From the NCBI RefSeq assembly GCF_002056295.1, contig NZ_CP020100.1:1821501-1885500 (forward strand): a stretch of 64,000 bases of DNA. Direction: 5' to 3'. Both the position numbers and the translations under genes were made by a program. Positions 1 to 64,000 of the stretch are shown piece by piece. The notes under the pieces are model-generated. The model ran no database searches, was not told the DNA's origin, and worked only from the letters and a program-made list of their open reading frames with translations. The stretch is from Halopseudomonas phragmitis. Lineage in GTDB: Bacteria > Pseudomonadota > Gammaproteobacteria > Pseudomonadales > Pseudomonadaceae. The number at the start of each line of letters is the position of its first letter. The first letter of the stretch is position 1.

Positions 1-2846
1 CCATTGGCACCACTGCTGCCGTCATCGACGACCAACTCTTTGAGCAGATTACCGTTCTGAATATCAATGACGAACAGCGAGGCCGCATCATTCTCGCTGT
101 CATAGCCGTTGCCCAGCAGAATCCCCCATTGACCACTGTGCAAGCGGACGATCTCAGGCTCGGCAAAGGTATAACCCAGATTTCCGTAGCCTTGGGTCTG
201 ATTGCTGATCTCCCAGAGGAGCTGGACGTTACCCGGATCGGTAATATCCAGGGCGAACAGGCCCTTGCCGCCAGCGCGCAGGGTGCCGACCAGCACGGTA
301 CGCCACTGACTGTTGATGTACACATCGCGAACTACCGGAGTGCCATCGACAAAATAGCGGTGGGCACCGCCCTGGTAGCTTTGAGCCGTCAATCTTGGCA
401 GGTTGGGCAGCACTGCACTGGGGATAAAGGCGAACTCCTCAGCCCCGGTCTTGGCGTTAAAGGCATGAAGCATGCCGTCGTTGGCGCCGACATAGACCAG
501 CTCCTTGCGCCCACCGGTGCTTTCCTCAGCGTCTTCCGATGGAGCCCGGTTAGCTTGCTGGAAAGTCAGGTAATCACCTGGGCGGCCATCAATTCTGTCA
601 GCCAGGTAAGGCAGGTAACTCGGGGTACCGACCACCACTGGACTGGAGTTGATGATATCGCCCAGGGGGCTGGAGCGGCGGCGGAAACTGCCATCGGAAT
701 CACCTTCCTTACTGCGGTCGCCGCGGATATAACTGGCTCGCTCGCCACCGCGATCATCGAGGGCGCCGCTCAGGCTGTCAGGGTTAGTGTTGAAGATAGT
801 CCTCAAGTCACTGCTAAGGTTGTTGTAACTGAATGCTTGAAGGCCGCTGGCGCCACCGCCGCCAGCCATCATGATCGTGCGGCTGCCAGCCGCCGGTAGT
901 TGCTCGCGGGCTGACCATGCCTGTTCCTGGGTGACTGCTCCGTTGGAGAAGCGCTTGCTGTTGTAACGCACCAGATCGCCACTCCAGTCGGCACTGTCAT
1001 AAGATGAGTAGAACAGCCGGTTGGTTACGGTGAAGCTGTCGATATCCTGATCGCCAATAGAAGTGGAGACCCCGGGTTTGGCGGCTGTGGCGGTGCGCTC
1101 GGCGATACGGTTGAGAACACTTTCGAAGGCCTTGACCAGATCCTCGGGGCTATCGGCGCTGAAAAACTCGCCGCGCGAGTTGATTGCCGCATGCCATAGG
1201 TCATATACGTTGTTGCTGTTGTCGGAAGAAGCCGCAGGCCAGTTGACCGTGCCGCCAGCCAAGGCTTGATAACCAGCACCCTTAAAAGTGTCGCCGGTCC
1301 AGGGAATATTGGCGTTATTTAGAGCGCTACTCAGGCCAAGACCAACCATGAAGTTGCTCATATGCTGCCAGGTTGCCGGATTATTGCGAGGGTCCCAGTA
1401 TTGGGTGCTGGCGTTGGCATTACTGTGGCGGATGTAGGGTTTGAGCTCATTATCCAGATTAGGGTTCAGGTCGGTAGCCCAATAATGCATGGCAACGTCG
1501 GCCAGCGTACTTTCGGTGCTGTCAGCAAAAGGTGCCAAGCTGCCGGAATATTCAGTTCCATCAGGCAGGGTAAAACTGTTGTCATCGGCTCTGTTTGGAT
1601 GAGTAAAGCCGCTGTCCTGGTTCCACATGCCGTCGGTCATCAGAATATGAAAGCTGGGGCGGCAGGTGTAGCGCGGTTCGACCTGAGTCGATCCGGTAAT
1701 GGGGTTGGGATTGTAAGCCCAGGCGTCGGAGTCGGTACGCAGAAACTCTCCGGCCCGAGTCAGTGAACCGCGTAGAGGCGTCCCGCCAACAAACTGGAAG
1801 CCGCGTAGCCAGCTGTAAAAATTGCCCTTGTGCTGATTGCCGAACGCCCGGAAACGGTTGTCCTGGCATTTGGCCGTGTTGTTGTTCGAGTTCAGGGTGG
1901 TGCAGTCAGTCAGGCCCTGCCAGGTGATGCGCACGGCGGCCGACATATCGTAGAAAGCCTGGTGGCTGGCTGAAATGGTGGCCAATCCGCGATCCCGATA
2001 GAAAGAGTACCAGATGGCAAAGTTCTGGCGTTCGTCTGTGCCATTCGGGCCAGAGGTATCACTGACCTGAACGATACGGTAGCAATCATCGTTGGCAATC
2101 GAGGTTGCACTGCATCCGGGCAGCGTTGAATCGAAAAGGTAATAATAGGCTTGTACTGGTTGGCGTGTCAGGTTGGCCCTTGCGGTGCGAGCACCGGAGC
2201 CACTGGTTTGCGTGCAGCGTTGAGAGCTACTTGTGTAGCCCGCACCAGTGACCTCACAACTGCCGCTTGCGGTTCGTCTTATAGTGTACCGCGCACCGCC
2301 TGGGGTGGTTATCGTAGTACTGGAGCCGTTTGTGAGTGAGACCGATATGTCATAGTCATTACTCGGGTTTTCCGCCAGCATATTACCAATGGTGGTCCCC
2401 GTGTAACTGGTGCAGCCAGACATGTTGTTATGGTTGCAGTACCAATCGACCCGGTAGTCTTTGCTCAGGTCTACCGAGCCTTTGCTGGTATCGAAGCCGT
2501 TGTGGTAAGCACTGGTGAAGCTGGTGCTGTAGGTGACCGGGGTGCCCGAGCTATTGACCCCACGCGGAATTTCATAGGTGACGTTGGGGTTGTAGTACAG
2601 CGGGTTAAAGGCTGATGATTTTGCTCTGACAGTATTGCGTGGACCGTTGTCGTCAGGCACCGATGCCCGCCACATACTGCGTGAATCATCCAGGGTAAAA
2701 ATCAGGTTCGGTGCAACCGAGTCCACCAACATCAGTGGCTGCTGGCTGACATCCAGTGCGGCGGCATAGCTTGAAGCAGCATGCAGGTACAAGGAAAAGG
2801 CCAGAGTGCTGAGAGCCGTTTTGCGTGCGGCGCCAAGAGTTTTCAT
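1..2846 (-). CDS. pilY1: PilY1-type pilus tip adhesin, first copy (partial, runs off left edge)
   Basis: The minus strand is open without a stop from the ATG at 2846 to base 1, giving 948 codons; the C-terminus lies outside the window. The protein starts with a signal peptide (MKTLGAARKTALSTLAFSLY, cleavage near SYA-A). A von Willebrand A-like region follows, with an intact DxSxS metal-site motif (LDDSRSMW, about residue 52) and the strand motif ILMTDG (about residue 400). The C-terminal part seen is the start of the PilY1 beta-propeller (VYVGANDGMLHAFN, GKGLFALDI, GNGYDSENDAASLFVID). PilY1 proteins sit at the type IV pilus tip, prime assembly with the minor pilins and act in adhesion and surface sensing. 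It is the last gene seen of fimU-pilV-pilW-pilX-pilY1, 18 bp after pilX. The family call is firm; which ligand it binds cannot be told. Confidence 0.93.
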   Translation of the reverse strand, partial: MKTLGAARKTALSTLAFSLYLHAASSYAAALDVSQQPLMLVDSVAPNLIFTLDDSRSMWRASVPDDNGPRNTVRAKSSAFNPLYYNPNVTYEIPRGVNSSGTPVTYSTSFTSAYHNGFDTSKGSVDLSKDYRVDWYCNHNNMSGCTSYTGTTIGNMLAENPSNDYDISVSLTNGSSTTITTPGGARYTIRRTASGSCEVTGAGYTSSSQRCTQTSGSGARTARANLTRQPVQAYYYLFDSTLPGCSATSIANDDCYRIVQVSDTSGPNGTDERQNFAIWYSFYRDRGLATISASHQAFYDMSAAVRITWQGLTDCTTLNSNNNTAKCQDNRFRAFGNQHKGNFYSWLRGFQFVGGTPLRGSLTRAGEFLRTDSDAWAYNPNPITGSTQVEPRYTCRPSFHILMTDGMWNQDSGFTHPNRADDNSFTLPDGTEYSGSLAPFADSTESTLADVAMHYWATDLNPNLDNELKPYIRHSNANASTQYWDPRNNPATWQHMSNFMVGLGLSSALNNANIPWTGDTFKGAGYQALAGGTVNWPAASSDNSNNVYDLWHAAINSRGEFFSADSPEDLVKAFESVLNRIAERTATAAKPGVSTSIGDQDIDSFTVTNRLFYSSYDSADWSGDLVRYNSKRFSNGAVTQEQAWSAREQLPAAGSRTIMMAGGGGASGLQAFSYNNLSSDLRTIFNTNPDSLSGALDDRGGERASYIRGDRSKEGDSDGSFRRRSSPLGDIINSSPVVVGTPSYLPYLADRIDGRPGDYLTFQQANRAPSEDAEESTGGRKELVYVGANDGMLHAFNAKTGAEEFAFIPSAVLPNLPRLTAQSYQGGAHRYFVDGTPVVRDVYINSQWRTVLVGTLRAGGKGLFALDITDPGNVQLLWEISNQTQGYGNLGYTFAEPEIVRLHSGQWGILLGNGYDSENDAASLFVIDIQNGNLLKELVVDDGSSGAN

Positions 2847-2864
2847 GGGTCGATCAGCCTTTTG

Positions 2865-3440
2865 TCAGTTGTATACGCGGGCGGTGGTTGAGCGCATGTG
2901 AAGCTCGCTGTTGTCGCTGGCGGCCCGGCTGTTGATTTCATAGCGGAACAGGCCAATGCCCATCAGCATGTTGCCGTATTCGGGGTTCTCGTTTTCCCCG
3001 GTGTCGGCTCCGCCAGGGGCGGGAATGGCATACCAGTTGATTGTTTCTGCGAAGCTGGTTACGTCGTCCGGCGAATAAACCTGGGTTTTGATGGAGTCAA
3101 AGAACTGTTGGTAGTCTGGGGCTCTGTTGATCAGACAGGGAGCTTCGGGCTGCAGGTTGTTTGGGCACTGATTCACGGCATTGAGCGGTCGCAGTGCGGT
3201 AGCCAGATCATAGGAGCCAGGGATTTGCCGGCGGGTGCCGATGGTCCGGTACTCGCCGTCGCGCAGACCGGCCTCGGCAGCATTGAACAGTTGTTTCTGA
3301 TCAACCAGGTTGCCAGTGATCCGCGCTTCAAGGGTGACTTCGCGCATATTGGTGATAGCCAGGGTCGTAAGGATCAGCAGAAAGACCAGGGCGATGACCA
3401 GGGCAGCGCCGCGCTGCTGGTAATGGTGTGGTGTTTTCAT
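2865..3440 (-). CDS. pilX: Minor pilin PilX, first copy
   Basis: The 191-residue protein has a short prepilin leader ending RG, then a hydrophobic helix (AALVIALVFLLILTTLAI). As in other PilX proteins there is no Glu at mature position 5. The NAAEAGLRDGEYR segment just after the helix is typical of the PilX/PilX-N family. PilX joins PilV, PilW, FimU and PilY1 in the complex that primes type IV pilus assembly, and it is processed by PilD at the inner membrane. The start overlaps the pilW stop in an ATGA junction, so the two are probably translationally coupled; pilY1 follows after 18 bp. Confidence 0.9.
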   Translation of the reverse strand: MKTPHHYQQRGAALVIALVFLLILTTLAITNMREVTLEARITGNLVDQKQLFNAAEAGLRDGEYRTIGTRRQIPGSYDLATALRPLNAVNQCPNNLQPEAPCLINRAPDYQQFFDSIKTQVYSPDDVTSFAETINWYAIPAPGGADTGENENPEYGNMLMGIGLFRYEINSRAASDNSELHMRSTTARVYN

Positions 3441-4198
3441 CGTGTCAGATTCCTGAGGTTGACCGTACTTTCTGCGATCAGATAAAGCGCCCGATCCGGG
3501 GCGGTGGCCCGGCCGTTGTCGTACCAGGTGGCTTGCCAGCGCTGGTAGGCCGGGCTGGCGTTGCTATCGGCCAGGTTCTGCGCACGGCTTTTCAGCAGGG
3601 CGGAGTAGCGCACCGAACGAATGGTTTCACCGGCGGCAGGCGCCAGGGTGTACCTGGCGGCCTCACGGCTTTCTCCGCCACTGACACCAAACTCGAGCTT
3701 GAAGTCGACCAGGTTGTCGACAATGGCCACGCCGTTGCAGAGCAGGGCGCCATCAACCACCTGCAGACGCACAATGGCCGGCTCTGCCGGGTTGGTGTAG
3801 GGCTCATCGGCGGCATCCAGCTCTGTTCCGTCACAGGAGGCGACGCCTGGCACGTTGGGTTGATAGCGAATGCACAGGCGTTGGCTGGCGGCATGGAAAT
3901 TGATCACCTCCCCGGCTGCGAATGTGCAGGTTCCGGCAGTAGCGGCCCGGAAGGTATTTTCGAAGGAGTCGTCGGGCCGGTTGCGATAGCCGACCCGCTG
4001 CAGTTCTTCCTCCAGAATCAACAGGGTGTAGCGGGCATTCTCGACATTGTCGGATTGACCCTGCTGGAACAGGTAGTTGCCCTTGTTGTCGACGTAGATC
4101 TGGGTGATACCCAGAATCAGCAGGCTGCTGATGGCAAGGGCGATCAGCAGTTCGATCATCGACAGTCCGCGTTCAGCGTGGTTGAAGTAGTTGTTCAT
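3437..4198 (-). CDS. pilW: Minor pilin PilW, first copy
   Basis: This is a 253-residue type IV prepilin. The leader (MNNYFNHAERG) is followed by LSMIELLIALAISSLLILGI, with the conserved Glu at mature position 5 for PilD processing and N-methylation. The helix continues with the PilW-like segment ENARYTLLILEEELQRVGYR. The rest is a C-terminal globular domain with four Cys residues that could form disulfides. PilW is part of the PilVWX-FimU-PilY1 priming complex. The gene overlaps both neighbours by ATGA junctions (pilV upstream, pilX downstream), which marks a tightly coupled operon. Confidence 0.9.
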   Translation of the reverse strand: MNNYFNHAERGLSMIELLIALAISSLLILGITQIYVDNKGNYLFQQGQSDNVENARYTLLILEEELQRVGYRNRPDDSFENTFRAATAGTCTFAAGEVINFHAASQRLCIRYQPNVPGVASCDGTELDAADEPYTNPAEPAIVRLQVVDGALLCNGVAIVDNLVDFKLEFGVSGGESREAARYTLAPAAGETIRSVRYSALLKSRAQNLADSNASPAYQRWQATWYDNGRATAPDRALYLIAESTVNLRNLTR

Positions 4199-4713
4199 AT
4201 CTGGGTCCGGAAGCGATAAGTGCAGAACTCGGGGGTCGAGTCACCGGCTTGCGGGCACTCGTTGCCTACCGCCCGCCAGGCCAGTTGAATCTCAATGGCC
4301 GCTGCATTGTCATTGCAGGTGCCGGGGGCCGAAGACAGGCAGCTATAGATCTGATTGCCGAACTCGTCGGCCCCTGGTAACAGCAGGCGTACCTTGCGGG
4401 CCCAGCAGGCCAGTTGGTCGCCAACCAGAGTGGTAGGGTTGCCCGCTTCCAGGCAGTCGCCATTGGCGCTGGTTGGCAAGCTGGCGAACAGTGGGGAATC
4501 ATCACTGTCAGCTTCCAGAGAGCCTGGGTTGGTGCGCACGATTTCCAGCAGCTCACTGGCCAGAATGACGGCCTGGGTGCGTTGAACTGAGTCCTGGGTG
4601 TACTGAATGGCCCGCCCCTGCATCGCTACCATGCCGAGGATACCGATGGCGGTCAGCAGTATGGTGATCAGAACTTCCAGCAGACTGAAGCCCCGCATAT
4701 CTCTATGGTTCAT
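4195..4713 (-). CDS. pilV: Minor pilin PilV, first copy
   Basis: A 172-residue type IV prepilin with leader MNHRDMRG and helix FSLLEVLITILLTAIGILGM, including Glu5. The PilV hallmark MQGRAIQYTQDSVQRTQAVILASELLE follows in pieces: GMVAMQGRAIQ then RTQAVILASELLE. I chose the ATG at 4713 over the TTG three codons upstream because it forms an ATGA overlap with the fimU stop, the same junction used throughout this operon. PilV helps prime the pilus and display PilY1. The Cys-rich C-terminal domain probably has disulfides formed in the periplasm. Confidence 0.88.
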   Translation of the reverse strand: MNHRDMRGFSLLEVLITILLTAIGILGMVAMQGRAIQYTQDSVQRTQAVILASELLEIVRTNPGSLEADSDDSPLFASLPTSANGDCLEAGNPTTLVGDQLACWARKVRLLLPGADEFGNQIYSCLSSAPGTCNDNAAAIEIQLAWRAVGNECPQAGDSTPEFCTYRFRTQI

Positions 4714-5195
4714 GGTGTGCAACTCCCCAGGCTACCGCCTGTGGCATTCTGGCCTTTGTGGTGAAGGGTGGTGGAGCCACTGCCAGAGACGGTCAGTAGC
4801 AGCCCTGTACCGGCGTCATCATCGCGGCAGAAGGTCGAGCGAAAATCGGGGACGGTGGCGGTGCCGTTGGGGCGATAGCCCAGTTGGCTGGCGCTGGCGC
4901 GGAAGTCGACACCGCCCAGGGTCAGGGTGGTGGTGCGAAGCGGCTCTCCGCGCGCGCTGACCTCGATGCTGCCGGCGGCAGCATCGATGGCGACCTGTAC
5001 GGGAACCTTGCGGATGACTGCCTCGCTGCGGGCGTATTGCAGCAGTGCGTTGAACTCTTCCGCCTGGGACTGAATGCGATTATCGCGAACCAGCGTGTTG
5101 AAGCCGGGAACGGCTATCACTGACAGAATGACGAGTAGTGCAATCACTATCATCAGCTCTACCAGTGTAAATCCCTTCGAACTTCCAGGTGTCAT
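4710..5195 (-). CDS. fimU: Minor pilin FimU/FimT (GspH-like), first gene of the first minor pilin operon
   Basis: A 161-residue prepilin with leader MTPGSSKG and helix FTLVELMIVIALLVILSVIA, followed by the GspH/FimT segment (NTLVRDNRIQSQAEEFNALL, ARSEAV). The ATG at 5195 was preferred over one 10 codons upstream because GGAG lies 6 bases before it and it gives a normal 8-residue leader. FimU links the minor pilin complex to the major pilin PilA in Pseudomonas, while FimT homologues can bind DNA during natural transformation; which of the two this is cannot be settled from sequence alone. It heads the operon and overlaps pilV by ATGA. Confidence 0.82.
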   Translation of the reverse strand: MTPGSSKGFTLVELMIVIALLVILSVIAVPGFNTLVRDNRIQSQAEEFNALLQYARSEAVIRKVPVQVAIDAAAGSIEVSARGEPLRTTTLTLGGVDFRASASQLGYRPNGTATVPDFRSTFCRDDDAGTGLLLTVSGSGSTTLHHKGQNATGGSLGSCTP

Positions 5196-5314
5196 GATCA
5201 GCTCCATAGACCTTTTCAGCGGCAAAGGTACAGAGTTGATTAGCCAGGAGCACGGGTTGGGTGATGGGTGGTTGAAGAGAAGGGATAAGTGGTTTTGAAT
5301 ACGGCAACAGGCTT

Positions 5315-5343
5315 GGTAAGAGCGGCCGAAGGCCGCTCTTACC
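5315..5343 (-). terminator. Perfect 13-bp hairpin after the DUF6351-like gene
   Basis: GGTAAGAGCGGCC pairs perfectly with GGCCGCTCTTACC across a three-base loop, 6 bases after the stop of the minus-strand gene that ends at 5350. There is no T tract on either side, so it is a strong hairpin but not a classical intrinsic terminator. It may block read-through into the minor pilin operon or protect the 3' end. The rest of 5196-5349 shows nothing clear. Confidence 0.5.
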
Positions 5344-5349
5344 CTGGGG

Positions 5350-7737
5350 TTACGGGTTGGGTCGCCCCTGGTCGGGCTGGCTGTAATCGCATACCCCGTC
5401 AGGGAAGATTTCGTTTAGTCGTGCGACTTGGCCGGCATCTGGGGCCCAGCTCCCGTAGGTTCCATCGGTTATGGCCGTGGCGACCGGTTTGAGGCTGCAT
5501 TTGAAGACGCTGCCTTCGATTGGTCCGCCAGCGACCATTCGCGAAGTGGTGTAGGTCGGGAAGGCCTGGGTACAGGTGCCGGCGCTCTGAGTGTCGAGAA
5601 TGCCGTTCCATACATCATCGCCTGCGGCCATCAGTTCGCCGTCGCTGTCGAAGCAGCTATCCACCGCCTGAGCCGGACGGTTTTCACCAATGCTCTGATC
5701 CGGGTTGGCGCGGATGTTCATCAGCCAGTCATGCAGCACCTCCAGAGCCATCCATGTCTGGTCGAACTCCTGGCCTGGGCGCGGACGGTTCGGATCGCTG
5801 GTATTAGTGGGACGGGTATCGGTAAACCAGATCACCTGGTTGTCGGCATGCCCCATCCGGTTGATGATTCGCTGCCGGGCCGAGAACGACTGATGGCTGT
5901 TGTGCATGTCCAGTACTTCTTCCAGGTAGTTGCGCCAGTCGATCACTGGAATATCCAGCTGTCCGTCGAACACCATCCCTGAGCTATAGGCCGCCTGGAT
6001 AGCCTGCAGGTCACCGGCAGTCCGGGGCGCGGGCGCTATGCCGTCCGGGCTCAGGTTCATATTGCGCATGCTCCAGGGGTCGAAGAGGCTGGGGTCTGCC
6101 ATTACGTCATTGATGCTGCCGAGGAACGGAAATCCCTCCTGGACCATTTCATTTGGCTGTTTCCAGCCGCCGACAAAGGCATTCAGGTGCAGGAACTCTG
6201 CCGGGGTGATGGCGCCGTCGACCAGGGCCTGAAGGCCGTATTGAACTCCGACGTTGTCGTACAGCGTGCGCGGCTCGCCCTGATCATCGACACCGTAGAT
6301 GTTGCGCAAGTCGTCGTAGTGGGTCCACTTGACGCTGTTCATGATGCCGGCGGGTTCCATCAATTGCTGATTGGTGACCTGACCGAACAGCGGGTTCATG
6401 ACCAGCGGAGTCAGGCCACGCCAGGCCGGGATGCACTCGGTCATGCCGGGAGCGGTGGCATAGCCCAGCATGGTCTTGGCGCCAGCCAGCGGATCGGGGT
6501 AGTCATCGGTCGAGTTGAGGCCGACCAGCAGACTGCGGTTGGCGGTGGTCTGCCATAGCGGGTTGGTCCGGTCGGTGGCGTCCATATAATGCTCAAGCAG
6601 TTCGCAGTCACCGATATGAATGGTCTGGGTCACCATGTCCGGGTAGGCGTACTGGGGCACACCGGCGTCAATCAGGCCGGGATGATTCTGGGCGTAGACA
6701 TATTGCTGAATGCCGCCGCCGGAACCGCCAATGGCGACGGTATAGTCTGGCATGCCGAAGCGCTTGACGAAGTGCTCCTTGGTCATCAGCGCTGCTTCAC
6801 CGCCGACCTGCAGATTGTAGTGAGTATTGGTGCGGGTGCCGGTGGAATAGATCACCGCATAACCCTGGCCTAGCGCCTGGGGAGACAGCGCGCGACCGCT
6901 CAGGCGGCCCTGGGTGTGGCCAATGGCGACCCCGCCTTCGAAGTGAAACAGCAACCGGTCGTTCCACAGTTCTGTAGAGGCGCTGTCGGCGTTGTCGCCG
7001 AGACTGGCCAGGGTCGCGAAGCTGTAGATGAAGCGGTTGAGCGTGCCGACCTCGCGGCGCACTACAAAGTCCACTTCGCGGCCATCGGTCAGTGTGGTGG
7101 TTGCCATATCGGCCGGGCGGCTGCCGTCACCGGGCAGTGGTTTGTAGCTATTGTCGGTCGCCCGATAGAGAAACTCGACATAGGGTTCGATCATGCAGTC
7201 CTTGCTGTAGCCGATCAGCGTACCGCCCTCAAACACCGGGAAGCCGGCATTGTCGTCGGTATCGACCAGTGGCTGACGGCCCAGTTCAGTGGTGACGGTA
7301 CAGACAAAGGGGTATTGCTGCGGGCCGGAGAAAATCGGGCCGCTGAGCGAGTGGCTGGTCAGGCTCAGGCTGTCCAGTGGGCCGTGCTGGGTATGGTGCA
7401 ATTCAAGCCGGTTGTCGCCCGGCTCCAGCCCTTCGATCAGAACCTCCATGCGCCCAAGGCGGCTGATGGTCCGGCTAGGCTCGATCTGCTGGTCGTTGAG
7501 CCAGAACTCCAGTCGCTCCAGTTCCTGCTCAATCAGATCCGGATCGCCGAGAATGCTTACCAGCACATCCTGGCCGCTGACCTGATCGGCTGCGCTGGAC
7601 AGGGTTTCCAGGTTGAAGTCGGGAATGGCTGGTTGCTGACGATTTGAGCTGGAACTGGAGCTGTTCAGGCAGCCACTCAGTGCCAGCGTCAGCAGGCTGA
7701 TAGTGCCGGGTAAAAGATAGCGTCTAGTCAGTGACAT
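5350..7737 (-). CDS. DUF6351-like secreted lipoprotein with alpha/beta-hydrolase-type nucleophile elbow, copy 1
   Basis: A 795-residue protein with a lipoprotein signal: a hydrophobic stretch ends in the lipobox LSGC (Cys about 23) followed by a Ser-rich linker. The GGSGGG motif near residue 338 (VAIGGSGGGIQQYVYAQNHP) fits a G-x-S-x-G nucleophile elbow. The end of the protein has IFPDGVCDYSQP, which I associate from memory with the DUF6351 family of secreted proteins. Substrate and reaction are unknown; an esterase or similar hydrolase is an inference from the elbow only. It is a close paralogue of the gene at 9383-11752, and a MocR regulator lies between them. Copy 1 is predicted to be membrane anchored, copy 2 soluble. 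The family assignment is moderately sure. Confidence 0.7.
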   Translation of the reverse strand: MSLTRRYLLPGTISLLTLALSGCLNSSSSSSNRQQPAIPDFNLETLSSAADQVSGQDVLVSILGDPDLIEQELERLEFWLNDQQIEPSRTISRLGRMEVLIEGLEPGDNRLELHHTQHGPLDSLSLTSHSLSGPIFSGPQQYPFVCTVTTELGRQPLVDTDDNAGFPVFEGGTLIGYSKDCMIEPYVEFLYRATDNSYKPLPGDGSRPADMATTTLTDGREVDFVVRREVGTLNRFIYSFATLASLGDNADSASTELWNDRLLFHFEGGVAIGHTQGRLSGRALSPQALGQGYAVIYSTGTRTNTHYNLQVGGEAALMTKEHFVKRFGMPDYTVAIGGSGGGIQQYVYAQNHPGLIDAGVPQYAYPDMVTQTIHIGDCELLEHYMDATDRTNPLWQTTANRSLLVGLNSTDDYPDPLAGAKTMLGYATAPGMTECIPAWRGLTPLVMNPLFGQVTNQQLMEPAGIMNSVKWTHYDDLRNIYGVDDQGEPRTLYDNVGVQYGLQALVDGAITPAEFLHLNAFVGGWKQPNEMVQEGFPFLGSINDVMADPSLFDPWSMRNMNLSPDGIAPAPRTAGDLQAIQAAYSSGMVFDGQLDIPVIDWRNYLEEVLDMHNSHQSFSARQRIINRMGHADNQVIWFTDTRPTNTSDPNRPRPGQEFDQTWMALEVLHDWLMNIRANPDQSIGENRPAQAVDSCFDSDGELMAAGDDVWNGILDTQSAGTCTQAFPTYTTSRMVAGGPIEGSVFKCSLKPVATAITDGTYGSWAPDAGQVARLNEIFPDGVCDYSQPDQGRPNP

Positions 7738-7853
7738 GGGTGCGTCCCTCGTGTGGCCTGTATCTTGTTGTGGTTATGGCCTGACCCATGCTAGGGGGCG
7801 ATGTGCCGACAAAACAGGTACAGATTCGGCGATTTGACTGGAACAGATGGGAT
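7738..7853. other. 116-bp gap between MocR gene and DUF6351-like copy 1
   Basis: This gap is the likely promoter region for the lipoprotein gene. It contains ACAGGTACAG at 7814-7823, with a further ACAG-like repeat (GAACAGATGG) about 20 bases on. MocR regulators often bind repeated half-sites, so this is a candidate operator, but the support is weak and no clear -10/-35 pair stands out. Confidence 0.25.
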
Positions 7854-9272
7854 TTAGAGCCGGCTGGCCAGTTTGCCGAGTGTAGCGATGGCCTGGCGGA
7901 TGGCTGGCGTAACCGGGTGCCCAGCGTTGATACGCAGATAGTTGTAATGCCGTGCGCCGGCGGAAAACACATTGCCGGGGAAGATATGAATGCCGGCGGC
8001 CAGCGCCTGATCGAACAGCTGTCTGGAGTCTGACTGGCCCGGCAGCTTTACCCATAACACGCAGCCGCCGGCGGGCTCTTCTACCCGTGTACCAGCAGGA
8101 AAGGTGGCCCGTATCAAGGCTGCGGTATCACGGCTTTGCTGCTGCAGCTGTCGACGCAAGCGTTGCAGGTGCTGGGCATAGAAGCCGCTTTCCATCAGGC
8201 GCCCGAGCAGCAACTGTGGGGCCGAGGCGGTGGTAATGCTGCTGATCTGTTTGAGTTCGCGCAGCCGGTGGTGAAAGCGCCCAGGAGCAACCCAGCCGAG
8301 CCGCAGCCCGGGCATCAAGGTTTTGGAGAAGGAGTTGCAGTAGATCACCATCCCGTGCTCGTCATAGGCCTTGGCCGGCAGTGCCTTGTCAGCGTAAACG
8401 GTGTCGCCCCAGATATCGTTCTCGATCAGCGGAATCTGATAACGGTTGGCCAGGGCTACCAGTTTGCGCTTGCGCTCGGCCGGCATGCTGAAACCCAGCG
8501 GATTCTGGGCATTGGGCGAAACCAGACAGGCGCTGACCTGGCCGCGCTTGAAGGCCTGCTCCAGAGAGTACAGACAGATGCCGTCGCGGTAATGGGTGGG
8601 GATTTCCACCACCCGCCGTTGCAGTACATCCAGGGCCACCAGCGTGCCGTAGTAGGTTGGGGTTTCCACGGCCACGCTATCGCCGCGTCGGGTGACCGCG
8701 CGCAAAGCCAGCTCAATGGCTTCCATGCAACCATTGGTGACGATCAGGTCCTGTTCGGTGATGGGGACGTCGTACTTCAGACTGCGCCTAGCCAGTTGAT
8801 GGGTAAACCGCGGATGGCCGTGTGGATGCATATAGTCCCAGGCCTCCAGCGGATGAGTCCGGGTGACCTCGCGCAGGGTCCGCAGTACCCTTTCAACAGG
8901 CATGCTGCTCGGGCTGGGTAGTGCGATACCCAGGCGGATCAGGTCCTGTTCGGCGTGGGGTTCCATGTAGTGAAGGATGTCCTCACTGAGCGAAACCTCT
9001 ACCGGCAGCAAGGGGAAGTGTGCGGGGTGCTCGTTGTCCGGTTGGCGCGGCGGATCCTGGCTGACATAGACCCCGGAACGCGGACGCACTTCAATGAAGC
9101 CATCCAGCTCAAGCTGACGAAAGCACTGCATGATGGTGTTGATACTGACGCCGAACAGCTGGCTCAGATGGCGTATCGAGGGCAAGCGCTCGCCAGCGCG
9201 ATAGCTGCCGCCGAGGATATGTTTGCGCAAGCGTTGACTGATGCTCTCGTACAGAAAGAGTTCGTGGGCCAT
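7854..9272 (-). CDS. MocR-family transcriptional regulator (GntR-type HTH plus class I aminotransferase-like domain)
   Basis: A 472-residue protein with an N-terminal winged helix of the GntR type (LPSIRHLSQLFGVSINTIMQ at about residues 30-50). The rest is a fold type I aminotransferase-like domain containing the PLP-lysine motif SFSKTLMPGLRLGW (Lys about 316). MocR proteins are PLP-dependent regulators that usually act on neighbouring genes. I prefer the ATG at 9272 (MAHELFLYESIS), since the family HTH begins right after it; the frame is open 21 codons further upstream and the ribosome binding site is weak. It lies between two paralogous DUF6351-like genes on the same strand, which makes them its probable targets. 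The effector is unknown. Confidence 0.88.
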   Translation of the reverse strand: MAHELFLYESISQRLRKHILGGSYRAGERLPSIRHLSQLFGVSINTIMQCFRQLELDGFIEVRPRSGVYVSQDPPRQPDNEHPAHFPLLPVEVSLSEDILHYMEPHAEQDLIRLGIALPSPSSMPVERVLRTLREVTRTHPLEAWDYMHPHGHPRFTHQLARRSLKYDVPITEQDLIVTNGCMEAIELALRAVTRRGDSVAVETPTYYGTLVALDVLQRRVVEIPTHYRDGICLYSLEQAFKRGQVSACLVSPNAQNPLGFSMPAERKRKLVALANRYQIPLIENDIWGDTVYADKALPAKAYDEHGMVIYCNSFSKTLMPGLRLGWVAPGRFHHRLRELKQISSITTASAPQLLLGRLMESGFYAQHLQRLRRQLQQQSRDTAALIRATFPAGTRVEEPAGGCVLWVKLPGQSDSRQLFDQALAAGIHIFPGNVFSAGARHYNYLRINAGHPVTPAIRQAIATLGKLASRL

Positions 9273-9382
9273 GGGTGTATCGTCTCGGCTTCCTGCGGAC
9301 GTGGGCCAGATTGTTGTTAGTGGCCTCAGACCCAAGAGTATAGGTGGGGTGAGTGCTGTGCGCCAAAATTGTGCGCTTTGGG

Positions 9383-11752
9383 TTAGTCGTGCGGCCTTCC
9401 CTGGTCTGGCTGGGTGTAATCACATACCCCGTCAGGGAAGATTTCCTTGAGTCTGGCGGCCTGGTAGGCGTCCGGTCGCCAGTGACCATAGGTACCATCG
9501 TTCAAGGCGGTGTCCACCGATTTCAGTGCGCATTTGAAAATCCCACCTTCAATCGGCCCGCCAGCAACCATGCGTGAGGTGGTGTAGGTCGGGAATATCT
9601 GGCTGCAGGCTCCGGGAGGCTGGTCGTCGAGCTTGCCGGCCCAGACGTCGTCGCCGGCGGCGATCAGAGCGCCGTCGGCGTCAAAGCAGCTGTCGAGCGC
9701 ATTGGCCGGGCGGTTCTCGGCGATACTCAGGTGCGGGTTGGCGCGGATGTTCATCAGCCACTCATGCAGCACTTCCAGGGCCAGCCAGGTGTGATTGGCT
9801 TCCTTGTTGGCGCGCGGTCGCAGTGGATTGCTGATGTCGGTGGGCCGGGTATCGGTGAACCAGATCAACTGGTGATCGGCGTGCCCCATTCGGTTGATGA
9901 TCCGTTGCCGGGCAGAGAACGATTGATGGCTGTTGTGCATGTCCAGCACATCTTCAAGGTAATGCCGCCAGTCGATCAGCGGGATATCCAGCTGGCCTTC
10001 GAATACCAGGCCGGATCGGTAAGCTGCTCGAATGGCTTCGGGATCGCCCACAGTGCGGGGCGCCGGGGTGATGTGGTCCGGGCTCAGGGTCATATTGCGC
10101 CGGCTCCAGGCATCGAAGCGGCGGCTGGGGGATGCCAGTACATGGGGTAGTGAGCCGATAAACGGGTAACCCTCCTGAACCATATCCGCTGGCCGCTTCC
10201 AGCCGCCGACCAAAGCGTTGAGACGGAGAAACTCTTCCGGTGTGATCTTGCCGTCGGTCAGGGCGCGCAGGCCGTATTGCACACCAACATTGTCATACAG
10301 GGTACGGGGTTCGCCTTGTTCATCCACGCCGTAGATGTTGCGCAGGTCCTGATAGTGGGTCCAGCGTACCGTTGACATCAGTTTTTCTGGCTGCATCAGC
10401 TCCTGATTGCGGGCCCGCCCATAGTGTGGGTTAAGGACCAGAGGGGTGAGGCCGCGCCAGCCGGGGACGCATTCGCTCATGCCGGGTGCACTGGAGTAGC
10501 CCAGCAATAGCTTGCCGAGAGCGAAAGGATCGAGGAAGTGCGCAACGGCATTGAGCCCGACCAGCAGGCTGCGGTTGGTGGTGGTGCGCCAGCGCCGATT
10601 GTTCTTGTCGGTTACGTCCATGAAGTGTTCCAGCAATTCACAATCCAGGCCGTGAATCATCTGGGTGACCATGTCCGGGTAGGCGTACTGTGGTACGCCG
10701 GCATCGATCAGGCCGGGATGGTTCTGAGCGTAGATGTATTGCTGGATGCCGCCACCGGAGCCGCCAATGGCTACGGTGTAGTCAGGAACCCCAAAGCGCT
10801 TGATAAAGTGCTCCTTGGTCATTAGCGCGGTTTCGCCGCCCAGTTGCAGGTTGTAGTGTGTGCTGGTACGGGTGCCGCTGGAGTAAATCACCGCATAACC
10901 CAGGCCCAGCGCCTCCGGCTCGAGCGAGCGGCGGGTTACCCGTCCCTGGCTATGGCCGACCCCCACGCCACCTTCGAAGTGAAACAGCAGACGGCCGTTC
11001 CATAGATCGGTTGAAAGCCCGGATGGCGCATCCTCGAAGTGCGCCAGAGTGGCAAAACTGTAGATGAAACGGTTGATGGTGCCGATCTCCCGGCGCACGA
11101 TGAAGTCCACTTCGCGGCCATCGGTCAGAACCGTGGTGGCAACATCCTCTGGGTAGCTGCCATCCTCTGGCAGGGGTTGATAGCGGCCTTCGGTAGTGCG
11201 ATAGAGCCAGTCGACATAGGCCTCAATCATGCAATCGTTGCTATAGCCGACTAGTGCCCCGGTGTCGTCGTGCACAGGAAAACCCGGCGGCTGGTCGCTA
11301 TCGACCAGAGGCTGGCGCTCCAGCTCGCTGGTTACGGTGCAGACGAAAGGAAACTGCTGGGGGCCGGAGAAAATAGGGCCGCTCAACGGATAGCTGGTCA
11401 AGGTCAGTTCATGCAGTTGTCCCAGCCGCTGATGGTGCAGCTCCAGTTGATTGCGACCGATGTTCAGGCCGTCGATCAGCACTTCCAGTCGGCCATCGCG
11501 TTGGGTCAGGCGCAGAGGCTGGACAGGGTGCTGGTTGACGCGAAACTCAAGGTTTCCAAGGGCTCGCTGTAACAGTTCGGGGTCGCCCTCCAGACCCAGC
11601 AGAACATCGCTGCCGCTGATCTGATCGGGGGCGCTGGACAGGACGCTCAGGCTGATCTGGCTGGCGTTCGTGGGAGTGTCGGCCCATGACTGGGATACCA
11701 GGCTCAATCCCAGGATGCCGAGTGCTACAGCAAACCCGTGGCGTGACATCAT
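9383..11752 (-). CDS. DUF6351-like secreted protein with alpha/beta-hydrolase-type nucleophile elbow, copy 2
   Basis: A 789-residue paralogue of the protein at 5350-7737, alike over nearly the whole length by eye. It has a Sec signal peptide (MMSRHGFAVALGILGLSLVS, cleavage after SWA) but no lipobox, so it is predicted to be released to the periplasm or beyond. The elbow VAIGGSGGGIQQYIY (about residue 330) and the C-terminal IFPDGVCDYTQP are conserved. I chose the ATG at 11752 because GGAGGG lies 6 bases upstream and the signal peptide starts there; the frame is open 14 codons earlier. It is followed after 110 bp by the MocR gene. Hydrolase activity is inferred only. Confidence 0.7.
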   Translation of the reverse strand: MMSRHGFAVALGILGLSLVSQSWADTPTNASQISLSVLSSAPDQISGSDVLLGLEGDPELLQRALGNLEFRVNQHPVQPLRLTQRDGRLEVLIDGLNIGRNQLELHHQRLGQLHELTLTSYPLSGPIFSGPQQFPFVCTVTSELERQPLVDSDQPPGFPVHDDTGALVGYSNDCMIEAYVDWLYRTTEGRYQPLPEDGSYPEDVATTVLTDGREVDFIVRREIGTINRFIYSFATLAHFEDAPSGLSTDLWNGRLLFHFEGGVGVGHSQGRVTRRSLEPEALGLGYAVIYSSGTRTSTHYNLQLGGETALMTKEHFIKRFGVPDYTVAIGGSGGGIQQYIYAQNHPGLIDAGVPQYAYPDMVTQMIHGLDCELLEHFMDVTDKNNRRWRTTTNRSLLVGLNAVAHFLDPFALGKLLLGYSSAPGMSECVPGWRGLTPLVLNPHYGRARNQELMQPEKLMSTVRWTHYQDLRNIYGVDEQGEPRTLYDNVGVQYGLRALTDGKITPEEFLRLNALVGGWKRPADMVQEGYPFIGSLPHVLASPSRRFDAWSRRNMTLSPDHITPAPRTVGDPEAIRAAYRSGLVFEGQLDIPLIDWRHYLEDVLDMHNSHQSFSARQRIINRMGHADHQLIWFTDTRPTDISNPLRPRANKEANHTWLALEVLHEWLMNIRANPHLSIAENRPANALDSCFDADGALIAAGDDVWAGKLDDQPPGACSQIFPTYTTSRMVAGGPIEGGIFKCALKSVDTALNDGTYGHWRPDAYQAARLKEIFPDGVCDYTQPDQGRPHD

Positions 11753-11819
11753 CGAACGCCCTCCCTTTCCTGGCCCTATAACGACTATAGGCAAGGCGCC
11801 ATACTGATGCCATATTCGG

Positions 11820-11922
11820 CGTCATTGCGAGTAGCAGGGGGCGGCCAGCCGCCGACGTGGCAATCCAGAGGTTTTGGCGTAGCCCCCTGGGTTGCCACGG
11901 GCCTATGGCCCTCGCAATGACG
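11820..11922. repeat. Dispersed repeat with 12-bp perfect inverted ends (CGTCATTGCGAG)
   Basis: The element starts CGTCATTGCGAG and ends CTCGCAATGACG, with inner GTGGCAATCC and GGTTGCCACG arms that also pair, so the whole 103 bp can fold as a long imperfect hairpin. A second copy is at 28918-28992. It does not encode anything. Repeats with this end are common in intergenic DNA of several proteobacteria. Confidence 0.75.
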
Positions 11923-11946
11923 GGTTGGGGGGAGTGGCGGAGTGGG

Positions 11947-11983
11947 GTATTGCTGCGGGCCTTCGGCCCTCGCAAATGACGGA
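11947..11983. repeat. Half copy of the CGTCATTGCGAG repeat
   Basis: TATTGCTGCGGGCCTTCGG followed by CCCTCGCAAATGACGG resembles the end of the element at 11820-11922 joined to a short left end, 25 bases further on. It looks like a decayed or truncated copy. Confidence 0.5.
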
Positions 11984-11995
11984 TTGGGGTGGAAT

Positions 11996-12016
11996 GAGGC
12001 TGGTCTGGCCAGCCTC
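11996..12016 (-). terminator. Hairpin after trmA
   Basis: GAGGCTGG and CCAGCCTC form a perfect 8-bp stem with a 5-base loop, 21 bases after the trmA stop codon. There is no T run, so termination is only possible. Confidence 0.4.
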
Positions 12017-12037
12017 ATGGCATGGTTAACCAGCCGG

Positions 12038-13123
12038 TCAGCGCCGTTCCAGCAATACCCCGGCTTCCATGTGATGGGTATAGGGGAACTGGTCGAACAG
12101 GGCGCAGCGGGTGATCTGGTGCGTGCTGTTCAACTGCGTCAGGTTGGCGGCCAGGGTTTCCGGGTTGCAGGAGATGTAGAGGATGCGTGGATAGCCACGG
12201 ACCAGCTCCAAGGTCGCAGGGTCCAGGCCGGCGCGTGGCGGGTCGACGAATATGGTGTCGAACTCGAAACCGGCCAGATCAATACCCTGCAGCCTGCGGA
12301 ATTCGCGTACGCCGGTCAGAGCCTGGGTGACTTCCTCGCTGGCCAGACGCACCAGGGTGACATTCTCGACTCCGTTCATGCGCAGATTTTCCTGAGCGGC
12401 ATGCACTGAGCGCTTGGCCAGTTCTGTGGCCAGTACCCGGCGGAAGCGGGTCGACAGCGGCAGGGTGAAATTGCCGTTGCCGCAATACAGTTCCAACAGG
12501 TCGCGCTCGCTGTGTCCGGCCGCACTCAGCGCCCAGCTCAGCATCTTCTGGTTAACCTCGCCATTGGGCTGGGTGAAACCGCCTTCGACCTGCTGGTAAT
12601 GCCAGGAGCGCTCGTCGACTGTCAGGGTTTCGGTGATGTAGTCCTGGGCCAGGACCCGCTTGCGGCCTCGGCTGCGGCCGATCAACTGAATGTCGAGTGC
12701 CTCGGCCAGTCCTCGGGCCGCCTGATCCCAGCTCTCGTCGATCGGCCGGTGGTAGCACAGGGTGACCAGTGCCTGGCCTGATAGCGTAGTGAGAAACTCG
12801 ACCTGGAACAGCTTGCGGCCCAACTCTGGATTGGCCTTGCAGGCATCCAGCAAGGGACCCATCAGCGCATTGATGCGTCGGCTGGCAATCGGCAACTGTT
12901 CCAGCAGAACCGGCGCGCGCTTGTCGCCCTGCTCGAACATCGCATAGTGCGGCACGCCCTGCTCATACCACAGACGGAACTCGGCGCGCAGGCGGAAGTG
13001 TTCGGGCGGTGAGGCGAACAGCTCCGGTTCCGGGGCGCCGAAGGGGGCGAGCAAGTCGACCAGCCGCTGGCGCTTGTCCGCCAGTTGCTGGTCGTAGTTG
13101 TGCGGATTGAATTCCAGACCCAT
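12038..13123 (-). CDS. trmA: tRNA (uracil-5-)-methyltransferase TrmA
   Basis: A 361-residue protein that forms 5-methyluridine at position 54 of tRNAs using S-adenosylmethionine. The SAM-binding motif [15 protein letters not shown] lies near residue 215, the DPPRAGLD motif near 298, and the catalytic Cys in [14 protein letters not shown] near 322. The general base region ends with [12 protein letters not shown]. The length matches E. coli TrmA (366 residues). Its start codon overlaps the stop of the purine permease gene (TGATG), so the two are cotranscribed. Confidence 0.96.
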
Positions 13124-14415
13124 CAGTGGAAGATCGCCAGTTTGATGATGAACAGTCCGGCCAGAATATACAGGCTGGGGTTGAGGTCACGCCAGCGCCC
13201 GGCCAGCAGCTTGATTACCGTCCAACTGATGAAACCCAGGGCGATGCCATGCGCGATCGAGAAGGTCAGTGGCATGGAGATGGCGGTAATCACGACCGGC
13301 GCGGCGACGGTCAGATCTTCCCAGTCGATCTGGACCAGGCCACCGGTCATCAGTACTGCAACGAACAGCAGGGCCGGCGCAGTTGCGTAGTCAGGCACAG
13401 TGCCGGCCAGCGGCGAAAAGAACAGGCACAGCAGAAACAGCAGGGCAACCACGCAGGCAGTCAGGCCGGTACGGCCACCGGCGCTGGTGCCGGCCGCTGA
13501 TTCAACATAGCTGGTGGTGGTCGAAGTACCCAGGGCGGCACCGGCCATAGTTGCGGTACTGTCGGCCATCAGGGCACGGCCCAGACGCGGCAGCTTGCCG
13601 TCCTTGTCAACCAGATTGGCCCGTTGCGCGACCCCGATCAGGGTGCCGGAAGTGTCGAACAGGTCAACGAACAGGAAGGCGAAGATCACGCTGATCATCC
13701 CGACTTCCAGCGCGCCAAGGATATCCAGCTCCATGAAGGTCGGTTTCAGGCTCGGCGGTGCCGAGACCACGCCAGTGAACGAGGTCAGGCCAGCCAGCAA
13801 GCTGATGCCGGTCACCACCAGAATGCCGATCATGACCGCACCAGTAACCTTGCGATAGGCCAGGGCGACGATCAGGGCAAAACCCAGTGCGGCCAGAACC
13901 GGTGCTGGTTGGCGCATATCGCCCAAGGTTACCAGTGTAACCGGGTGATCGACCACCAGTCCGGCGTTCTTCAGGGCGATCAGCGCTAGGAACAGTCCGA
14001 TCCCGGCGGCAATCGCCGAGCGCAGCGCCAGCGGAATGCTGTTGATGATCCACTCACGGACCTTGAAGATGCTCAGCAGGAAAAACAGAAAACCGGAAAT
14101 GAAGACCGCCCCCAGGGCAACTTCCCAGCTATAGCCCATCGAGCCGACCACGGTATAGCTGAACATCGCGTTCAGCCCCATGCCGGGGGCGAGGGCAATC
14201 GGGTAGTTGGCCCACAGGCCCATGATCAATGTGCCAATAGCGGCTGCCAGACAGGTGGCGACAAAGGCCGCTCCAGGATCGATACCAGCGTCGCTCATCA
14301 TCGTCGGATTGACGAAGATGATGTAGGCCATGGTCAGGAAGGTGGTCAGGCCGGCAATGACTTCGGTGCGAACGGTCGTGCCGTGGGCTTTAAGTTGGAA
14401 GAGCTTTTCCAGCAT
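13123..14415 (-). CDS. NCS2-family purine (adenine/hypoxanthine/guanine) permease
   Basis: A 430-residue inner-membrane protein with about 12 to 14 hydrophobic segments. The family motifs are clear: [13 protein letters not shown] near the N-terminus, [17 protein letters not shown], and [20 protein letters not shown] in the middle. These match the PbuG/AdeP/GhxP branch, which imports purine bases with protons. Which base is taken up cannot be told. The ATG at 14415 was chosen over an upstream start 18 codons earlier because the family begins near [11 protein letters not shown]. It overlaps trmA by one base. Confidence 0.9.
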
Positions 14416-14537
14416 GGAGGTATCCCAAGGTGTAAGGGCTGAAAAAGCGCCCGATTCTACCTTAATCAAGACACTTTTAGTGAATTTCTCCTGTCGTTGT
14501 GTCAGGCTTTACGGCCATTTTCTTGCGGAGAACCGCC

Positions 14538-15152
14538 ATGACCCTGAGTTTTGACAACGACGCCCAGCGCGTCAGCTATGGTATCGGTCGCCAGATGGGC
14601 GATCAGCTGGCTGGCAGCAATATCCCTGATCTGAGCATTGATGCTGTGGTTGCCGGTCTGCGCGATGCCTTTGCTGGTCAGCCGAGCCAAGTTGAGGAAG
14701 CTGCGCTGCAGGCTGCCTTCCAGGCATTGCAGGAAAAGATGCAGGCAGTAGCCGAGCAGGCCGCTCAGGCTGCGCGTCAGGCGGGCGTGGACTATCTGGC
14801 GGACAACGCCAAGCGTGAAGGTGTCGTAACCCTGCCGTCAGGTCTGCAGTATGAGGTTGTCAGCGAAGGTACTGGCGCCACCCCAACTGCCAGCTCGACT
14901 GTGCAGACTCACTACGAAGGCACTCTGATCAGCGGCGAGGTGTTCGATAGCTCCTACAAGCGCGGCCAGCCCGCCGAATTCCCGGTTGGTGGCGTAATTG
15001 CCGGCTGGACCGAGGCGCTGCAACTGATGAAGGAAGGCGCCAAGTGGCGGCTGTATATTCCTTCGGAGCTGGCCTACGGCGCCCGCGCCGCCGGCAGCAT
15101 CCCGCCGCACAGCACCCTGGTGTTTGATATTGAGCTGTTGAAAGTACTCTAA
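14538..15152 (+). CDS. fklB: FKBP-type peptidyl-prolyl isomerase, FklB-like
   Basis: A 204-residue protein with no signal peptide, so it should be cytoplasmic. Residues 1-90 are the helical dimerisation domain (SYGIGRQMGDQL, then an Ala/Gln-rich helix). The C-terminal FKBP domain carries VQTHYEGTLISGEVFDSS, GVIAGWTEALQLMKEGAKW and PSELAYGARAAGSIPPHSTL, which hold the usual active-site residues. FklB/FKBP22 proteins speed up proline isomerisation and act as chaperones. The ATG at 14538 has GGAG 7 bases upstream. It is convergent with ispB; a two-hairpin repeat lies between them. Confidence 0.92.
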   Translation: MTLSFDNDAQRVSYGIGRQMGDQLAGSNIPDLSIDAVVAGLRDAFAGQPSQVEEAALQAAFQALQEKMQAVAEQAAQAARQAGVDYLADNAKREGVVTLPSGLQYEVVSEGTGATPTASSTVQTHYEGTLISGEVFDSSYKRGQPAEFPVGGVIAGWTEALQLMKEGAKWRLYIPSELAYGARAAGSIPPHSTLVFDIELLKVL

Positions 15153-15190
15153 GCTGAGGCTGGAGCGACCCATGCGCTTTCCCCGGGTTT

Positions 15191-15270
15191 CCTGGGAGCC
15201 TGGAGCATCTGCTCCAGGATGGGGATGCAGCGGGCTTGCGCTGCGGGAGCGGATGCTCCCGCCTCCCAGG
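15191..15270 (+). repeat. Two-hairpin REP element, copy A
   Basis: The element has a first hairpin CCTGGAGCATCTGCTCCAGG and a second CGGGAGCGGATGCTCCCG, bounded by CCTGGGAG and CTCCCAGG. It sits between the convergent genes fklB and ispB and could also end their transcripts. Confidence 0.85.
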
Positions 15271-15319
15271 GGGGGGTATTGGGAGTTGAGGTCCAGGAGG
15301 CTATCTGCCCTCTGAGCTA

Positions 15320-16288
15320 TTAGAAGCTGCGATCAATCGAGAAGCGCGCCAGTTGTTCCAGTGAATCGCGGTAGGTTGAAGCCGGTAGTGTCTGCAGCAA
15401 TTCAACCGCCTCATCAACCTGGCTGCGCGCCAGATTCAGAGTGTAGTCCAGCGCTCCGCAATCCCTGACCGCCTGCTGGATCGGCGTGATGTCTTCCAGG
15501 CCGCCTTTCTGGATGGCCTGGCGCACCAGTTGAGCCTGCTCGGCAGTGCCTTCGCGCATGGTGTAGATCAAAGGCAGTGTTGGCTTGCCTTCGGCCAGAT
15601 CGTCTCCGACATTCTTGCCCATGGACTCGGCGTCGCCGGTATAGTCGAGCACGTCATCGACCAGCTGGAAAGCAATCCCCAGAGCATTGCCGTACTGGCG
15701 CAAGGCTTCGGTCTGCGTCTGGCTGGCACCGGCCAGCAATCCGGCACAATGGGTCGAGGCCTCGAACAGCATGGCGGTCTTGCTGCGGATCACTTCCATA
15801 TAGGTCGCTTCGTCAGTACTGGCGTCGCGGACCTTGGACAGTTGCAGCACTTCGCCCTCGGCGATCACGTTGGTGGCATTGGCCAAAGTACGCATGATGG
15901 CCATGTCGCCCAGTTCGACCATCATTTCGAAGGCGCGGGAATAAAGGAAGTCGCCTACCAGTACACTCGGCGCGTTGCCCCAAAGGGCGTTGGCGGTCGA
16001 GCGACCGCGGCGCAGATCCGACGTGTCGACCACGTCGTCATGTAACAGAGTGGCGGTATGCAGGAACTCGATAATCGCCGCCAGGCTGTGTTGGCGCGAG
16101 TCGCTAAGGCCGCAAGCCCGAGCACCGAGCAGGACTACCAGTGGGCGCAGTCGCTTGCCGCCGGCACCGATAATGTAGTGACCAATTTTTTCGACCAGCG
16201 GAACCCGGGAGTGGAGCTGGCGCATGATGAGCTGGTTTACCGCCTCGAAGTCATCCTTCACGGCAGAATAAAAAGGCAGGGTAGTCAT
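15320..16288 (-). CDS. ispB: Octaprenyl diphosphate synthase IspB
   Basis: A 322-residue trans-prenyltransferase that builds the polyprenyl side chain of ubiquinone. The first Asp-rich motif is LLHDDVVDTSDLRRG (about residue 80) and the second is FQLVDDVLDYTGD (about residue 208); both bind the Mg-diphosphate. GKRLRPLVVLLGARA near residue 43 is also typical. Pseudomonas usually makes UQ-9, so the chain made may be nona- rather than octaprenyl. It is divergent from rplU, as in other Pseudomonas. Confidence 0.95.
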   Translation of the reverse strand: MTTLPFYSAVKDDFEAVNQLIMRQLHSRVPLVEKIGHYIIGAGGKRLRPLVVLLGARACGLSDSRQHSLAAIIEFLHTATLLHDDVVDTSDLRRGRSTANALWGNAPSVLVGDFLYSRAFEMMVELGDMAIMRTLANATNVIAEGEVLQLSKVRDASTDEATYMEVIRSKTAMLFEASTHCAGLLAGASQTQTEALRQYGNALGIAFQLVDDVLDYTGDAESMGKNVGDDLAEGKPTLPLIYTMREGTAEQAQLVRQAIQKGGLEDITPIQQAVRDCGALDYTLNLARSQVDEAVELLQTLPASTYRDSLEQLARFSIDRSF

Positions 16289-16401
16289 TGACCGTACACT
16301 TTCCTGAAGATTGGCGGCATGCTAGGTGGCGGGGCTGTTGGTGTCAAGGAAACCCACCACCGCTGCGGGATGCGGCCTGACGGGCTGGGTGCTGTTTGGG
16401 C

Positions 16402-16430
16402 TTGCGCAGGCGTTGCTCTTTGCGTAGAAT
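16402..16430 (+). promoter_or_regulatory. Predicted sigma-70 promoter of rplU-rpmA
   Basis: TTGCGC and TAGAAT are separated by 17 bases. The predicted start leaves a leader of about 135 bases before rplU, long enough for autogenous control, though I see no specific known leader structure. Confidence 0.6.
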
Positions 16431-16573
16431 CCACGCCCTCGAAAACCCGATTCACAGCATCCCTGTTTTGACAATGGCAAGCTCGGGCCCGATAGGCGGG
16501 TTCACTTGCAGCCATGCCGGCCACTAACCATTATTCCCAAGCGCCGGGTGAGCAGGATTACGGAGAAAGCAAC

Positions 16574-16885
16574 ATGTACGCAGTGATTGTTACCGGTGGC
16601 AAGCAGTACAAAGTCGCCGAAGGCGAATACCTGAAGGTCGAGAAGCTGGAAGCCGAAACCGGCGCCAGCATCGAGTTCGACCGCGTTCTGCTGGTTGGCA
16701 ATGGTGACGACGTCAAGATCGGTGCCCCGGTTGTCGAAGGCGCCAAAGTGACTGCCGAAGTGACCGAGCATGGTCGTGGCGACAAAGTGCGGATCATCAA
16801 GTTCCGTCGTCGTAAGCACCACATGAAGCGTCAGGGCCACCGTCAGTGGTACACCGAGATCAAGATTACTGGCATCTCTGCCTAA
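16574..16885 (+). CDS. rplU: 50S ribosomal protein L21
   Basis: A 103-residue protein starting [20 protein letters not shown], with the L21 signature [20 protein letters not shown] near the C-terminus. It binds 23S rRNA in the large subunit. The ATG at 16574 has GGAG 8 bases upstream; the longer open frame from 16514 has no such support. rpmA follows 21 bp later, and the two share a terminator. Confidence 0.98.
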
Positions 16886-16906
16886 GCGATTGAGGAGTTA
16901 ATACTC

Positions 16907-17164
16907 ATGGCACACAAAAAAGCAGGCGGTTCCACGCGTAACGGCCGCGATTCAGAATCCAAACGACTTGGCGTCAAGCTGTACGGCGGCCAGGCTGCTA
17001 CTGCCGGCAACATCATCGTTCGTCAGCGTGGCACTGAGTTCCACCCCGGCAAGAACGTTGGCATGGGCAAGGATCACACTCTGTTCGCCAAGGCTGACGG
17101 CGTGATCAAGTTCGAAGTGAAGGGCAAGTTCGGTCGTCGTTACGTTAATGTCGTAACCGCCTGA
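16907..17164 (+). CDS. rpmA: 50S ribosomal protein L27
   Basis: An 85-residue protein with the conserved start [20 protein letters not shown] and the GVKLYGGQ and [20 protein letters not shown] segments. The N-terminal tail reaches the peptidyl transferase centre. GAGGAG lies 8 bases before the ATG. It is cotranscribed with rplU and ends at a strong terminator. Confidence 0.98.
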
Positions 17165-17178
17165 TCGGCTCTGAACTG

Positions 17179-17209
17179 AAAAAGCCCTGTCGTAAGACGG
17201 GGCTTTTTT
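17179..17209 (+). terminator. Intrinsic terminator of rplU-rpmA
   Basis: AAAAAGCCCTGTC-GTAA-GACGGGGCTTTTTT: a GC-rich stem with a four-base loop, flanked by A and T runs. It separates rpmA from obgE. Confidence 0.92.
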
Positions 17210-17259
17210 GTTTGTTTTGTTCGTGTTGTTTGTGGCTTATTCTTTCCATGTGTTTATAA

Positions 17260-18495
<1,236 letters not shown>

Positions 18496-18579
18496 GAGGG
18501 GGAGGCGATAGCCTCCCTCTTGCGTCATGCAATACAATGAGCGCCGGTTTTCCCATTGTCCTCGGTTGATGGAATCAGC

Positions 18580-19698
18580 ATGCGTGAAAAGGTAACCAAC
18601 GCCCGGCGTTGGGTGGTCAAGATCGGTAGTGCCTTGCTGACCAGTGATGGTCGTGGGCTGGATCGTGCGGCCATGGCGGTATGGGTTGAGCAGTTGGTGG
18701 CACTGCGTAAGGCGGGTGCTGAACTGGTGCTGGTGTCATCGGGCGCCGTGGCCGCAGGCATGAGTCGTCTGGGCTGGAGCGAAAGACCCAAAACCATTCA
18801 TGAAATGCAGGCCGCCGCCGCGATTGGTCAGATGGGATTGGTCCAGGCCTGGGAGTCCAGCTTCCAGGCACACGGTCTGTCGACCGCGCAGGTATTGCTG
18901 ACCCACGATGATTTGTCGGACCGCAAGCGTTATCTGAATGCGCGCAGCACCTTGCGGGCGTTGCTGGATCTCGGGGTTATCCCGGTGATCAATGAGAACG
19001 ATACCGTGGTGACCGATGAAATCCGCTTCGGTGACAACGATACCCTGGGAGCGCTGGTCACCAATCTGGTCGAAGGTGATCTGTTGGTGATTCTGACCGA
19101 CCGGGACGGGTTGTTTACTGCCGACCCGCGCAATAACCCGGATGCCGAACTGGTTACCCAGGCCATGGCCGATGATTCCAAGCTTGACGCCATGGCTGGT
19201 GGCAGTGCCGGGGCGTTGGGGCGTGGCGGCATGCTGACCAAGCTGCGTGCAGCGCGACTGGCGGCACGTTCCGGGGCTGGCACGGTGATTGTTGGTGGCA
19301 GGATCGAGCGGGTGATTGAGCGGCTGCAGGCCGGGGAGGTGCTGGGCACCCTGCTGCTGCCGGAGAAGGGTATGCTGGCTGCGCGCAAGCAGTGGCTGGC
19401 CGGGCACCTGCAGACCCGTGGCCGGTTGCTGATTGATGAAGGTGCGGTCAAGGCATTGACTGCCGGGCGTAGAAGTTTGCTGCCGGTTGGCGTCAAGGCC
19501 GTAGAGGGTAATTTCCGCCGCGGCGAAATGGTTGTCTGTGTTGGTCCGGACGGGCGCGAGGTGGCACGCGGGCTGGTCAACTACAGTGCCCAGGATGCCG
19601 CCAGAATCATCGGCCAGCCGACCGAGGCGATCTCCCGGATTCTGGGTTATCTGGATGAGCCGGAATTGGTGCACCGGGATAACCTGGTGTTGGTTTAA
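18580..19698 (+). CDS. proB: Glutamate 5-kinase ProB
   Basis: A 372-residue enzyme that phosphorylates glutamate in the first step of proline synthesis. The amino acid kinase domain has [18 protein letters not shown] at the start, [17 protein letters not shown] and GTGGMLTK-like [15 protein letters not shown]. The C-terminal third is a PUA domain ([13 protein letters not shown] onward, about residue 275-360), as in the full-length family. The start at 18580 has GGA 6 bases before it. In proB-type enzymes proline gives feedback inhibition. Confidence 0.96.
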
Positions 19699-19713
19699 GG
19701 CTGTGTTTCGGGC

Positions 19714-19742
19714 TTGACATTAGCTAACCCTGACGGCATAGT
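19714..19742 (+). promoter_or_regulatory. Predicted sigma-70 promoter of rpsT
   Basis: A consensus TTGACA is separated by 17 bases from CATAGT. Transcription would start about 45 bases before the GTG of rpsT. Confidence 0.7.
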
Positions 19743-19792
19743 ACGCGACCTTATTTGTACCTAATTCATCTGTTTTTCTGAGGAGCACGACG

Positions 19793-20065
19793 GTGGCCAA
19801 CTCACCTCAAGCCAAGAAACGCGCCAAGCAGGCCGAGAAGCGCCGCAGCCACAATGCCAGCCTGCGCTCCATGGTCCGCACCTATATCAAGAACGTGGTC
19901 AAGGCCATCGACGCCAAAGATCTCGACAAAGCCAAGGCAGCCTACACCGCTGCTGTGCCGGTCATCGACCGTATGGCTGATAAGGGCATCATCAACAAGA
20001 ACAAGGCCGCTCGCCACAAGAGCCGCCTGAACGCTCACATCAAGGCCATGGCTGAAGCCGCCTGA
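19793..20065 (+). CDS. rpsT: 30S ribosomal protein S20
   Basis: A 90-residue basic helical protein ([39 protein letters not shown]) that binds 16S rRNA. It uses a GTG start codon with GAGGAG 7 bases upstream. A non-ATG start is a known feature of rpsT in enteric bacteria, where it is linked to autogenous translational control. It has its own promoter and terminator. Confidence 0.97.
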
Positions 20066-20084
20066 TCGTGTTCGCTTGTTGTAG

Positions 20085-20112
20085 AAAAAGCCGGCCTTGA
20101 GCCGGCTTTTTT
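20085..20112 (+). terminator. Intrinsic terminator of rpsT
   Basis: AAAAAGCCGGC-CTTGA-GCCGGCTTTTTT forms a perfect GC stem followed by a T run, right upstream of murJ. Confidence 0.93.
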
Positions 20113-20167
20113 GTGCGTTCTACCCTCTACACAGGCTATCATCGCGGTTTTGCCGGATGAGTCTTCC

Positions 20168-21736
20168 ATGACCGATACCACACCCAATCCCGCTCCCGAC
20201 GCCAAAGCTCCCGGCTTGCTGCGCTCAGGGTTGGTGGTCAGCTTCATGACCATGTTGTCGCGGGTGCTGGGACTGGTCCGTGATGTGGTGGTGGCCAACT
20301 ATTTCGGCTCCAAGTCCGAAGCCGACGCCTTCTTCATTGCTTTCAAAATCCCCAACTTCTTGCGGCGGCTGTTCGCTGAGGGCGCTTTTGCCCAGGCGTT
20401 TGTGCCGGTGCTGTCGGAGTACCGCACCAAACGCAGCCTGGCTGAGGTCAAGCTGCTGGTCGATAAGGTCGCCGGCACCCTGGGGCTGACGCTGGTGGGG
20501 ATTACCGCGCTGGGGGTGGCCGGGGCGCCAGTGCTGATCACCCTGTTTGCTCCAGGGTTTCATGGCGACAGCGAAAAACTCGGGCTGGCGACCGATATGC
20601 TGCGGATTACCTTCCCCTATCTGCTGCTGATCTCGCTGACCGCGCTGTGCGGCTCTATTCTCAACAGCTACAACCGTTTCGCGGTGCCGGCATTCACCCC
20701 GGTGCTGCTGAACCTCAGCATGATTGGCGCCACGCTGTGCCTGACGCCGTACTTCGATCAGCCGATCATGGCGTTGGCCTGGGGTGTGTTCATCGCCGGG
20801 GTGCTGCAGTTGCTGTTCCAGTTGCCATTTCTGGCGCAGATCAGGCTGCTGCCGGTGCCGCGTCCGGACCGCAAGCATGAAGGCGTCAAACGGATCATGA
20901 CGTTGATGATTCCGGCGTTGTTCGGGGTCTCGGTCAGCCAGATCAACCTGATGCTGGATACCGTGCTGGCGTCCTTTCTGCAGACCGGCAGCATTTCCTG
21001 GCTGTACTACGCCGACCGGCTGTCCGAGCTGCCGCTGGGGGCCTTCGGCATTGCCGTGGGCACGGTGATTCTGCCGGCGCTGTCGCGTCAGCATGCCGGT
21101 GATGACCCCAAGGCCTTTGCCGCAACCCTGGACTGGGCGGTGCGCATGGTGCTGCTGGTCGGGGTGCCGGCGGCACTGGCGCTGCTGCTGTTGGCTGAGC
21201 CGTTGATTGCCACGCTGTTCCATTATGGCGCCATGACCGAGCGTGACGTGCTGCAGTCGGCGGCGGCGCTGCGCGCCTATGCGGTGGGGGTGATGACCTT
21301 TATGCTGATCAAGGTGTTGGCGCCGGGCTACTTTGCCCGTCAGGACACCAAGACCCCGGTCAAGATCGCGATCATCTGCATGGTTGCCAACATGGTGCTG
21401 AACCTGATCCTGATCTGGCCGCTCAAGCACGTCGGCCTGGCGTTGGCCACTTCGTTGTCGGCGCTGCTCAATGCCGGCTTGCTGTGGTGGGGGCTGCGCA
21501 AGATTGGGGTATTCCAGGCCCAGCCGGGCTGGCCGGTGTTCGCTGTGCGCCTGTTGTTGGCCTGTTTCGCCATGGGGGCGCTAGTGTTGTGGCTGACTCC
21601 GGCGGTTGAGCAATGGCTGGCCTGGGGCTGGCGGCAGAAAGTCTGGCACATGAGCGTGCTGGTTTGCGCCGGAGGCGGGGTCTATATTGCCGCGCTGTTG
21701 GCGGCTGGGTTGCGGCTGCGGCATATTCGCCGCTAG
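20168..21736 (+). CDS. murJ: Lipid II flippase MurJ
   Basis: A 522-residue inner-membrane protein with about 14 membrane segments that flips lipid II across the membrane for peptidoglycan synthesis. The MurJ/MviN motifs are present: MTMLSRVLGLVRDVVVANYF near the N-terminus, AEGAFAQAFVPVLSEY, and PARQDTKTPV-like YFARQDTKTPVKIA in the second half. The ATG at 20168 was chosen over an upstream start at 20111, which lies in the rpsT terminator. The stop codon TAG is made from a TA dinucleotide and the first G of a MITE inserted at 21736, so the C-terminus (RLRHIRR) may differ from the ancestral one. Confidence 0.95.
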   Translation: MTDTTPNPAPDAKAPGLLRSGLVVSFMTMLSRVLGLVRDVVVANYFGSKSEADAFFIAFKIPNFLRRLFAEGAFAQAFVPVLSEYRTKRSLAEVKLLVDKVAGTLGLTLVGITALGVAGAPVLITLFAPGFHGDSEKLGLATDMLRITFPYLLLISLTALCGSILNSYNRFAVPAFTPVLLNLSMIGATLCLTPYFDQPIMALAWGVFIAGVLQLLFQLPFLAQIRLLPVPRPDRKHEGVKRIMTLMIPALFGVSVSQINLMLDTVLASFLQTGSISWLYYADRLSELPLGAFGIAVGTVILPALSRQHAGDDPKAFAATLDWAVRMVLLVGVPAALALLLLAEPLIATLFHYGAMTERDVLQSAAALRAYAVGVMTFMLIKVLAPGYFARQDTKTPVKIAIICMVANMVLNLILIWPLKHVGLALATSLSALLNAGLLWWGLRKIGVFQAQPGWPVFAVRLLLACFAMGALVLWLTPAVEQWLAWGWRQKVWHMSVLVCAGGGVYIAALLAAGLRLRHIRR

Positions 21737-21876
21737 GCTCTGTACGAAAAGTGCCTGCGCTCGGTGATGCTGCGTTAAAAACAGCCTCAGAATGCTCATT
21801 TACAACACGTAAACTGCGCTTCTTCGGCTGTTTTTGCCTTGCCTGACCTTCGCTCGGCGACTTTTCGTACAGAGCC
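21736..21876. mobile_element. MITE of 141 bp with 17-bp terminal inverted repeats
   Basis: The ends are GGCTCTGTACGAAAAGT and its exact reverse complement ACTTTTCGTACAGAGCC, flanked on both sides by TA (21734-21735 and 21877-21878), which fits a 2-bp target duplication. The inside has no coding capacity and contains paired segments (AAAAACAGC / GCTGTTTTT). TA duplications point to a transposase of the IS630/Tc1 or IS5 type supplied in trans. Only this copy is in the window. Confidence 0.82.
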
Positions 21877-21901
21877 TAATACCCTCCGCATTTCTGCGCC
21901 C

Positions 21902-21935
21902 CGTTATCGCGTGGGCCACAGGCTCGTGGCGATCC
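21902..21935. repeat. Degenerate half of the CGTCATTGCGAG repeat
   Basis: GTTATCGCGTGGGCCACAGG followed by CTCGTGGCGATCC looks like the left arm of the element at 28918 with several changes. It lies between the MITE and ribF. Confidence 0.35.
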
Positions 21936-22020
21936 GGGTGTGCCTACGGCGTCGGTAGCGGTTGGAACCCGTAAACCTGTATACTCCCGGGTTTCATTCA
22001 TCTTCCACGCAACGAGTATT

Positions 22021-22947
22021 ATGGAACTGGTCCGCGGCCTACATAACCTGCGGCCCCGGCATCGGGGCTGTGTGGCAACCATCGGCAATTTCGACGGTGT
22101 ACATGCCGGGCATCAGACTATTCTCGAGCGCTTGCGCGCGCATTCCCAGCGTCTGGGGCTGCCGGGCTGTGTAGTGATCTTCGAGCCGCAACCACGCGAA
22201 TTCTTTGCTCCCAAGGCGGCACCGGCACGTATCAGCCGGCTGCGCGACAAACTGGAGCTGCTCGAAGCTCAGGGTGTTGATCGGGTTTTGTGTCTGGCGT
22301 TCAACCGGCGGCTGCGTGAGCTCAGTGCCGAGCAGTTCGTTCAGCAGGTGCTGGTCGACGGGCTTGGGGTCCGGCACCTGGAGGTTGGTGACGACTTCCG
22401 TTTTGGCTGTGATCGCACTGGCGATTTCGCCTATCTGGAGCAAAGCGGCCAGCGCCACGGTTTTAGCGTGGAAGCGGCCAATACCATTATCGAGGGCGGC
22501 GAGCGGATCAGCAGTACCCGTATCCGCGAAGTGCTCGACAGCGGCGACTTTTCCCAGGCCGAGCGTCTGCTGGGTCGTCCATTCAGCATCACTGGCCGTG
22601 TTCTGCATGGTCAAAAGCTTGGCCGCCAGCTTGGCGCGCCGACCGCCAACATTCAGCTCAAGCGTCTGCGTGCGCCTCTCAACGGGGTGTACCGGGTCAG
22701 CACCGTGCTGGATGGGGTGTTGCTCAAAGGGGTGGCCAATATTGGCACCCGCCCTACGGTCGAGGGTGATGGCCGCCCGCACCTGGAAGTCCATCTGTTC
22801 GACTTCTCCGGCGACCTGTACGGTCGCACCCTGACCGTGATGTTTCATGAAAAACTGCGCGACGAACAACGGTTTGACTCGTTGGACGCATTGCAGGCGG
22901 CGATCAAGGCTGATTTTGCCGCAGCCAGGGCCCGATGGGGCTTGTAA
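22021..22947 (+). CDS. ribF: Bifunctional riboflavin kinase / FAD synthetase RibF
   Basis: A 308-residue enzyme that turns riboflavin into FMN and then FAD. The N-terminal nucleotidyltransferase domain has GNFDGVHAGHQTIL (about residue 21), VGDDFRFG and ISSTRIREVL. The C-terminal riboflavin kinase domain has GAPTANIQL and ANIGTRPTVEGD. The ATG at 22021 begins MELVRGLHNLRPRH, the normal start of the family; the open frame goes 27 codons further upstream without support. It is the first of ribF-ileS-lspA-fkpB in a common Pseudomonas order. Confidence 0.96.
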   Translation: MELVRGLHNLRPRHRGCVATIGNFDGVHAGHQTILERLRAHSQRLGLPGCVVIFEPQPREFFAPKAAPARISRLRDKLELLEAQGVDRVLCLAFNRRLRELSAEQFVQQVLVDGLGVRHLEVGDDFRFGCDRTGDFAYLEQSGQRHGFSVEAANTIIEGGERISSTRIREVLDSGDFSQAERLLGRPFSITGRVLHGQKLGRQLGAPTANIQLKRLRAPLNGVYRVSTVLDGVLLKGVANIGTRPTVEGDGRPHLEVHLFDFSGDLYGRTLTVMFHEKLRDEQRFDSLDALQAAIKADFAAARARWGL

Positions 22948-22969
22948 CCGATAAAGAGCCTGGACCGAG

Positions 22970-25795
22970 ATGACCGACTACAAAGCGACACTGAATCTGC
23001 CCGCCACGGATTTTCCGATGAAGGCCGGCCTGCCGACCCGCGAGCCGGAAGCCCTCAAGCGTCTCGATGGCCTGTACCAGCGCATTCGCGAGGTTAGCCA
23101 GGGCCGCCCGCAGTTCATCCTGCATGATGGCCCGCCCTACGCCAACGGCAGTATTCATATCGGTCATGCGGTCAACAAGATCCTCAAGGACATGATTGTC
23201 CGCTCCAAGACCCTGTCCGGGTTTGATGCCCCCTACGTGCCAGGCTGGGACTGTCACGGTCTGCCGATCGAACACAAGATCGAAACCCTGCATGGCAAAC
23301 ATCTGGAGCCCGGCAAGACCCGTGAGCTGAGCCGCGCCTATGCCGCCGAGCAGGTCGAGGGTCAGAAAGCCGATTTCATTCGCCTGGGTGTGCTGGGCGA
23401 CTGGGATAATCCCTATCTGACCATGAATTACGCCAACGAAGCCGGCGAGATCCGCGCACTGGGCAAGATGGTTGAGCAGGGCTTTGTGTTCAAGGGGCTG
23501 AAGCCGGTTAACTGGTGCTTTGACTGTGGCTCGGCGCTGGCCGAGGCCGAGGTCGAATACCAGGACAAAAAGTCCGACGCTATCGACGTGGCCTTCGCCA
23601 TCGAAGATACCGACAAGCTGGCTGCGGCCTTTGGTCTGGATGCCCTGCCCAAGCCAGCGGCGATCGTGATCTGGACTACCACACCCTGGACCATTCCGGC
23701 CAACCAGGCGCTGAACGTGCATCCTGAATTCAACTATGCGCTGGTCGATACCGGTGAGCGCTTGCTGGTACTGGCTGAGGAACTGGTCGAGGCCTGTCTG
23801 GAGCGCTACGGCCTGCAAGGTCAGGTGCTTGGTACCTGCGCCGGTGCGGCGCTGGACCTGATCCGCTTCCGTCACCCGCTCTACGAACGTCTGTCACCGG
23901 TCTATCTGGCCGACTATGTCGAACTGGGCGCCGGTACTGGCGTGGTGCACTCGGCCCCGGCCTACGGTGAAGACGACTTCCGTACCTGCAAGCAGCACGG
24001 CATGAGCAATGACGACATTCTCACGCCGGTGCAGAGCAACGGCGTCTACGCCAGTGACCTGCCGTTCTTTGGTGGCCAGTTCATCTGGAAGGCCAACCCC
24101 AGCATCGTTGCCAAGCTGGAAGAACTCGGTGCGTTGCTCAAGCACGAGACTATCACCCACAGCTACATGCACTGCTGGCGGCATAAAACTCCGCTGATCT
24201 ACCGGGCCACTGCCCAGTGGTTTGTCGGCATGGATGTCGAGGTCGGCAATGGTGAAACCCTGCGCCAGCGCGCGCTCAAGGCCATTGAGCAAACCAAGTT
24301 CGTGCCCGAATGGGGCAAGCAGCGCCTGCACAATATGATTGCCGGGCGCCCTGACTGGTGTATCTCGCGTCAGCGCAACTGGGGCGTACCGATCCCGTTC
24401 TTCCTGCATAAGGAAACCGGTGAGCTGCACCCGCGCACTGTCGAGCTGATCGAGCAGGTGGCGCAGCGGGTCGAGCAGGGCGGTATCGATGCCTGGTTCA
24501 ACCTGGATGCAGCCGAGCTGCTGGGTGACGAAGCGGCCCAGTACGACAAGATCAGCGACACCCTGGATGTCTGGTTCGACTCCGGCACCACCCACTGGCA
24601 CGTGATGCGTGGCTCGCACCCGATGGGGCATGAGCAGGGCCCGCGCGCTGACCTGTATCTGGAAGGCTCGGACCAGCATCGCGGCTGGTTCCATTCCTCC
24701 TTGCTGACCGGCTGTGCGATTGACGGCAACGCACCCTATCGCGGACTGCTGACCCACGGTTTCACTGTCGATGAAAACGGCCGCAAGATGTCCAAGTCGC
24801 TGGGCAACACCATTGCCCCGCAGAAGGTCAACGATACCCTGGGCGCCGATATTCTGCGGCTATGGGTTTCATCCACCGACTATTCGGCTGAAATGGCGGT
24901 GTCCGAGCAGATTCTCCAACGCAGCGCCGACGCCTATCGGCGGATCCGCAATACCGCGCGATTCCTGCTGTCGAACCTCAATGGCTTCGATCCGGCCCGC
25001 GACCTGCTGGCTCCCGAGCAGATGCTCGATCTGGATCGCTGGGCAGTCGATTACAGCCTGCGCCTGCAGCAGGAGATCGTTGAAGCTTACGACAGCTACA
25101 AGTTCTGGAACGTCTATCAGAAAGTGCACAACTTCTGCGTGCAGGAGCTGGGTGGTTTCTACCTAGACATCATCAAGGATCGTCAGTACACCACCCAGAC
25201 TGACAGCGTAGCGCGCCGCTCCTGCCAGAGCGCCATGTACCACATCGCCGAAGCCCTGGTGCGCTGGATTGCCCCGATTCTGGCGTTCACGGCCGAAGAA
25301 ATCTGGCAATACCTGCCGGGCGAGCGCAATGAGTCAGTGATGCTCAACACCTGGTATCAAGGGCTGACTGCCTTGCCGGCTGATGCCGAACTGGGTCGGA
25401 CGTTTTGGGACCAAGTGATCGAAGTCAAGGCGGCGGTCAACAAAGAGCTGGAAAATCAGCGCAACGCCAAGGTTATCGGCGGTAACCTGCAGGCCGAAGT
25501 GACGCTGTACGCCGAGCCCGCACTGGCCGCGACCCTGGCCAAGCTGGGCGATGAGCTGCGGTTTGTGCTGATCACCTCCTACGCCAGCGTGGCTGATCTG
25601 GCCGAGGCCGGTAGCGATGCGGTAGAGACCGAGCTGGCCGGACTCAAGCTCAAGGTGGTCAAGAGCGGGCACGGCAAGTGTGTGCGCTGCTGGCACTTCC
25701 GCGAAGATGTCGGCCAGCATGCCGGTCATGAGGAAATCTGTGGCCGCTGTGTCGAGAATATCGACGGCGCTGGCGAGGTGCGTCAGCATGCCTGA
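22970..25795 (+). CDS. ileS: Isoleucyl-tRNA synthetase
   Basis: A 941-residue class I aminoacyl-tRNA synthetase. The HIGH motif is in [14 protein letters not shown] (about residue 58), the editing domain contains [16 protein letters not shown] (about 227-245), and the KMSKS loop is in [10 protein letters not shown] (about residue 605). The C-terminus has a zinc module: CVRCWHFRE followed by ICGRCVENI. This is the standard bacterial type 1 enzyme, sensitive to mupirocin in most bacteria. Its last 8 bases overlap lspA. Confidence 0.98.
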
Positions 25796-26282
25796 TACCC
25801 GGCGTGGCAGCTTGCTGTGGCTGTGGTTGTCGGCTCTGGTGATCGTCCTCGACCTGTCGACCAAATGGCTGGCTGACAGCACGCTGCAGATGTACCAGCA
25901 GGTGCCGGTGATTCCGGGGTTGTTCAGTTTTACTCTGGCCTACAACCCGGGCGCCGCGTTCAGCTTCCTGGCTGACTCCGGTGGTTGGCAGCGCTGGTTC
26001 TTCATCGCCGTGGCGGTGGGGGTCAGCGTGCTGTTGGTGATCTGGCTGGCCCGGCTGGCCCGGGAAAAATGGCTGGAGGCCATGGCGCTGGCGTTGATCC
26101 TGGGCGGCGCACTGGGCAACCTGTATGACCGCGTAGTGCATGGGCATGTGGTGGACTTTATCCTGGTGCACTGGCAGCAGAGCTGGTTCTTCCCGGCCTT
26201 CAACATTGCCGACAGCGCGATTACCGTTGGCGCGGTGCTGTTGATCGCCGACATGTTCTGGCCACGCAAGAAAACCGCCTAA
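25788..26282 (+). CDS. lspA: Lipoprotein signal peptidase LspA
   Basis: A 164-residue inner-membrane aspartyl protease with four membrane helices that removes the signal peptide of diacylglyceryl-modified prolipoproteins. The two catalytic Asp motifs are visible: [20 protein letters not shown] and [11 protein letters not shown]. The ATG at 25788 lies inside the end of ileS, preceded by GAGGTG, and is translationally coupled to it. The DUF6351-like lipoprotein at 5350-7737 would be one substrate. Confidence 0.96.
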
Positions 26283-26307
26283 ACGCATACATTTTTGAGT
26301 TTCGTAC

Positions 26308-26739
26308 ATGACCGACATCCGCATCACTCACGACAGCCAGGTTACTCTGCATTTCACCCTGAAACTGCCCGGCGGAGAGGTGGTTGACACTACCGTTGGC
26401 AAGAAACCCGCAACCTTCAAGGTCGGTGACGGCAGCCTGCTGCCGGGCTTCGAGCAGAGCCTGTTCGGACTCAAGGCCGGCGATCAGCGCAGCTTCGAGA
26501 TCGAGCCCGAGCGCGGCTTTGGTCAGGGTAACCCGCAGAATGTGCAGAGCATGCCGCGGGATGGTTTCAAGGACATGGAGCCTGAGCCGGGCCTGATGAT
26601 CATCTTCCAGGACGCCGCCGGCGGTGAAATGCCCGGAGTGGTCAAGAGCGTCAGCGACACCGTGGTTGAAATCGACTTCAATCACCCGCTGGCCGGCAAG
26701 GTAGTAACCTTCGAAGTAGAGATTCTCGACGTCGCTTGA
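26308..26739 (+). CDS. fkpB: FKBP-type peptidyl-prolyl isomerase FkpB (SlpA)
   Basis: A 143-residue cytoplasmic FKBP of the SlyD-like type. It has VTLHFTLKLPGGEVVDTTVG, DGSLLPGFEQSLFGLKAGDQ and an inserted flap (ERGFGQGNPQNVQSMPRDGF) typical of SlpA. There is no His-rich metal tail as in SlyD. It follows lspA by 25 bp in the usual lspA-fkpB-ispH order. Confidence 0.94.
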   Translation: MTDIRITHDSQVTLHFTLKLPGGEVVDTTVGKKPATFKVGDGSLLPGFEQSLFGLKAGDQRSFEIEPERGFGQGNPQNVQSMPRDGFKDMEPEPGLMIIFQDAAGGEMPGVVKSVSDTVVEIDFNHPLAGKVVTFEVEILDVA

Positions 26740-26854
26740 GGGCGTAAGCTGCTGACTGATGCTGGAACTGTCAGATAGCACGGCGGGGCAGGATGGCTCT
26801 GTGTCGCGTTGGCACGCAACACCTTCAGGCGCTAGAAAACCCACGCCCCAACCC

Positions 26855-26863
26855 TGATATAAT
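26855..26863 (+). promoter_or_regulatory. Extended -10 promoter of ispH
   Basis: TGATATAAT is a perfect extended -10 element (TGn-TATAAT) about 38 bases before the ispH start. No good -35 is seen at 17 bases, as is normal for this promoter class. Confidence 0.6.
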
Positions 26864-26900
26864 CCCCAGACCCTTCACCCGTTTCAGCCCTGAGGCCCCC

Positions 26901-27848
26901 ATGCAGATCAAACTGGCCAATCCCCGTGGTTTTTGTGCCGGTGTCGACCGCGCCATCGAGATCGTCAACCGCGCTCTGGAAGTCTTCGGCCCACCGATCT
27001 ATGTGCGCCATGAAGTGGTGCACAACAAATTCGTGGTTGAGGATCTGCGCAGCCGTGGTGCGGTATTCGTCGAGGAAGTGGATCAGGTGCCGGATGATGT
27101 GATCGTCATCTTCAGCGCCCACGGCGTGTCCCAGGCTGTGCGTAAGCAGGCGGCTGAGCGCGGCCTCAAGGTGTTTGATGCCACCTGCCCGCTGGTGACC
27201 AAGGTGCATATGGAGGTTGCCCGCTACAGCCGCGATGGTCGTGAGTGCATTCTCATCGGCCATGCCGGGCATCCTGAAGTCGAGGGCACCATGGGTCAGT
27301 ACGACGCCAGCAACGGCGGCGCGATCTATCTGGTCGAGGATGAAGAAGATGTTGCCAACCTGCAGGTGCGTGACCCGCAGCGTTTGGCCTTTGTGACCCA
27401 GACCACCCTGTCGATGGATGATACCGCCCGGGTGATCGATGCCCTGCGCGCACGCTTCCCGGCCATTGATGGGCCGCGCAAAGACGATATTTGCTACGCC
27501 ACCCAGAATCGTCAGGATGCGGTCAAGCAACTGGCGGCGGAATGCGAGCTGGTTCTGGTGGTTGGCAGCCCCAATAGCTCCAACTCCAACCGCCTGCGCG
27601 AACTGTCCGAGCGTATGGGCACGCCGGCCTATCTGATCGATGGTGCCGATGAAATTCAGCGTGACTGGCTTGAGGGCGTCAACAACGTTGGTGTCACTGC
27701 CGGGGCTTCCGCGCCTGATGTGCTGGTGCGTGAAGTCATCGCCCGTTTGCATGAGTGGGGAGCCCGCGGTGCCGAAGAGCTGGCCGGGCAGGAAGAAAAC
27801 ATCGTATTCAGCATGCCCAAGGAATTGCGGGTAGTGCAGGTGGGGTGA
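26901..27848 (+). CDS. ispH: 4-hydroxy-3-methylbut-2-enyl diphosphate reductase IspH
   Basis: A 315-residue iron-sulfur enzyme of the last step of the MEP isoprenoid pathway. The three cluster Cys residues are in [14 protein letters not shown] (Cys12), [12 protein letters not shown] (near 96) and [10 protein letters not shown] (near 197). HEVVHN and the [11 protein letters not shown] substrate motif are also present. The ATG at 26901 ([12 protein letters not shown]) is the conserved start. In PAO1, from memory, the minor pilin operon follows ispH; here a REP element and a convergent Nudix gene follow instead. Confidence 0.97.
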
Positions 27849-27876
27849 TGCGGATGCTGGTTTCCTGGGGGGATTT

Positions 27877-27955
27877 CCTGGGAGCCTGGAGCATCTGCTC
27901 CAGGCAGGTGTTGCAGAGTGGTCCGCTGCGGGAGCGGATGCTCCCGCCTCCCGGG
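27877..27955 (+). repeat. Two-hairpin REP element, copy B
   Basis: It has the same two hairpins as copy A and lies between the convergent ispH and Nudix genes, ending one base before the Nudix stop codon. Confidence 0.85.
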
Positions 27956-28888
27956 TTAAAACAACCCCCGAATCCCGGCGATCCCCTGTGCGCCGGCATC
28001 AAAGGCCTCCGATAGCCGCTCTGGGCTCATCCCGCCCAACAGATAGACGGGCTTGTTGATACTACCAATCAGCGCCTGAGCAGCCTCCCAGCCCAGTCCA
28101 GCAGCGTCAGGATGGCTGGGTGTTGGCAGTACCGGCGACAGCGTGACAAAGTCCACGCCCAACTGCTGCGCCAGGCTTAATTCCTCGGCATTGTGGCAGG
28201 ACGCCGCCAGCCAGCCTGTGCTGCTGCGCGGCGGCAGCCCGTGACTACCTAACTCATGCAACTGCCTGGCTGTCAGATGCCAGCCAACGCCGGGATACTC
28301 TGGGGGCTCGTTCCCCTTTAACAGCCAGTCGAACCGCTCCCCAAACCGGGCCAGCACCCGCTCGGTTAGGGCACGATACTCTCGCTCAGCAAGCTGGGTC
28401 TGGCGCAGCTGCACCAGCCTGATCCCGTTTTCAAGAGTCTGCTCCAACCCGGCGAACAGCGCGCCTTCGTCAGCCATGTCAGGGGTAATCAGATAACGTT
28501 CGGGCAGCTGGGCAGCCTGCACGATAGGAGCATTGGCGGCTGGAAAGCTGTAGTTGCCCAGCTCTGAAGGCGCAACCCAGCACACCGGCTGACCCTCGGC
28601 GCCATGGGCTTCACCGTTGAACCCGGTCACCAGCCACACATCCAGTCGTACCGACTTGTCAGGGTAGTCGTGACGAATATCGATCAGCGGGCGGGCCTGA
28701 GTCACGCTGATACCAAGCTCTTCCAGCAGCTCCCGGCGCAACCCGGTAGCGCGATCTTCGTCGGTCTCCAGCTTGCCGCCAGGAAACTCCCATAAACCAC
28801 CCTGATGAGCATCGTCCGGGCGTTTGGCGATAAGGATCTGCCCCGCCGCATTACGGATTACGGCAGCCATGACATGTATGCGTTTCAC
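27956..28888 (-). CDS. Nudix hydrolase (MutT-like) fused to a thiamine-phosphate-synthase-like domain
   Basis: A 310-residue two-domain protein. The N-terminal half is a MutT-type Nudix domain with the box GGKLETDEDRATGLRRELLE ending in EELG (about residues 37-58); such enzymes remove 8-oxo-dGTP. The C-terminal half (about 130-310) resembles a ThiE/TenI TIM barrel (GIRLVQLRQTQL, LGVDFVTLSPVLPTPSHPDA, VYLLGGMSPERLSEAFDAGA). This fusion is common in Pseudomonas and annotated as mutT; whether the ThiE-like half is active is not known to me. Confidence 0.9.
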   Translation of the reverse strand: MKRIHVMAAVIRNAAGQILIAKRPDDAHQGGLWEFPGGKLETDEDRATGLRRELLEELGISVTQARPLIDIRHDYPDKSVRLDVWLVTGFNGEAHGAEGQPVCWVAPSELGNYSFPAANAPIVQAAQLPERYLITPDMADEGALFAGLEQTLENGIRLVQLRQTQLAEREYRALTERVLARFGERFDWLLKGNEPPEYPGVGWHLTARQLHELGSHGLPPRSSTGWLAASCHNAEELSLAQQLGVDFVTLSPVLPTPSHPDAAGLGWEAAQALIGSINKPVYLLGGMSPERLSEAFDAGAQGIAGIRGLF

Positions 28889-28917
28889 TGAGGGAGCCTC
28901 TGAAGAATAACAACACT

Positions 28918-28992
28918 GTCATTGCGAGGGCCGCAGGCCCGTGGCAGTCCAGGGATGGTGGATTGCCACGGTGCTTCGCACCTCGCAATGAC
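28918..28992. repeat. Dispersed repeat with 12-bp inverted ends (GTCATTGCGAGG)
   Basis: It starts GTCATTGCGAGG and ends CCTCGCAATGAC, with pairing inner arms CCGTGGCA / TGCCACGG. This shorter member of the family at 11820-11922 lies between yacG and the Nudix gene. Confidence 0.72.
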
Positions 28993-29029
28993 GTGGAATA
29001 AGAGCTGTGATGTACTGCCAGGAAGCTCG

Positions 29030-29221
29030 CTAGCGCTCCGGCAAGTCTTCGGAGAACACATCATGCTCATCGTCGTCCTTGCCGGGGATGACATGTTCTT
29101 CCGCTGCCCAGGCGCCGAGATCGATCAGGCGGCAGCGAGCAGAGCAGAAGGGTCGGTCAGGGAAGTTGTCGTCCCAGGCAACGGGCGCCTTGCAGGTTGG
29201 ACACTCGACGGTCAGGGTCAT
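29030..29221 (-). CDS. yacG: DNA gyrase inhibitor YacG (zinc-binding)
   Basis: A 63-residue protein with four zinc-binding Cys: [14 protein letters not shown] and [20 protein letters not shown]. YacG binds GyrB and inhibits gyrase in E. coli. The ATG overlaps the coaE stop (ATGA), giving the usual order pilD-coaE-yacG. The acidic tail ([11 protein letters not shown]) is typical. Confidence 0.95.
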
Positions 29222-29823
29222 GCATGGGCTCCTTGGGTCAGTGCCAGATAGCGCTGGTGCAGGGCATCGACCTGAGCATGCAGCGCCGCCAGATCGCGGT
29301 CGTTGCTGATCACATCGTGGGCGTGACGCAGGCGTTCCTCACGCTGCGCCTGAGCCTGCATGATGGCGCGAACCTGAGTCTCAGGCACCTGATCACGCTG
29401 GGCAGTCCGGGCGATTTGCAGAGCCTCCGGCACATCGACGACCAGAATGCGCTGAGTCATCTGGTGCTGGCCAGACTCCACCAGCAAAGGGGAAACCAGT
29501 AGAGCGTAGGGTGATTCTGCCCGGCTAAGATCAGAGGTGATCTCTTCGCGGATCAGCGGGTGCAGCAAAGCCTCCAGCCAGCGCCGCTCGGCCGGTTCGG
29601 CAAACACCTTCTCCCGCAGCGCCGCGCGATCCAGCTCGCCGCTATCGAGCAGAATCGCGTCGCCAAAGCGGTCGACAATCTGCCCCAGCGCCGGCCGCCC
29701 GGGCTCGACCACTACGCGGGATTTGAGATCGGCATCCACCACATGGATGCCGTGAGCTTGGGCAAAGCGATCGGCGGCGGCACTCTTGCCGCTGCCAATG
29801 CCGCCGGTCAGGCCAATAATCAT
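29218..29823 (-). CDS. coaE: Dephospho-CoA kinase CoaE
   Basis: A 201-residue P-loop kinase that makes coenzyme A from dephospho-CoA. The Walker A motif [11 protein letters not shown] starts at residue 4, and [20 protein letters not shown] carries the nucleotide-binding region. The ATG at 29823 puts the P-loop at its normal distance from the N-terminus and starts 4 bases after the pilD stop; a GTG 11 codons upstream is in frame but would overlap pilD. Confidence 0.94.
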
Positions 29824-29827
29824 GCAA

Positions 29828-30700
29828 TTAAAATCCAGCGAACTTGAGATATCCACTGGTTATTGTGTCACCCCAGATCAACGCAATCCAGCCGGCAATG
29901 GCCAGGTAGGGGCCGAAGGGGAGGGGGGTGGTGTTGGATTGGCCGCGGGTCTTGAGGATGATGATGCCGAGAATGGCGCCCACCAGTGAAGACAACAGAA
30001 TGGTCAGGGGCAGCACTTGCCAGCCGCCCCAGGCGCCGAGCATGGCCAGCAGCTTGAAGTCGCCATAACCCATGCCTTCCTTGCCGGTCACCAACTTGAA
30101 CAGCCAGTACACCGACCACAGGCTCAGGTAGCCAAGTACCGCACCCCACAGGGCAGTGCCCAGATCGGTGAACAGGCCAAAGCTGTTGACGATCAGGCCC
30201 AGCCACAGCATTGGCAGCACTATTACATCGGGCAGCAACTGGGTGTCGGCATCGATAAGGCTGAGGCTGATCAGTGCCCAGGTCAGCAGCAGCATGGCGG
30301 CGGCGGCCCAGCCGAAGCCGAGCTGCCAGGCTATCAGCATTGATAATCCACCGGTCAGCAGCTCCACCAGCGGGTAGCGTGGGCTGATGCGCTCCTTACA
30401 GTGGCCACAGCGGCCGCGCAGAATCAGGTAGCTGATTACCGGCAGGTTCTGCCAGGGTTTGATTTCGCTCTGGCAGTGCGGGCAGTGTGAATGCGGCAGA
30501 ATCAGGTTGTAGGTTGGCAGCGGTGGCTGTTCAACCTCGGGTTCGAGCATTTCCTGGCATTGCCGACGCCAATCGCGCTCAAGCATGATGGGCAGGCGAT
30601 GAATCACCACGTTGAGGAAGCTGCCAACAATCAGCCCGAGTAATCCGCAAAGCAAAACAAAGGCCAGCACATGGCTGGCCAGATAATCGAGAAGCGGCAT
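29828..30700 (-). CDS. pilD: Prepilin peptidase / N-methyltransferase PilD
   Basis: A 290-residue inner-membrane aspartyl protease that cleaves and N-methylates all type IV prepilins and type II secretion pseudopilins. The N-terminal cytoplasmic loop has the paired Cys zinc site ([11 protein letters not shown] ... [16 protein letters not shown]). The catalytic Asp pair is in [12 protein letters not shown] and [16 protein letters not shown]. It would process PilA and both minor pilin sets in this window. It is 1 bp from pilC and lies within the operon pilB-pilC-pilD-coaE-yacG. Confidence 0.97.
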
Positions 30701-30701
30701 A

Positions 30702-31958
30702 TTAGACGACGGCGCCCAACTGGAAGATCGGCAGGTACATGGCGATGATCAGGCCGCCCACCAGAATACCCAGAACAGACATGATCAGCGGTTCGAGCAG
30801 AGTGGTGAGGTTATCGACCTTGTTGTCTACCTCGGCCTCGTAGTAGTCGGCGACCTTTTCCAGCATTTCATCCAGCGAGCCGGACTCTTCACCAATGCCG
30901 GCCATCTGTACTGCCAATGAGGGGAATACATTGGTGGTTCGCATGGCGAAGTTGAGCTGGGTGCCGGCGGATACGTCGTCCTTGATCTTCATTACGGCGT
31001 TATAGAACACCACGTTGCCCGCCGCACCGGCGACCGAGTCCAGCGCATCGACCAGCGGTACACCAGCGGCGAAGGTGGTCGACAGGGTGCGAGCGTAACG
31101 TGCTACTGCTGCCTGGTAGATGATCTCACCAACTACGGGCGCCTTGAGCAGGGCCCGATCCTGGCCGTCACGGAACGGCTTAGAGCGGAGGTGGATCTGC
31201 TTATAGGCAAAGCCAAGAGCGATGAAGCCAATCAAAATGATGAACCACCAGGATTGCAGCCATTCCGATAGGCCGATGACAAATAGAGTAAAGGCTGGCA
31301 ATTCGGCGCCAAAGTTGGAGAATACCTCCTTGAACTGTGGCACCACCTTGAGCAGCAGAATGGCGGTAACGATAACCGCCACGACGATAACTGCAATCGG
31401 GTAGGTCATGGCCTTCTTGATCTTGGCCTTGAGCGCTTCGGTCTTTTCCTTGTAGGTGGCGATGCGGTCAAGCAGCGACTCCAGTCGGCCTGACTGTTCG
31501 CCAGACTGCACCAGGTTGCAAAACAGGTCGTCGAAATACTTGGGGTGCTTGCGTAGCGAGTCGGCCAGGGTGTTACCGGCGGCTACATCAACCTTAATAT
31601 CGTTGACCAGCTTGGCCAGATTGGGGTTTTCCGCGCCCTCGGCAATAATCTCGAAGGACTGGATAATTGGCACCCCGGCCTCCATCATGGTGGCCAACTG
31701 ACGGGTAAAGAAGGCGATATCCAGTGGCTTGATCGGCTTGGCGCGTTTGCCGAACAGGGTCGACTTCTTGTTCACCTTGGTGACCAGTACTCCCTGCTTG
31801 CGCAGTTGCGCCTTGATCAGCGCGGCGTTGGCGCCCTGCATCTCGCCGGTCACCTTGGTGCCCTTGCGGTCCTTGCCTTCCCACTTGTAGGCGTAGACCT
31901 TTTCTTCTTTGGCCTTTTTGGCTGTGACAGGCTTTTTGACTGCTGCTTGTTGCGCCAT
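30702..31958 (-). CDS. pilC: Type IV pilus inner-membrane platform protein PilC
   Basis: A 418-residue protein with two T2SSF repeats and three membrane helices. FFTRQLATMMEAGVPIIQSF (about residue 85) and RTLSTTFAAGVPLVDALDSV (about 285) are the two equivalent motifs. A Lys-rich N-terminus precedes the first domain. PilC couples the PilB and PilT motors to the pilus base. The gene lies 3 bp after pilB and 1 bp before pilD. Confidence 0.97.
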   Translation of the reverse strand: MAQQAAVKKPVTAKKAKEEKVYAYKWEGKDRKGTKVTGEMQGANAALIKAQLRKQGVLVTKVNKKSTLFGKRAKPIKPLDIAFFTRQLATMMEAGVPIIQSFEIIAEGAENPNLAKLVNDIKVDVAAGNTLADSLRKHPKYFDDLFCNLVQSGEQSGRLESLLDRIATYKEKTEALKAKIKKAMTYPIAVIVVAVIVTAILLLKVVPQFKEVFSNFGAELPAFTLFVIGLSEWLQSWWFIILIGFIALGFAYKQIHLRSKPFRDGQDRALLKAPVVGEIIYQAAVARYARTLSTTFAAGVPLVDALDSVAGAAGNVVFYNAVMKIKDDVSAGTQLNFAMRTTNVFPSLAVQMAGIGEESGSLDEMLEKVADYYEAEVDNKVDNLTTLLEPLIMSVLGILVGGLIIAMYLPIFQLGAVV

Positions 31959-31961
31959 GAC

Positions 31962-33665
31962 TTAGTCCTTGGTCACTCGGTTGACTTCCGCCAGGCTGGT
32001 CACACCCTGCTGTACTTTCAGCAGGGCTGACTGGCGCAGGTCGCGGAAGCCTTCGCTTTGGGCGACATCCGAAATCTGAATGGAATTACCTTCTTCCATG
32101 ATAATACGTTGCATGGCCTGCGTTATTTTAACTACTTCATAAATCCCGACACGGCCCTTGTATCCGTCCTTGCAATTTTCACAACCCACCGGTCCATAAA
32201 TGGTCAGCCCGGCATCTATCTGTTGTTCAGTAAAGCCTTCGGCCAGCAATGTGTCACGTGGCACCTCCATCGGCTGCTTGCAACTTTTGCACAGCCGCCG
32301 CGCCAGACGCTGGGCGATGATCAGATTGACAGAGGTAGCAATGTTGAATGAGGGCACACCCATGTTGCGCAAACGGGTCAGGGTTTCTGCCGCACTGTTG
32401 GTGTGCAGGGTAGACATTACCATGTGCCCGGTCTGGGCTGCCTTGATGGCGATTTCCGCCGTTTCCAGGTCGCGGATCTCACCAACCATGATGATATCCG
32501 GGTCCTGACGCAAAAAGGCGCGCAGGGCCTGGGCAAAGTCCAGGCCCTGCTTGGGATTGACGTTGACCTGGTTGATACCTTCAAGGTTGATTTCCACCGG
32601 ATCTTCGGCAGTGGAGATATTCCGTTCCATGGTATTGAGAATATTCAGGCCGGTATAAAGGGAGACGGTCTTGCCCGAGCCGGTTGGGCCGGTAACCAGG
32701 ATCATGCCCTGTGGTTTGGCCAGGGCGTCCAGGTACATCTGTTTCTGGTCTTCCTCATAGCCCAGCGAGTCGATACCCATCTTGGCGCTGTCCGAGTCGA
32801 GAATACGCAGCACCACCTTCTCGCCCCACAGCGTGGGCAGGGTATTGACCCGGAAATCGATGGCCTTGGTCTTGGAAATCTTCATCTTGATCCGGCCATC
32901 CTGGGGTTTGCGCCGTTCGGCCATGTCCATGGCTGACATGACCTTCAGGCGGGCAGCAATACGCACCCCCAGCTGTACCGGTGGCTTGGCCATCTCGTGC
33001 AGTACGCCATCGGTACGAAAGCGCACCCGGTAGAGCTTTTCATAGGGCTCAAAGTGCAAATCCGATGAGCCCATGCGAATGGCATCCAGCAGCATCTTGT
33101 TGACGAAGCGCACGATCGGCGCATCGTCAGCACCATCTGTTGCTTCACCCTTGTCTTCATCCTTACCGGCCTGTACGTCCAGATTGTCCAGATCGGCATC
33201 GGACATGTCGCCGAGCCCACCGGTTGGGCTGTCCAGATATTTGTCGATGGCGCTGTGCAGCTTGTCGTCTTCAACAATGACGGCATCGGTCATCAGCCCG
33301 GTATGAAACTGGATGTCGCTCAGCGCCTGCTGATTGGTTGGGTCGCTCAGCGCCAGGTAAAGTCTTGAGCCGCGTTTGAACAGCGGCAGTACATTGTGCT
33401 GGCGCACCAGCTTTTCGCTGACCAGATCCTGGGGTGGCTGGCTTTCCTTGTCCAGCGAGACAAGGTCGAAATAGGGGTAGCCGAATTCCTCGGCGCAGAC
33501 CATAGCCAGGTCACGGGGGTTGGCCAGCTTGTTCTGCACCAGATAGGTGATCAGCGGGATCTTGTCCTGGTGGGCCTGTTTACTGGCTTTGCTGGCGACC
33601 TGGGGGTCAAGCAGCTCGACTTGAACAATACGCCGGGCCAGCCCGGAGAGCACAGGGGTTTCCAT
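31962..33665 (-). CDS. pilB: Type IV pilus extension ATPase PilB
   Basis: A 567-residue GspE-type ATPase that powers pilus extension. The Walker A motif is GPTGSGKTVSLYTGLN (about residue 324), the Asp box and Walker B lie around DPDIIMVGEIRDLETAEIA, and HMVMSTLHTNSAAETL follows. Near the C-terminus is the zinc-binding tetracysteine (CKSCKQP ... CENCKDGYKG). The N-terminal T2SSE_N domain covers about residues 1-140. It is divergent from pilA, and the gene starts at an ATG at 33665. Confidence 0.97.
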   Translation of the reverse strand: METPVLSGLARRIVQVELLDPQVASKASKQAHQDKIPLITYLVQNKLANPRDLAMVCAEEFGYPYFDLVSLDKESQPPQDLVSEKLVRQHNVLPLFKRGSRLYLALSDPTNQQALSDIQFHTGLMTDAVIVEDDKLHSAIDKYLDSPTGGLGDMSDADLDNLDVQAGKDEDKGEATDGADDAPIVRFVNKMLLDAIRMGSSDLHFEPYEKLYRVRFRTDGVLHEMAKPPVQLGVRIAARLKVMSAMDMAERRKPQDGRIKMKISKTKAIDFRVNTLPTLWGEKVVLRILDSDSAKMGIDSLGYEEDQKQMYLDALAKPQGMILVTGPTGSGKTVSLYTGLNILNTMERNISTAEDPVEINLEGINQVNVNPKQGLDFAQALRAFLRQDPDIIMVGEIRDLETAEIAIKAAQTGHMVMSTLHTNSAAETLTRLRNMGVPSFNIATSVNLIIAQRLARRLCKSCKQPMEVPRDTLLAEGFTEQQIDAGLTIYGPVGCENCKDGYKGRVGIYEVVKITQAMQRIIMEEGNSIQISDVAQSEGFRDLRQSALLKVQQGVTSLAEVNRVTKD

Positions 33666-33829
33666 AAGGTACGACGTGTCTCGGTACAGTTTGTAGGGTT
33701 ATGTGCGGACTATAGTACAGTGCAAGGGCGCTGCACACCGCAATAGGGCAAAAAAGCGAACCAGTACGGCTTGCCAGCCTATTGGGGCTTGTTCTTAATC
33801 CACGCCGAGTTATCAGCACTCAACGCTTT

Positions 33830-33905
33830 CCTGGGAGCTTGGAGCATCTGCTCCAGGACGCGGATGCAGCGAGTTTGCTGCGGGAGCAGATGCCCCGCCT
33901 CCCAG
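33830..33905 (+). repeat. Two-hairpin REP element, copy C
   Basis: It is slightly diverged: the first hairpin is CTTGGAGCATCTGCTCCAGG and the second is GCGGGAGCAGATGCCCCGCC. It lies upstream of the pilA regulatory region. Confidence 0.8.
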
Positions 33906-33925
33906 ATGAGTGTTACGTCACTAGC

Positions 33926-33940
33926 TGACAAAATTTGTCA
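33926..33940. promoter_or_regulatory. Palindrome upstream of pilA, candidate PilR site
   Basis: TGACAAAATTTGTCA is a perfect 7-1-7 palindrome located about 130 bp upstream of the sigma-54 promoter, the distance expected for an enhancer-binding protein. PilR of P. aeruginosa binds TGTC-containing sites upstream of pilA; assignment to PilR here is inference. Confidence 0.5.
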
Positions 33941-34070
33941 CTTTTTGGCGTTGCGCGCCCGGTTATTGGTGATGGCAGTGCGATATATAAGGCGGGATAA
34001 AGCCTGGAACCTTGATGTAAGTCACAAAATACCGGCTAACAACAGCAGGTTGCGAGTGGAATAATGCGCC

Positions 34071-34085
34071 TGGCACGGACTGTGC
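34071..34085 (+). promoter_or_regulatory. Sigma-54 promoter of pilA
   Basis: TGGCACGGACTGTGC has GG and GC exactly 10 bases apart and matches TGGCACG-N4-TTGC except one base. Transcription would start near 34097, about 43 bases before the pilA ATG. pilA of Pseudomonas is known to use RpoN and PilS-PilR. Confidence 0.85.
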
Positions 34086-34139
34086 TTTTTATTCGTGTAG
34101 CCAACAGGCTGTTCTTATAACGTTAAGGAGTTGATGATA

Positions 34140-34571
34140 ATGAAGGCTCAAAAAGGCTTTACTTTGATCGAACTGATGATCGTTGTTGCGATCATCGGTA
34201 TTCTGGCTGCCATCGCGCTGCCGGCTTATCAGGACTACACTGGCCGTGCTCAGGCTTCTGAGGCTTTGAGCGCTACTGCTGGTCTTCGTGCTGATATTGC
34301 AGTTTATTTGTCAGAGGAAGGTGCTCTCCCTGGGCCCGGTGACTCCACCACTTTGGATGATGCTATTGCTGACTTGGAAGGTAAATACTTCAATGCTGGT
34401 AGCGTGAGTCTTCTGGCTGACGGCGTCTTGCAGGTCGATTTTGATTCGGGCGTGCACTCTGGAAATAACATGACTCTTACTCCCATCGAAAGTGGCGCAG
34501 GTAATCAAATTGCACGTTGGGAGTGTGACGATCTGGATCCGAAGTTCCTGCCCTCGGCTTGCCGCCCCTAA
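34140..34571 (+). CDS. pilA: Major type IV pilin PilA
   Basis: A 143-residue type IVa pilin. The leader MKAQKG is short, and the mature helix begins [20 protein letters not shown] with Glu5. The C-terminus has the disulfide loop: Cys in ARWECDD and Cys in LPSACRP, 14 residues apart. The ATG at 34140 has AAGGAG 9 bases before it; TTG at 34131 and ATG at 34134 are in frame but too close to that site. The gene is monocistronic, with a sigma-54 promoter and a strong terminator. Confidence 0.96.
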
Positions 34572-34621
34572 TGCTATGGGTTGGGCGGCTTTTGTTGCTA
34601 GTTTGACCTAATAGTAGTACT

Positions 34622-34655
34622 AAACCAAACCCCGGTTCGCCGGGGTTTGGTGTTT
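34622..34655 (+). terminator. Intrinsic terminator of pilA
   Basis: CCAAACCCCGG and CCGGGGTTTGG form a perfect 11-bp stem with loop TTCG, followed by TGTTT. It lies about 50 bases after the pilA stop. Confidence 0.88.
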
Positions 34656-34719
34656 ATAAGTCTCTATCTGCTGCTTATTTGTCGCAGTTTATAACTGTAG
34701 AACTACAAGGCAGTCCTCC

Positions 34720-34974
34720 ATGAATAAACCACTTAATGTATTTAACCGCTACCCGGATCAGTCTCGTTCGCGTAAGGGATATGCGTTAATTGGTACTATT
34801 TTCCTGGTTTTTGGTATTGGCATGGTGCTAATAGGTTCAGTAGCAGGCGCTTTGATTGGCTTTTGTCTGGGCTCTGGTCTGCTCTTGCCTAGCGTGCTGC
34901 TGGGGTATGCCCGATTTGAGAAGTACGAAAAGATCCTGGGGCGTATTTCCGGATTCGGCAGCTTTTCTTCTTAA
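34720..34974 (+). CDS. Small predicted membrane protein of unknown function
   Basis: An 84-residue open frame starting MNKPLNVFNRYPDQSRSRKG, with a polar head and then about 45 hydrophobic, Gly-rich residues that could form two membrane helices (LIGTIFLVFGIGMVLIGSVA; GALIGFCLGSGLLLPSVLLG), then a basic tail. I do not recognise a family. It follows the pilA terminator by 65 bp with only a weak AGGCAG ahead of the ATG. Its AT-richer codons resemble pilA more than the other neighbours. It may be real, but nothing beyond the open frame and composition supports it. Confidence 0.5.
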   Translation: MNKPLNVFNRYPDQSRSRKGYALIGTIFLVFGIGMVLIGSVAGALIGFCLGSGLLLPSVLLGYARFEKYEKILGRISGFGSFSS

Positions 34975-34984
34975 GGTTTAGATC

Positions 34985-35007
34985 GTTCACACGCTCTGCG
35001 TGGGAAC
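34985..35007. repeat. Short palindromic repeat (GTTC-ACACGC-TCT-GCGTGG-GAAC)
   Basis: This imperfect palindrome has one mismatch and resembles a REP-like sequence found widely in gamma-proteobacteria. The following stretch to 35126 contains TTTTCCCGCCTCCCAA, possibly a decayed end of the two-hairpin REP; otherwise nothing is seen there. Confidence 0.45.
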
Positions 35008-35126
35008 GCCCCGCCGAAGTGCTCTGCGTATCTGCTCGGGGTTGGCGTTGTAGGGTAATTGGCGCGGGAGCCGACCGCGGCCCGGTCCGAACGCGCCCCG
35101 GGATTTTCCCGCCTCCCAAGGGGGGG

Positions 35127-35654
35127 TTAGCCGCAGGCCCCGTTAGTCGTTTTCTCTACGCTCGGCCGTCCGGTTGCGCTGATATTCACGGCCCGTTCCT
35201 GACTGCCAACGCTGGGGCTTTCCCGGCAGACGGTGAAGTCTGCGGTGGTGGCGCCTACGCCGCTGGGCTGAAAGCTCAGGGTGGTGACGGCGCCGATTAC
35301 TCTGAAGCCGTTGGGCACTTTACCCTGTTGGTGAATGATGGTGCCGTCGGCCAGGGTTACGATCCAGCCCTGATCCCAGCTTCCGGTGCAACTGGTGCCA
35401 TTGCTTGAGGCGCACAGCGTGGCGGGAGTGTTGCGCTTGATCGCTTCGGAGCGGGCCAGGAAGGCGCTGGAAGCCAGGTTGTTGGCGGTGGCGCGTAGTT
35501 TGCTGCTGAGTGTGGCTTCAAGAAACGAGGGCACGGCAATGGTCAGCAGGATGGCCGCCACGGCGATGGTGATCATCAGCTCGATCAGGGTGAAGCCTGA
35601 GCGCTTGTTGGCGCTCAGGCGTTTGCCGGTGGTTGTCGGATGCTGACTGTTCAT
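35127..35654 (-). CDS. fimT: GspH/FimT-type minor pilin, last gene of the second minor pilin operon
   Basis: A 175-residue prepilin with a long leader (about 19 residues ending RSG) and helix [20 protein letters not shown], with Glu5. The GspH segment LRATANNLASSAFLARSEAI follows, and the C-terminal domain has Cys pairs (TLCASSNGTSCTGSW; TVCRES; NGACG). Its ATG overlaps the pilY1 stop by ATGA. Placement at the end of the operon, after pilY1, differs from the usual first position. FimT and FimU cannot be told apart from this alone. Confidence 0.82.
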   Translation of the reverse strand: MNSQHPTTTGKRLSANKRSGFTLIELMITIAVAAILLTIAVPSFLEATLSSKLRATANNLASSAFLARSEAIKRNTPATLCASSNGTSCTGSWDQGWIVTLADGTIIHQQGKVPNGFRVIGAVTTLSFQPSGVGATTADFTVCRESPSVGSQERAVNISATGRPSVEKTTNGACG

Positions 35655-38600
35655 TCTTCCAGATTCCAGTAAACACGGCCTTTGGGCGCTCCAGCCAGTT
35701 CGGGAGCTTCCGGTTGGCGGCCAGCCAGCGGTGAGGACGGGTCGGAGCCGATGATGAAGGGTACGGTGGTGCCGTCATCAAGCTGGACCATACCGGCGAC
35801 CGGTGAGGGCGGCAGGCCGCCACCGGGGATCATTTCGCTGCGCTGGTTGGAGCCGTTGGCCGGGGCAGCATTAAGGTAGTTGATATTGTAGACCCTGGCG
35901 ATGCCGAGGTTGTTGCTGCACTGGCCGGCTTGTGGAGGAGTAGGCTCGTGGGTGCTGAAGGTGACGGTGCCAAAGACGGTAATGGCGGAGGTGACGACCT
36001 GTTCCTTGGGGTTCAGCTCCAGATACCAGCCTTTTTTGGTGCTAAGGTCGCTGTCACTGGGTGTGGCATCGGTATCGATCTCCAGCAGTGAGTTGAGGCA
36101 TATCATGTTGACGCCACAGGTTGCCGACTCGGCGCTCAGCCAGGTATCGACTTCGGGGCGGTCCTTGAGCATGAAGAAGTGATTCTGCACGTCGCCAGAC
36201 TGGCCCAGGGGTTTTTCCCGGTCGCCTGAGCCGAGCAGCAGGAAGTAGGTGTTGCCCTCAAAGACTACGTCCGGTGCATAGAGGAACTTGCGATTGTTGC
36301 AGCTTGCCTGTGCGGTGTCGCAGCCCAGTGAGGCGATGCGAGTCAGGGCCCAGTCGGCCGGGGCGTAGCTGGCGATGGGGGAGCCGTTGGGGCCAGACAG
36401 ACGATAGACGTTGCCGCCCATGTCGGCGGTATAACCGTACATCAGTCGACCCATTTCGTCTTTGACCGGGGTGACATCCGCGACGATACCGCGCTCGGTA
36501 ACGAACTGGCGTACCACGGTGCCAAGCTCGCCGTCGATGACATACAGCCGGTTACCCTTGGAGCTGCTGGTGCAGGTATTGGGGTGGGTGTCTTCGCAAG
36601 TATCGTAACCACCACCCATGAGCAGCAGCGGTTTGCCGCCTGACTGGTAACCAGCGGCCTTGACGATGGCAGGAGCAGCCCAGGTTTGCCCCAGCGCTTC
36701 AAAGCCGGTGGTGCAACTGCCGCCGAAACAGCCCTGGCGCCACATCAGGCTGGGGCTTGCCGGGTTGGATACGTCGAGGGCATAGAGGGCTTGGCCGCCA
36801 CGACGCATGGTTGCATACAGCCAGGCAGTGCTGATGCTCGGGTCGGTACTGTTGGTTTTGGCCTGGTAGGCGACGATGGGGCCGTCAAAGCCGTAGTCCT
36901 TACGGGTGGCGCCATCCAGATCCAGGCCGGGGAAGAACACAGGCGGGTCATTGTCGCGCAGGCGCTTGATCTTGCTGTAGAACTCTCTGGGCAGGAATGA
37001 CCAGAGTTCATTGCCGCCGTTACGGTTGCCATTAATGGCGCGCAGCATGCCGTCGTTGGCGCCGTAGAACACCCGTACATCCGGCGAGCTGTCGGTGCCG
37101 AAGTTGATGGCGACTGGGCGAGAGTGCACTACGTCGCCATGTACGGACGGGCGCATGGCGGTGCTGGCGATAAAGTTGTCCTGGGCGTCAGTGGTTCTGT
37201 TGTTGTGGCCGCGTATCCAGTTAAGCAGCAGGCCACGTTCGGTATCGTTCGCTGCTCCGACTAGCTGGTTGTTCAGCGAGCTGGAAGTCAGAGAACTCAA
37301 TTGACCGCCGTTATCAAAGTACACGGTGCGGCTGGCTGGCGTAGTGCCGCGCAGTACAAAGCCTTGGCCGCCCTTTTCGACCATGTTGCCGTCCGGACTG
37401 TTGGATGAGCCGGGGGCGTTGGTGGCCAGGCACTGCTGTTCATCAATGTTGGCCCAGTAGCTGTCGGCTCCAGCAGGAGTCCAGAAACTGCGGGCACATT
37501 CGGCGATAAACCCGGTGGCGCTGTTGATTGCGGGCTGGTCCGTGGCGTCAAGGGTCTGCAGGTTGGTAGTGCCTGACGGATAGAACCCCAGTTTGTATTG
37601 CTTCAGGTTGCCGTCCCAGCGCGGCAGTGCGCTCTGGGCCGGGCGGAACATGCCGACGAATACCTGATTGAGGTAGGTTCCCTGGGTATTGACGCTGACC
37701 GGTAGGCTGACAGACGCATATACGCTGTTGACTGCCTGGATTTCCGACAGGGCGGTATTGATAGCGTCAGCGATATCCTGGGCTGCTGGGTTGTTGCCAC
37801 TGCTGGAGCTGACCGGGAAGTATTTGCCGCCACTGATATTGGCCATGCTCTGCAATACCGCGGTCCAGTTCGGGCCCTGGCCTGTGGTGCCGGGATTGAT
37901 TTCAATGGTGTAAGTGGTGATACCCAGGTCACTTTGCTTCATGAAGCGTGACCATTCATCGATCGGGTTGTCCTGCAGGCCGCTTGGCGACAGCGGGATG
38001 GTAGTAGTGTTGCCGCCTTCGGCTGCCAACCGGTTGCGCGATTCGGTACGCACCGAGTTGTTGTCGGTCGACGGGCCGTTGCTCAGGTAGATGATGAAGT
38101 TTCTGGCGCAGGACTCATCCATTACCGGGCTGTTGTAGGTGGTGCCGGTGAAGCTGTTCAGGGCATTGCCAGACAAGGCCCAGACGGCGTTATTGGAGGC
38201 TGGACCACTGGTATTGCCACTGTAGTCAGTTTTGACCTTGTTGGTGCCGGCATAGGCATTCTTGCCTTTGTAGTAATACCAGGCTTCAGCCATGACCAGG
38301 CTGCCGATTGCCCCATTGCCTCGATCATTAATAGGGTGCAGGTCGTTGATCAGGTTGGTGTACAGCGGCTTGGTCGTGCTGTTCATGGCGCGGATCGCAG
38401 CCCGAACATAACCGCCGGTTACGTTGTTGTTGGGGTTGCCAGTCTCGTTATAGAACATGATGCCCACGCGGAAACGGTTCTCCGGCAGTCCGGCAAAGGT
38501 GCTGGCAAGGGCGGCTTTAAGATTGGTGAATGGCTGAGGGTTGTTGCCGCTGCCCCAGTTGGCAGTGTTGTCTACCACGAACAGCACGTTGGGCAGGTCA

Positions 38601-38713
38601 CCATCGGCCGCAGGCGGCACGCCAACAAACAGGTCAATATCCTCGGCCTGAATGGGCAAGGTCAGACTCAGGAGCGCGGCGGCGATCAGGGCTTTGAAAG
38701 TGCGAAGGTTCAT
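35651..38713 (-). CDS. pilY1: PilY1-type pilus tip protein, second copy
   Basis: A complete 1020-residue protein with a signal peptide (MNLRTFKALIAAALLSLTLP, cleavage after IQA). The N-terminal half resembles a von Willebrand A domain, but the metal motif reads DNTANW instead of DxSxS. The C-terminal half is a beta-propeller (FYGANDGMLRAINGNRNGGN, LYALDVSNPASPSLMWRQGC, LLLMGGGYDTCED). The stretch DVTPVKDEMGRLMYGYTADM is where other PilY1 proteins carry an Asp-rich calcium loop, and here it lacks most acidic ligands. It belongs to the operon pilE-pilV-pilW-pilX-pilY1-fimT. It is clearly different in sequence from the copy at 1-2846. Confidence 0.9.
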   Translation of the reverse strand: MNLRTFKALIAAALLSLTLPIQAEDIDLFVGVPPAADGDLPNVLFVVDNTANWGSGNNPQPFTNLKAALASTFAGLPENRFRVGIMFYNETGNPNNNVTGGYVRAAIRAMNSTTKPLYTNLINDLHPINDRGNGAIGSLVMAEAWYYYKGKNAYAGTNKVKTDYSGNTSGPASNNAVWALSGNALNSFTGTTYNSPVMDESCARNFIIYLSNGPSTDNNSVRTESRNRLAAEGGNTTTIPLSPSGLQDNPIDEWSRFMKQSDLGITTYTIEINPGTTGQGPNWTAVLQSMANISGGKYFPVSSSSGNNPAAQDIADAINTALSEIQAVNSVYASVSLPVSVNTQGTYLNQVFVGMFRPAQSALPRWDGNLKQYKLGFYPSGTTNLQTLDATDQPAINSATGFIAECARSFWTPAGADSYWANIDEQQCLATNAPGSSNSPDGNMVEKGGQGFVLRGTTPASRTVYFDNGGQLSSLTSSSLNNQLVGAANDTERGLLLNWIRGHNNRTTDAQDNFIASTAMRPSVHGDVVHSRPVAINFGTDSSPDVRVFYGANDGMLRAINGNRNGGNELWSFLPREFYSKIKRLRDNDPPVFFPGLDLDGATRKDYGFDGPIVAYQAKTNSTDPSISTAWLYATMRRGGQALYALDVSNPASPSLMWRQGCFGGSCTTGFEALGQTWAAPAIVKAAGYQSGGKPLLLMGGGYDTCEDTHPNTCTSSSKGNRLYVIDGELGTVVRQFVTERGIVADVTPVKDEMGRLMYGYTADMGGNVYRLSGPNGSPIASYAPADWALTRIASLGCDTAQASCNNRKFLYAPDVVFEGNTYFLLLGSGDREKPLGQSGDVQNHFFMLKDRPEVDTWLSAESATCGVNMICLNSLLEIDTDATPSDSDLSTKKGWYLELNPKEQVVTSAITVFGTVTFSTHEPTPPQAGQCSNNLGIARVYNINYLNAAPANGSNQRSEMIPGGGLPPSPVAGMVQLDDGTTVPFIIGSDPSSPLAGRQPEAPELAGAPKGRVYWNLEE

Positions 38714-38736
38714 GGTGTTCTCCTGAATCGCCTTGG

Positions 38737-39222
38737 TTAGGAGCAGAGATTGGTTTTCTGGGCGTTGCCCAGGCGCACACGGATGCCCTGGCGAACGGTG
38801 GCGCTGGCTCCGCTGCTCACGTCATTGACCGTAGCTGTTATTTCCCAGAGTGTGTCCCAGGTGCTGTCTGACATGGTGCCGAGGGTCACGCTGCTGGCAG
38901 CCGCTGCAGCGGCGAGGGTAAAACCGACGCACTGAGGCTGGGCGACTTCAACTGTGTAATCGGTCGTGCCGTTATTGTTGATGTCGATCAGAATCTGCTG
39001 AGCTACCGGATTGGTGGCAAAGGCACCACTGATGATTTGCTCAATCGCTGCGTTGGCCGCGGCAATCGCTTCTTCGCGTACTTGCATATTGCCAACCGCT
39101 TTGAGGTTGGTGGTGCTCAGGGTAAAGGCGCTGCCGACCATCAGGGTCAGCAACAGCAACATGATAAGTCCGACTACTAGGGTGGCGCCGCGCTGCTTGG
39201 CTGGCATGGAACCTGTGTTCAT
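38737..39222 (-). CDS. pilX: Minor pilin PilX, second copy
   Basis: A 161-residue prepilin: leader ending QRG, helix ATLVVGLIMLLLLTLMVGSA without Glu5, and the PilX-type segment VREEAIAAANAAIEQIISGA. One Cys near the middle and one at the C-terminus could pair. It lies between pilW (15 bp) and pilY1 (23 bp). It shares little with the first PilX outside the helix. Confidence 0.87.
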   Translation of the reverse strand: MNTGSMPAKQRGATLVVGLIMLLLLTLMVGSAFTLSTTNLKAVGNMQVREEAIAAANAAIEQIISGAFATNPVAQQILIDINNNGTTDYTVEVAQPQCVGFTLAAAAAASSVTLGTMSDSTWDTLWEITATVNDVSSGASATVRQGIRVRLGNAQKTNLCS

Positions 39223-39237
39223 TGTTCGGCTCCCTTT

Positions 39238-40377
39238 TTAAGGAGTGTCATCGTCGTCATCCCCGTCGTCATCGTCGCTGGGCGGTGTGCCCGGAGGCAT
39301 GCCGGCAGGTACTTCGCGGCGTCCCGATACGTTGTTGAAGCGGACGTTGGTGCTGAAGACGTGACGCTTGAAGTTGTCGTTGAAAGGGCCGAGCGTCTGG
39401 CCCCCGAGCTGATAGGTTTTTGCGTCGCTATAGCCGGGGGTAGGGCGGGTACTGCGCACTAATACGTAGATCTGGGCGCTGACGGCGTTGACCAGATCGT
39501 CGGCTGCACAGCCTGCACCGCAATGGATGTAGGTATTAGGAGCGCCATCGCCGCGGATGCCGGCTGCGTAATCCACCGCCGCGCCTTCGGTGGCGTTGAA
39601 GTTGTCGATACCCAGTTCGATACGCAAGGCTTCCACGCCTTCGATCAGTGCTTGCGGGGCGTTGAACTGTACGGTGCTGCTGTTTAGATCAAGACTGGAG
39701 CGGACCAGGGTGGGAATGTCGCCATCCTGGACGTAGTAGATATGCGAAATGAATTTGCGCTTGTTGGCAATCGGGTTGGCTGCGCAGTCACGTTGGCGCA
39801 GGTTGAAGCTGGCAGTGCCGGTCTGGCCAACAACGTAGCGGGTCAGGTCGTCAATGCAGCGTGAAACCTGCACATACAGCGCGTTGGTGACATCGGCGCT
39901 ACAGCCAGGGGTGCCGGCGACGCAGGTTTCGGCATGGCGGGTAACCAGTACATCGGTATTGGCGCGTTTGCTGGTGACCACGCTGGCGCAACCGGCTGGA
40001 ACCCCGGAATAAACCTGGGCTGGTATGCCGATCAGGCTGTCGCGGTAGGCCTGATCCCAGGTGCTGAAGGCCTGGCAGGGGTCAGGGACGGTATCTGGCG
40101 GTGGTGCAGATGAGCTGCTGATCGGGTCGTCGAATGGATGGATATAGCCATCCCAGAAGCCGGCGTGCATCAGGTCGCGTTGCAGCAACTGAATGGCAAA
40201 GCGGCCATTTTCGATCTGGGCATTGGTTTTGGCCAGTTCATCGTTGGTGCGGCTGATGTCGAGAAACAGGCGTAGTACTGCGGCCAGAATCAGCAGACTG
40301 ATGGTGATGGCGACCATCAGTTCGATCAGGCTGAAACCCCGTTGCCGGTTGCCGGGCGTCATGATTGGGCTGCTCAT
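39238..40377 (-). CDS. pilW: Minor pilin PilW, second copy
   Basis: A 379-residue prepilin, longer than the first PilW (253). The leader (MSSPIMTPGNRQRG) precedes FSLIELMVAITISLLILAAV, with Glu5, and ENGRFAIQLLQRDLMHAGFW fits PilW. The C-terminal domain is Cys-rich, with a low-complexity acidic tail (PPSDDDDGDDDDDTP) that is unusual for a pilin. The ATG at 40377 overlaps the pilV stop as ATGA; the frame is open 14 codons further upstream within pilV. Confidence 0.88.
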   Translation of the reverse strand: MSSPIMTPGNRQRGFSLIELMVAITISLLILAAVLRLFLDISRTNDELAKTNAQIENGRFAIQLLQRDLMHAGFWDGYIHPFDDPISSSSAPPPDTVPDPCQAFSTWDQAYRDSLIGIPAQVYSGVPAGCASVVTSKRANTDVLVTRHAETCVAGTPGCSADVTNALYVQVSRCIDDLTRYVVGQTGTASFNLRQRDCAANPIANKRKFISHIYYVQDGDIPTLVRSSLDLNSSTVQFNAPQALIEGVEALRIELGIDNFNATEGAAVDYAAGIRGDGAPNTYIHCGAGCAADDLVNAVSAQIYVLVRSTRPTPGYSDAKTYQLGGQTLGPFNDNFKRHVFSTNVRFNNVSGRREVPAGMPPGTPPSDDDDGDDDDDTP

Positions 40378-40940
40378 AGTTCGGCGATCCGGACGATGGT
40401 GGTGACGGCGCGTCGGCAACGATCCTGGGCACAGGAGCCGGCGTCGTTGAAGGCGTTGATGCCGCAGGACACGCTGGCTGGCGGTGGCTCAAGCGGGATC
40501 AGGCCCTGCCAGGCGACAGTGACCATATAGGTGTTGGCGCCCAAATCTTCCACGCAGCCGCGGCCGCCGATCAAGGTGCCGACCGAACTGCCGCCGATGG
40601 TTTCTGCGGCACCTTGCAGTGCCAGACACCATTCGTTGTAGTCGACGCTCTGGCGCGTGCTGCCGGCGGCTGGGCAATTGCCGCCGCTGCCCAGCGGGCT
40701 GGTGGTTGGGTAGTCGCCGGCATTGAGGCGGTTGGCCATGATCCGACTGGCCATGTCATTGAGCAGGATCAGCGCCTGGGCGCGTTGATAGGACTCCATC
40801 TCAGATTGCTGCAGACGTGATTGCAACCCCGCCAGCCCCATCAGGCCGACCAGCAGAATAACTACGGTGACCATCAGTTCGATCATGGTCAGGCCCCGTT
40901 GCTTGCCAGGTAATGCATGTCTTGGCATGGGCGTCACCAT
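40374..40940 (-). CDS. pilV: Minor pilin PilV, second copy
   Basis: A 188-residue prepilin: leader to KQRG, helix LTMIELMVTVVILLVGLMGL with Glu5, then the PilV segment GLQSRLQQSEMESYQRAQAL followed by ILLNDMASRI. The first ATG at 40940 overlaps the end of pilE by 7 bases; a second ATG at 40928 is also possible. Several Cys residues lie in the globular part (CLALQGAAE, GRGCVEDLG, SCAQDRCRR). Confidence 0.87.
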   Translation of the reverse strand: MVTPMPRHALPGKQRGLTMIELMVTVVILLVGLMGLAGLQSRLQQSEMESYQRAQALILLNDMASRIMANRLNAGDYPTTSPLGSGGNCPAAGSTRQSVDYNEWCLALQGAAETIGGSSVGTLIGGRGCVEDLGANTYMVTVAWQGLIPLEPPPASVSCGINAFNDAGSCAQDRCRRAVTTIVRIAEL

Positions 40941-41320
40941 TTGTCCGCAGGCGTTTTGACGCCCTGATGGTTGAGGCTCAGTGTTACGTCGCTGCTCTGG
41001 GGGCCGGTGGGACTGAAGGTGACTGTGAAGCTGGGTACGGCGTCGGTGCCGACGGTAACGTCCCAGGTATAGCGGCCAGTTAGTTCGCTGGGCAGACTAA
41101 AACCGCTGTTTTCCAATTGGGTTTTGCTGGCATAGGCACGATTGGCCATCAGGAACTGCTGCTGACGATTGGCCAGGTCCATCATCACCGCCTGGGCGGC
41201 AGCGCGGTTGGAGCGGATGACGTATTGCTGGTAGCTGGGATAGGCGATAGTCGCCAGGATGGCAACAATGACCACCACGATCATCACTTCAATCAGGGTG
41301 AAGCCCTTGGTACTACGCAT
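40934..41320 (-). CDS. pilE: Minor pilin PilE, first gene of the second minor pilin operon
   Basis: A 128-residue prepilin with leader MRSTKG and helix FTLIEVMIVVVIVAILATIA, followed by YPSYQQYVIRSNRAAAQAVM, the PilE/ComP-like pattern. The Ala-rich segment ANRQQQFLMANRAYASKTQL also fits. GAGGAG lies 10 bases before the ATG. In PAO1 pilE closes the minor pilin operon (from memory), while here it opens it. Confidence 0.88.
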   Translation of the reverse strand: MRSTKGFTLIEVMIVVVIVAILATIAYPSYQQYVIRSNRAAAQAVMMDLANRQQQFLMANRAYASKTQLENSGFSLPSELTGRYTWDVTVGTDAVPSFTVTFSPTGPQSSDVTLSLNHQGVKTPADKW

Positions 41321-41525
41321 GGGGCGGATACTCCTCGGATGCCGTACCCAGTATAAACAGAGCTCAAGACGCTGCTGTGCGAACCGGTGTTTTTTTCTGC
41401 TGTTATTTCACGAGTGGTAGCACTTGGCCGATAAATGGCGGCCAAGATCCAGAGTTTATGCTGCCTTTTGCTTGCTGGCAAAGTGCAATGTTAGCCGAGT
41501 GCTGCTTTGGTTGTGAGGTGTAAAA

Positions 41526-41541
41526 TGTGATTTTGGTCACA
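41526..41541. promoter_or_regulatory. CRP/Vfr-type binding site
   Basis: TGTGATTTTGGTCACA is an exact TGTGA-N6-TCACA, the consensus of the CRP family. In Pseudomonas the family member Vfr controls pili and virulence genes. It is about 205 bp upstream of pilE and 180 bp upstream of the PIN-like gene, so it could serve either. Confidence 0.7.
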
Positions 41542-41677
41542 AACTGGGGTTGTGTTCGTGTTTGTGCGGATTACTGGTACAGGTATGGATAGTGCCTCGT
41601 TTTGATTCTGTTCGGCTAGTTAAATGTGGTTCTCCGGGAAGCATAACTCGATGGTTTTCAGCGACTTCGGTCAGCCC

Positions 41678-41698
41678 TCCTTGAGCTATGCTCAAGGA
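41678..41698 (+). promoter_or_regulatory. Stable hairpin in the leader of the PIN-like gene
   Basis: TCCTTGAGC and GCTCAAGGA form a perfect 9-bp stem with loop TAT, 22 bases before the chosen start. It resembles the CCTTGAGC/GCTCAAGG stem of REP copies G and H3. It may act on translation or be a REP remnant. Confidence 0.5.
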
Positions 41699-41720
41699 AA
41701 CGGGATCGGGATGGCTTGTC

Positions 41721-42359
41721 ATGATGCAAGAGCCGGATAATCCGGCAGTACCCAGTGTGCTGTTGCTGGACCTGGAGAACTGCCCGCACCACCTCAATCA
41801 TTTGCCGCAAAACCTGGAACAGTTTGACCGGGTGATCATTTGCTATGCCCAACGCGGGCCCAAGGTGCCGCTGGATTGGCTGATGCCGCTGGCCAAGGCG
41901 ATCCAGCATGAACGCCTGACCATTCACAAAATGGAGCAGACAGGCAAGAACGCTGCAGATTTCGGCATTTGCTTCTTCGCCGGGCTTTTGCTGCATGAGT
42001 TGCCGGACAATACCCACTTCGTGATTGTCTCCAATGATACTGATCTGGATCACACGGTCAGTCTGCTGCGTAGCCATGGCCGTTCGGCCGAGCGAGTGGG
42101 GTCGCAGAAGATCGAGAACGGCCTTAACGGTGACGATGACGAGGCCATTCAGTTGTACTGCAACCACCTGCTGACCTACAGCAAGAATCGTCCTGCGCGT
42201 GAGGACACATTGCGCAACAGTATTCACAACAAGTTCAAAAGTGACCCTTTGCTGGTAGGGCGGGTGTATGAGGCCTTGCAGCGCGAGGGGGCGGTCAGTG
42301 TCGATCAGGGTAAGGTGGACTATAACGACGGCGTGATCAGGCGTCTGGCCCTGGCCTGA
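41721..42359 (+). CDS. PIN/NYN-like domain protein, putative nuclease
   Basis: A protein of about 212 residues. It has the acidic pattern of PIN-like nucleases: VLLLDLENCPHHL near the start, GKNAADFGICFFAGLLLHEL in the middle and FVIVSNDTDLDHTVSLLRSH further on, which would supply the metal-binding Asp residues. The C-terminal third (LRNSIHNKFKSDPLLVGRVY) may be a small helical nucleic-acid-binding domain. The start is uncertain: 41721, 41724 and 41688 are in frame; I prefer 41721 because GGGATGG lies just before it. RNA cleavage is an inference from the fold. No toxin or antitoxin partner is next to it. Confidence 0.75.
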   Translation: MMQEPDNPAVPSVLLLDLENCPHHLNHLPQNLEQFDRVIICYAQRGPKVPLDWLMPLAKAIQHERLTIHKMEQTGKNAADFGICFFAGLLLHELPDNTHFVIVSNDTDLDHTVSLLRSHGRSAERVGSQKIENGLNGDDDEAIQLYCNHLLTYSKNRPAREDTLRNSIHNKFKSDPLLVGRVYEALQREGAVSVDQGKVDYNDGVIRRLALA

Positions 42360-42416
42360 GCAGGCCTTTATCTGGACCCTTGTCTACACTGAGGCTGTAG
42401 CGGTTAAGGGGGACAT

Positions 42417-45407
42417 ATGCGGCTGAGACTGTGGATTCTTTTGACTGTAGCAGTGCTGGCATTGGGGTGGTTGATCAGGGATGAAATGCGCAGTTCCTTT
42501 TATCAGTCGCAGTGGTTTAGCCGTCATGCTTCGACCCTGACCTACAACCTGGAAGAGGGTGTCAGCGAGCGCCTGCGTTACCCCGAGTTTGGCCCGTTCA
42601 ATCAGCGTCTGGGGTACAGCCTGTTGCCGGACTTTATCGGGCGGTTGCAGGATCAGGGCTTTGCCGTGACCCATCAGGTGCGCTTCAGTGATGAGCTGTT
42701 GGCGTATGCTGACAAGGGTTTGTACCCCCCTTATCGTGAGAAAACCCGTTCCGGCCTGCAAGTGCGCGACTGCAAGGCTGACTCGATCTATCAGTTCCGC
42801 TATCCGCTGCGCCAGTATGCCTCCTTCGATCATATTCCGCCGCTTTTGGTCAGCAGTTTGCTGTTTATCGAAAACCGCCATTTGCTTAACCCTGACGCGC
42901 CGTTGGCCAACCCGGCGGTGGACTGGCCGCGCTTTCTAAAGGCATCACTATCACTGGTCAGCAACCGCTGGGATGAGAACGGTGGTTCATCCCCTGGGGC
43001 CAGCACCTTGGCAACGCAAATTGAAAAGTACCGACACTCGCCTGAGGGGCGGACTCATGGTCCGAAGGACAAGCTGTTGCAAATGGGTTCGGCCAGTTTT
43101 CGGGCCTATCTGGATGGGCCTAATACCGAGGCGGCGCGTCAGCGCCTGGTGCTGGATTACCTCAATACCGTGCCGCTGGCAGCCGCGCCGGGGCATGGCG
43201 AGGTGATTGGTCTGGGCGATGCTCTGTGGGTCTGGTATGTCGAGGATTTTCATCGTTTTAACCAGAACCTGCGCGGTGATCATGGCTTGCAGGCCCAGGC
43301 GCTGGCCCTGCGTCAGGCTCTGTCCATGTTGATAGCCCAGCGGCGACCGTCTTACTACCTGTTGCAGGGCCGCGAAGATATGCATGAACTGGTAGACAGT
43401 CATATTCGCCTGCTCGCCCGGGAAGGGATTGTAGATCCGCAGTTGCGTCAGGCGGCGCTGGAGACGCATGTGCGCTTTCGTGACTGGAGCCGGCAACCGG
43501 TACGTCCGCGGGTTGCCGCCGACAAGGCCGTGACCGTGACCCGCAGCCGAATCGCTGGGTTGCTTGGCCAGACTCTGTACGGCATCGATCGTATGGATTT
43601 ACAGGTCGACAGCAGCCTGCATCTGGAGCTGCAACGGGCTGCCAGCGAGTATCTGGAAAGCCTGGCAGATCCCGAGGTGGCCGGGCGCATCGGCCTGTTT
43701 GGTGAGCGTCTGCTGTCGCCGGAGAAGGTTGGCGAGGTGCGTTACAGCTTTACCCTGATGCAGCGCACGCCTGAAGGCAATCAGGTCCGGGTGCAGACCG
43801 ACAATACCGGCCTGCCCTTTGATCTGAACGAAGGCAGCAAGCTGGAGCTGGGGTCTACTGCCAAGCTGCGGGTGCTGGTCACTTATCTGGAAATCATTGC
43901 CGAGCTGTACGACCAGTTGTCCGAGGGGGCAACCGAGGCTATTCAGGAAGCGCTCTCCGAGCCGGATGACCGTATCAGTGTCTGGGCTGCGACCTGGTTG
44001 CGGGCCAACCCTGAGGCGACCCTGGAACAGATGCTCGAAGCCGCGCTGGAGCGGCGCTATTCGGCCAGTCCGCATGAGCAGTTCTTTACCGGGGGCGGGG
44101 TGCAGCGTTTCAGCAACTTCCGCAATGAAGACAATGGTCGCAATCCGACCGTGCGTGAGGCTATCCGCGAGTCGATCAACCTGCCGTTCGTTCGCTTGCT
44201 GCGCGATATTGTGCGTTACACCATTCACCAGACCCCGGGTAGCAGTATTCAGTTGTTGCGTGATGATCGCGACCCGCGTCGGGCTCAGTATCTGGAGCAG
44301 TTTGCTGACCGGGAGGGGCGTACTTTCCTGTTACGTTTCTGGCGCAAGTACAGCGGTAAAAACGAGGCCGAGCGCATGGAAACCTTCCTTGATGGCTTGC
44401 GCCCGACCGTCACCCGTCTGGCTGCGGTGTACCGATACCTGTATCCCGAGTCCACACCAGAGGAACTGGCGGAGTTTCTGGCGCGGCGTACGGGCGAACA
44501 ACTGAGCGAGTCACGGATCAACACCTTGCACCGCGATTACGGCCCGGGCCGCTACAACCTGCCGGATCAGGGCTACATTGCCCGGGTCCACCCGCTGGAG
44601 TTGTGGCTGCTGGGGTATTTGCGCGAGAACCCTGAGGCCCAGTTCCTTGATGCGGTTGAGGCTAGCCGCGCCGAGCGCCAGGAGGTGTATGGCTGGCTGT
44701 TTCGCACCCGGCACCGGGGCGCCCGGGATGTGCGGATCAGAACTATGCTTGAAGTCGAGGCGTTTCTGGATATTCATCGGCGCTGGCAGCGTTTGGGTTA
44801 TCCGTTCGAGCACATGGTGCCGTCGCTGGGCAGTGCGCTGGGCAGCGCCGGTGACCGCCCGGCAGCTCTGGCCGAGCTGATGGGGATCATCAATAACGAA
44901 GGGTTGCGCTACCGGACCTGGCGGATCAATACCCTGCACTTTGCTGGCGACACGCCCTATGAAACCCGTTTTGAACGGGTGGTCGAGCCCGGTCAGCAGG
45001 TCATACCTCGCACAGTGGCGAGGGTATTGCGCAATGTACTGGCCGATGTGGTTGAAGGTGGTACGGCGCGGCGCCTGCAGGGAGCTTTTGTACAGGAAGG
45101 GCAGGTGGTGCTGACTGGTGGCAAGACCGGCACCGGAGACAACCGGATTCACAGCATGGCTGCTGATGGTCGCTCAATCGGCAGTCAGGTAATGAACCGC
45201 ACTGCCACTTTCGTGTTTTTCCTGGGGGATGAGCATTTCGGCACGCTGACTGCCTTTGTGCCGGGTCAGGCTGCCGAGGGTTTTCGCTTTACCTCGGCCT
45301 TGCCGGTTCAGGTGTTGCGGGGCATGGCGCCGTTTCTGATGCCGTATCTTACCGGCGCTGAGGTGCAGTGCCTGCCGCGTGCGGACTACTCTGCCTTGGC
45401 GCCGTGA
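42417..45407 (+). CDS. Divergent class A penicillin-binding protein (GT51 plus transpeptidase)
   Basis: A 996-residue protein with an N-terminal membrane anchor (LWILLTVAVLALGWLI). The glycosyltransferase 51 region (about 125-290) is unusual: LLFIENRHLL stands for the EDxxFxxHxG motif, STLATQIEKYR for GGSTITQQ, and a Gln appears where the second catalytic Glu is expected (KLLQMGSASFRAYL), while YLNTVPLAAAPGHGEVIGLG is near normal. The transpeptidase part keeps STAK (LELGSTAKLRV, about residue 480), SIN (ESINLPFVRLL) and KTG (GGKTGTGDNR). So peptide cross-linking looks intact and glycan polymerisation is in doubt. Its last 22 bases overlap the end of the convergent EamA gene. Confidence 0.85.
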   Translation: MRLRLWILLTVAVLALGWLIRDEMRSSFYQSQWFSRHASTLTYNLEEGVSERLRYPEFGPFNQRLGYSLLPDFIGRLQDQGFAVTHQVRFSDELLAYADKGLYPPYREKTRSGLQVRDCKADSIYQFRYPLRQYASFDHIPPLLVSSLLFIENRHLLNPDAPLANPAVDWPRFLKASLSLVSNRWDENGGSSPGASTLATQIEKYRHSPEGRTHGPKDKLLQMGSASFRAYLDGPNTEAARQRLVLDYLNTVPLAAAPGHGEVIGLGDALWVWYVEDFHRFNQNLRGDHGLQAQALALRQALSMLIAQRRPSYYLLQGREDMHELVDSHIRLLAREGIVDPQLRQAALETHVRFRDWSRQPVRPRVAADKAVTVTRSRIAGLLGQTLYGIDRMDLQVDSSLHLELQRAASEYLESLADPEVAGRIGLFGERLLSPEKVGEVRYSFTLMQRTPEGNQVRVQTDNTGLPFDLNEGSKLELGSTAKLRVLVTYLEIIAELYDQLSEGATEAIQEALSEPDDRISVWAATWLRANPEATLEQMLEAALERRYSASPHEQFFTGGGVQRFSNFRNEDNGRNPTVREAIRESINLPFVRLLRDIVRYTIHQTPGSSIQLLRDDRDPRRAQYLEQFADREGRTFLLRFWRKYSGKNEAERMETFLDGLRPTVTRLAAVYRYLYPESTPEELAEFLARRTGEQLSESRINTLHRDYGPGRYNLPDQGYIARVHPLELWLLGYLRENPEAQFLDAVEASRAERQEVYGWLFRTRHRGARDVRIRTMLEVEAFLDIHRRWQRLGYPFEHMVPSLGSALGSAGDRPAALAELMGIINNEGLRYRTWRINTLHFAGDTPYETRFERVVEPGQQVIPRTVARVLRNVLADVVEGGTARRLQGAFVQEGQVVLTGGKTGTGDNRIHSMAADGRSIGSQVMNRTATFVFFLGDEHFGTLTAFVPGQAAEGFRFTSALPVQVLRGMAPFLMPYLTGAEVQCLPRADYSALAP

Positions 45408-46288
45408 TAGTAGGTGTCGGCAACCTCGTGACTGCTGGTTTTGGGCTGGCGGCGTTGCTGCCAGCCGATTAGCAACAGTGGTACGACGATCATCAGACTG
45501 CCGGTGAAGAACCACAGATCCGGCACTTCGGCAAACCACCACCAGCCGATCAGCACCGCCCAGATCAGTCCGGTGTATTCGGCGCTGGTGATCTGGTTGG
45601 CATCCACCTGCCGATAGGCCAGCAGTACGCAGACGTTGTAGCCGAGGATGAACACCGATGAGCCTACTGCGCTGAGCAGCACAGCGTTGCTCCAGGGCGC
45701 GCCTTCCCAGAGCATCAGCAGCAGACACACTGGGGTGATCATCAGGTAGTTGAGAAACAGCTTGTGTACGGTGGACTGCCGGGCTGGCAGCTTGCGTACC
45801 AATACTGCATTGATCGCCAGAGCGGCGGCTGAGCCCAGCGCCGCCAGTGCCGCCCAACTGATGTCGACCGGGCGCAGGATTACCAGAATGCCGGCAAACC
45901 CGCCGAACACCGCCAGCAGACTCCAGCGGGTCAGGCGCTCGCCAAAAAATACCGCCGAGAGAATCATCACCAGAATCGGTGCGACGTAGAACACCGCGTT
46001 GGCCGTGGCCAGCGGCAGGCTGACTAGCGCCACTACCATGCAAACAATGCCGACCAGATGCACATGGCCGCGAATGGCGTGCAAGACTCCGCCCTCGAAG
46101 AAGTGCCCGGTATCGATCTGACGCCAGAACGGCAGCAACAGGGCCAGGGTGATCAAGCAGCGCATGAACGCGTACTGAAACACCGCCGAATCACCTTCAA
46201 GCAGCTTGATGAATACATCCGAAATCAACGCCAGGGCATTGCCGATGACCAGCAATAAGATGGCGCTGTTGACGGTCTTGCCGGACAT
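45386..46288 (-). CDS. EamA-family (DMT superfamily) transporter
   Basis: A 300-residue inner-membrane protein with about ten membrane helices in two EamA repeats: VNSAILLLVIGNALALISDV begins the first, and the second covers about residues 150-285 (AALAALGSAAALAINAVLVR; TSAEYTGLIWAVLIGWWWF). DMT proteins export or import amino acids and other metabolites; the substrate here is unknown. The ATG at 46288 has AGGAG 8 bases upstream. Directly beyond the ribosome binding site is the heptamer tract at 46299-46333. It ends 22 bp inside the PBP gene and is divergent from the LysR gene. Confidence 0.88.
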   Translation of the reverse strand: MSGKTVNSAILLLVIGNALALISDVFIKLLEGDSAVFQYAFMRCLITLALLLPFWRQIDTGHFFEGGVLHAIRGHVHLVGIVCMVVALVSLPLATANAVFYVAPILVMILSAVFFGERLTRWSLLAVFGGFAGILVILRPVDISWAALAALGSAAALAINAVLVRKLPARQSTVHKLFLNYLMITPVCLLLMLWEGAPWSNAVLLSAVGSSVFILGYNVCVLLAYRQVDANQITSAEYTGLIWAVLIGWWWFAEVPDLWFFTGSLMIVVPLLLIGWQQRRQPKTSSHEVADTYYHGAKAE

Positions 46289-46298
46289 GGGAGCTCCT

Positions 46299-46333
46299 GG
46301 GTTTGGGGTTTGGGGTTTGGGGTTTGGGGTTTT
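46299..46333. repeat. Heptanucleotide tandem repeat (TTTGGGG)4
   Basis: Four exact TTTGGGG units are flanked by GGG and TTTT. On the EamA transcript they read as CCCCAAA repeats ending a few bases before the AGGAG ribosome binding site. The plus strand could form a G-quadruplex. Confidence 0.85.
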
Positions 46334-46412
46334 CCTGGGAGCCTGGAGCATCTGCTCCAGGTAGGTGCTGCATGGTAGTTCGCTGCGGGAGCGGATGCTC
46401 CCGCCTCCCAGG
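46334..46412 (+). repeat. Two-hairpin REP element, copy D
   Basis: It has hairpins CCTGGAGCATCTGCTCCAGG and CGGGAGCGGATGCTCCCG, directly next to the heptamer tract, between the divergent EamA and LysR genes. Confidence 0.85.
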
Positions 46413-46509
46413 CAGGGGTCGCAGGCTAGCTATTTATCGCCGCCAGTGTAGCGATCCGCATTTATCCGATAAAATGATCTTTGTTGCGCATCTATTAGAA
46501 AATTGGATA

Positions 46510-47454
46510 ATGAAGCTTCCACCCCTAAAAGCTCTGCCGGTCTTCGAGGCTGTTGCCCGGCTCAACAGTTTTTCCCAGGCTGCCGAGGAACTGGCGGTCA
46601 GTCAGAGTGCGGTCAGCCACCAGATCAAGCAGCTCGAGCACTACCTCGGCGAGCAGTTGTTTCTGCGCACCGGGCGCTACCTCAGTCTGACCGAGGAGGG
46701 GCGCCAGTACTATGAGGCGGTCAGCGGTGCCTTGCGGCAGATCGAGCAGGCCAGCGAACAGTTGCTGGGGCAGGAGACCATGGCGTTGCGGCTGTCGGTG
46801 TTCAGTTCCTTCGCCGTGCGCTGGCTGGTGCCGCGCTTGCCGGCTCTGCACCGGGAGTTGCCACAATTGGAATTGGCGCTGGACATGAGCGGCGGGCATC
46901 CGCGCCTGTCTGACCGGGTAGCTGACTGCTTCATCACTGTGCGTACCGATGTGCCGGCCTACAGTTACGAGTTGATCTACACCGAACAACTGTTCCCGGT
47001 CTGTAGCCAGCAATATTGGCAGACGCTGTGCCGCGAGCTGGGACTGGACCCGGCGCTGGGTGTGCACCAGCCGGAGCTGGCGCCGCAGCGCCTGGCGGCC
47101 TATCCGCTGTTGTCGACCCACAGCATCTACAACCGTGCCGGTGGTGACTGGATCCACTGGTACGCCGTTGCCGGCCAGAGCTTGCCATCTGGCGCAAGGC
47201 TGCAGCATTTCAGCCATATGCTGCTGGCGTTGGAGGCGGCGCGCTTTCACCAGGGCATTGCCTTGACCAATGACTACATGCTCAGCAACCGGGCCGATTC
47301 GGCCGATTTTGTGCGTTTGCCCTGCCATGCCCTGACTACCGGCGACCAGTTTTATTTCGCCTGGAAAACCAGCCGCCGCAATGAGCCGGGGTTGCGTCTG
47401 CTGCGTGGTTGGCTGGTGGAGCAGGCCATTGAGTCGGGATTGTTGGGACGGTAG
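46510..47454 (+). CDS. LysR-family transcriptional regulator (GcvA-like)
   Basis: A 314-residue protein with an N-terminal winged HTH (FSQAAEELAVSQSAVSHQIK, about residues 22-41) and the GcvA-type opening MKLPPLKALPVFEAVARLNS. The C-terminal effector domain begins near residue 95 (LSVFSSFAVRWLVPRLPALH). The ATG at 46510 gives the normal length; the frame stays open about 70 codons upstream through the REP element, which is a shadow. It is upstream of the catabolic gene set at 47780-55424 and divergent from the EamA gene, so either could be its target. Confidence 0.92.
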   Translation: MKLPPLKALPVFEAVARLNSFSQAAEELAVSQSAVSHQIKQLEHYLGEQLFLRTGRYLSLTEEGRQYYEAVSGALRQIEQASEQLLGQETMALRLSVFSSFAVRWLVPRLPALHRELPQLELALDMSGGHPRLSDRVADCFITVRTDVPAYSYELIYTEQLFPVCSQQYWQTLCRELGLDPALGVHQPELAPQRLAAYPLLSTHSIYNRAGGDWIHWYAVAGQSLPSGARLQHFSHMLLALEAARFHQGIALTNDYMLSNRADSADFVRLPCHALTTGDQFYFAWKTSRRNEPGLRLLRGWLVEQAIESGLLGR

Positions 47455-47779
47455 AGGTGGGTTGGGTGATTCCCGGGAGGCGGGAGCATCCGCTCCCGCG
47501 GCGAACTGTCGTGCAGCACCTACCTGGAGCAGATGCTCCAGGCTCCCGGGAAAACCCAAAGCCCAGGAAACTCTCGGGCAGCAAATTATTACCCCATATG
47601 TCCATCGTCTCGTTGCGCCCAAACCCTCGTGCTCTGCCTTTTTCAGCACTCATGGCCCTGGGCCACAGCACTATTGTGCCGGTACCACGAAAGCCGACCG
47701 CGGTTTGCGTACCGCGCCCCTGGGTCCTACCCTGACCCTGTCAGCTTGATCGACAACGGGCAAACACACGAGGAGGCTT
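47455..47779. other. Gap between LysR gene and semialdehyde dehydrogenase gene
   Basis: These 325 bp hold REP copy E (47473-47550). The remaining 200 bases should carry the promoter of the catabolic genes. No strong promoter or LysR-type T-N11-A palindrome stands out. Confidence 0.5.
47473..47550 (-). repeat. Two-hairpin REP element, copy E (reverse orientation)
   Basis: The order of hairpins is reversed: CGGGAGCATCCGCTCCCG comes first, then CCTGGAGCAGATGCTCCAGG, bounded by CCGGGAGG and CTCCCGGG. Confidence 0.85.
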
Positions 47780-49240
47780 ATGTCACTCTCCCGGTTGAGT
47801 TCGCTACGTTTGTTTCGCCAGCAGTGCCATGTCGGCGGTACTTGGGTAGACGCAGAAGACGGCAGCACCATCGAGGTCGATAATCCCGCCAGCGGCGAGG
47901 TGTTCGGTCGCATTCCTTCCCTCACGGCGGCGCAGGTCGAGGCCGCGATCGATACCGCGCAATCCGCTTTCATCGACTGGCGTGCGCGTACCGCGCAGCA
48001 GCGTGCCGATATGTTGCTGCGCTGGCACGATCTGGTGCTGGCAAACCGTGAGGACATCGCCATTCTGATGACCCTGGAGCAGGGCAAGCCATTGGCCGAG
48101 GCGCAGGGCGAGGTGGATTATGCCGCGTCTTTCCTGCGCTGGTTTGCCGAGGAAGCGCGGCGGGTCTATGGCGAGACCATTCCCGGCGCCAAGCCGGGCC
48201 AGCAGATCGTCGTGCTGCGCCAGCCGGTCGGGGTCACATCGGCCATTACGCCGTGGAATTTCCCGGCTGCGATGATTACCCGCAAGGCCGGCGCTGCCCT
48301 GGCGGCGGGTTGCAGCATGATCGTCAAGCCGGCCGAGGCTACCCCCTATACGGCGCTGGCGCTGGCTGTACTGGCCGAGGAGGCCGGGTTGCCGCCTGGG
48401 GTGTTCAATGTCATCACTGGCGAGGCCAAACTGATTGGCCAGGTACTGACCGCCAGTCCGGTGGTGCGCAAGCTCAGTTTTACTGGCTCGACAGCGGTTG
48501 GCCGGCAGTTGATGGCGCAATGTGCCGAGCATATCCAGAAGGTCTCGCTGGAGCTGGGTGGCAATGCGCCGTTCATTGTGTTCGAAGATGCCGACCTGGA
48601 CCGTGCCGTTGAAGGCGCCATGGCCAGCAAGTTCCGCAATACCGGCCAGACCTGCGTCTGCGCCAACCGTTTCCTGGTGCAGCGCAGCGTGCACGAGGCG
48701 TTTGTCGACAAGCTGGCGGCGGCCATGGCCAAGCTGCGGCTGGGTAACGGCTTTGAGCCGGGTGTAACCCAGGCGCCGCTGATCAACCAGGCGGCGGTGC
48801 GCAAGGTGCAGCAGCATTACCGTGATGCGCTGGACAAGGGCGCACGGCACGTCAGTGGTGCAGTACCGGATGGCGGGCAGGGCAACTTCGTCGAGCCGGT
48901 GCTGATCACCGAGGTGAACCCGAGCATGCAGCTGTGTCACGAAGAAACCTTTGGCCCGCTGGCGGCAGTGATGCCGTTCGACACCGAGCAGCAGGCCATC
49001 GAATTGGCCAATGCCACGCCCTACGGGTTGGCGGCCTATTTCTATAGCCGTGACGTTCACCGCTGCTGGCGCGTTGCCGAGGCGCTTGAGGCCGGCATTG
49101 TTGGCGTCAATGAAGGCGCGATCTCCAATCCGGCGGCGCCCTTTGGCGGCGTCAAGGCTTCGGGCCTGGGGCGTGAGGGTTCGCGTCACGGGCTGGAGGA
49201 ATACACCGAACTCAAGTACCTGTGCATGGGGGCGGGCTGA
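47780..49240 (+). CDS. NAD(P)-dependent succinate-semialdehyde dehydrogenase-like enzyme (GabD family)
   Basis: A 486-residue aldehyde dehydrogenase. TPWNFPAAMITRKAGAALAA is the cofactor-binding region, SFTGSTAVGRQL the Rossmann turn, VSLELGGNAPFIVFEDADLD carries the general base Glu, and NTGQTCVCANRF the catalytic Cys (about residue 288). The overall pattern fits GabD, which oxidises succinate semialdehyde to succinate, but related enzymes act on glutarate semialdehyde and others. GAGGAGG precedes the ATG. Its stop overlaps the next gene by one base. Confidence 0.9.
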   Translation: MSLSRLSSLRLFRQQCHVGGTWVDAEDGSTIEVDNPASGEVFGRIPSLTAAQVEAAIDTAQSAFIDWRARTAQQRADMLLRWHDLVLANREDIAILMTLEQGKPLAEAQGEVDYAASFLRWFAEEARRVYGETIPGAKPGQQIVVLRQPVGVTSAITPWNFPAAMITRKAGAALAAGCSMIVKPAEATPYTALALAVLAEEAGLPPGVFNVITGEAKLIGQVLTASPVVRKLSFTGSTAVGRQLMAQCAEHIQKVSLELGGNAPFIVFEDADLDRAVEGAMASKFRNTGQTCVCANRFLVQRSVHEAFVDKLAAAMAKLRLGNGFEPGVTQAPLINQAAVRKVQQHYRDALDKGARHVSGAVPDGGQGNFVEPVLITEVNPSMQLCHEETFGPLAAVMPFDTEQQAIELANATPYGLAAYFYSRDVHRCWRVAEALEAGIVGVNEGAISNPAAPFGGVKASGLGREGSRHGLEEYTELKYLCMGAG

Positions 49241-50370
49241 TGGCCGAGCTGCCGCGCAAGCGTATTGCTCTGATGCCGGGGGATGGCATCGGGGTCGAGG
49301 TCATGCAGGCCACCGAGCAGGTGCTCACTGTTCTGCGCGAACGCGAGGCTCTGGCGCTCGACTGGCAACGCCTGGACTGGCCAAGTACCGCCTGGCACCA
49401 AATGCACGGACGCATGATGCCGGACGATGCGCTGGATCAGGTACGCGCCTTCGATGTGCTGCTGCTCGGCGCGCTGGGTGACCCCGGTCCGCTCAGTGAC
49501 GCAGGACGTTACCGGCTGCCGGACGGGGTATCACTGGAGCCGCTGCTGCGTTTTCGCAAGGGTCTGGATCTGTGGGCCTGCGAGCGCCCGGCCCGGCTGC
49601 TGCCCGGGGCGCCACGTTACCTGGCCGATCCGCGTGCGGCCGAAGTCGATATGCTGGTGATCCGTGAAAACAGCGAAGGTGAGTATGTCGGTCAGGGTGG
49701 GAGACTGCATCCGGGCACGCCGCATGAGGTGGCCACGCAGCTTGAGGTCTTTACCCGCGCCGCGACCGAACGGCTGATCCGGCATGCCTTCTCACGCGCC
49801 CGTCAGCGTCTGGCCCAGCGCGGGGAGAGCCGGCGTTTCCAGTGTGCCGACAAGGGCGAGGCTCACGCGCAGGTTTGCCTGATCACCAAGCGTAATGCTC
49901 AGCCGGCCTGGGGTGAGCTGTATAGCGAAGTGTTCGCCGAGGTGGCGTTGGAGTTTCCCGAGATTGGTATCCATCACGAACTGGTCGATGCCGCCTGTAT
50001 GAAATTCGTGCAATGCCCGTGGCAGTTTGATGTGGTGGTCGCCAGCAACCTGCATGGCGACATTCTCACCGATCTGGCGGCGGTGCTGTCTGGCGGTCTG
50101 GGGTTGGCGCCCTCGTGCAATATCAATCCGGCCCGCCGCGATACCCCGGCTTTGTTTGAACCGACCCACGGCAGCGCTCCGGACATTGCCGGTCAGGGTC
50201 TGGCTAATCCGGCGGCGATGCTGTTGACCACGGCGATGCTGCTCGAGTGGTTGGGTTTTGTGGCCGCTGCCGAGCGCCTGCGCGTGGCCGTTGCGCGTGA
50301 CCTGCTCAGTGCGTCAGGGCAGTCACGCAGCTGCGCGGCTGTTACCGCTGGGGTGATCGCCCAACTTTAG
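49240..50370 (+). CDS. Isocitrate/isopropylmalate dehydrogenase family, tartrate/D-malate dehydrogenase-like
   Basis: A 376-residue beta-decarboxylating dehydrogenase. IALMPGDGIGVEVM is the N-terminal motif, LVIRENSEGEYVGQGGRLHP followed by GTPHEVATQLEVFTRAATER fits the tartrate/D-malate branch better than LeuB, and SNLHGDILTDLAAVLSGGLG with EPTHGSAPDIAGQGLANPAA is the metal and NAD region. The substrate is probably a 2-hydroxy acid such as D-malate or tartrate, but that is inference. The ATG at 49240 shares its A with the upstream stop (TGATG). Confidence 0.85.
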   Translation: MAELPRKRIALMPGDGIGVEVMQATEQVLTVLREREALALDWQRLDWPSTAWHQMHGRMMPDDALDQVRAFDVLLLGALGDPGPLSDAGRYRLPDGVSLEPLLRFRKGLDLWACERPARLLPGAPRYLADPRAAEVDMLVIRENSEGEYVGQGGRLHPGTPHEVATQLEVFTRAATERLIRHAFSRARQRLAQRGESRRFQCADKGEAHAQVCLITKRNAQPAWGELYSEVFAEVALEFPEIGIHHELVDAACMKFVQCPWQFDVVVASNLHGDILTDLAAVLSGGLGLAPSCNINPARRDTPALFEPTHGSAPDIAGQGLANPAAMLLTTAMLLEWLGFVAAAERLRVAVARDLLSASGQSRSCAAVTAGVIAQL

Positions 50371-50450
50371 GAGCGCTCTGCGAGCGCGAACAGCAGTACT
50401 GCAAATTGAATACGCGGCCGCAGGCCGCCACACTGCAACAGGAGTCAGTC

Positions 50451-51704
50451 ATGAGTCATCTGTCGCCGCTGCTGAAACAAGCCACCCAGGTCTGCGCCGA
50501 ACGCGGTCAGGGGAGCTGGCTGTATGACGTCAACGGCAAGGCCTATCTGGATTTTACCTCGGGCATTGGTGTGACCTCGACCGGCCATTGTCATCCGACC
50601 GTGGTTGAGGCCGCCCGCGCCCAGGTCGGCAAGGTCATTCATGCTCAGTACACCACGGTAACTCACCCGCCGATGCTTGAGCTGACCGACCGCCTGGTGG
50701 AGAAAATGCCCGCTGAGATTGACGCGGTGGCGTTCAGCAATTCCGGCTCTGAGGCGGTGGAAATGGCCCTGCGTCTGGCGCGTCAGGCCACTGGCCGAGC
50801 CAACGTGATTGTTTTCAACGGCGGCTTTCATGGTCGCACCATGGCTGCTGCCTCGCTAACCACTTCGGGCACCAAGGTGCGCAGCGGCTTTCACCCAATG
50901 ATGGCTGGGGTGGTGGTGGCGCCGTTTCCGCATGCCTGGCGCTATGGCTGGAGCGAGCAGGAAGCCACCGAGTTCTGCCTGCGCGAGCTGGATCATATCT
51001 TCAAGACCCAGTCGGCGCCTGATGACACCGCGGCCATGCTGATCGAGCCGGTACAGGGCGAGTACGGCTACTACCCGGCCAACACGGCCTTCATGCAGGG
51101 GCTTGCTGAGCGCTGCCGTCAGCACGGCATCTTGCTGATCTGCGATGAAATTCAGGCTGGCTATGGGCGCACCGGCAAATTCTGGAGCCACCAGCACTTC
51201 GCCGTGCAGCCGGATATCGTGATTACCGCCAAGGGGCTGGCCAGCGGGTTTCCGCTGTCGGCCATCGCTGCGTCCGAAGCGCTGATGCGCCGTGGCGCAC
51301 CCGGCTCGCAGGGCGGCACTTACGGCGCTAATGCGGTGGCCTGCGCGGCGGCCCTGGCAACGCTGGAGGTGATCGAACACGAGCAGTTGGTCGATAACGC
51401 CGCTCAGCGCGGGCAGCAGTTGCTGGAACAATTGCAGGCGCTACAGCGCCAGCATCCGCTGATCGCCACCATCCGTGGCAAGGGCCTGATGCTGGGGATG
51501 GAGATAGCTGAAAGCCGCCTCCAGCCGCGTGCCGATATCGCCGCCCGGCTCACCGCCGCCTGCGAGCAGCAGGGGCTGTTGCTGCTGCGCTGTGGCATCG
51601 ACGGCCAGATTGTGCGCTGGTTGCCGCCGCTGGTGGTCAGCGAGGCCGACATCAATGAGGGTGTGGCGCGCTTTGAACGCGCCTTGCAGGAGATCGCGGC
51701 ATGA
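50451..51704 (+). CDS. Class III (omega-amino acid) aminotransferase, GabT-like
   Basis: A 417-residue PLP enzyme. The class III pattern is clear: FSNSGSEAVEMALRLARQAT, VFNGGFHGRTMAAASLTTSG, LLICDEIQAGYGRTGKFWSH and the PLP lysine in VITAKGLASGFPLSA (about residue 263). It would move an amino group from an omega-amino acid (4-aminobutyrate or similar) to 2-oxoglutarate, giving a semialdehyde for the dehydrogenase at 47780. The ATG at 50451 has AGGAG 7 bases upstream. It overlaps the next gene by ATGA. Confidence 0.88.
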   Translation: MSHLSPLLKQATQVCAERGQGSWLYDVNGKAYLDFTSGIGVTSTGHCHPTVVEAARAQVGKVIHAQYTTVTHPPMLELTDRLVEKMPAEIDAVAFSNSGSEAVEMALRLARQATGRANVIVFNGGFHGRTMAAASLTTSGTKVRSGFHPMMAGVVVAPFPHAWRYGWSEQEATEFCLRELDHIFKTQSAPDDTAAMLIEPVQGEYGYYPANTAFMQGLAERCRQHGILLICDEIQAGYGRTGKFWSHQHFAVQPDIVITAKGLASGFPLSAIAASEALMRRGAPGSQGGTYGANAVACAAALATLEVIEHEQLVDNAAQRGQQLLEQLQALQRQHPLIATIRGKGLMLGMEIAESRLQPRADIAARLTAACEQQGLLLLRCGIDGQIVRWLPPLVVSEADINEGVARFERALQEIAA

Positions 51705-52645
51705 CCGATGTACTGCTGTTAATGGCCCCTGAAGACACCGAGTTGCCTGGTCTGGATGGTTTGCCGGCAAGCGTGCGGCTGCGCTGCGTGCAGGATGAGG
51801 ACGCCTTGCGCCAGGCCTTGCCCGAGGCGGAGGTGCTGGTAGTGACGGACTTTCGTTCTGGCCTGCTTGAGCGCTGCTGGCCAGCCCAAAATCGCCTGCG
51901 CTGGGTGCATGCCACCAGTGCCGGGGTCGATGCACTGATGTTCCCGGCGCTTTGGGATAGTCCTGTCACCATCACCAATGCGCGCGGGCTGTTTGATCGG
52001 GGCATTGCCGAGTATGTACTCGGCGCGGTGCTGATGTTCGCCAAGGACACTCTCGGCAATCTGCGGTTGCAGCGGCATCGTCAGTGGCAACACCGCGATA
52101 CCGAATTGATCGAGCAGCGCCGGGTGCTGGTGGTCGGCGCCGGTTCGATTGGTGGTGAGGTGGCCACGCTGCTGCGCGCCGTGGGCATGCAGGTGGTCGG
52201 CCTGGCGCGCACGGCGCGCGCCGATGCGCGCTTTGATGCGGTGCATGCCAGTGCGGCGTTGCCTGAGCAGTTGGCGCTGGCCGATTTCGTGGTCATCACC
52301 GCGCCGCTGACCGACGACACCCGCGGCCTGTTCAACGACCAGGCGTTTGCCGCGATGAAGCCCGGCGCGCGGCTGATCAATGTTGGCCGTGGGTCGATTG
52401 TCGATACCGCCGCGCTGTTGCGTGCGCTGGAGCGGGGGCAGCTAAGCGGCGCCGCGCTGGATGTCTTCGAGCAGGAACCGTTGCCCGAGGATCACCCGCT
52501 GTGGCAGCAACCCAACGTGATGATCTCTGCCCATATGGCCGGTGACTTTCTCGGCTGGCGCCGGGCGTTGGGCGAGCAGTTCGTTACCAACTTCCTGCGC
52601 TGGCAGGCCGGGGAGGCACTGCATAACCGGGTGGAGCGGGGGTAA
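51701..52645 (+). CDS. D-isomer specific 2-hydroxyacid dehydrogenase
   Basis: A 314-residue NAD(P)-dependent enzyme of the GhrA/phosphoglycerate dehydrogenase family. The Rossmann motif is VLVVGAGSIGGEVATLLRAV (about residue 142), followed by KPGARLINVGRGSIVDTAAL with the conserved Arg, and LDVFEQEPLPEDHPLW with the Glu of the active site. The expected His sits in MISAHMAGDF. It reduces a 2-oxo acid or oxidises a D-2-hydroxy acid; the substrate is unknown. It overlaps the aminotransferase gene by ATGA. Confidence 0.88.
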   Translation: MTDVLLLMAPEDTELPGLDGLPASVRLRCVQDEDALRQALPEAEVLVVTDFRSGLLERCWPAQNRLRWVHATSAGVDALMFPALWDSPVTITNARGLFDRGIAEYVLGAVLMFAKDTLGNLRLQRHRQWQHRDTELIEQRRVLVVGAGSIGGEVATLLRAVGMQVVGLARTARADARFDAVHASAALPEQLALADFVVITAPLTDDTRGLFNDQAFAAMKPGARLINVGRGSIVDTAALLRALERGQLSGAALDVFEQEPLPEDHPLWQQPNVMISAHMAGDFLGWRRALGEQFVTNFLRWQAGEALHNRVERG

Positions 52646-52658
52646 ACCTTGGGGTGTT

Positions 52659-52738
52659 CCTGGGTGCCTCGAGCATTTGCTCGAGCTAGGTGGTGCACGG
52701 AGGTTCGCTGCGGGAGCAGATGCTCCCGCCCCCCGGGA
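52659..52738 (+). repeat. Two-hairpin REP element, copy F
   Basis: The first stem is CCTCGAGCATTTGCTCGAG, the second CGGGAGCAGATGCTCCCG. The middle pair of the first stem changed on both sides (G:C to C:G) compared with copy A, which keeps the hairpin. Confidence 0.82.
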
Positions 52739-52795
52739 GCGTTGCCTGGCGTTTGTTTGTCGTTATGACCTCTTGAACCAACACAGGAGAAGCCC

Positions 52796-54205
52796 ATGTC
52801 CCACGAGATTCTCGCCCTGACCGCCGTCGAGTTGTTGCAGCACTATCGTGACAAACGCCTGTCGCCGGTTGAGGTGGCGACGGCCATGCTCGATCAGATC
52901 GAGCGCGTGGACGATCATACCAACGGCTTCTGTCTGGTCGATCGTGACACCAGCCTTGGGTTGGCGCGCGAGGCCGAGCAGCGTTACCTGCACGGTGAGG
53001 CACAGGGGCTGCTCGACGGCGTGCCGGTGGCGGTAAAGGATGTGTTTCTCACTCCCATGTGGCCGACGCTGCGAGGCTCGCGCACGGTTGATCCGGCCAC
53101 GACGCTGAACAAGTCGGCACCCACCACGGCCGCGCTGGCGCGCCATGGCTATGTACCGATCGGCAAGACCACCACGCCGGAGCTGGGCTGGAAAGGGGTA
53201 ACCGACAACCCCATCGACGGTGTCACCAACAACCCCTGGAACCCGGAGCGCACCGCTGGTGGTTCCAGTGGTGGCAGTGCGGTGGCGGTGGCGCTGGGGA
53301 TGGCGCCGCTGGCGCTGGGTACCGATGCCGGTGGGTCGATCCGCATTCCGGCTGCGTTTTGCGGAATTGTCGGGCTCAAGCCGTCGTTCGGTGAAGTGCC
53401 GCACTGGCCGGCCAGCCCCTTTGGCACGCTGGCGCATGCCGGGCCGATGACCTGGACGGTCGAGGACTGCGCGCTGATGATGAATGTGCTGACCGAGGCC
53501 GATCATCGTGATACCCACGCCATTCCCCGGCGTGGCATCGATTATCTGGCGGAACTCAAGGGCGGGGTGCGCGGGCTGAAAATTGCCTACAGCCCGAACC
53601 TTGGTTATGTCGATGTCGATCCCGAGGTGGAGGCTGCTGTGGCTGAGGCGGTTAAGGTGTTCGAGCAACTGGGTGCCGAGGTGGTGCGCGTCGATCCCGG
53701 TTTCAGTGATCCGTTGGCCGCTTTCGGGCATCTGTTCTATGGCGGCGCGGCCAATGCCATGCGTGATCTGGGGCCGAAGAAGCGTGAGCTGATGGACCCG
53801 GCGTTGGTCAGCGTGGCCGAGCGCGCCGCCAAGCTCAGCATGCTTGACTACATGGGGGCGGTGAACGAGTCGATGGCGCTGCGCGAACGCATGGCCAACT
53901 TCCATCAGAAGTACGATCTGCTGCTGACACCGACGCTGCCGATCACCGCCTTCAAGACCGGGCGGGAAGTACCCGAGGACTGGCCGCACACCCGCTGGCC
54001 GACCTGGACCCCGTTTACTTACCCATTCAACATGACCGGCCAGCCGGGCCTGTCGGTGCCCTGCGGGTTCGACAACCAGGGTTTGCCGATTGGCCTGCAA
54101 CTGGTCGGCGCACGCTTCAATGATGCCCTGGTGCTGCGCGCCGGGCATGCCTACCAGCAGGCCGCGCCGCTGACCGCGCGACGACCGCCGCTATTTCACT
54201 CCTGA
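52796..54205 (+). CDS. Amidase (amidase signature family)
   Basis: A 469-residue amidase signature enzyme with the full Ser-cisSer-Lys triad: Lys81 in PVAVKDVFLT, Ser157 in TAGGSSGGSAVAVALG and Ser181 in LGTDAGGSIRIPAAF. It hydrolyses a C-N amide bond; these enzymes range from acylamide to lactam-derived substrates, so the substrate is open. A GGAG lies 8 bases before the ATG. It lies 13 bp before an aminotransferase gene, so the two are probably cotranscribed. Confidence 0.9.
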   Translation: MSHEILALTAVELLQHYRDKRLSPVEVATAMLDQIERVDDHTNGFCLVDRDTSLGLAREAEQRYLHGEAQGLLDGVPVAVKDVFLTPMWPTLRGSRTVDPATTLNKSAPTTAALARHGYVPIGKTTTPELGWKGVTDNPIDGVTNNPWNPERTAGGSSGGSAVAVALGMAPLALGTDAGGSIRIPAAFCGIVGLKPSFGEVPHWPASPFGTLAHAGPMTWTVEDCALMMNVLTEADHRDTHAIPRRGIDYLAELKGGVRGLKIAYSPNLGYVDVDPEVEAAVAEAVKVFEQLGAEVVRVDPGFSDPLAAFGHLFYGGAANAMRDLGPKKRELMDPALVSVAERAAKLSMLDYMGAVNESMALRERMANFHQKYDLLLTPTLPITAFKTGREVPEDWPHTRWPTWTPFTYPFNMTGQPGLSVPCGFDNQGLPIGLQLVGARFNDALVLRAGHAYQQAAPLTARRPPLFHS

Positions 54206-54218
54206 TCCGGAGGTGCCC

Positions 54219-55424
54219 ATGCCGCTGAGCAACATGGATATCGAGATGTACGAATCCGAGGATCCGATCTGGAATCCGGCGCTGCGCACTATGCCGATTC
54301 CCGGGATCCGCAAGATGGTCAATCTGGCTGCCAGCCTGCCGGATGTGATTCACCTGTCGATCGGTCAGCCGGATTTGCCGGCGCCGGATACGGTGATTAA
54401 TGCCGCCGTCGAGGCGTTCCAGGCCGGGCAGACCGGCTATACCATGGATGCCGGCCTGCCGGAGCTGCTCGAATCACTGGCGCTGTACTACGGTGAGCGC
54501 TACCAGCGGCCGCTGACGGCGGACAATATCCTGGTCACCACCGGCGCCACAGAAGCGGTGTACCTGGCGTTGACTTCGGTGTCTGCGCCGGGGCGGCACT
54601 TCATTGTGCCGGACCCGGCATTTATGCTCTATGCACCGTTGATCCGCATGAACGGTGGCGAGGTGACCGAAGTCCCGACCCGCGCCGAGCACAACCACCA
54701 GCTCGATCCGCAGGAAGTGCTCGATGCCATCCAGCCCAACACCTATGCGATCGTGCTCAACTCACCAAGCAACCCGACCGGCACCCTGTACCCGAAGGAA
54801 ACTCTGGAGGCGATCCTGCAGGAGGCGGCCTACCGCGATATCCATGTGATCAGCGACGAGGTTTACGATCACCTGATCTACGACGGCAAGACCTATCCTT
54901 CGGTCTTGGCCAGTTGCAGCGACCTGGACAACGTCATGGTCATCAGCAGTTTTTCCAAGACCTACAGCATGGCTGGGTTGCGTATTGGCTGGCTGATCGC
55001 CAGCCAGGCGGCTATCAAGAAGTTGCGGCGCTACCATATGTTCACTACTACCGTGGCCAATACTCCGTGCCAGTGGGCCGGAGTGGCGGCGTTGCATCAC
55101 GGTCGGGAGTTTATCGACGGCATGCTGGCCGAGTACACCCGCCGGCGTGACCGTATTGTCGAGCTGGTTGAGCAGACGCCATGGCTGACCGGCTACAAGC
55201 CTGAAGGTGCTTTTTACCTGTTCCCCTCGTTGCCAGATGGAGTCAACGGCACCAACGTGGCGCTGCGACTGCTTAAGGAAACTGGCGTGTGCACCATCCC
55301 CGGCGAAACCTTTGGCAATCACTGCAGCAACGCCCTGCGTCTCAGCTACTCGACCTCGCTGGACAAGATCGAACAGGCCTTTGAGCGGATTATTCCGTGG
55401 ATGGAGAAGCAGGATTTTGGTTGA
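54219..55424 (+). CDS. Class I/II PLP-dependent aminotransferase
   Basis: A 401-residue aspartate-aminotransferase-like protein. SIGQPDLPAPDTVINAAVEA is the N-terminal substrate region, VLNSPSNPTGTLYPKETLEA the NPTG motif, ISDEVYDHLIYDG the Asp-Tyr pair and SSFSKTYSMAGLRIGW the PLP lysine (about residue 247). Substrate unknown. The ATG at 54219 has GGAGG 5 bases upstream; the GTG two codons earlier is less likely. Confidence 0.88.
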   Translation: MPLSNMDIEMYESEDPIWNPALRTMPIPGIRKMVNLAASLPDVIHLSIGQPDLPAPDTVINAAVEAFQAGQTGYTMDAGLPELLESLALYYGERYQRPLTADNILVTTGATEAVYLALTSVSAPGRHFIVPDPAFMLYAPLIRMNGGEVTEVPTRAEHNHQLDPQEVLDAIQPNTYAIVLNSPSNPTGTLYPKETLEAILQEAAYRDIHVISDEVYDHLIYDGKTYPSVLASCSDLDNVMVISSFSKTYSMAGLRIGWLIASQAAIKKLRRYHMFTTTVANTPCQWAGVAALHHGREFIDGMLAEYTRRRDRIVELVEQTPWLTGYKPEGAFYLFPSLPDGVNGTNVALRLLKETGVCTIPGETFGNHCSNALRLSYSTSLDKIEQAFERIIPWMEKQDFG

Positions 55425-55686
55425 GGGGTGATGGAACTCTGGGCTTCCCCGGGGTTTTGGGTTTTCCTGGGAGCCTTGAGCATCTGCTCAAGGTAAGCAT
55501 TGCACGATAGTCCGCTGCGGGAGCGGATGCTCCCGCCTCCCAGGAAGGGCCGCAGAGTGGTTCGCGGGCGGTCCGAGGTGCACCCGCCTACCAGGAATCC
55601 AAGTGTAGCTTTGTGCGTTTTCGCACATCATTCCATCGGATAGCCTGCTACATTTCGCGCTCAACGACATAACAAGGACGTATGTC
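55425..55686. other. Gap before the RAYT gene
   Basis: REP copy G fills 55466-55544. The rest (to 55686) contains no recognisable gene and should include the promoter of the transposase gene. Confidence 0.5.
55466..55544 (+). repeat. Two-hairpin REP element, copy G (upstream of RAYT)
   Basis: The first stem is CCTTGAGCATCTGCTCAAGG and the second CGGGAGCGGATGCTCCCG. The first stem differs from copy A at a compensating pair (G:C to T:A). Confidence 0.87.
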
Positions 55687-56283
55687 ATGGTACTTACCCC
55701 GGATCACAAGGGCTGGTATCTCGTTGGGCGCTTGCCCCATTGCGATAATCCCGCTGTAGCCCAGTTCATCACCTTCCGTCTGGCGGATGCTTTGCCTGTC
55801 AAAACACAGCGCAGTCTGGAGCAGGAACTCAGGCTCTTGCCTGAAAATACGCGGGAACAGAAACGCCGACAGCGCATTGAGTTCTGGCTGGATCAGGGCT
55901 TGGGCTGTTGTGCTCTGCAACACGCACAGGTGGCCCAGGTTATGGCGGATGGGTTGATGCGTTGGCAGAACAGCCGCTACAGGTTGCTAGCCTGGTGCAT
56001 CATGCCCAATCACGTTCATGTACTGATCGAGCCGCATTACTCCCTGTCGCGGATCGTTCAGAGCTGGAAAGGCTTTACCGGTCGCTGGGTCATGTTGAAC
56101 AGCAAAACGCTGGGGTTGAGGTTGCCCTTGGGCAGGTTGTGGATGCCCGGGTACTGGGATCGTTTCATTCGTGATGAGCGGCATCATCTTGCTGTGGTGG
56201 ATTACATTCACAGCAACCCGGCCAAAGCCGGGTTATGTGCAGCGCCTGAGCATTGGCCGTGGTCTAGTGCCAGTAGGAGGTAA
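55687..56283 (+). CDS. REP-associated tyrosine transposase (RAYT), IS200-like
   Basis: A 198-residue Y1 HUH-type protein. The HUH motif is in CIMPNHVHVLIEPHYSL (about residue 108), the catalytic Tyr is expected in the helix YWDRFIRDERHHLAVVDYI, and YIHSNPAKAGLC is a typical RAYT ending. RAYT proteins bind and cut single-stranded REP hairpins and are thought to spread REP elements. It is flanked by REP copy G in forward orientation and copies H1-H3 in reverse orientation, as in known RAYT loci. Length matches the family. AAGGA lies about 10 bases before the ATG. Confidence 0.93.
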   Translation: MVLTPDHKGWYLVGRLPHCDNPAVAQFITFRLADALPVKTQRSLEQELRLLPENTREQKRRQRIEFWLDQGLGCCALQHAQVAQVMADGLMRWQNSRYRLLAWCIMPNHVHVLIEPHYSLSRIVQSWKGFTGRWVMLNSKTLGLRLPLGRLWMPGYWDRFIRDERHHLAVVDYIHSNPAKAGLCAAPEHWPWSSASRR

Positions 56284-56284
56284 G

Positions 56285-56363
56285 CCCGGGAGGCGGGAGT
56301 ATCTGCTGCCGTAGCGGACTATCGTGCAATGCTTACCTTGAGCAGATGCTCAAGGTTCCCAGG
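56285..56363 (-). repeat. Two-hairpin REP element, copy H1
   Basis: A reverse-orientation copy right after the RAYT stop. The GC-rich hairpin has a change (CGGGAGTATCTGCTGCCG) that weakens the stem; the second stem is CCTTGAGCAGATGCTCAAGG. Confidence 0.82.
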
Positions 56364-56370
56364 AGAAGCC

Positions 56371-56449
56371 CCTGGGAGGCGGGAGCATCTGCTCCCGCGG
56401 CGGGCTGCCGTGCAACGCTTACCTCGAGCAGATGCTCGAGGCTCCCAGG
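56371..56449 (-). repeat. Two-hairpin REP element, copy H2
   Basis: A reverse-orientation copy with stems CGGGAGCATCTGCTCCCG and CCTCGAGCAGATGCTCGAGG, 7 bases after H1. Confidence 0.86.
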
Positions 56450-56453
56450 AACG

Positions 56454-56484
56454 CCTACCTTGAGCAGATGCTCAAGGCTCCCAG
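56454..56484 (-). repeat. Half REP element, copy H3
   Basis: Only the outer hairpin is left (CCTTGAGCAGATGCTCAAGG followed by CTCCCAGG), 4 bases after H2. Confidence 0.8.
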
Positions 56485-56506
56485 GAGAACCCCGGGAAGC
56501 GTGCAA

Positions 56507-58135
56507 CTACAACAACATCGACCGGATATCCGCCAGCAGTTCGCCGAGGCGTTTGGTGAACTGGGCGGCGGCGGCGCCGTTGATGGCCCGGTGGTCGTAG
56601 GACAGCGACAGCGGCAGCATCAGCCGAGGCTGGAAGGCTTTGCCGTCCCAGACCGGTTGCATGGTGGCCTTGGATACGCCAAGGATGGCCACCTCCGGGC
56701 TGTTGACGATCGGCGTGAAGTAGGTGCCGCCGATGTGGCCCAGGCTGGAGATGGTGAAGCAGGCGCCTTGCATGGCGTCGGCACCGAGCTTCTTGTTGCG
56801 CGCCTTGTCGGCCAGTTCAGCTGCCTCGGCAGCCAGTTGCAACAGGCTCTTTTGGTCGACGTCACGAATCACCGGCACCAGCAGGCCATCCGGGGTGTCG
56901 ACGGCAAAGCCGATATGCACGTACTGCTTGTGTACCAGTTGCTTGCCATTGCCGGCCAGCGAGACGTTGAAGTTCGGCTGTTCGCGTAGCAGATGGGCAC
57001 AGGCCTTGAGTAGGAACGGCAGGACCGTGAGCTTGACGCCGGCTTTCTCGGCGACGGTTTTTTGCGCCTTGCGGAAGTCTTCCAGTTCGCTGATGTCGGC
57101 CTGATCGAACTGGGTCACGTGCGGTACGTTGAGCCAACTGCGGTGCAAGTTCATGGCGCCGACTTGTTGCAGACGGGTCATGTCTTTGATCTCGACCTCG
57201 CCAAACCGGCTGAAATCAACTTCCGGTACCGGCGGGATACCCATGCCGCCAGCGGCACCGGCCGGTGCGGCTTTGCGCTGTTGCATGACCTGTTTGACGA
57301 AGGCGTCGACATCTTCCTTGAGGATGCGCTCGCGCGGGCCGCTGGGCTTGACCTCAGTCAGCTCAACGCCGAGTTCGCGGGCCAGCTTGCGTACTGCCGG
57401 GCCGGCATGGACTTTCTGGCCGTCGCGGCTGGGGCCGCCAACCGGTGGCGGGCTCTGTGGCTCGCTGGGTGTGCTGGCCTTGGGCTGTGCGGCAGCTTCA
57501 GTTTCAACCGTGGCTGCGGGGCTGGCGGACTCGGCAGCCGGTGCCGGGCTGCCGGCCGCGCCTTCGGTCTTGATATGCATGATCAGGTCGCCGGTTTTGA
57601 CGTCCTGCTCGAGCTTTGCCTCGATTGATTCGATTACCCCGGCCACGGGCGAGGGGATCTCCATGCTGGCCTTGTCCGACTCCAGTACCAGCAGCGACTG
57701 GTCGACTTCGACGCTGTCGCCGCTGCTGACCAGAATCTCGATGATCTTGGCTTCGGTGCTGCCGATATCCGGAATCCGGATTGCCTCGATGCTGCTGGCG
57801 GCAGGTTGTGCCTGCTTTGGCTGCTCGGCTGCAGGTTGGGCTTTCGGCGCTTCGGCGGCTGGTTTTTGCTCTTGCTTGGCGGGTGCCGCTGCCTGGTCGG
57901 TAGCGCCTTCCACTTCCAGCTCCAGCAGAGCGTCACCTTCCTTCAGGGTGTCGCCCAGTTTGAACTTGAGACTCTTGATGACTCCGGCCTTGGGACTGGG
58001 GACTTCCATGCTGGCCTTGTCGGACTCCAGTACCAGCAGAGACTGTTCCGCCTCAACCCGGTCGCCTTCCTTGACCAGAATTTCAATGACTTCGCCTTCG
58101 CCGCCGATATCGGGCAACTTGATTACTTCACTCAT
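56507..58135 (-). CDS. aceF: Dihydrolipoyl acetyltransferase, E2 of pyruvate dehydrogenase
   Basis: A 542-residue E2 core with two lipoyl domains (lipoyl Lys40 and Lys155, both in the LLVLESDKASME motif), each followed by an Ala/Pro-rich linker, then a peripheral subunit-binding domain (VRKLARELGVELTEVKPSG, about 255-290) and the acetyltransferase domain. The catalytic His is in YDHRAINGAAAAQF; the usual second Asp is Asn here, as I recall also in Pseudomonas AceF. The start at 58135 has GAGGAG 7 bases upstream. It lies 11 bp after aceE. Confidence 0.96.
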   Translation of the reverse strand: MSEVIKLPDIGGEGEVIEILVKEGDRVEAEQSLLVLESDKASMEVPSPKAGVIKSLKFKLGDTLKEGDALLELEVEGATDQAAAPAKQEQKPAAEAPKAQPAAEQPKQAQPAASSIEAIRIPDIGSTEAKIIEILVSSGDSVEVDQSLLVLESDKASMEIPSPVAGVIESIEAKLEQDVKTGDLIMHIKTEGAAGSPAPAAESASPAATVETEAAAQPKASTPSEPQSPPPVGGPSRDGQKVHAGPAVRKLARELGVELTEVKPSGPRERILKEDVDAFVKQVMQQRKAAPAGAAGGMGIPPVPEVDFSRFGEVEIKDMTRLQQVGAMNLHRSWLNVPHVTQFDQADISELEDFRKAQKTVAEKAGVKLTVLPFLLKACAHLLREQPNFNVSLAGNGKQLVHKQYVHIGFAVDTPDGLLVPVIRDVDQKSLLQLAAEAAELADKARNKKLGADAMQGACFTISSLGHIGGTYFTPIVNSPEVAILGVSKATMQPVWDGKAFQPRLMLPLSLSYDHRAINGAAAAQFTKRLGELLADIRSMLL

Positions 58136-58146
58136 AATGTCGCTCC

Positions 58147-60804
58147 TCAGCAATCCAGCGGGTTGGTCTTGTCAGGGTCGATACCGAATGCCTTGAGGGC
58201 ATCGGTCAGTACCTTGGGTTTGATCGCACCGGACTCGGCCAGGGCGCTGAGAGCGGTATAGGCCACCCAATAGCGGTCCACTTCGAAGAAGTGACGCAGT
58301 TTGCGGCGGGTGTCGCTGCGGCCGAAGCCGTCAGTCCCCAGAACCTTGTAGGTTCCCGGCACCCATTGGCGAATCTGTTCAGCGTACAGCTTCATGTAGT
58401 CGGTGGCGGCGATTACCGGGCCGTTGCGCCCAGCCAGGTTCTGCTCGACGTAACTGGCCTGGGCTTTCTTGCCCGGGTGCAGACGGTTTTGGCGCTCAAC
58501 CGCCAGGCCGTCGCGACGCAGTTCGTTGAAGCTGGTGACGCTCCAGATGTCACTGGTTACGCCAAAGTCGTCGGCCAGAATCTTGGCGGCTTCACGTACT
58601 TCGCGCAGGATTGTGCCGCTGCCCATCAATTGCACGTGCAGCTTGGCGGGCTTGCTGGCTTCTTCGAGCAGGTACATGCCGCGGATGATGCCGTCTTCCA
58701 CGCCTTTGGTGGTCGGCATTGGCGGCTGCTGGTAAGCCTCATTCATCACGGTCAGGTAATAGAAGACGTTTTCCTGCTCTTCCATCATGCGCCGTGCGCC
58801 TTCGCGAATGATCACTGCCAGTTCGTAGGCGTAGGTCGGGTCATAGCTGCGGCAGTTGGGGATGGTGGCGGCGAGGATGTGGCTGTGGCCGTCCTCGTGC
58901 TGCAAACCTTCGCCGTTGAGGGTGGTGCGTCCGGCGGTGCCGCCGAGCAAAAAGCCCTTGGCGCGGCTGTCGCCGGCGGCCCAGGCCAAGTCGCCTATGC
59001 GCTGGAAGCCGAACATCGAATAGAAGATGTAGAACGGCAGCATCGGCTGGTTGTGTGTGCTGTAGGCGGTGCCGGCAGCGATCCAGCTGGACATGGCGCC
59101 GGCTTCGTTGATGCCTTCTTCGAGGATCTGGCCTTTCTTGTCCTCGCGGTAAAACATCACCTGGTCCTTGTCGACCGGTTCGTACAGCTGGCCGACCGAG
59201 GAGTAGATGCCGAGCTGACGGAACATGCCTTCCATACCAAAGGTGCGGGCTTCGTCGGGGACGATGGGTACGATGCGCGGGCCGAGTTCCTTGTCCTTGA
59301 CCAGTTGCGAGAGAATCCGCACGAAGGCCATAGTGGTGGAAATTTCCCGTTCGCCGGTGCCGTCGAGAATGCTCTTGAGGGTATCGAGCGGCGGTACCGG
59401 CACCTTGAAGCTTTCCGCACGGCGCTGCGGCATATAGCCACCCAGTGCCTGACGGCGTTCGTGCAGGTACTTGTATTCGGCGCTGCCTTCTTCCGGGCGG
59501 TAGAACGGCAGTTTTTCCAGTTGGTCGTCATTGACCGGGATGTCGAAGCGATCGCGGAATTTTTTCAGGCTCTCGATATCGACTTTCTTGGTGTTGTGCG
59601 CGGTGTTCTGGCCCTGGCCGGCGCCGGTGCCGTACCCCTTGATGGTTTTGGCCAGGATGACACTGGGCTGACCTTCATGGTTGACCGCGTTGTGGTAGGC
59701 GGCATAGACCTTGTAGGGGTCATGGCCACCGCGGTTGAGCTTCCAGATTTCCTCGTCGGACAGGTCTTTGACCATCTCCTGCAGCTCGGGGCGGGTGCCG
59801 AAGAAGTGCTCGCGCACGAAGGCTCCGTCCTTGGCCTTGTAGTTCTGGTAGTCGCCGTCCACGGCTTCTTCCATACGCTGTTGCAGCAGACCATCATGGT
59901 CCTTGGCAAGCAGCGGGTCCCAGAAGCGTCCCCAGATGACCTTGATCACGTTCCAGTCAGCGCCGCGGAATACGCCTTCGAGTTCCTGGATGATCTTGCC
60001 GTTGCCGCGCACTGGGCCGTCCAGGCGCTGCAGGTTGCAGTTGATGACGAAGATCAGGTTGTCGAGCTTCTCGCGACCAGCCAGCGAGATGGCGCCGAGG
60101 GTTTCCGGCTCGTCGGTTTCACCGTCGCCGACGAAACACCAGACCTTCTGCTTGCCCGGCTCGATGAAGCCACGGTGCTCGAGGTATTTCATGAACCGAG
60201 CCTGATAGATCGCCTGGATCGGACCCAGGCCCATGGACACGGTAGGGAATTGCCAGAAATCGGGCATCAGCCAGGGGTGTGGGTAGGACGACAGGCCCTG
60301 GCCATCTACCTCCTGGCGGAAGTTGTTGAGCTGATCTTCAGTGATCCGGCCTTCGAGGAATGCGCGGGCATAGATGCCGGGCGATGCGTGGCCCTGGAAG
60401 AACACCAGGTCGCCACCGTGTTCGTCGGTCGGGGCCTTGAAGAAGTAGTTGAAGCCGATGTCGTACAGCGTGGCGCTGGAGGCGAAGGTGGAGATATGAC
60501 CGCCCAGGTCGGGGTCCTGCTGGTTGGTACGCATCACCATGGCCAGGGCATTCCAGCGCACCATGGAGCGAATCCGCCGCTCCATGAACAGGTCGCCGGG
60601 CATGCGCGCCTCGTGGGTGACCGGAATGGTGTTGCGGTACGGGGTGGTGATAGCGTAGGGCAACTGGGTGCCGCTACGGCTGGCCAGTTCACCCATGCGG
60701 GTCAGCAGGTAGTGGGCGCGGTCTTCGCCTTCTTTGGCGAGAACCGACTCCAGGGAATCGAGCCATTCCTGGGTTTCGAGCGGATCGATATCGTTGTGCT
60801 TCAT
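58147..60804 (-). CDS. aceE: Pyruvate dehydrogenase E1 component (homodimeric)
   Basis: An 885-residue thiamine diphosphate enzyme that decarboxylates pyruvate and reductively acetylates the lipoyl groups of AceF. The TPP motif GDGETDEPETL to NLIFVINCNLQRLDG lies at about residues 227-265. It is the single-chain alpha2 type. It is the first gene of aceE-aceF, and two HexR-like palindromes lie 80-145 bases upstream. No lpdA gene is found in the window. Confidence 0.97.
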   Translation of the reverse strand: MKHNDIDPLETQEWLDSLESVLAKEGEDRAHYLLTRMGELASRSGTQLPYAITTPYRNTIPVTHEARMPGDLFMERRIRSMVRWNALAMVMRTNQQDPDLGGHISTFASSATLYDIGFNYFFKAPTDEHGGDLVFFQGHASPGIYARAFLEGRITEDQLNNFRQEVDGQGLSSYPHPWLMPDFWQFPTVSMGLGPIQAIYQARFMKYLEHRGFIEPGKQKVWCFVGDGETDEPETLGAISLAGREKLDNLIFVINCNLQRLDGPVRGNGKIIQELEGVFRGADWNVIKVIWGRFWDPLLAKDHDGLLQQRMEEAVDGDYQNYKAKDGAFVREHFFGTRPELQEMVKDLSDEEIWKLNRGGHDPYKVYAAYHNAVNHEGQPSVILAKTIKGYGTGAGQGQNTAHNTKKVDIESLKKFRDRFDIPVNDDQLEKLPFYRPEEGSAEYKYLHERRQALGGYMPQRRAESFKVPVPPLDTLKSILDGTGEREISTTMAFVRILSQLVKDKELGPRIVPIVPDEARTFGMEGMFRQLGIYSSVGQLYEPVDKDQVMFYREDKKGQILEEGINEAGAMSSWIAAGTAYSTHNQPMLPFYIFYSMFGFQRIGDLAWAAGDSRAKGFLLGGTAGRTTLNGEGLQHEDGHSHILAATIPNCRSYDPTYAYELAVIIREGARRMMEEQENVFYYLTVMNEAYQQPPMPTTKGVEDGIIRGMYLLEEASKPAKLHVQLMGSGTILREVREAAKILADDFGVTSDIWSVTSFNELRRDGLAVERQNRLHPGKKAQASYVEQNLAGRNGPVIAATDYMKLYAEQIRQWVPGTYKVLGTDGFGRSDTRRKLRHFFEVDRYWVAYTALSALAESGAIKPKVLTDALKAFGIDPDKTNPLDC

Positions 60805-60883
60805 TGTGTTCTCCAGACCTTGTGGGCCTCACCGGCGGTCGTTACGTGATCGTGCGGCCGTCGGCATGGGTATATGCGGTGAA

Positions 60884-60898
60884 TGTAGTTTTACTACA
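60884..60898. promoter_or_regulatory. HexR-like palindrome 1 upstream of aceE
   Basis: TGTAGTTTTACTACA is a 6-3-6 palindrome that fits TGTARTWWWAYTACA, the HexR-type motif as I recall it. It lies 80 bases before the aceE start codon, in the leader or just downstream of the likely start site. Confidence 0.6.
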
Positions 60899-60918
60899 AA
60901 AATGGGCCGCATTCCAGT

Positions 60919-60924
60919 GTATTG
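60919..60924 (-). promoter_or_regulatory. Possible -10 of aceE
   Basis: On the minus strand a TACACT sits between the two palindromes, with TTTACT 16 bases upstream overlapping palindrome 2. It is a weak promoter prediction. Confidence 0.3.
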
Positions 60925-60934
60925 GTAATGTTTT

Positions 60935-60949
60935 TGTAGTAAAGCTACA
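60935..60949. promoter_or_regulatory. HexR-like palindrome 2 upstream of aceE
   Basis: TGTAGTAAAGCTACA matches the first palindrome except one base of the right arm. Its centre is 51 bp from that of palindrome 1, about five helical turns. Confidence 0.55.
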
Positions 60950-61035
60950 TTGTGACCGATCAGTTCTGTGTCTTCGGGCTTTTCCGAACGCCGTGCCCGT
61001 GGCAAGCTGAGTTAAGAGCACAATAAGGATAGACC

Positions 61036-63990
61036 ATGGCGTTTTCTTCTCCTCTGCCGGTACCTGCGACATTGCAGGCGTTGACTGAACATCATCTGGA
61101 TCAGTGGCGCAGCGCCCTGCAGTTGAACGAGCTGGAGTCCAGCCTGCCGGAACTGGATGATGAGTTCATGAATGCGCTGGTGCAGGTGCTGGCCGTGAGC
61201 GACTTTGTGGCCGAGCAATTGCGCCGTGATCCCGCCATGGCCTGGCGGCTGCAAGAGGAGCGGCTGTTGTGGCGCAGTCTGCGCTCAGGTGAGATGGCCG
61301 AGCTGTTGGCTGTAGCGCTGGCCGGAGTCGAGTCTGAGGAGGAGCTGCTGAAAGCCTTGAGGCGCTTTCGTCAGACTCAGCAAGTGCGAATCATCTGGCG
61401 TGACCTGACCCGTCAGGCCAGTACCCAGGAAACTTGCCGCGATCTGTCGGATATGGCCGATGCCTGTATCGATCAGGCCTACCGTTGGTGCTATCAACAG
61501 GCTTGCAGCAGTTTCGGGACGCCGCTCGGGTACAGTGGCGAGCCCCAGCATATGGTGATTCTGGGCATGGGCAAGCTGGGCGCTCAGGAACTCAACCTGT
61601 CTTCCGATATCGACCTGATCTTTGCCTATCCCGAGGCCGGGGAAACCCAGGGCGGGCGTCGCAGCCTGTCCAATCAGGAATTTTTCATCCGGGTCGGGCA
61701 GCGGCTGATCAAGGCTCTGGATGCGCCGACTGTGGATGGTTTCGTGTTCCGGGTCGACATGCGTCTGCGCCCCTATGGTGACAGTGGTGCACTGGTATTC
61801 AGCTTCGATGCGCTGGAGCAGTATTACCAGAGCCAGGGGCGTGACTGGGAGCGCTACGCGATGATCAAGGCGCGGGTGGTCGGCGGTGATCAGGTGGCCG
61901 GGGCGGAGCTCCTGGCCATGCTCAAGCCGTTTGTCTATCGCCGCTATCTGGACTTCACCGCAATCGAAGCGCTGCGCAGCCTCAAGCAGATGATTCAACG
62001 TGAAGTGCAGCGCAAGGGCATGCAGGACAACGTCAAGCTGGGCAGCGGGGGGATTCGCGAGATCGAGTTCATCGGCCAGGCGTTCCAGTTGATCCATGGC
62101 GGTCGCGATCGGGCCTTGCAGCAGCGGCCGATCCTGCCGGTGCTGGACATGCTGGCAACCAACAGCTACCTACCTGATAGCGCGGTGGATGAGCTCAAGG
62201 GGGCCTATCTGTTTCTGCGCGATACCGAACATGTGCTGCAAGCTATAGATGATCGTCAGACCCAGATGCTGCCGACCGATCCGCAAGGGCAGGAGCGGGT
62301 GGCCTGGGCCATGGGCTATGAGGGCTGGGGCGAGTTTCGCCAGGCCCTGGAAAGCCAGCGCGAGCGGGTGGCCCGGCATTTTGCCAATGTGATCGCCGAC
62401 CCGGATGAGGATGAAGAGGATAGCTGCCCGTCCTGTGACAATCTGGCGCCGCTTTGGGAGGGACTGCTGGAGTCGGAGCAGGCTCATGAGTTGTTGGCGG
62501 GAGCAGGCTTTAAACAGCCGGAATCAGCCTGGCAACGGTTGCAGGGCTTGTTGCAGTCGGGGCGGGTGCGGGCTATGCAGAAGCTTGGGCGCGACCGGCT
62601 GGATGTATTCATGCCGCGGCTGCTGGCCATGGCCAGTGAGCAGGATGATCCCGATCTGGCACTGGAGCGGGTGCTGCCCTTGGTTGAGGCGGTGGCCCGG
62701 CGCTCAGCCTATTTGTTGCTGCTGACCGAGAACCCTGGAGCATTGCGTGAGTTGCTGGTGCTGTGCAGCGCCAGTCCGTGGGTCGCTGAGCAGATTACCC
62801 GCTATCCGGTGGTGCTCGATGAATTGCTCAATGCCGGGCGGCTGTATCGGCCGCCAGAGCCGGATGAGTTGGTCGATGAGCTGCGCCAGCAACTGCTGCG
62901 CATTCCCGAGGATGACCTTGAACAGCAGATGGAAACCCTGCGCTATTTCAAACGGGCCCATGTGTTGCGGGTGGCGGCGTCGGAAATCGCCGGTAGTCTG
63001 CCGCTGATGAAGGTCAGTGATTACCTGACCTGGATTGCCGAGGCGATTTTGCAGCAGGTGCTGCAACTGGCCTGGCGCGAAATGAGTCTGCGCCATGGGG
63101 TGCCGCGGCGCACCGATGGCTCGCCGTGCGAGCTGGATTTCATCATTGTTGGCTATGGCAAGGTTGGGGGGATCGAGCTGGGGCATGGTTCCGACCTGGA
63201 TCTGGTGTTCATCCATGACGGTGATCCACAGTCGGAGACCAATGGCGAGCGGCCAATCGATGGCAGCAAGTTCTACACCCGGCTGGGCCAGCGCATCATT
63301 CATATCCTGACCGCGCAAACCACTTCTGGAGCATTGTATGAGGTCGATATGCGCCTGCGCCCATCGGGCAACTCCGGTTTGCTGGTGACTTCGCTTGCGG
63401 CCTTTGCCCGTTACCAGCGCGAGGAGGCCTGGACCTGGGAGCATCAGGCGCTGGTCCGGGCCCGGGTGCTGACCGGTTGCAAGCGTCTGGGCCATCGGTT
63501 TGACGAGTTGCGGGCCGAAGTACTGGGACGCCAGCGTGATGAACCTGGCCTGCGGGCCGAAGTCGGGCAGATGCGCCAGAAAATGCGGGATAACCTGGCA
63601 ACCGCCGCTACTCGGGGCGGCTTTGATGTGTCGGCGTTCACGGCGGATGCGACCTTTAGTCTCAAGCATGATGCCGGAGGTATCGTCGATATCGAATTTA
63701 TGGTGCAATATGCGGTTCTAGCCTGGTCGTGCCGGTACCCCGAGTTACTGCGCTATACCGATAACATCAGGATTCTCGATGGGTTGCGTGACGCCGGATT
63801 GATCCCCGGTGAGGACGTTCAGCGACTGCAGGAGGCTTACAAGGCCTACCGCGCGGCAGCCCATCGCCTGGCTTTGCAAAACCAGCCAGGCACAGTCAGC
63901 GGCGACCAGTTTCATGATTTCCGGCATGGAGTCATCAAGCTCTGGCAGCAACTGCTGCCCGACCAGCAGGCGGATAACCACTCTGCCTGA
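61036..63990 (+). CDS. glnE: Bifunctional glutamine synthetase adenylyltransferase / deadenylase GlnE
   Basis: A complete 984-residue protein with two nucleotidyltransferase domains. The N-terminal deadenylase has GMGKLGAQELNLSSDIDLIF (about residue 176) and the C-terminal adenylylase has VGYGKVGGIELGHGSDLDLV (about residue 703). Each has a GSD/SSD-x-DL metal motif. GlnE switches glutamine synthetase off and on according to nitrogen status through PII. The length fits the family, with AAGGATAG before the ATG. It is divergent from aceE; the stop lies 10 bases before the window end. Confidence 0.97.
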   Translation: MAFSSPLPVPATLQALTEHHLDQWRSALQLNELESSLPELDDEFMNALVQVLAVSDFVAEQLRRDPAMAWRLQEERLLWRSLRSGEMAELLAVALAGVESEEELLKALRRFRQTQQVRIIWRDLTRQASTQETCRDLSDMADACIDQAYRWCYQQACSSFGTPLGYSGEPQHMVILGMGKLGAQELNLSSDIDLIFAYPEAGETQGGRRSLSNQEFFIRVGQRLIKALDAPTVDGFVFRVDMRLRPYGDSGALVFSFDALEQYYQSQGRDWERYAMIKARVVGGDQVAGAELLAMLKPFVYRRYLDFTAIEALRSLKQMIQREVQRKGMQDNVKLGSGGIREIEFIGQAFQLIHGGRDRALQQRPILPVLDMLATNSYLPDSAVDELKGAYLFLRDTEHVLQAIDDRQTQMLPTDPQGQERVAWAMGYEGWGEFRQALESQRERVARHFANVIADPDEDEEDSCPSCDNLAPLWEGLLESEQAHELLAGAGFKQPESAWQRLQGLLQSGRVRAMQKLGRDRLDVFMPRLLAMASEQDDPDLALERVLPLVEAVARRSAYLLLLTENPGALRELLVLCSASPWVAEQITRYPVVLDELLNAGRLYRPPEPDELVDELRQQLLRIPEDDLEQQMETLRYFKRAHVLRVAASEIAGSLPLMKVSDYLTWIAEAILQQVLQLAWREMSLRHGVPRRTDGSPCELDFIIVGYGKVGGIELGHGSDLDLVFIHDGDPQSETNGERPIDGSKFYTRLGQRIIHILTAQTTSGALYEVDMRLRPSGNSGLLVTSLAAFARYQREEAWTWEHQALVRARVLTGCKRLGHRFDELRAEVLGRQRDEPGLRAEVGQMRQKMRDNLATAATRGGFDVSAFTADATFSLKHDAGGIVDIEFMVQYAVLAWSCRYPELLRYTDNIRILDGLRDAGLIPGEDVQRLQEAYKAYRAAAHRLALQNQPGTVSGDQFHDFRHGVIKLWQQLLPDQQADNHSA

Positions 63991-64000
63991 ACTGGCGCGC

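Follow-up and report, generated by a model that had tools for sequence, protein, structure and literature searches.

On the DoeABCD route for ectoine and diaminobutyrate, a C4 diamino acid is deacylated and transaminated and the semialdehyde is oxidised. The L-carnitine operon of Acinetobacter baumannii comprises the LysR-type gene carR and the genes for a D-malate dehydrogenase, a transporter, CntA, CntB and a malic semialdehyde dehydrogenase (MSA-DH) (PMC11353897, PMC9162365). The formation of D-malate by an SSDH-family enzyme and its conversion to pyruvate by a TDH-family enzyme have both been shown for relatives of the enzymes treated here (PMC11353897). In a window of 64,000 nucleotides from Halopseudomonas phragmitis, whose genus is presumably close to Pseudomonas, six enzyme genes, all open and all on the plus strand, occupy positions 47780–55424. 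They and the neighbouring elements are as follows:

45386–46351, minus strand: EamA gene, on the strand opposite to the six-gene set
ATG at 46510, same strand as SSDH: LysR gene, GcvA-like, 325 bases upstream of SSDH
47702–47733, plus strand: putative promoter-like element 5′ of SSDH, GGTTTGC..CCTACCCT
47780–49240, plus strand: SSDH, C4 semialdehyde dehydrogenase of the GabD/malic-semialdehyde-dehydrogenase subfamily
49222–50370, plus strand: TDH, beta-decarboxylating dehydrogenase, proposed D-malate (or 2-hydroxy-C4-diacid) dehydrogenase
50406–51704, plus strand: AT3, omega-aminotransferase (class III), GabT-like, of its own subfamily
51701–52645, plus strand: HADH, NAD(P)-dependent D-2-hydroxyacid dehydrogenase
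52659–52739, no strand: REP-type bipartite inverted element in the HADH–AMI gap, an 81-nt repeat
52796–54205, plus strand: AMI, amidase-signature hydrolase
54213–55424, plus strand: AT1, class I/II aminotransferase, PRK06108-like, proposed alpha-transaminase

The SSDH–TDH tail of this set matches the pair formed by MSA-DH and D-malate dehydrogenase in A. baumannii, which ends with D-malate going to pyruvate, and the catalytic and carboxylate-binding residues of the two semialdehyde dehydrogenases are identical. In contrast to the carnitine operon, the window set would remove nitrogen by aminotransferases and an amidase, contains an additional D-2-hydroxyacid dehydrogenase, and has Pro rather than Glu at SSDH position 451. 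A TDH belonging to a carnitine-type module is understood here as one that converts D-malate and not L-malate, L- or meso-tartrate or isocitrate. Carnitine itself was ruled out as substrate because the cluster has no monooxygenase: neither CntA nor CntB was found among the nine proteins scanned (45386–56280; the flanking penicillin-binding-like and pyruvate-dehydrogenase genes were judged by eye).

With the gabD–gabT pair of the GABA shunt, the window set shares the families of SSDH and AT3, but the genome has a gabD-like and gabT-like pair of its own elsewhere (G000:C1:1292413-1295103), AT3 lies below the GABA-transaminase cut-off, and the window set has four more enzymes. The kinds of reaction of the DoeABCD route also recur, whereas the D-hydroxyacid and D-malate-type dehydrogenases are additions. 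Since no close DoeA was found in the genome with a Mesorhizobium protein annotated as DoeA as the query (best match 29% over query residues 145–309, E = 5.5e-10), Doe-type ectoine degradation was rejected. The p5 operon of Rhizobium binae encodes an M24 peptidase, a D-2-hydroxyacid dehydrogenase, a gamma-glutamyl-GABA hydrolase, a class-III aminotransferase, SSDH, a tartrate dehydrogenase and an Asp/Glu racemase. It groups the four core kinds of enzyme in a single run, along with an amide hydrolase, but its hydrolase is annotated in another family, its aminotransferase is of another subfamily (31%), and it has transporter and GntR genes; we know of no characterisation of it. A keyword search found no description of the six-gene cluster in the open literature covered, nor did literature searches on DUF3830 and 3-hydroxy-4-aminobutyrate.

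Enzyme families and position 451 of SSDH

Comparison with family models and aligned relatives directly yields the assignments to enzyme families, the residues of catalysis and carboxylate binding, and the change in the SSDH loop. SSDH scores 693.2 bits against TIGR01780 (the succinate-semialdehyde dehydrogenase subfamily), above the cut-off of 646.35, and 719.2 bits against NF008415 (the NADP-dependent GabD equivalog), below the cut-off of 828; among solved structures, GabD is closest to SSDH and GabT to AT3. Alignment to A. baumannii MSA-DH (8S33) places the catalytic Cys292 and Glu258 as well as the carboxylate binders Arg168, Arg286 and Ser449. Residue 451, in a loop two residues from Ser449, is Pro where Glu is usual, and A. 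baumannii MSA-DH has Glu at this position, as GabD does. All 32 rows whose locus also contains HADH and AMI, both actinobacteria among them, have Pro or Ala (31 of these rows are distinct; the window is included, and its row was set by hand). Glu is found in 15 of the 21 remaining rows. Among the six others, L033 and L081 belong to the same family, in loci truncated at contig ends, L159 (Rhodococcus RHA1) has a related AT3 nearby, L097 looks misaligned, and L110 and L039 are true exceptions. With Pro or Ala at 451, the enzyme may take a semialdehyde that is different close to the carboxyl group, as expected of one with a substituent at position 2. Much of the agreement at this position is shared ancestry.

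TDH has domain PF00180; its best NCBIfam model is TIGR02089 (tartrate dehydrogenase; 310.6 bits, below the cut-off of 470.4) and its nearest solved relative the tartrate dehydrogenase 3flk. Orthologues within the genus are at 75–94%, and the alignment covered 12 of 16 loci, with L015, L018, L019 and L021 omitted for a stop in the reported frame. We propose that TDH acts as a D-malate (or 2-hydroxy-C4-diacid) dehydrogenase. AT3 (PF00202) scores 373.4 bits against TIGR00700, the GABA transaminase equivalog (cut-off 506.65), and compares at 39% with the GabT-like protein of its own genome and at 59–61% with its actinobacterial relatives; its Arg144, Glu219 and Arg404 occupy the positions of the GabT substrate residues, with presumably the same roles. 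HADH (PF02826/PF00389) has the motifs GRG, DVFEQEP and SAH, and AMI (PF01425; 679.5 bits against NF004815/PRK06169, above the cut-off of 506) carries the Lys and Ser-Ser motifs. AT1 (PF00155) has its active-site Lys motif in place, and Thr replaces the Lys of the GAKQA motif of T. maritima AspAT; on the presumed role of that Lys, a neutral side chain of the substrate is plausible. All six genes are under purifying selection (Ka/Ks 0.013–0.122 against the sister genome G018).

Conservation of the six-gene set

The six genes form a conserved unit. AMI and AT1, the best conserved pair, occur in the same 25 of 37 genus genomes and adjoin each other in every one; in the remaining 12, no orthologue of HADH, AT1 or TDH passed the limits set for the search. 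All six genes follow a single order in 17 of the 25 (across two contigs in the case of G017), and the same order is found in 7/7 genomes of family f43 and in the one genome of f16. The flanking genes differ between loci of this order (their names, such as suhB, secF, TRAP, CaiB and HAD, were mostly assigned by eye). Five genus genomes keep five genes and lack AT3, with none elsewhere in them at E 1e-100; since SSDH is kept, it may work there with another omega-transaminase. AMI and AT1 alone are retained in G007, and G008 has AT3–HADH–AMI–AT1 without SSDH and TDH.

Marinobacter-like genomes hold part of the set, in a different arrangement. Because two pairs of rows proved to be the same contig (L198 and L079 in G055, L077 and L069 in G048), there are seven distinct Marinobacter-like neighbourhoods, and 31 distinct rows among the 32 of SSDH; for family f20, the neighbourhoods of 4 of 9 genomes were examined. 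TDH (7), AT1 (7) and HADH (6) stay together in the seven, which ties AT1 and HADH to TDH, while neither SSDH nor AMI was found near TDH in any of them, and AMI is absent from 9/9 Marinobacter-like genomes at E 1e-60. Six of the seven have, ahead of TDH, a LysR gene that adjoins an acyl-CoA-dehydrogenase-like gene, so in these genomes TDH may be linked to another function through a regulator.

Five of the six genes were also found at loci of two actinobacteria, with AT1 missing within the 21 kb examined. These and the rhizobial loci came from the best 80 of 595 TDH relatives and from plasmid searches, and therefore give no rate. The actinobacterial loci also hold two racemase-like genes and a DUF3830 protein. 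A link from these to maleate isomerase or hydantoin was dropped, as no such gene was seen by eye in relatives from the same taxonomic order as the window.

The initial annotation had listed six enzymes of these families in one direction, which the open frames, the strand and the family models bear out. It had also held that they belong together and had called for a look at their co-occurrence; one order in three families and near-block presence or absence in the genus agree with this, the Marinobacter-like genomes only in part. The LysR gene it had placed ahead of the set is indeed there, on the same strand, but is not a conserved partner, and the EamA exporter it had counted as the nearby transporter does not belong: this LysR and EamA are conserved beside the set in 1 of 24 genus neighbourhoods, and both were dropped as members. 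No transporter was seen to recur next to the set across families.

A proposed route to D-malate and its alternatives

With a probability of roughly 0.35, we propose that the set is a self-contained catabolic operon whose substrate is an alpha-amino acid of four carbons that carries a further nitrogen on C4. An L-amino acid would be taken through a D-2-hydroxy acid and D-malate to pyruvate, with an SSDH subfamily that the exchange of Glu451 for Pro/Ala has adapted to a C4 semialdehyde substituted at position 2; this would be an undescribed pathway, spread over several families of one order and with an actinobacterial counterpart. The likeliest substrate is 2,4-diaminobutyrate, free or N-acylated. 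AMI would convert an amide to the free amino acid, AT1 would remove the alpha-amino group to give a 2-oxo acid, and HADH would reduce this to the D-2-hydroxy acid, 4-amino-2-hydroxybutyrate. AT3 would then remove the 4-amino group to give 2-hydroxy-4-oxobutanoate, which SSDH may oxidise to D-malate and TDH may oxidise and decarboxylate to pyruvate and CO2. HADH would thus supply the 2-hydroxyl that TDH uses, and AT1 probably acts before AT3. The stereochemistry of a D-specific hydroxyacid dehydrogenase fits that of a D-malate-type dehydrogenase. AMI is not needed by the chain unless the substrate arrives as an amide.

A hydroxylated C4 acid, in line with the hydroxylated compound among the candidates of the initial annotation, is likely, because the SSDH–TDH pair is the known module from malic semialdehyde through D-malate to pyruvate. 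Instead of that annotation's sequence from amide via amino acid and semialdehyde to acid, with a branch off it, we propose a chain that runs from the hydroxyacid dehydrogenase into TDH. Ectoine synthase is present in 37/37 genus genomes, so diaminobutyrate is presumably available; with AMI in 25, the set does not correlate with that supply. Against the diaminobutyrate route stand the actinobacterial sets without AT1, the Marinobacter-like genomes without AMI and the partial sets of G007 and G008. Family models alone would name these genes generic GabD, GabT, tartrate dehydrogenase and amidase. If the proposal is true, such names mislead for the whole orthologous set, the single residue 451 could aid re-annotation of genomes, and the place of D-malate in bacterial nitrogen catabolism extends beyond the breakdown of carnitine and tartrate.

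A different chain would start from asparagine (or another omega-amide), with AT1 giving 2-oxosuccinamate, HADH D-2-hydroxysuccinamate, AMI D-malate and TDH pyruvate, while AT3 and SSDH act on a parallel omega-amino acid. The constant adjacency of AMI and AT1 and the Thr of AT1 speak for it, and PMC5485471 describes the L-form sequence from 2-oxosuccinamate through 2-hydroxysuccinamate to malate by omega-amidase in mammals and cites the L-form sequence from 2-oxosuccinamate to malate in plants. We regard this chain as doubtful, as it leaves SSDH and AT3 unexplained although SSDH stays in the five genomes without AT3, and as Marinobacter-like genomes hold AT1, HADH and TDH without AMI. To our knowledge, moreover, the known omega-amidases are of the nitrilase type. 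It is about equally doubtful that the genes are a nitrogen-salvage row with separate jobs (a GABA-like acid, an amide, an amino acid, a hydroxy acid), joined for expression only and forming no linear pathway. The subsets that stand alone in G007, G008 and the genomes without AT3, and the lack of a visible dedicated transporter, fit such a row, but block presence or absence across the 37 genomes, one order in three families and the related actinobacterial set do not.

Somewhat harder to accept is 3-hydroxy-4-aminobutyrate or a similar 3-hydroxy omega-amino acid, which AMI would free and AT3 turn into malic semialdehyde as in carnitine breakdown, with SSDH and TDH finishing and AT1 and HADH handling by-products. 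The malic semialdehyde module and the GABA-type residues of AT3 (in their presumed roles) agree with this. However, SSDH differs at 451 from MSA-DH, and AT1 and HADH, the companions of TDH in Marinobacter, are reduced to accessories. An ordinary gabD–gabT pair beside unrelated neighbours is very improbable: the solved structures nearest to SSDH and AT3 favour it, but the separate pair elsewhere, the distance of AT3 from that GabT and from the equivalog model, and the conservation of six genes together all weigh against it. Pantothenate breakdown (amidase, beta-alanine aminotransferase, dimethylmalate dehydrogenase) also has a low probability, for nothing at the locus favours dimethylmalate over malate, and no genes for it were found in the open literature covered.

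Transcription and repeat elements

The six genes are tightly spaced (−19, 35, −4, 150 and 7 bases from SSDH through AT1; the SSDH and TDH frames overlap by 19 bases), with the exception of the HADH–AMI gap, and probably share one transcript. Transcription may nevertheless be split at this gap and at the LysR–SSDH gap, because each holds a REP-type inverted element of about 81 bases, the second at 47472–47552. A search for a shared regulator site by 8-mers in 30 upstream regions of SSDH returned mostly ribosome-binding words. The promoter-like pattern, composed by eye after this search from the same sequences in which it was counted, precedes SSDH in 10 of 22 genus sequences and in 0 of 8 from the other two families; its 9 matches in 844160 bases (both strands, 25 genus loci) equal the number of upstream ones there. 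The 81-nt REP-type element has six copies within 44000–58200.

Conservation of the six-gene set

The initial annotation had described six enzyme genes in one direction, and these were borne out on the + strand (47780-55424) in the order C4 semialdehyde dehydrogenase (SSDH, GabD-like), tartrate/D-malate-dehydrogenase-like enzyme (TDH), class-III omega-aminotransferase (AT3), D-2-hydroxyacid dehydrogenase (HADH), amidase (AMI) and class I/II aminotransferase (AT1), with successive intergenic gaps of -19, 35, -4, 150 and 7 bases. SSDH, AT3, HADH, AMI and AT1 all show the expected motifs, and TDH has the invariant RENxEGEY, K223, D and N residues in common with 11 relatives. Between the window and the sister genome G018, Ka/Ks is 0.013 to 0.122 for all six genes. 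All six enzymes belong to known families; no description of the gene assembly, its six-gene conservation or the SSDH variant was found in the searchable literature. The window genome also holds a second aldehyde dehydrogenase and class-III aminotransferase pair (G000:C1:523986-526656), 61% and 32% identical to SSDH and AT3, respectively.

The six genes are a unit. AMI (E 1e-100) and AT1 (E 1e-150) are found in the same 25 of the 37 genomes of the genus, HADH (E 1e-60) in 23 and TDH (E 1e-120) in 22; at these thresholds HADH, AT1 and TDH were found in 0/12 of the AMI-less genomes. In the window genome and 16 others of the 25 AMI-bearing genomes the set is complete, with order and direction unchanged; G017 is counted as a full set though it is split over two contigs. 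AT3 alone is missing from the set in five genomes (G020, G043, G047, G048 and G049), and a genome search (E 1e-100) found it nowhere else in them. The set of G008 is without SSDH and TDH, that of G015 is interrupted by a contig end, and G007 retains AMI-AT1 alone. Locus L039 of G007 (C7:278000-295000) holds a group of other SSDH, class-III aminotransferase and TDH genes next to what look by eye like TRAP transporter genes; these enzyme types may have been assembled there independently.

Across the order, a TDH orthologue (E 1e-120) is present in 18 of 244 genomes, namely the window's own, nine Marinobacter-like (family f20), seven of family f43 and one of family f16, and in none of nine listed genomes from other genera of the window's family. 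Co-occurrence in other genomes, to which the initial annotation had looked, was found with the same gene order in the genus, in 7/7 f43 genomes and in the one f16 genome (neighbourhoods compared). The flanking genes differ: those on either side of the set in 6/7 f43 loci look by eye like suhB and secF; those in the window are a LysR gene on one side and a transposase-like gene, then aceF, on the other. In the seven distinct Marinobacter-like neighbourhoods (L078, L079, L080, L082, L205, L206 and L207), TDH (7), AT1 (7), HADH (6) and AT3 (3) are close together but rearranged, with neither SSDH nor AMI near TDH/AT1. AMI was found in 0/9 f20 genomes (E 1e-60), and AT3 in none of G055, G182 and G226 (E 1e-100).

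The semialdehyde dehydrogenase and residue 451

In A. baumannii, an SSDH-family enzyme converts malic semialdehyde to D-malate, and a TDH-family enzyme, which does not act on L-malate, L-/meso-tartrate or isocitrate, converts D-malate to pyruvate (PMC11353897); PMC9162365 and PMC6514802 describe the same cluster. The window SSDH aligns without gaps over 482 residues to the solved A. baumannii malic semialdehyde dehydrogenase (8S33) and retains Arg168, Arg286, Ser449, Cys292 and Glu258; its substrate is therefore probably a C4 semialdehyde whose carboxylate is free. The cofactor residue Asn184 of 8S33 corresponds to Glu186 in the window and to Glu, Asn, Ser or Ala in other full sets, so that cofactor use may vary among sets.

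Pro or Ala occupies position 451, two residues beyond the carboxylate-binding Ser449, in 32/32 SSDH rows with HADH and AMI in the locus (31 distinct, the window and both actinobacteria included). Among 21 further rows of the SSDH family, the residue is Glu (15), Ala (3), Pro (2) or Thr (1); Glu also stands here in all three SSDH paralogues encoded by the window genome and in all five solved enzymes of the alignment, including 8S33. The Pro/Ala agreement mostly reflects shared ancestry within the order, the actinobacterial rows being more independent. From this position we infer a substrate that would be altered close to its carboxyl end, which would fit a C4 semialdehyde bearing a 2-hydroxy or 2-amino group.

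Distant relatives and the proposed pathway

Named genomes were scanned once with the TDH alignment, and the best 80 of 595 matches were used. Among these, Saccharomonospora piscinae and Allokutzneria sp. have AT3 (59-60% identity), SSDH (48-49%), TDH (43-45%), HADH (52-53%) and AMI (48-50%) within ~14 kb; no AT1 match was found at the two loci. Rhizobium binae p5 (L173:478-14730) carries an annotated run of HADH, gamma-glutamyl-GABA hydrolase, class-III aminotransferase, SSDH and tartrate dehydrogenase, and Arthrobacter StoSoilB13 has GntR-SSDH-AT3, with TDH-HADH 7.5 kb on. Thus, omega-aminotransferase, C4 semialdehyde dehydrogenase, TDH and D-2-hydroxyacid dehydrogenase recur together, and the amide-cleaving or amine-oxidising partners vary.

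In the proposed pathway, AMI would free 2,4-diaminobutyrate from an amide, and AT1, HADH, AT3, SSDH and TDH, acting in that order, would convert it to pyruvate with consistent D stereochemistry. In Marinobacter-like genomes, which have lost AMI and often also AT3 and have no SSDH nearby, AT1 and HADH are still found together with TDH, suggesting HADH as the source of the 2-hydroxyl that TDH would later oxidise. The main rival is an asparagine route, in which AT1, HADH, AMI and TDH would act in turn via D-2-hydroxysuccinamate; the L-form of this route has been published for mammals and, by citation, for plants (PMC5485471). G007 with AMI-AT1 alone, G008 without SSDH-TDH and the actinobacterial loci without AT1 count against the asparagine route and the diaminobutyrate chain alike.

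The actinobacterial loci also encode a DUF3830 protein, of which no mention was found in the open literature searched, and two adjacent arylmalonate-decarboxylase (Amdase)/Asp-Glu-racemase family proteins (L123 proteins were scanned, those of L150 assigned by likeness):
L123:6562-7059 and 15666-17979, DUF3830 and two racemase-family genes
L150:4346-5895 and 6652-7164, the same

A GntR regulator is present at L123, and the R. binae run also holds annotated racemase and ABC transporter genes. Another grouping seen repeatedly, at rhizobial, burkholderial and arthrobacter loci and at one locus from the same order (L099, L103, L105, L141, L157 and L038), has TDH together with a HAD-family hydrolase and an FAD oxidoreductase; it also includes one or more of HADH, class-III aminotransferase, SSDH and a peptide ABC transporter.

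Regulators, flanking genes and repeats

Features around the set in the window are:
47702-47733, promoter-like element upstream of SSDH (pattern drawn up by eye)
46334-46414, 47472-47552, 52659-52739, 55466-55546 and 56285-56451, six REP-type bipartite inverted repeats of ~81 bases
55687-56283, REP-associated tyrosine transposase gene (NF047646 above cut-off)

The LysR regulator and EamA exporter, which the initial annotation had placed next to the set, did not hold up as parts of it, matches lying near it in 1/24 genus relatives (G018), a count that includes some incomplete neighbourhoods. A different LysR gene, adjoining an acyl-CoA-dehydrogenase-like gene, precedes TDH in 6/7 Marinobacter-like loci. 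In the loci inspected by eye, no transporter gene accompanies the set from family to family. The promoter-like pattern is found upstream of SSDH in 10/22 genus sequences, from which it was itself derived, and in 0/8 from other families; in some members of the genus, therefore, a dedicated promoter may serve the set.

Downstream of AT1, on the opposite strand, a CaiB/BaiF-family CoA-transferase gene (by eye) lies in 13/24 genus neighbourhoods (L026, L027, L028, L030, L031, L035, L036, L068, L070 and L073-L076), and not beside the window's set. Copies of the REP-type repeats are located inside the six-gene set and between LysR and SSDH, with more genome-wide; the repeats around the tyrosine transposase gene are a REPIN-RAYT system.
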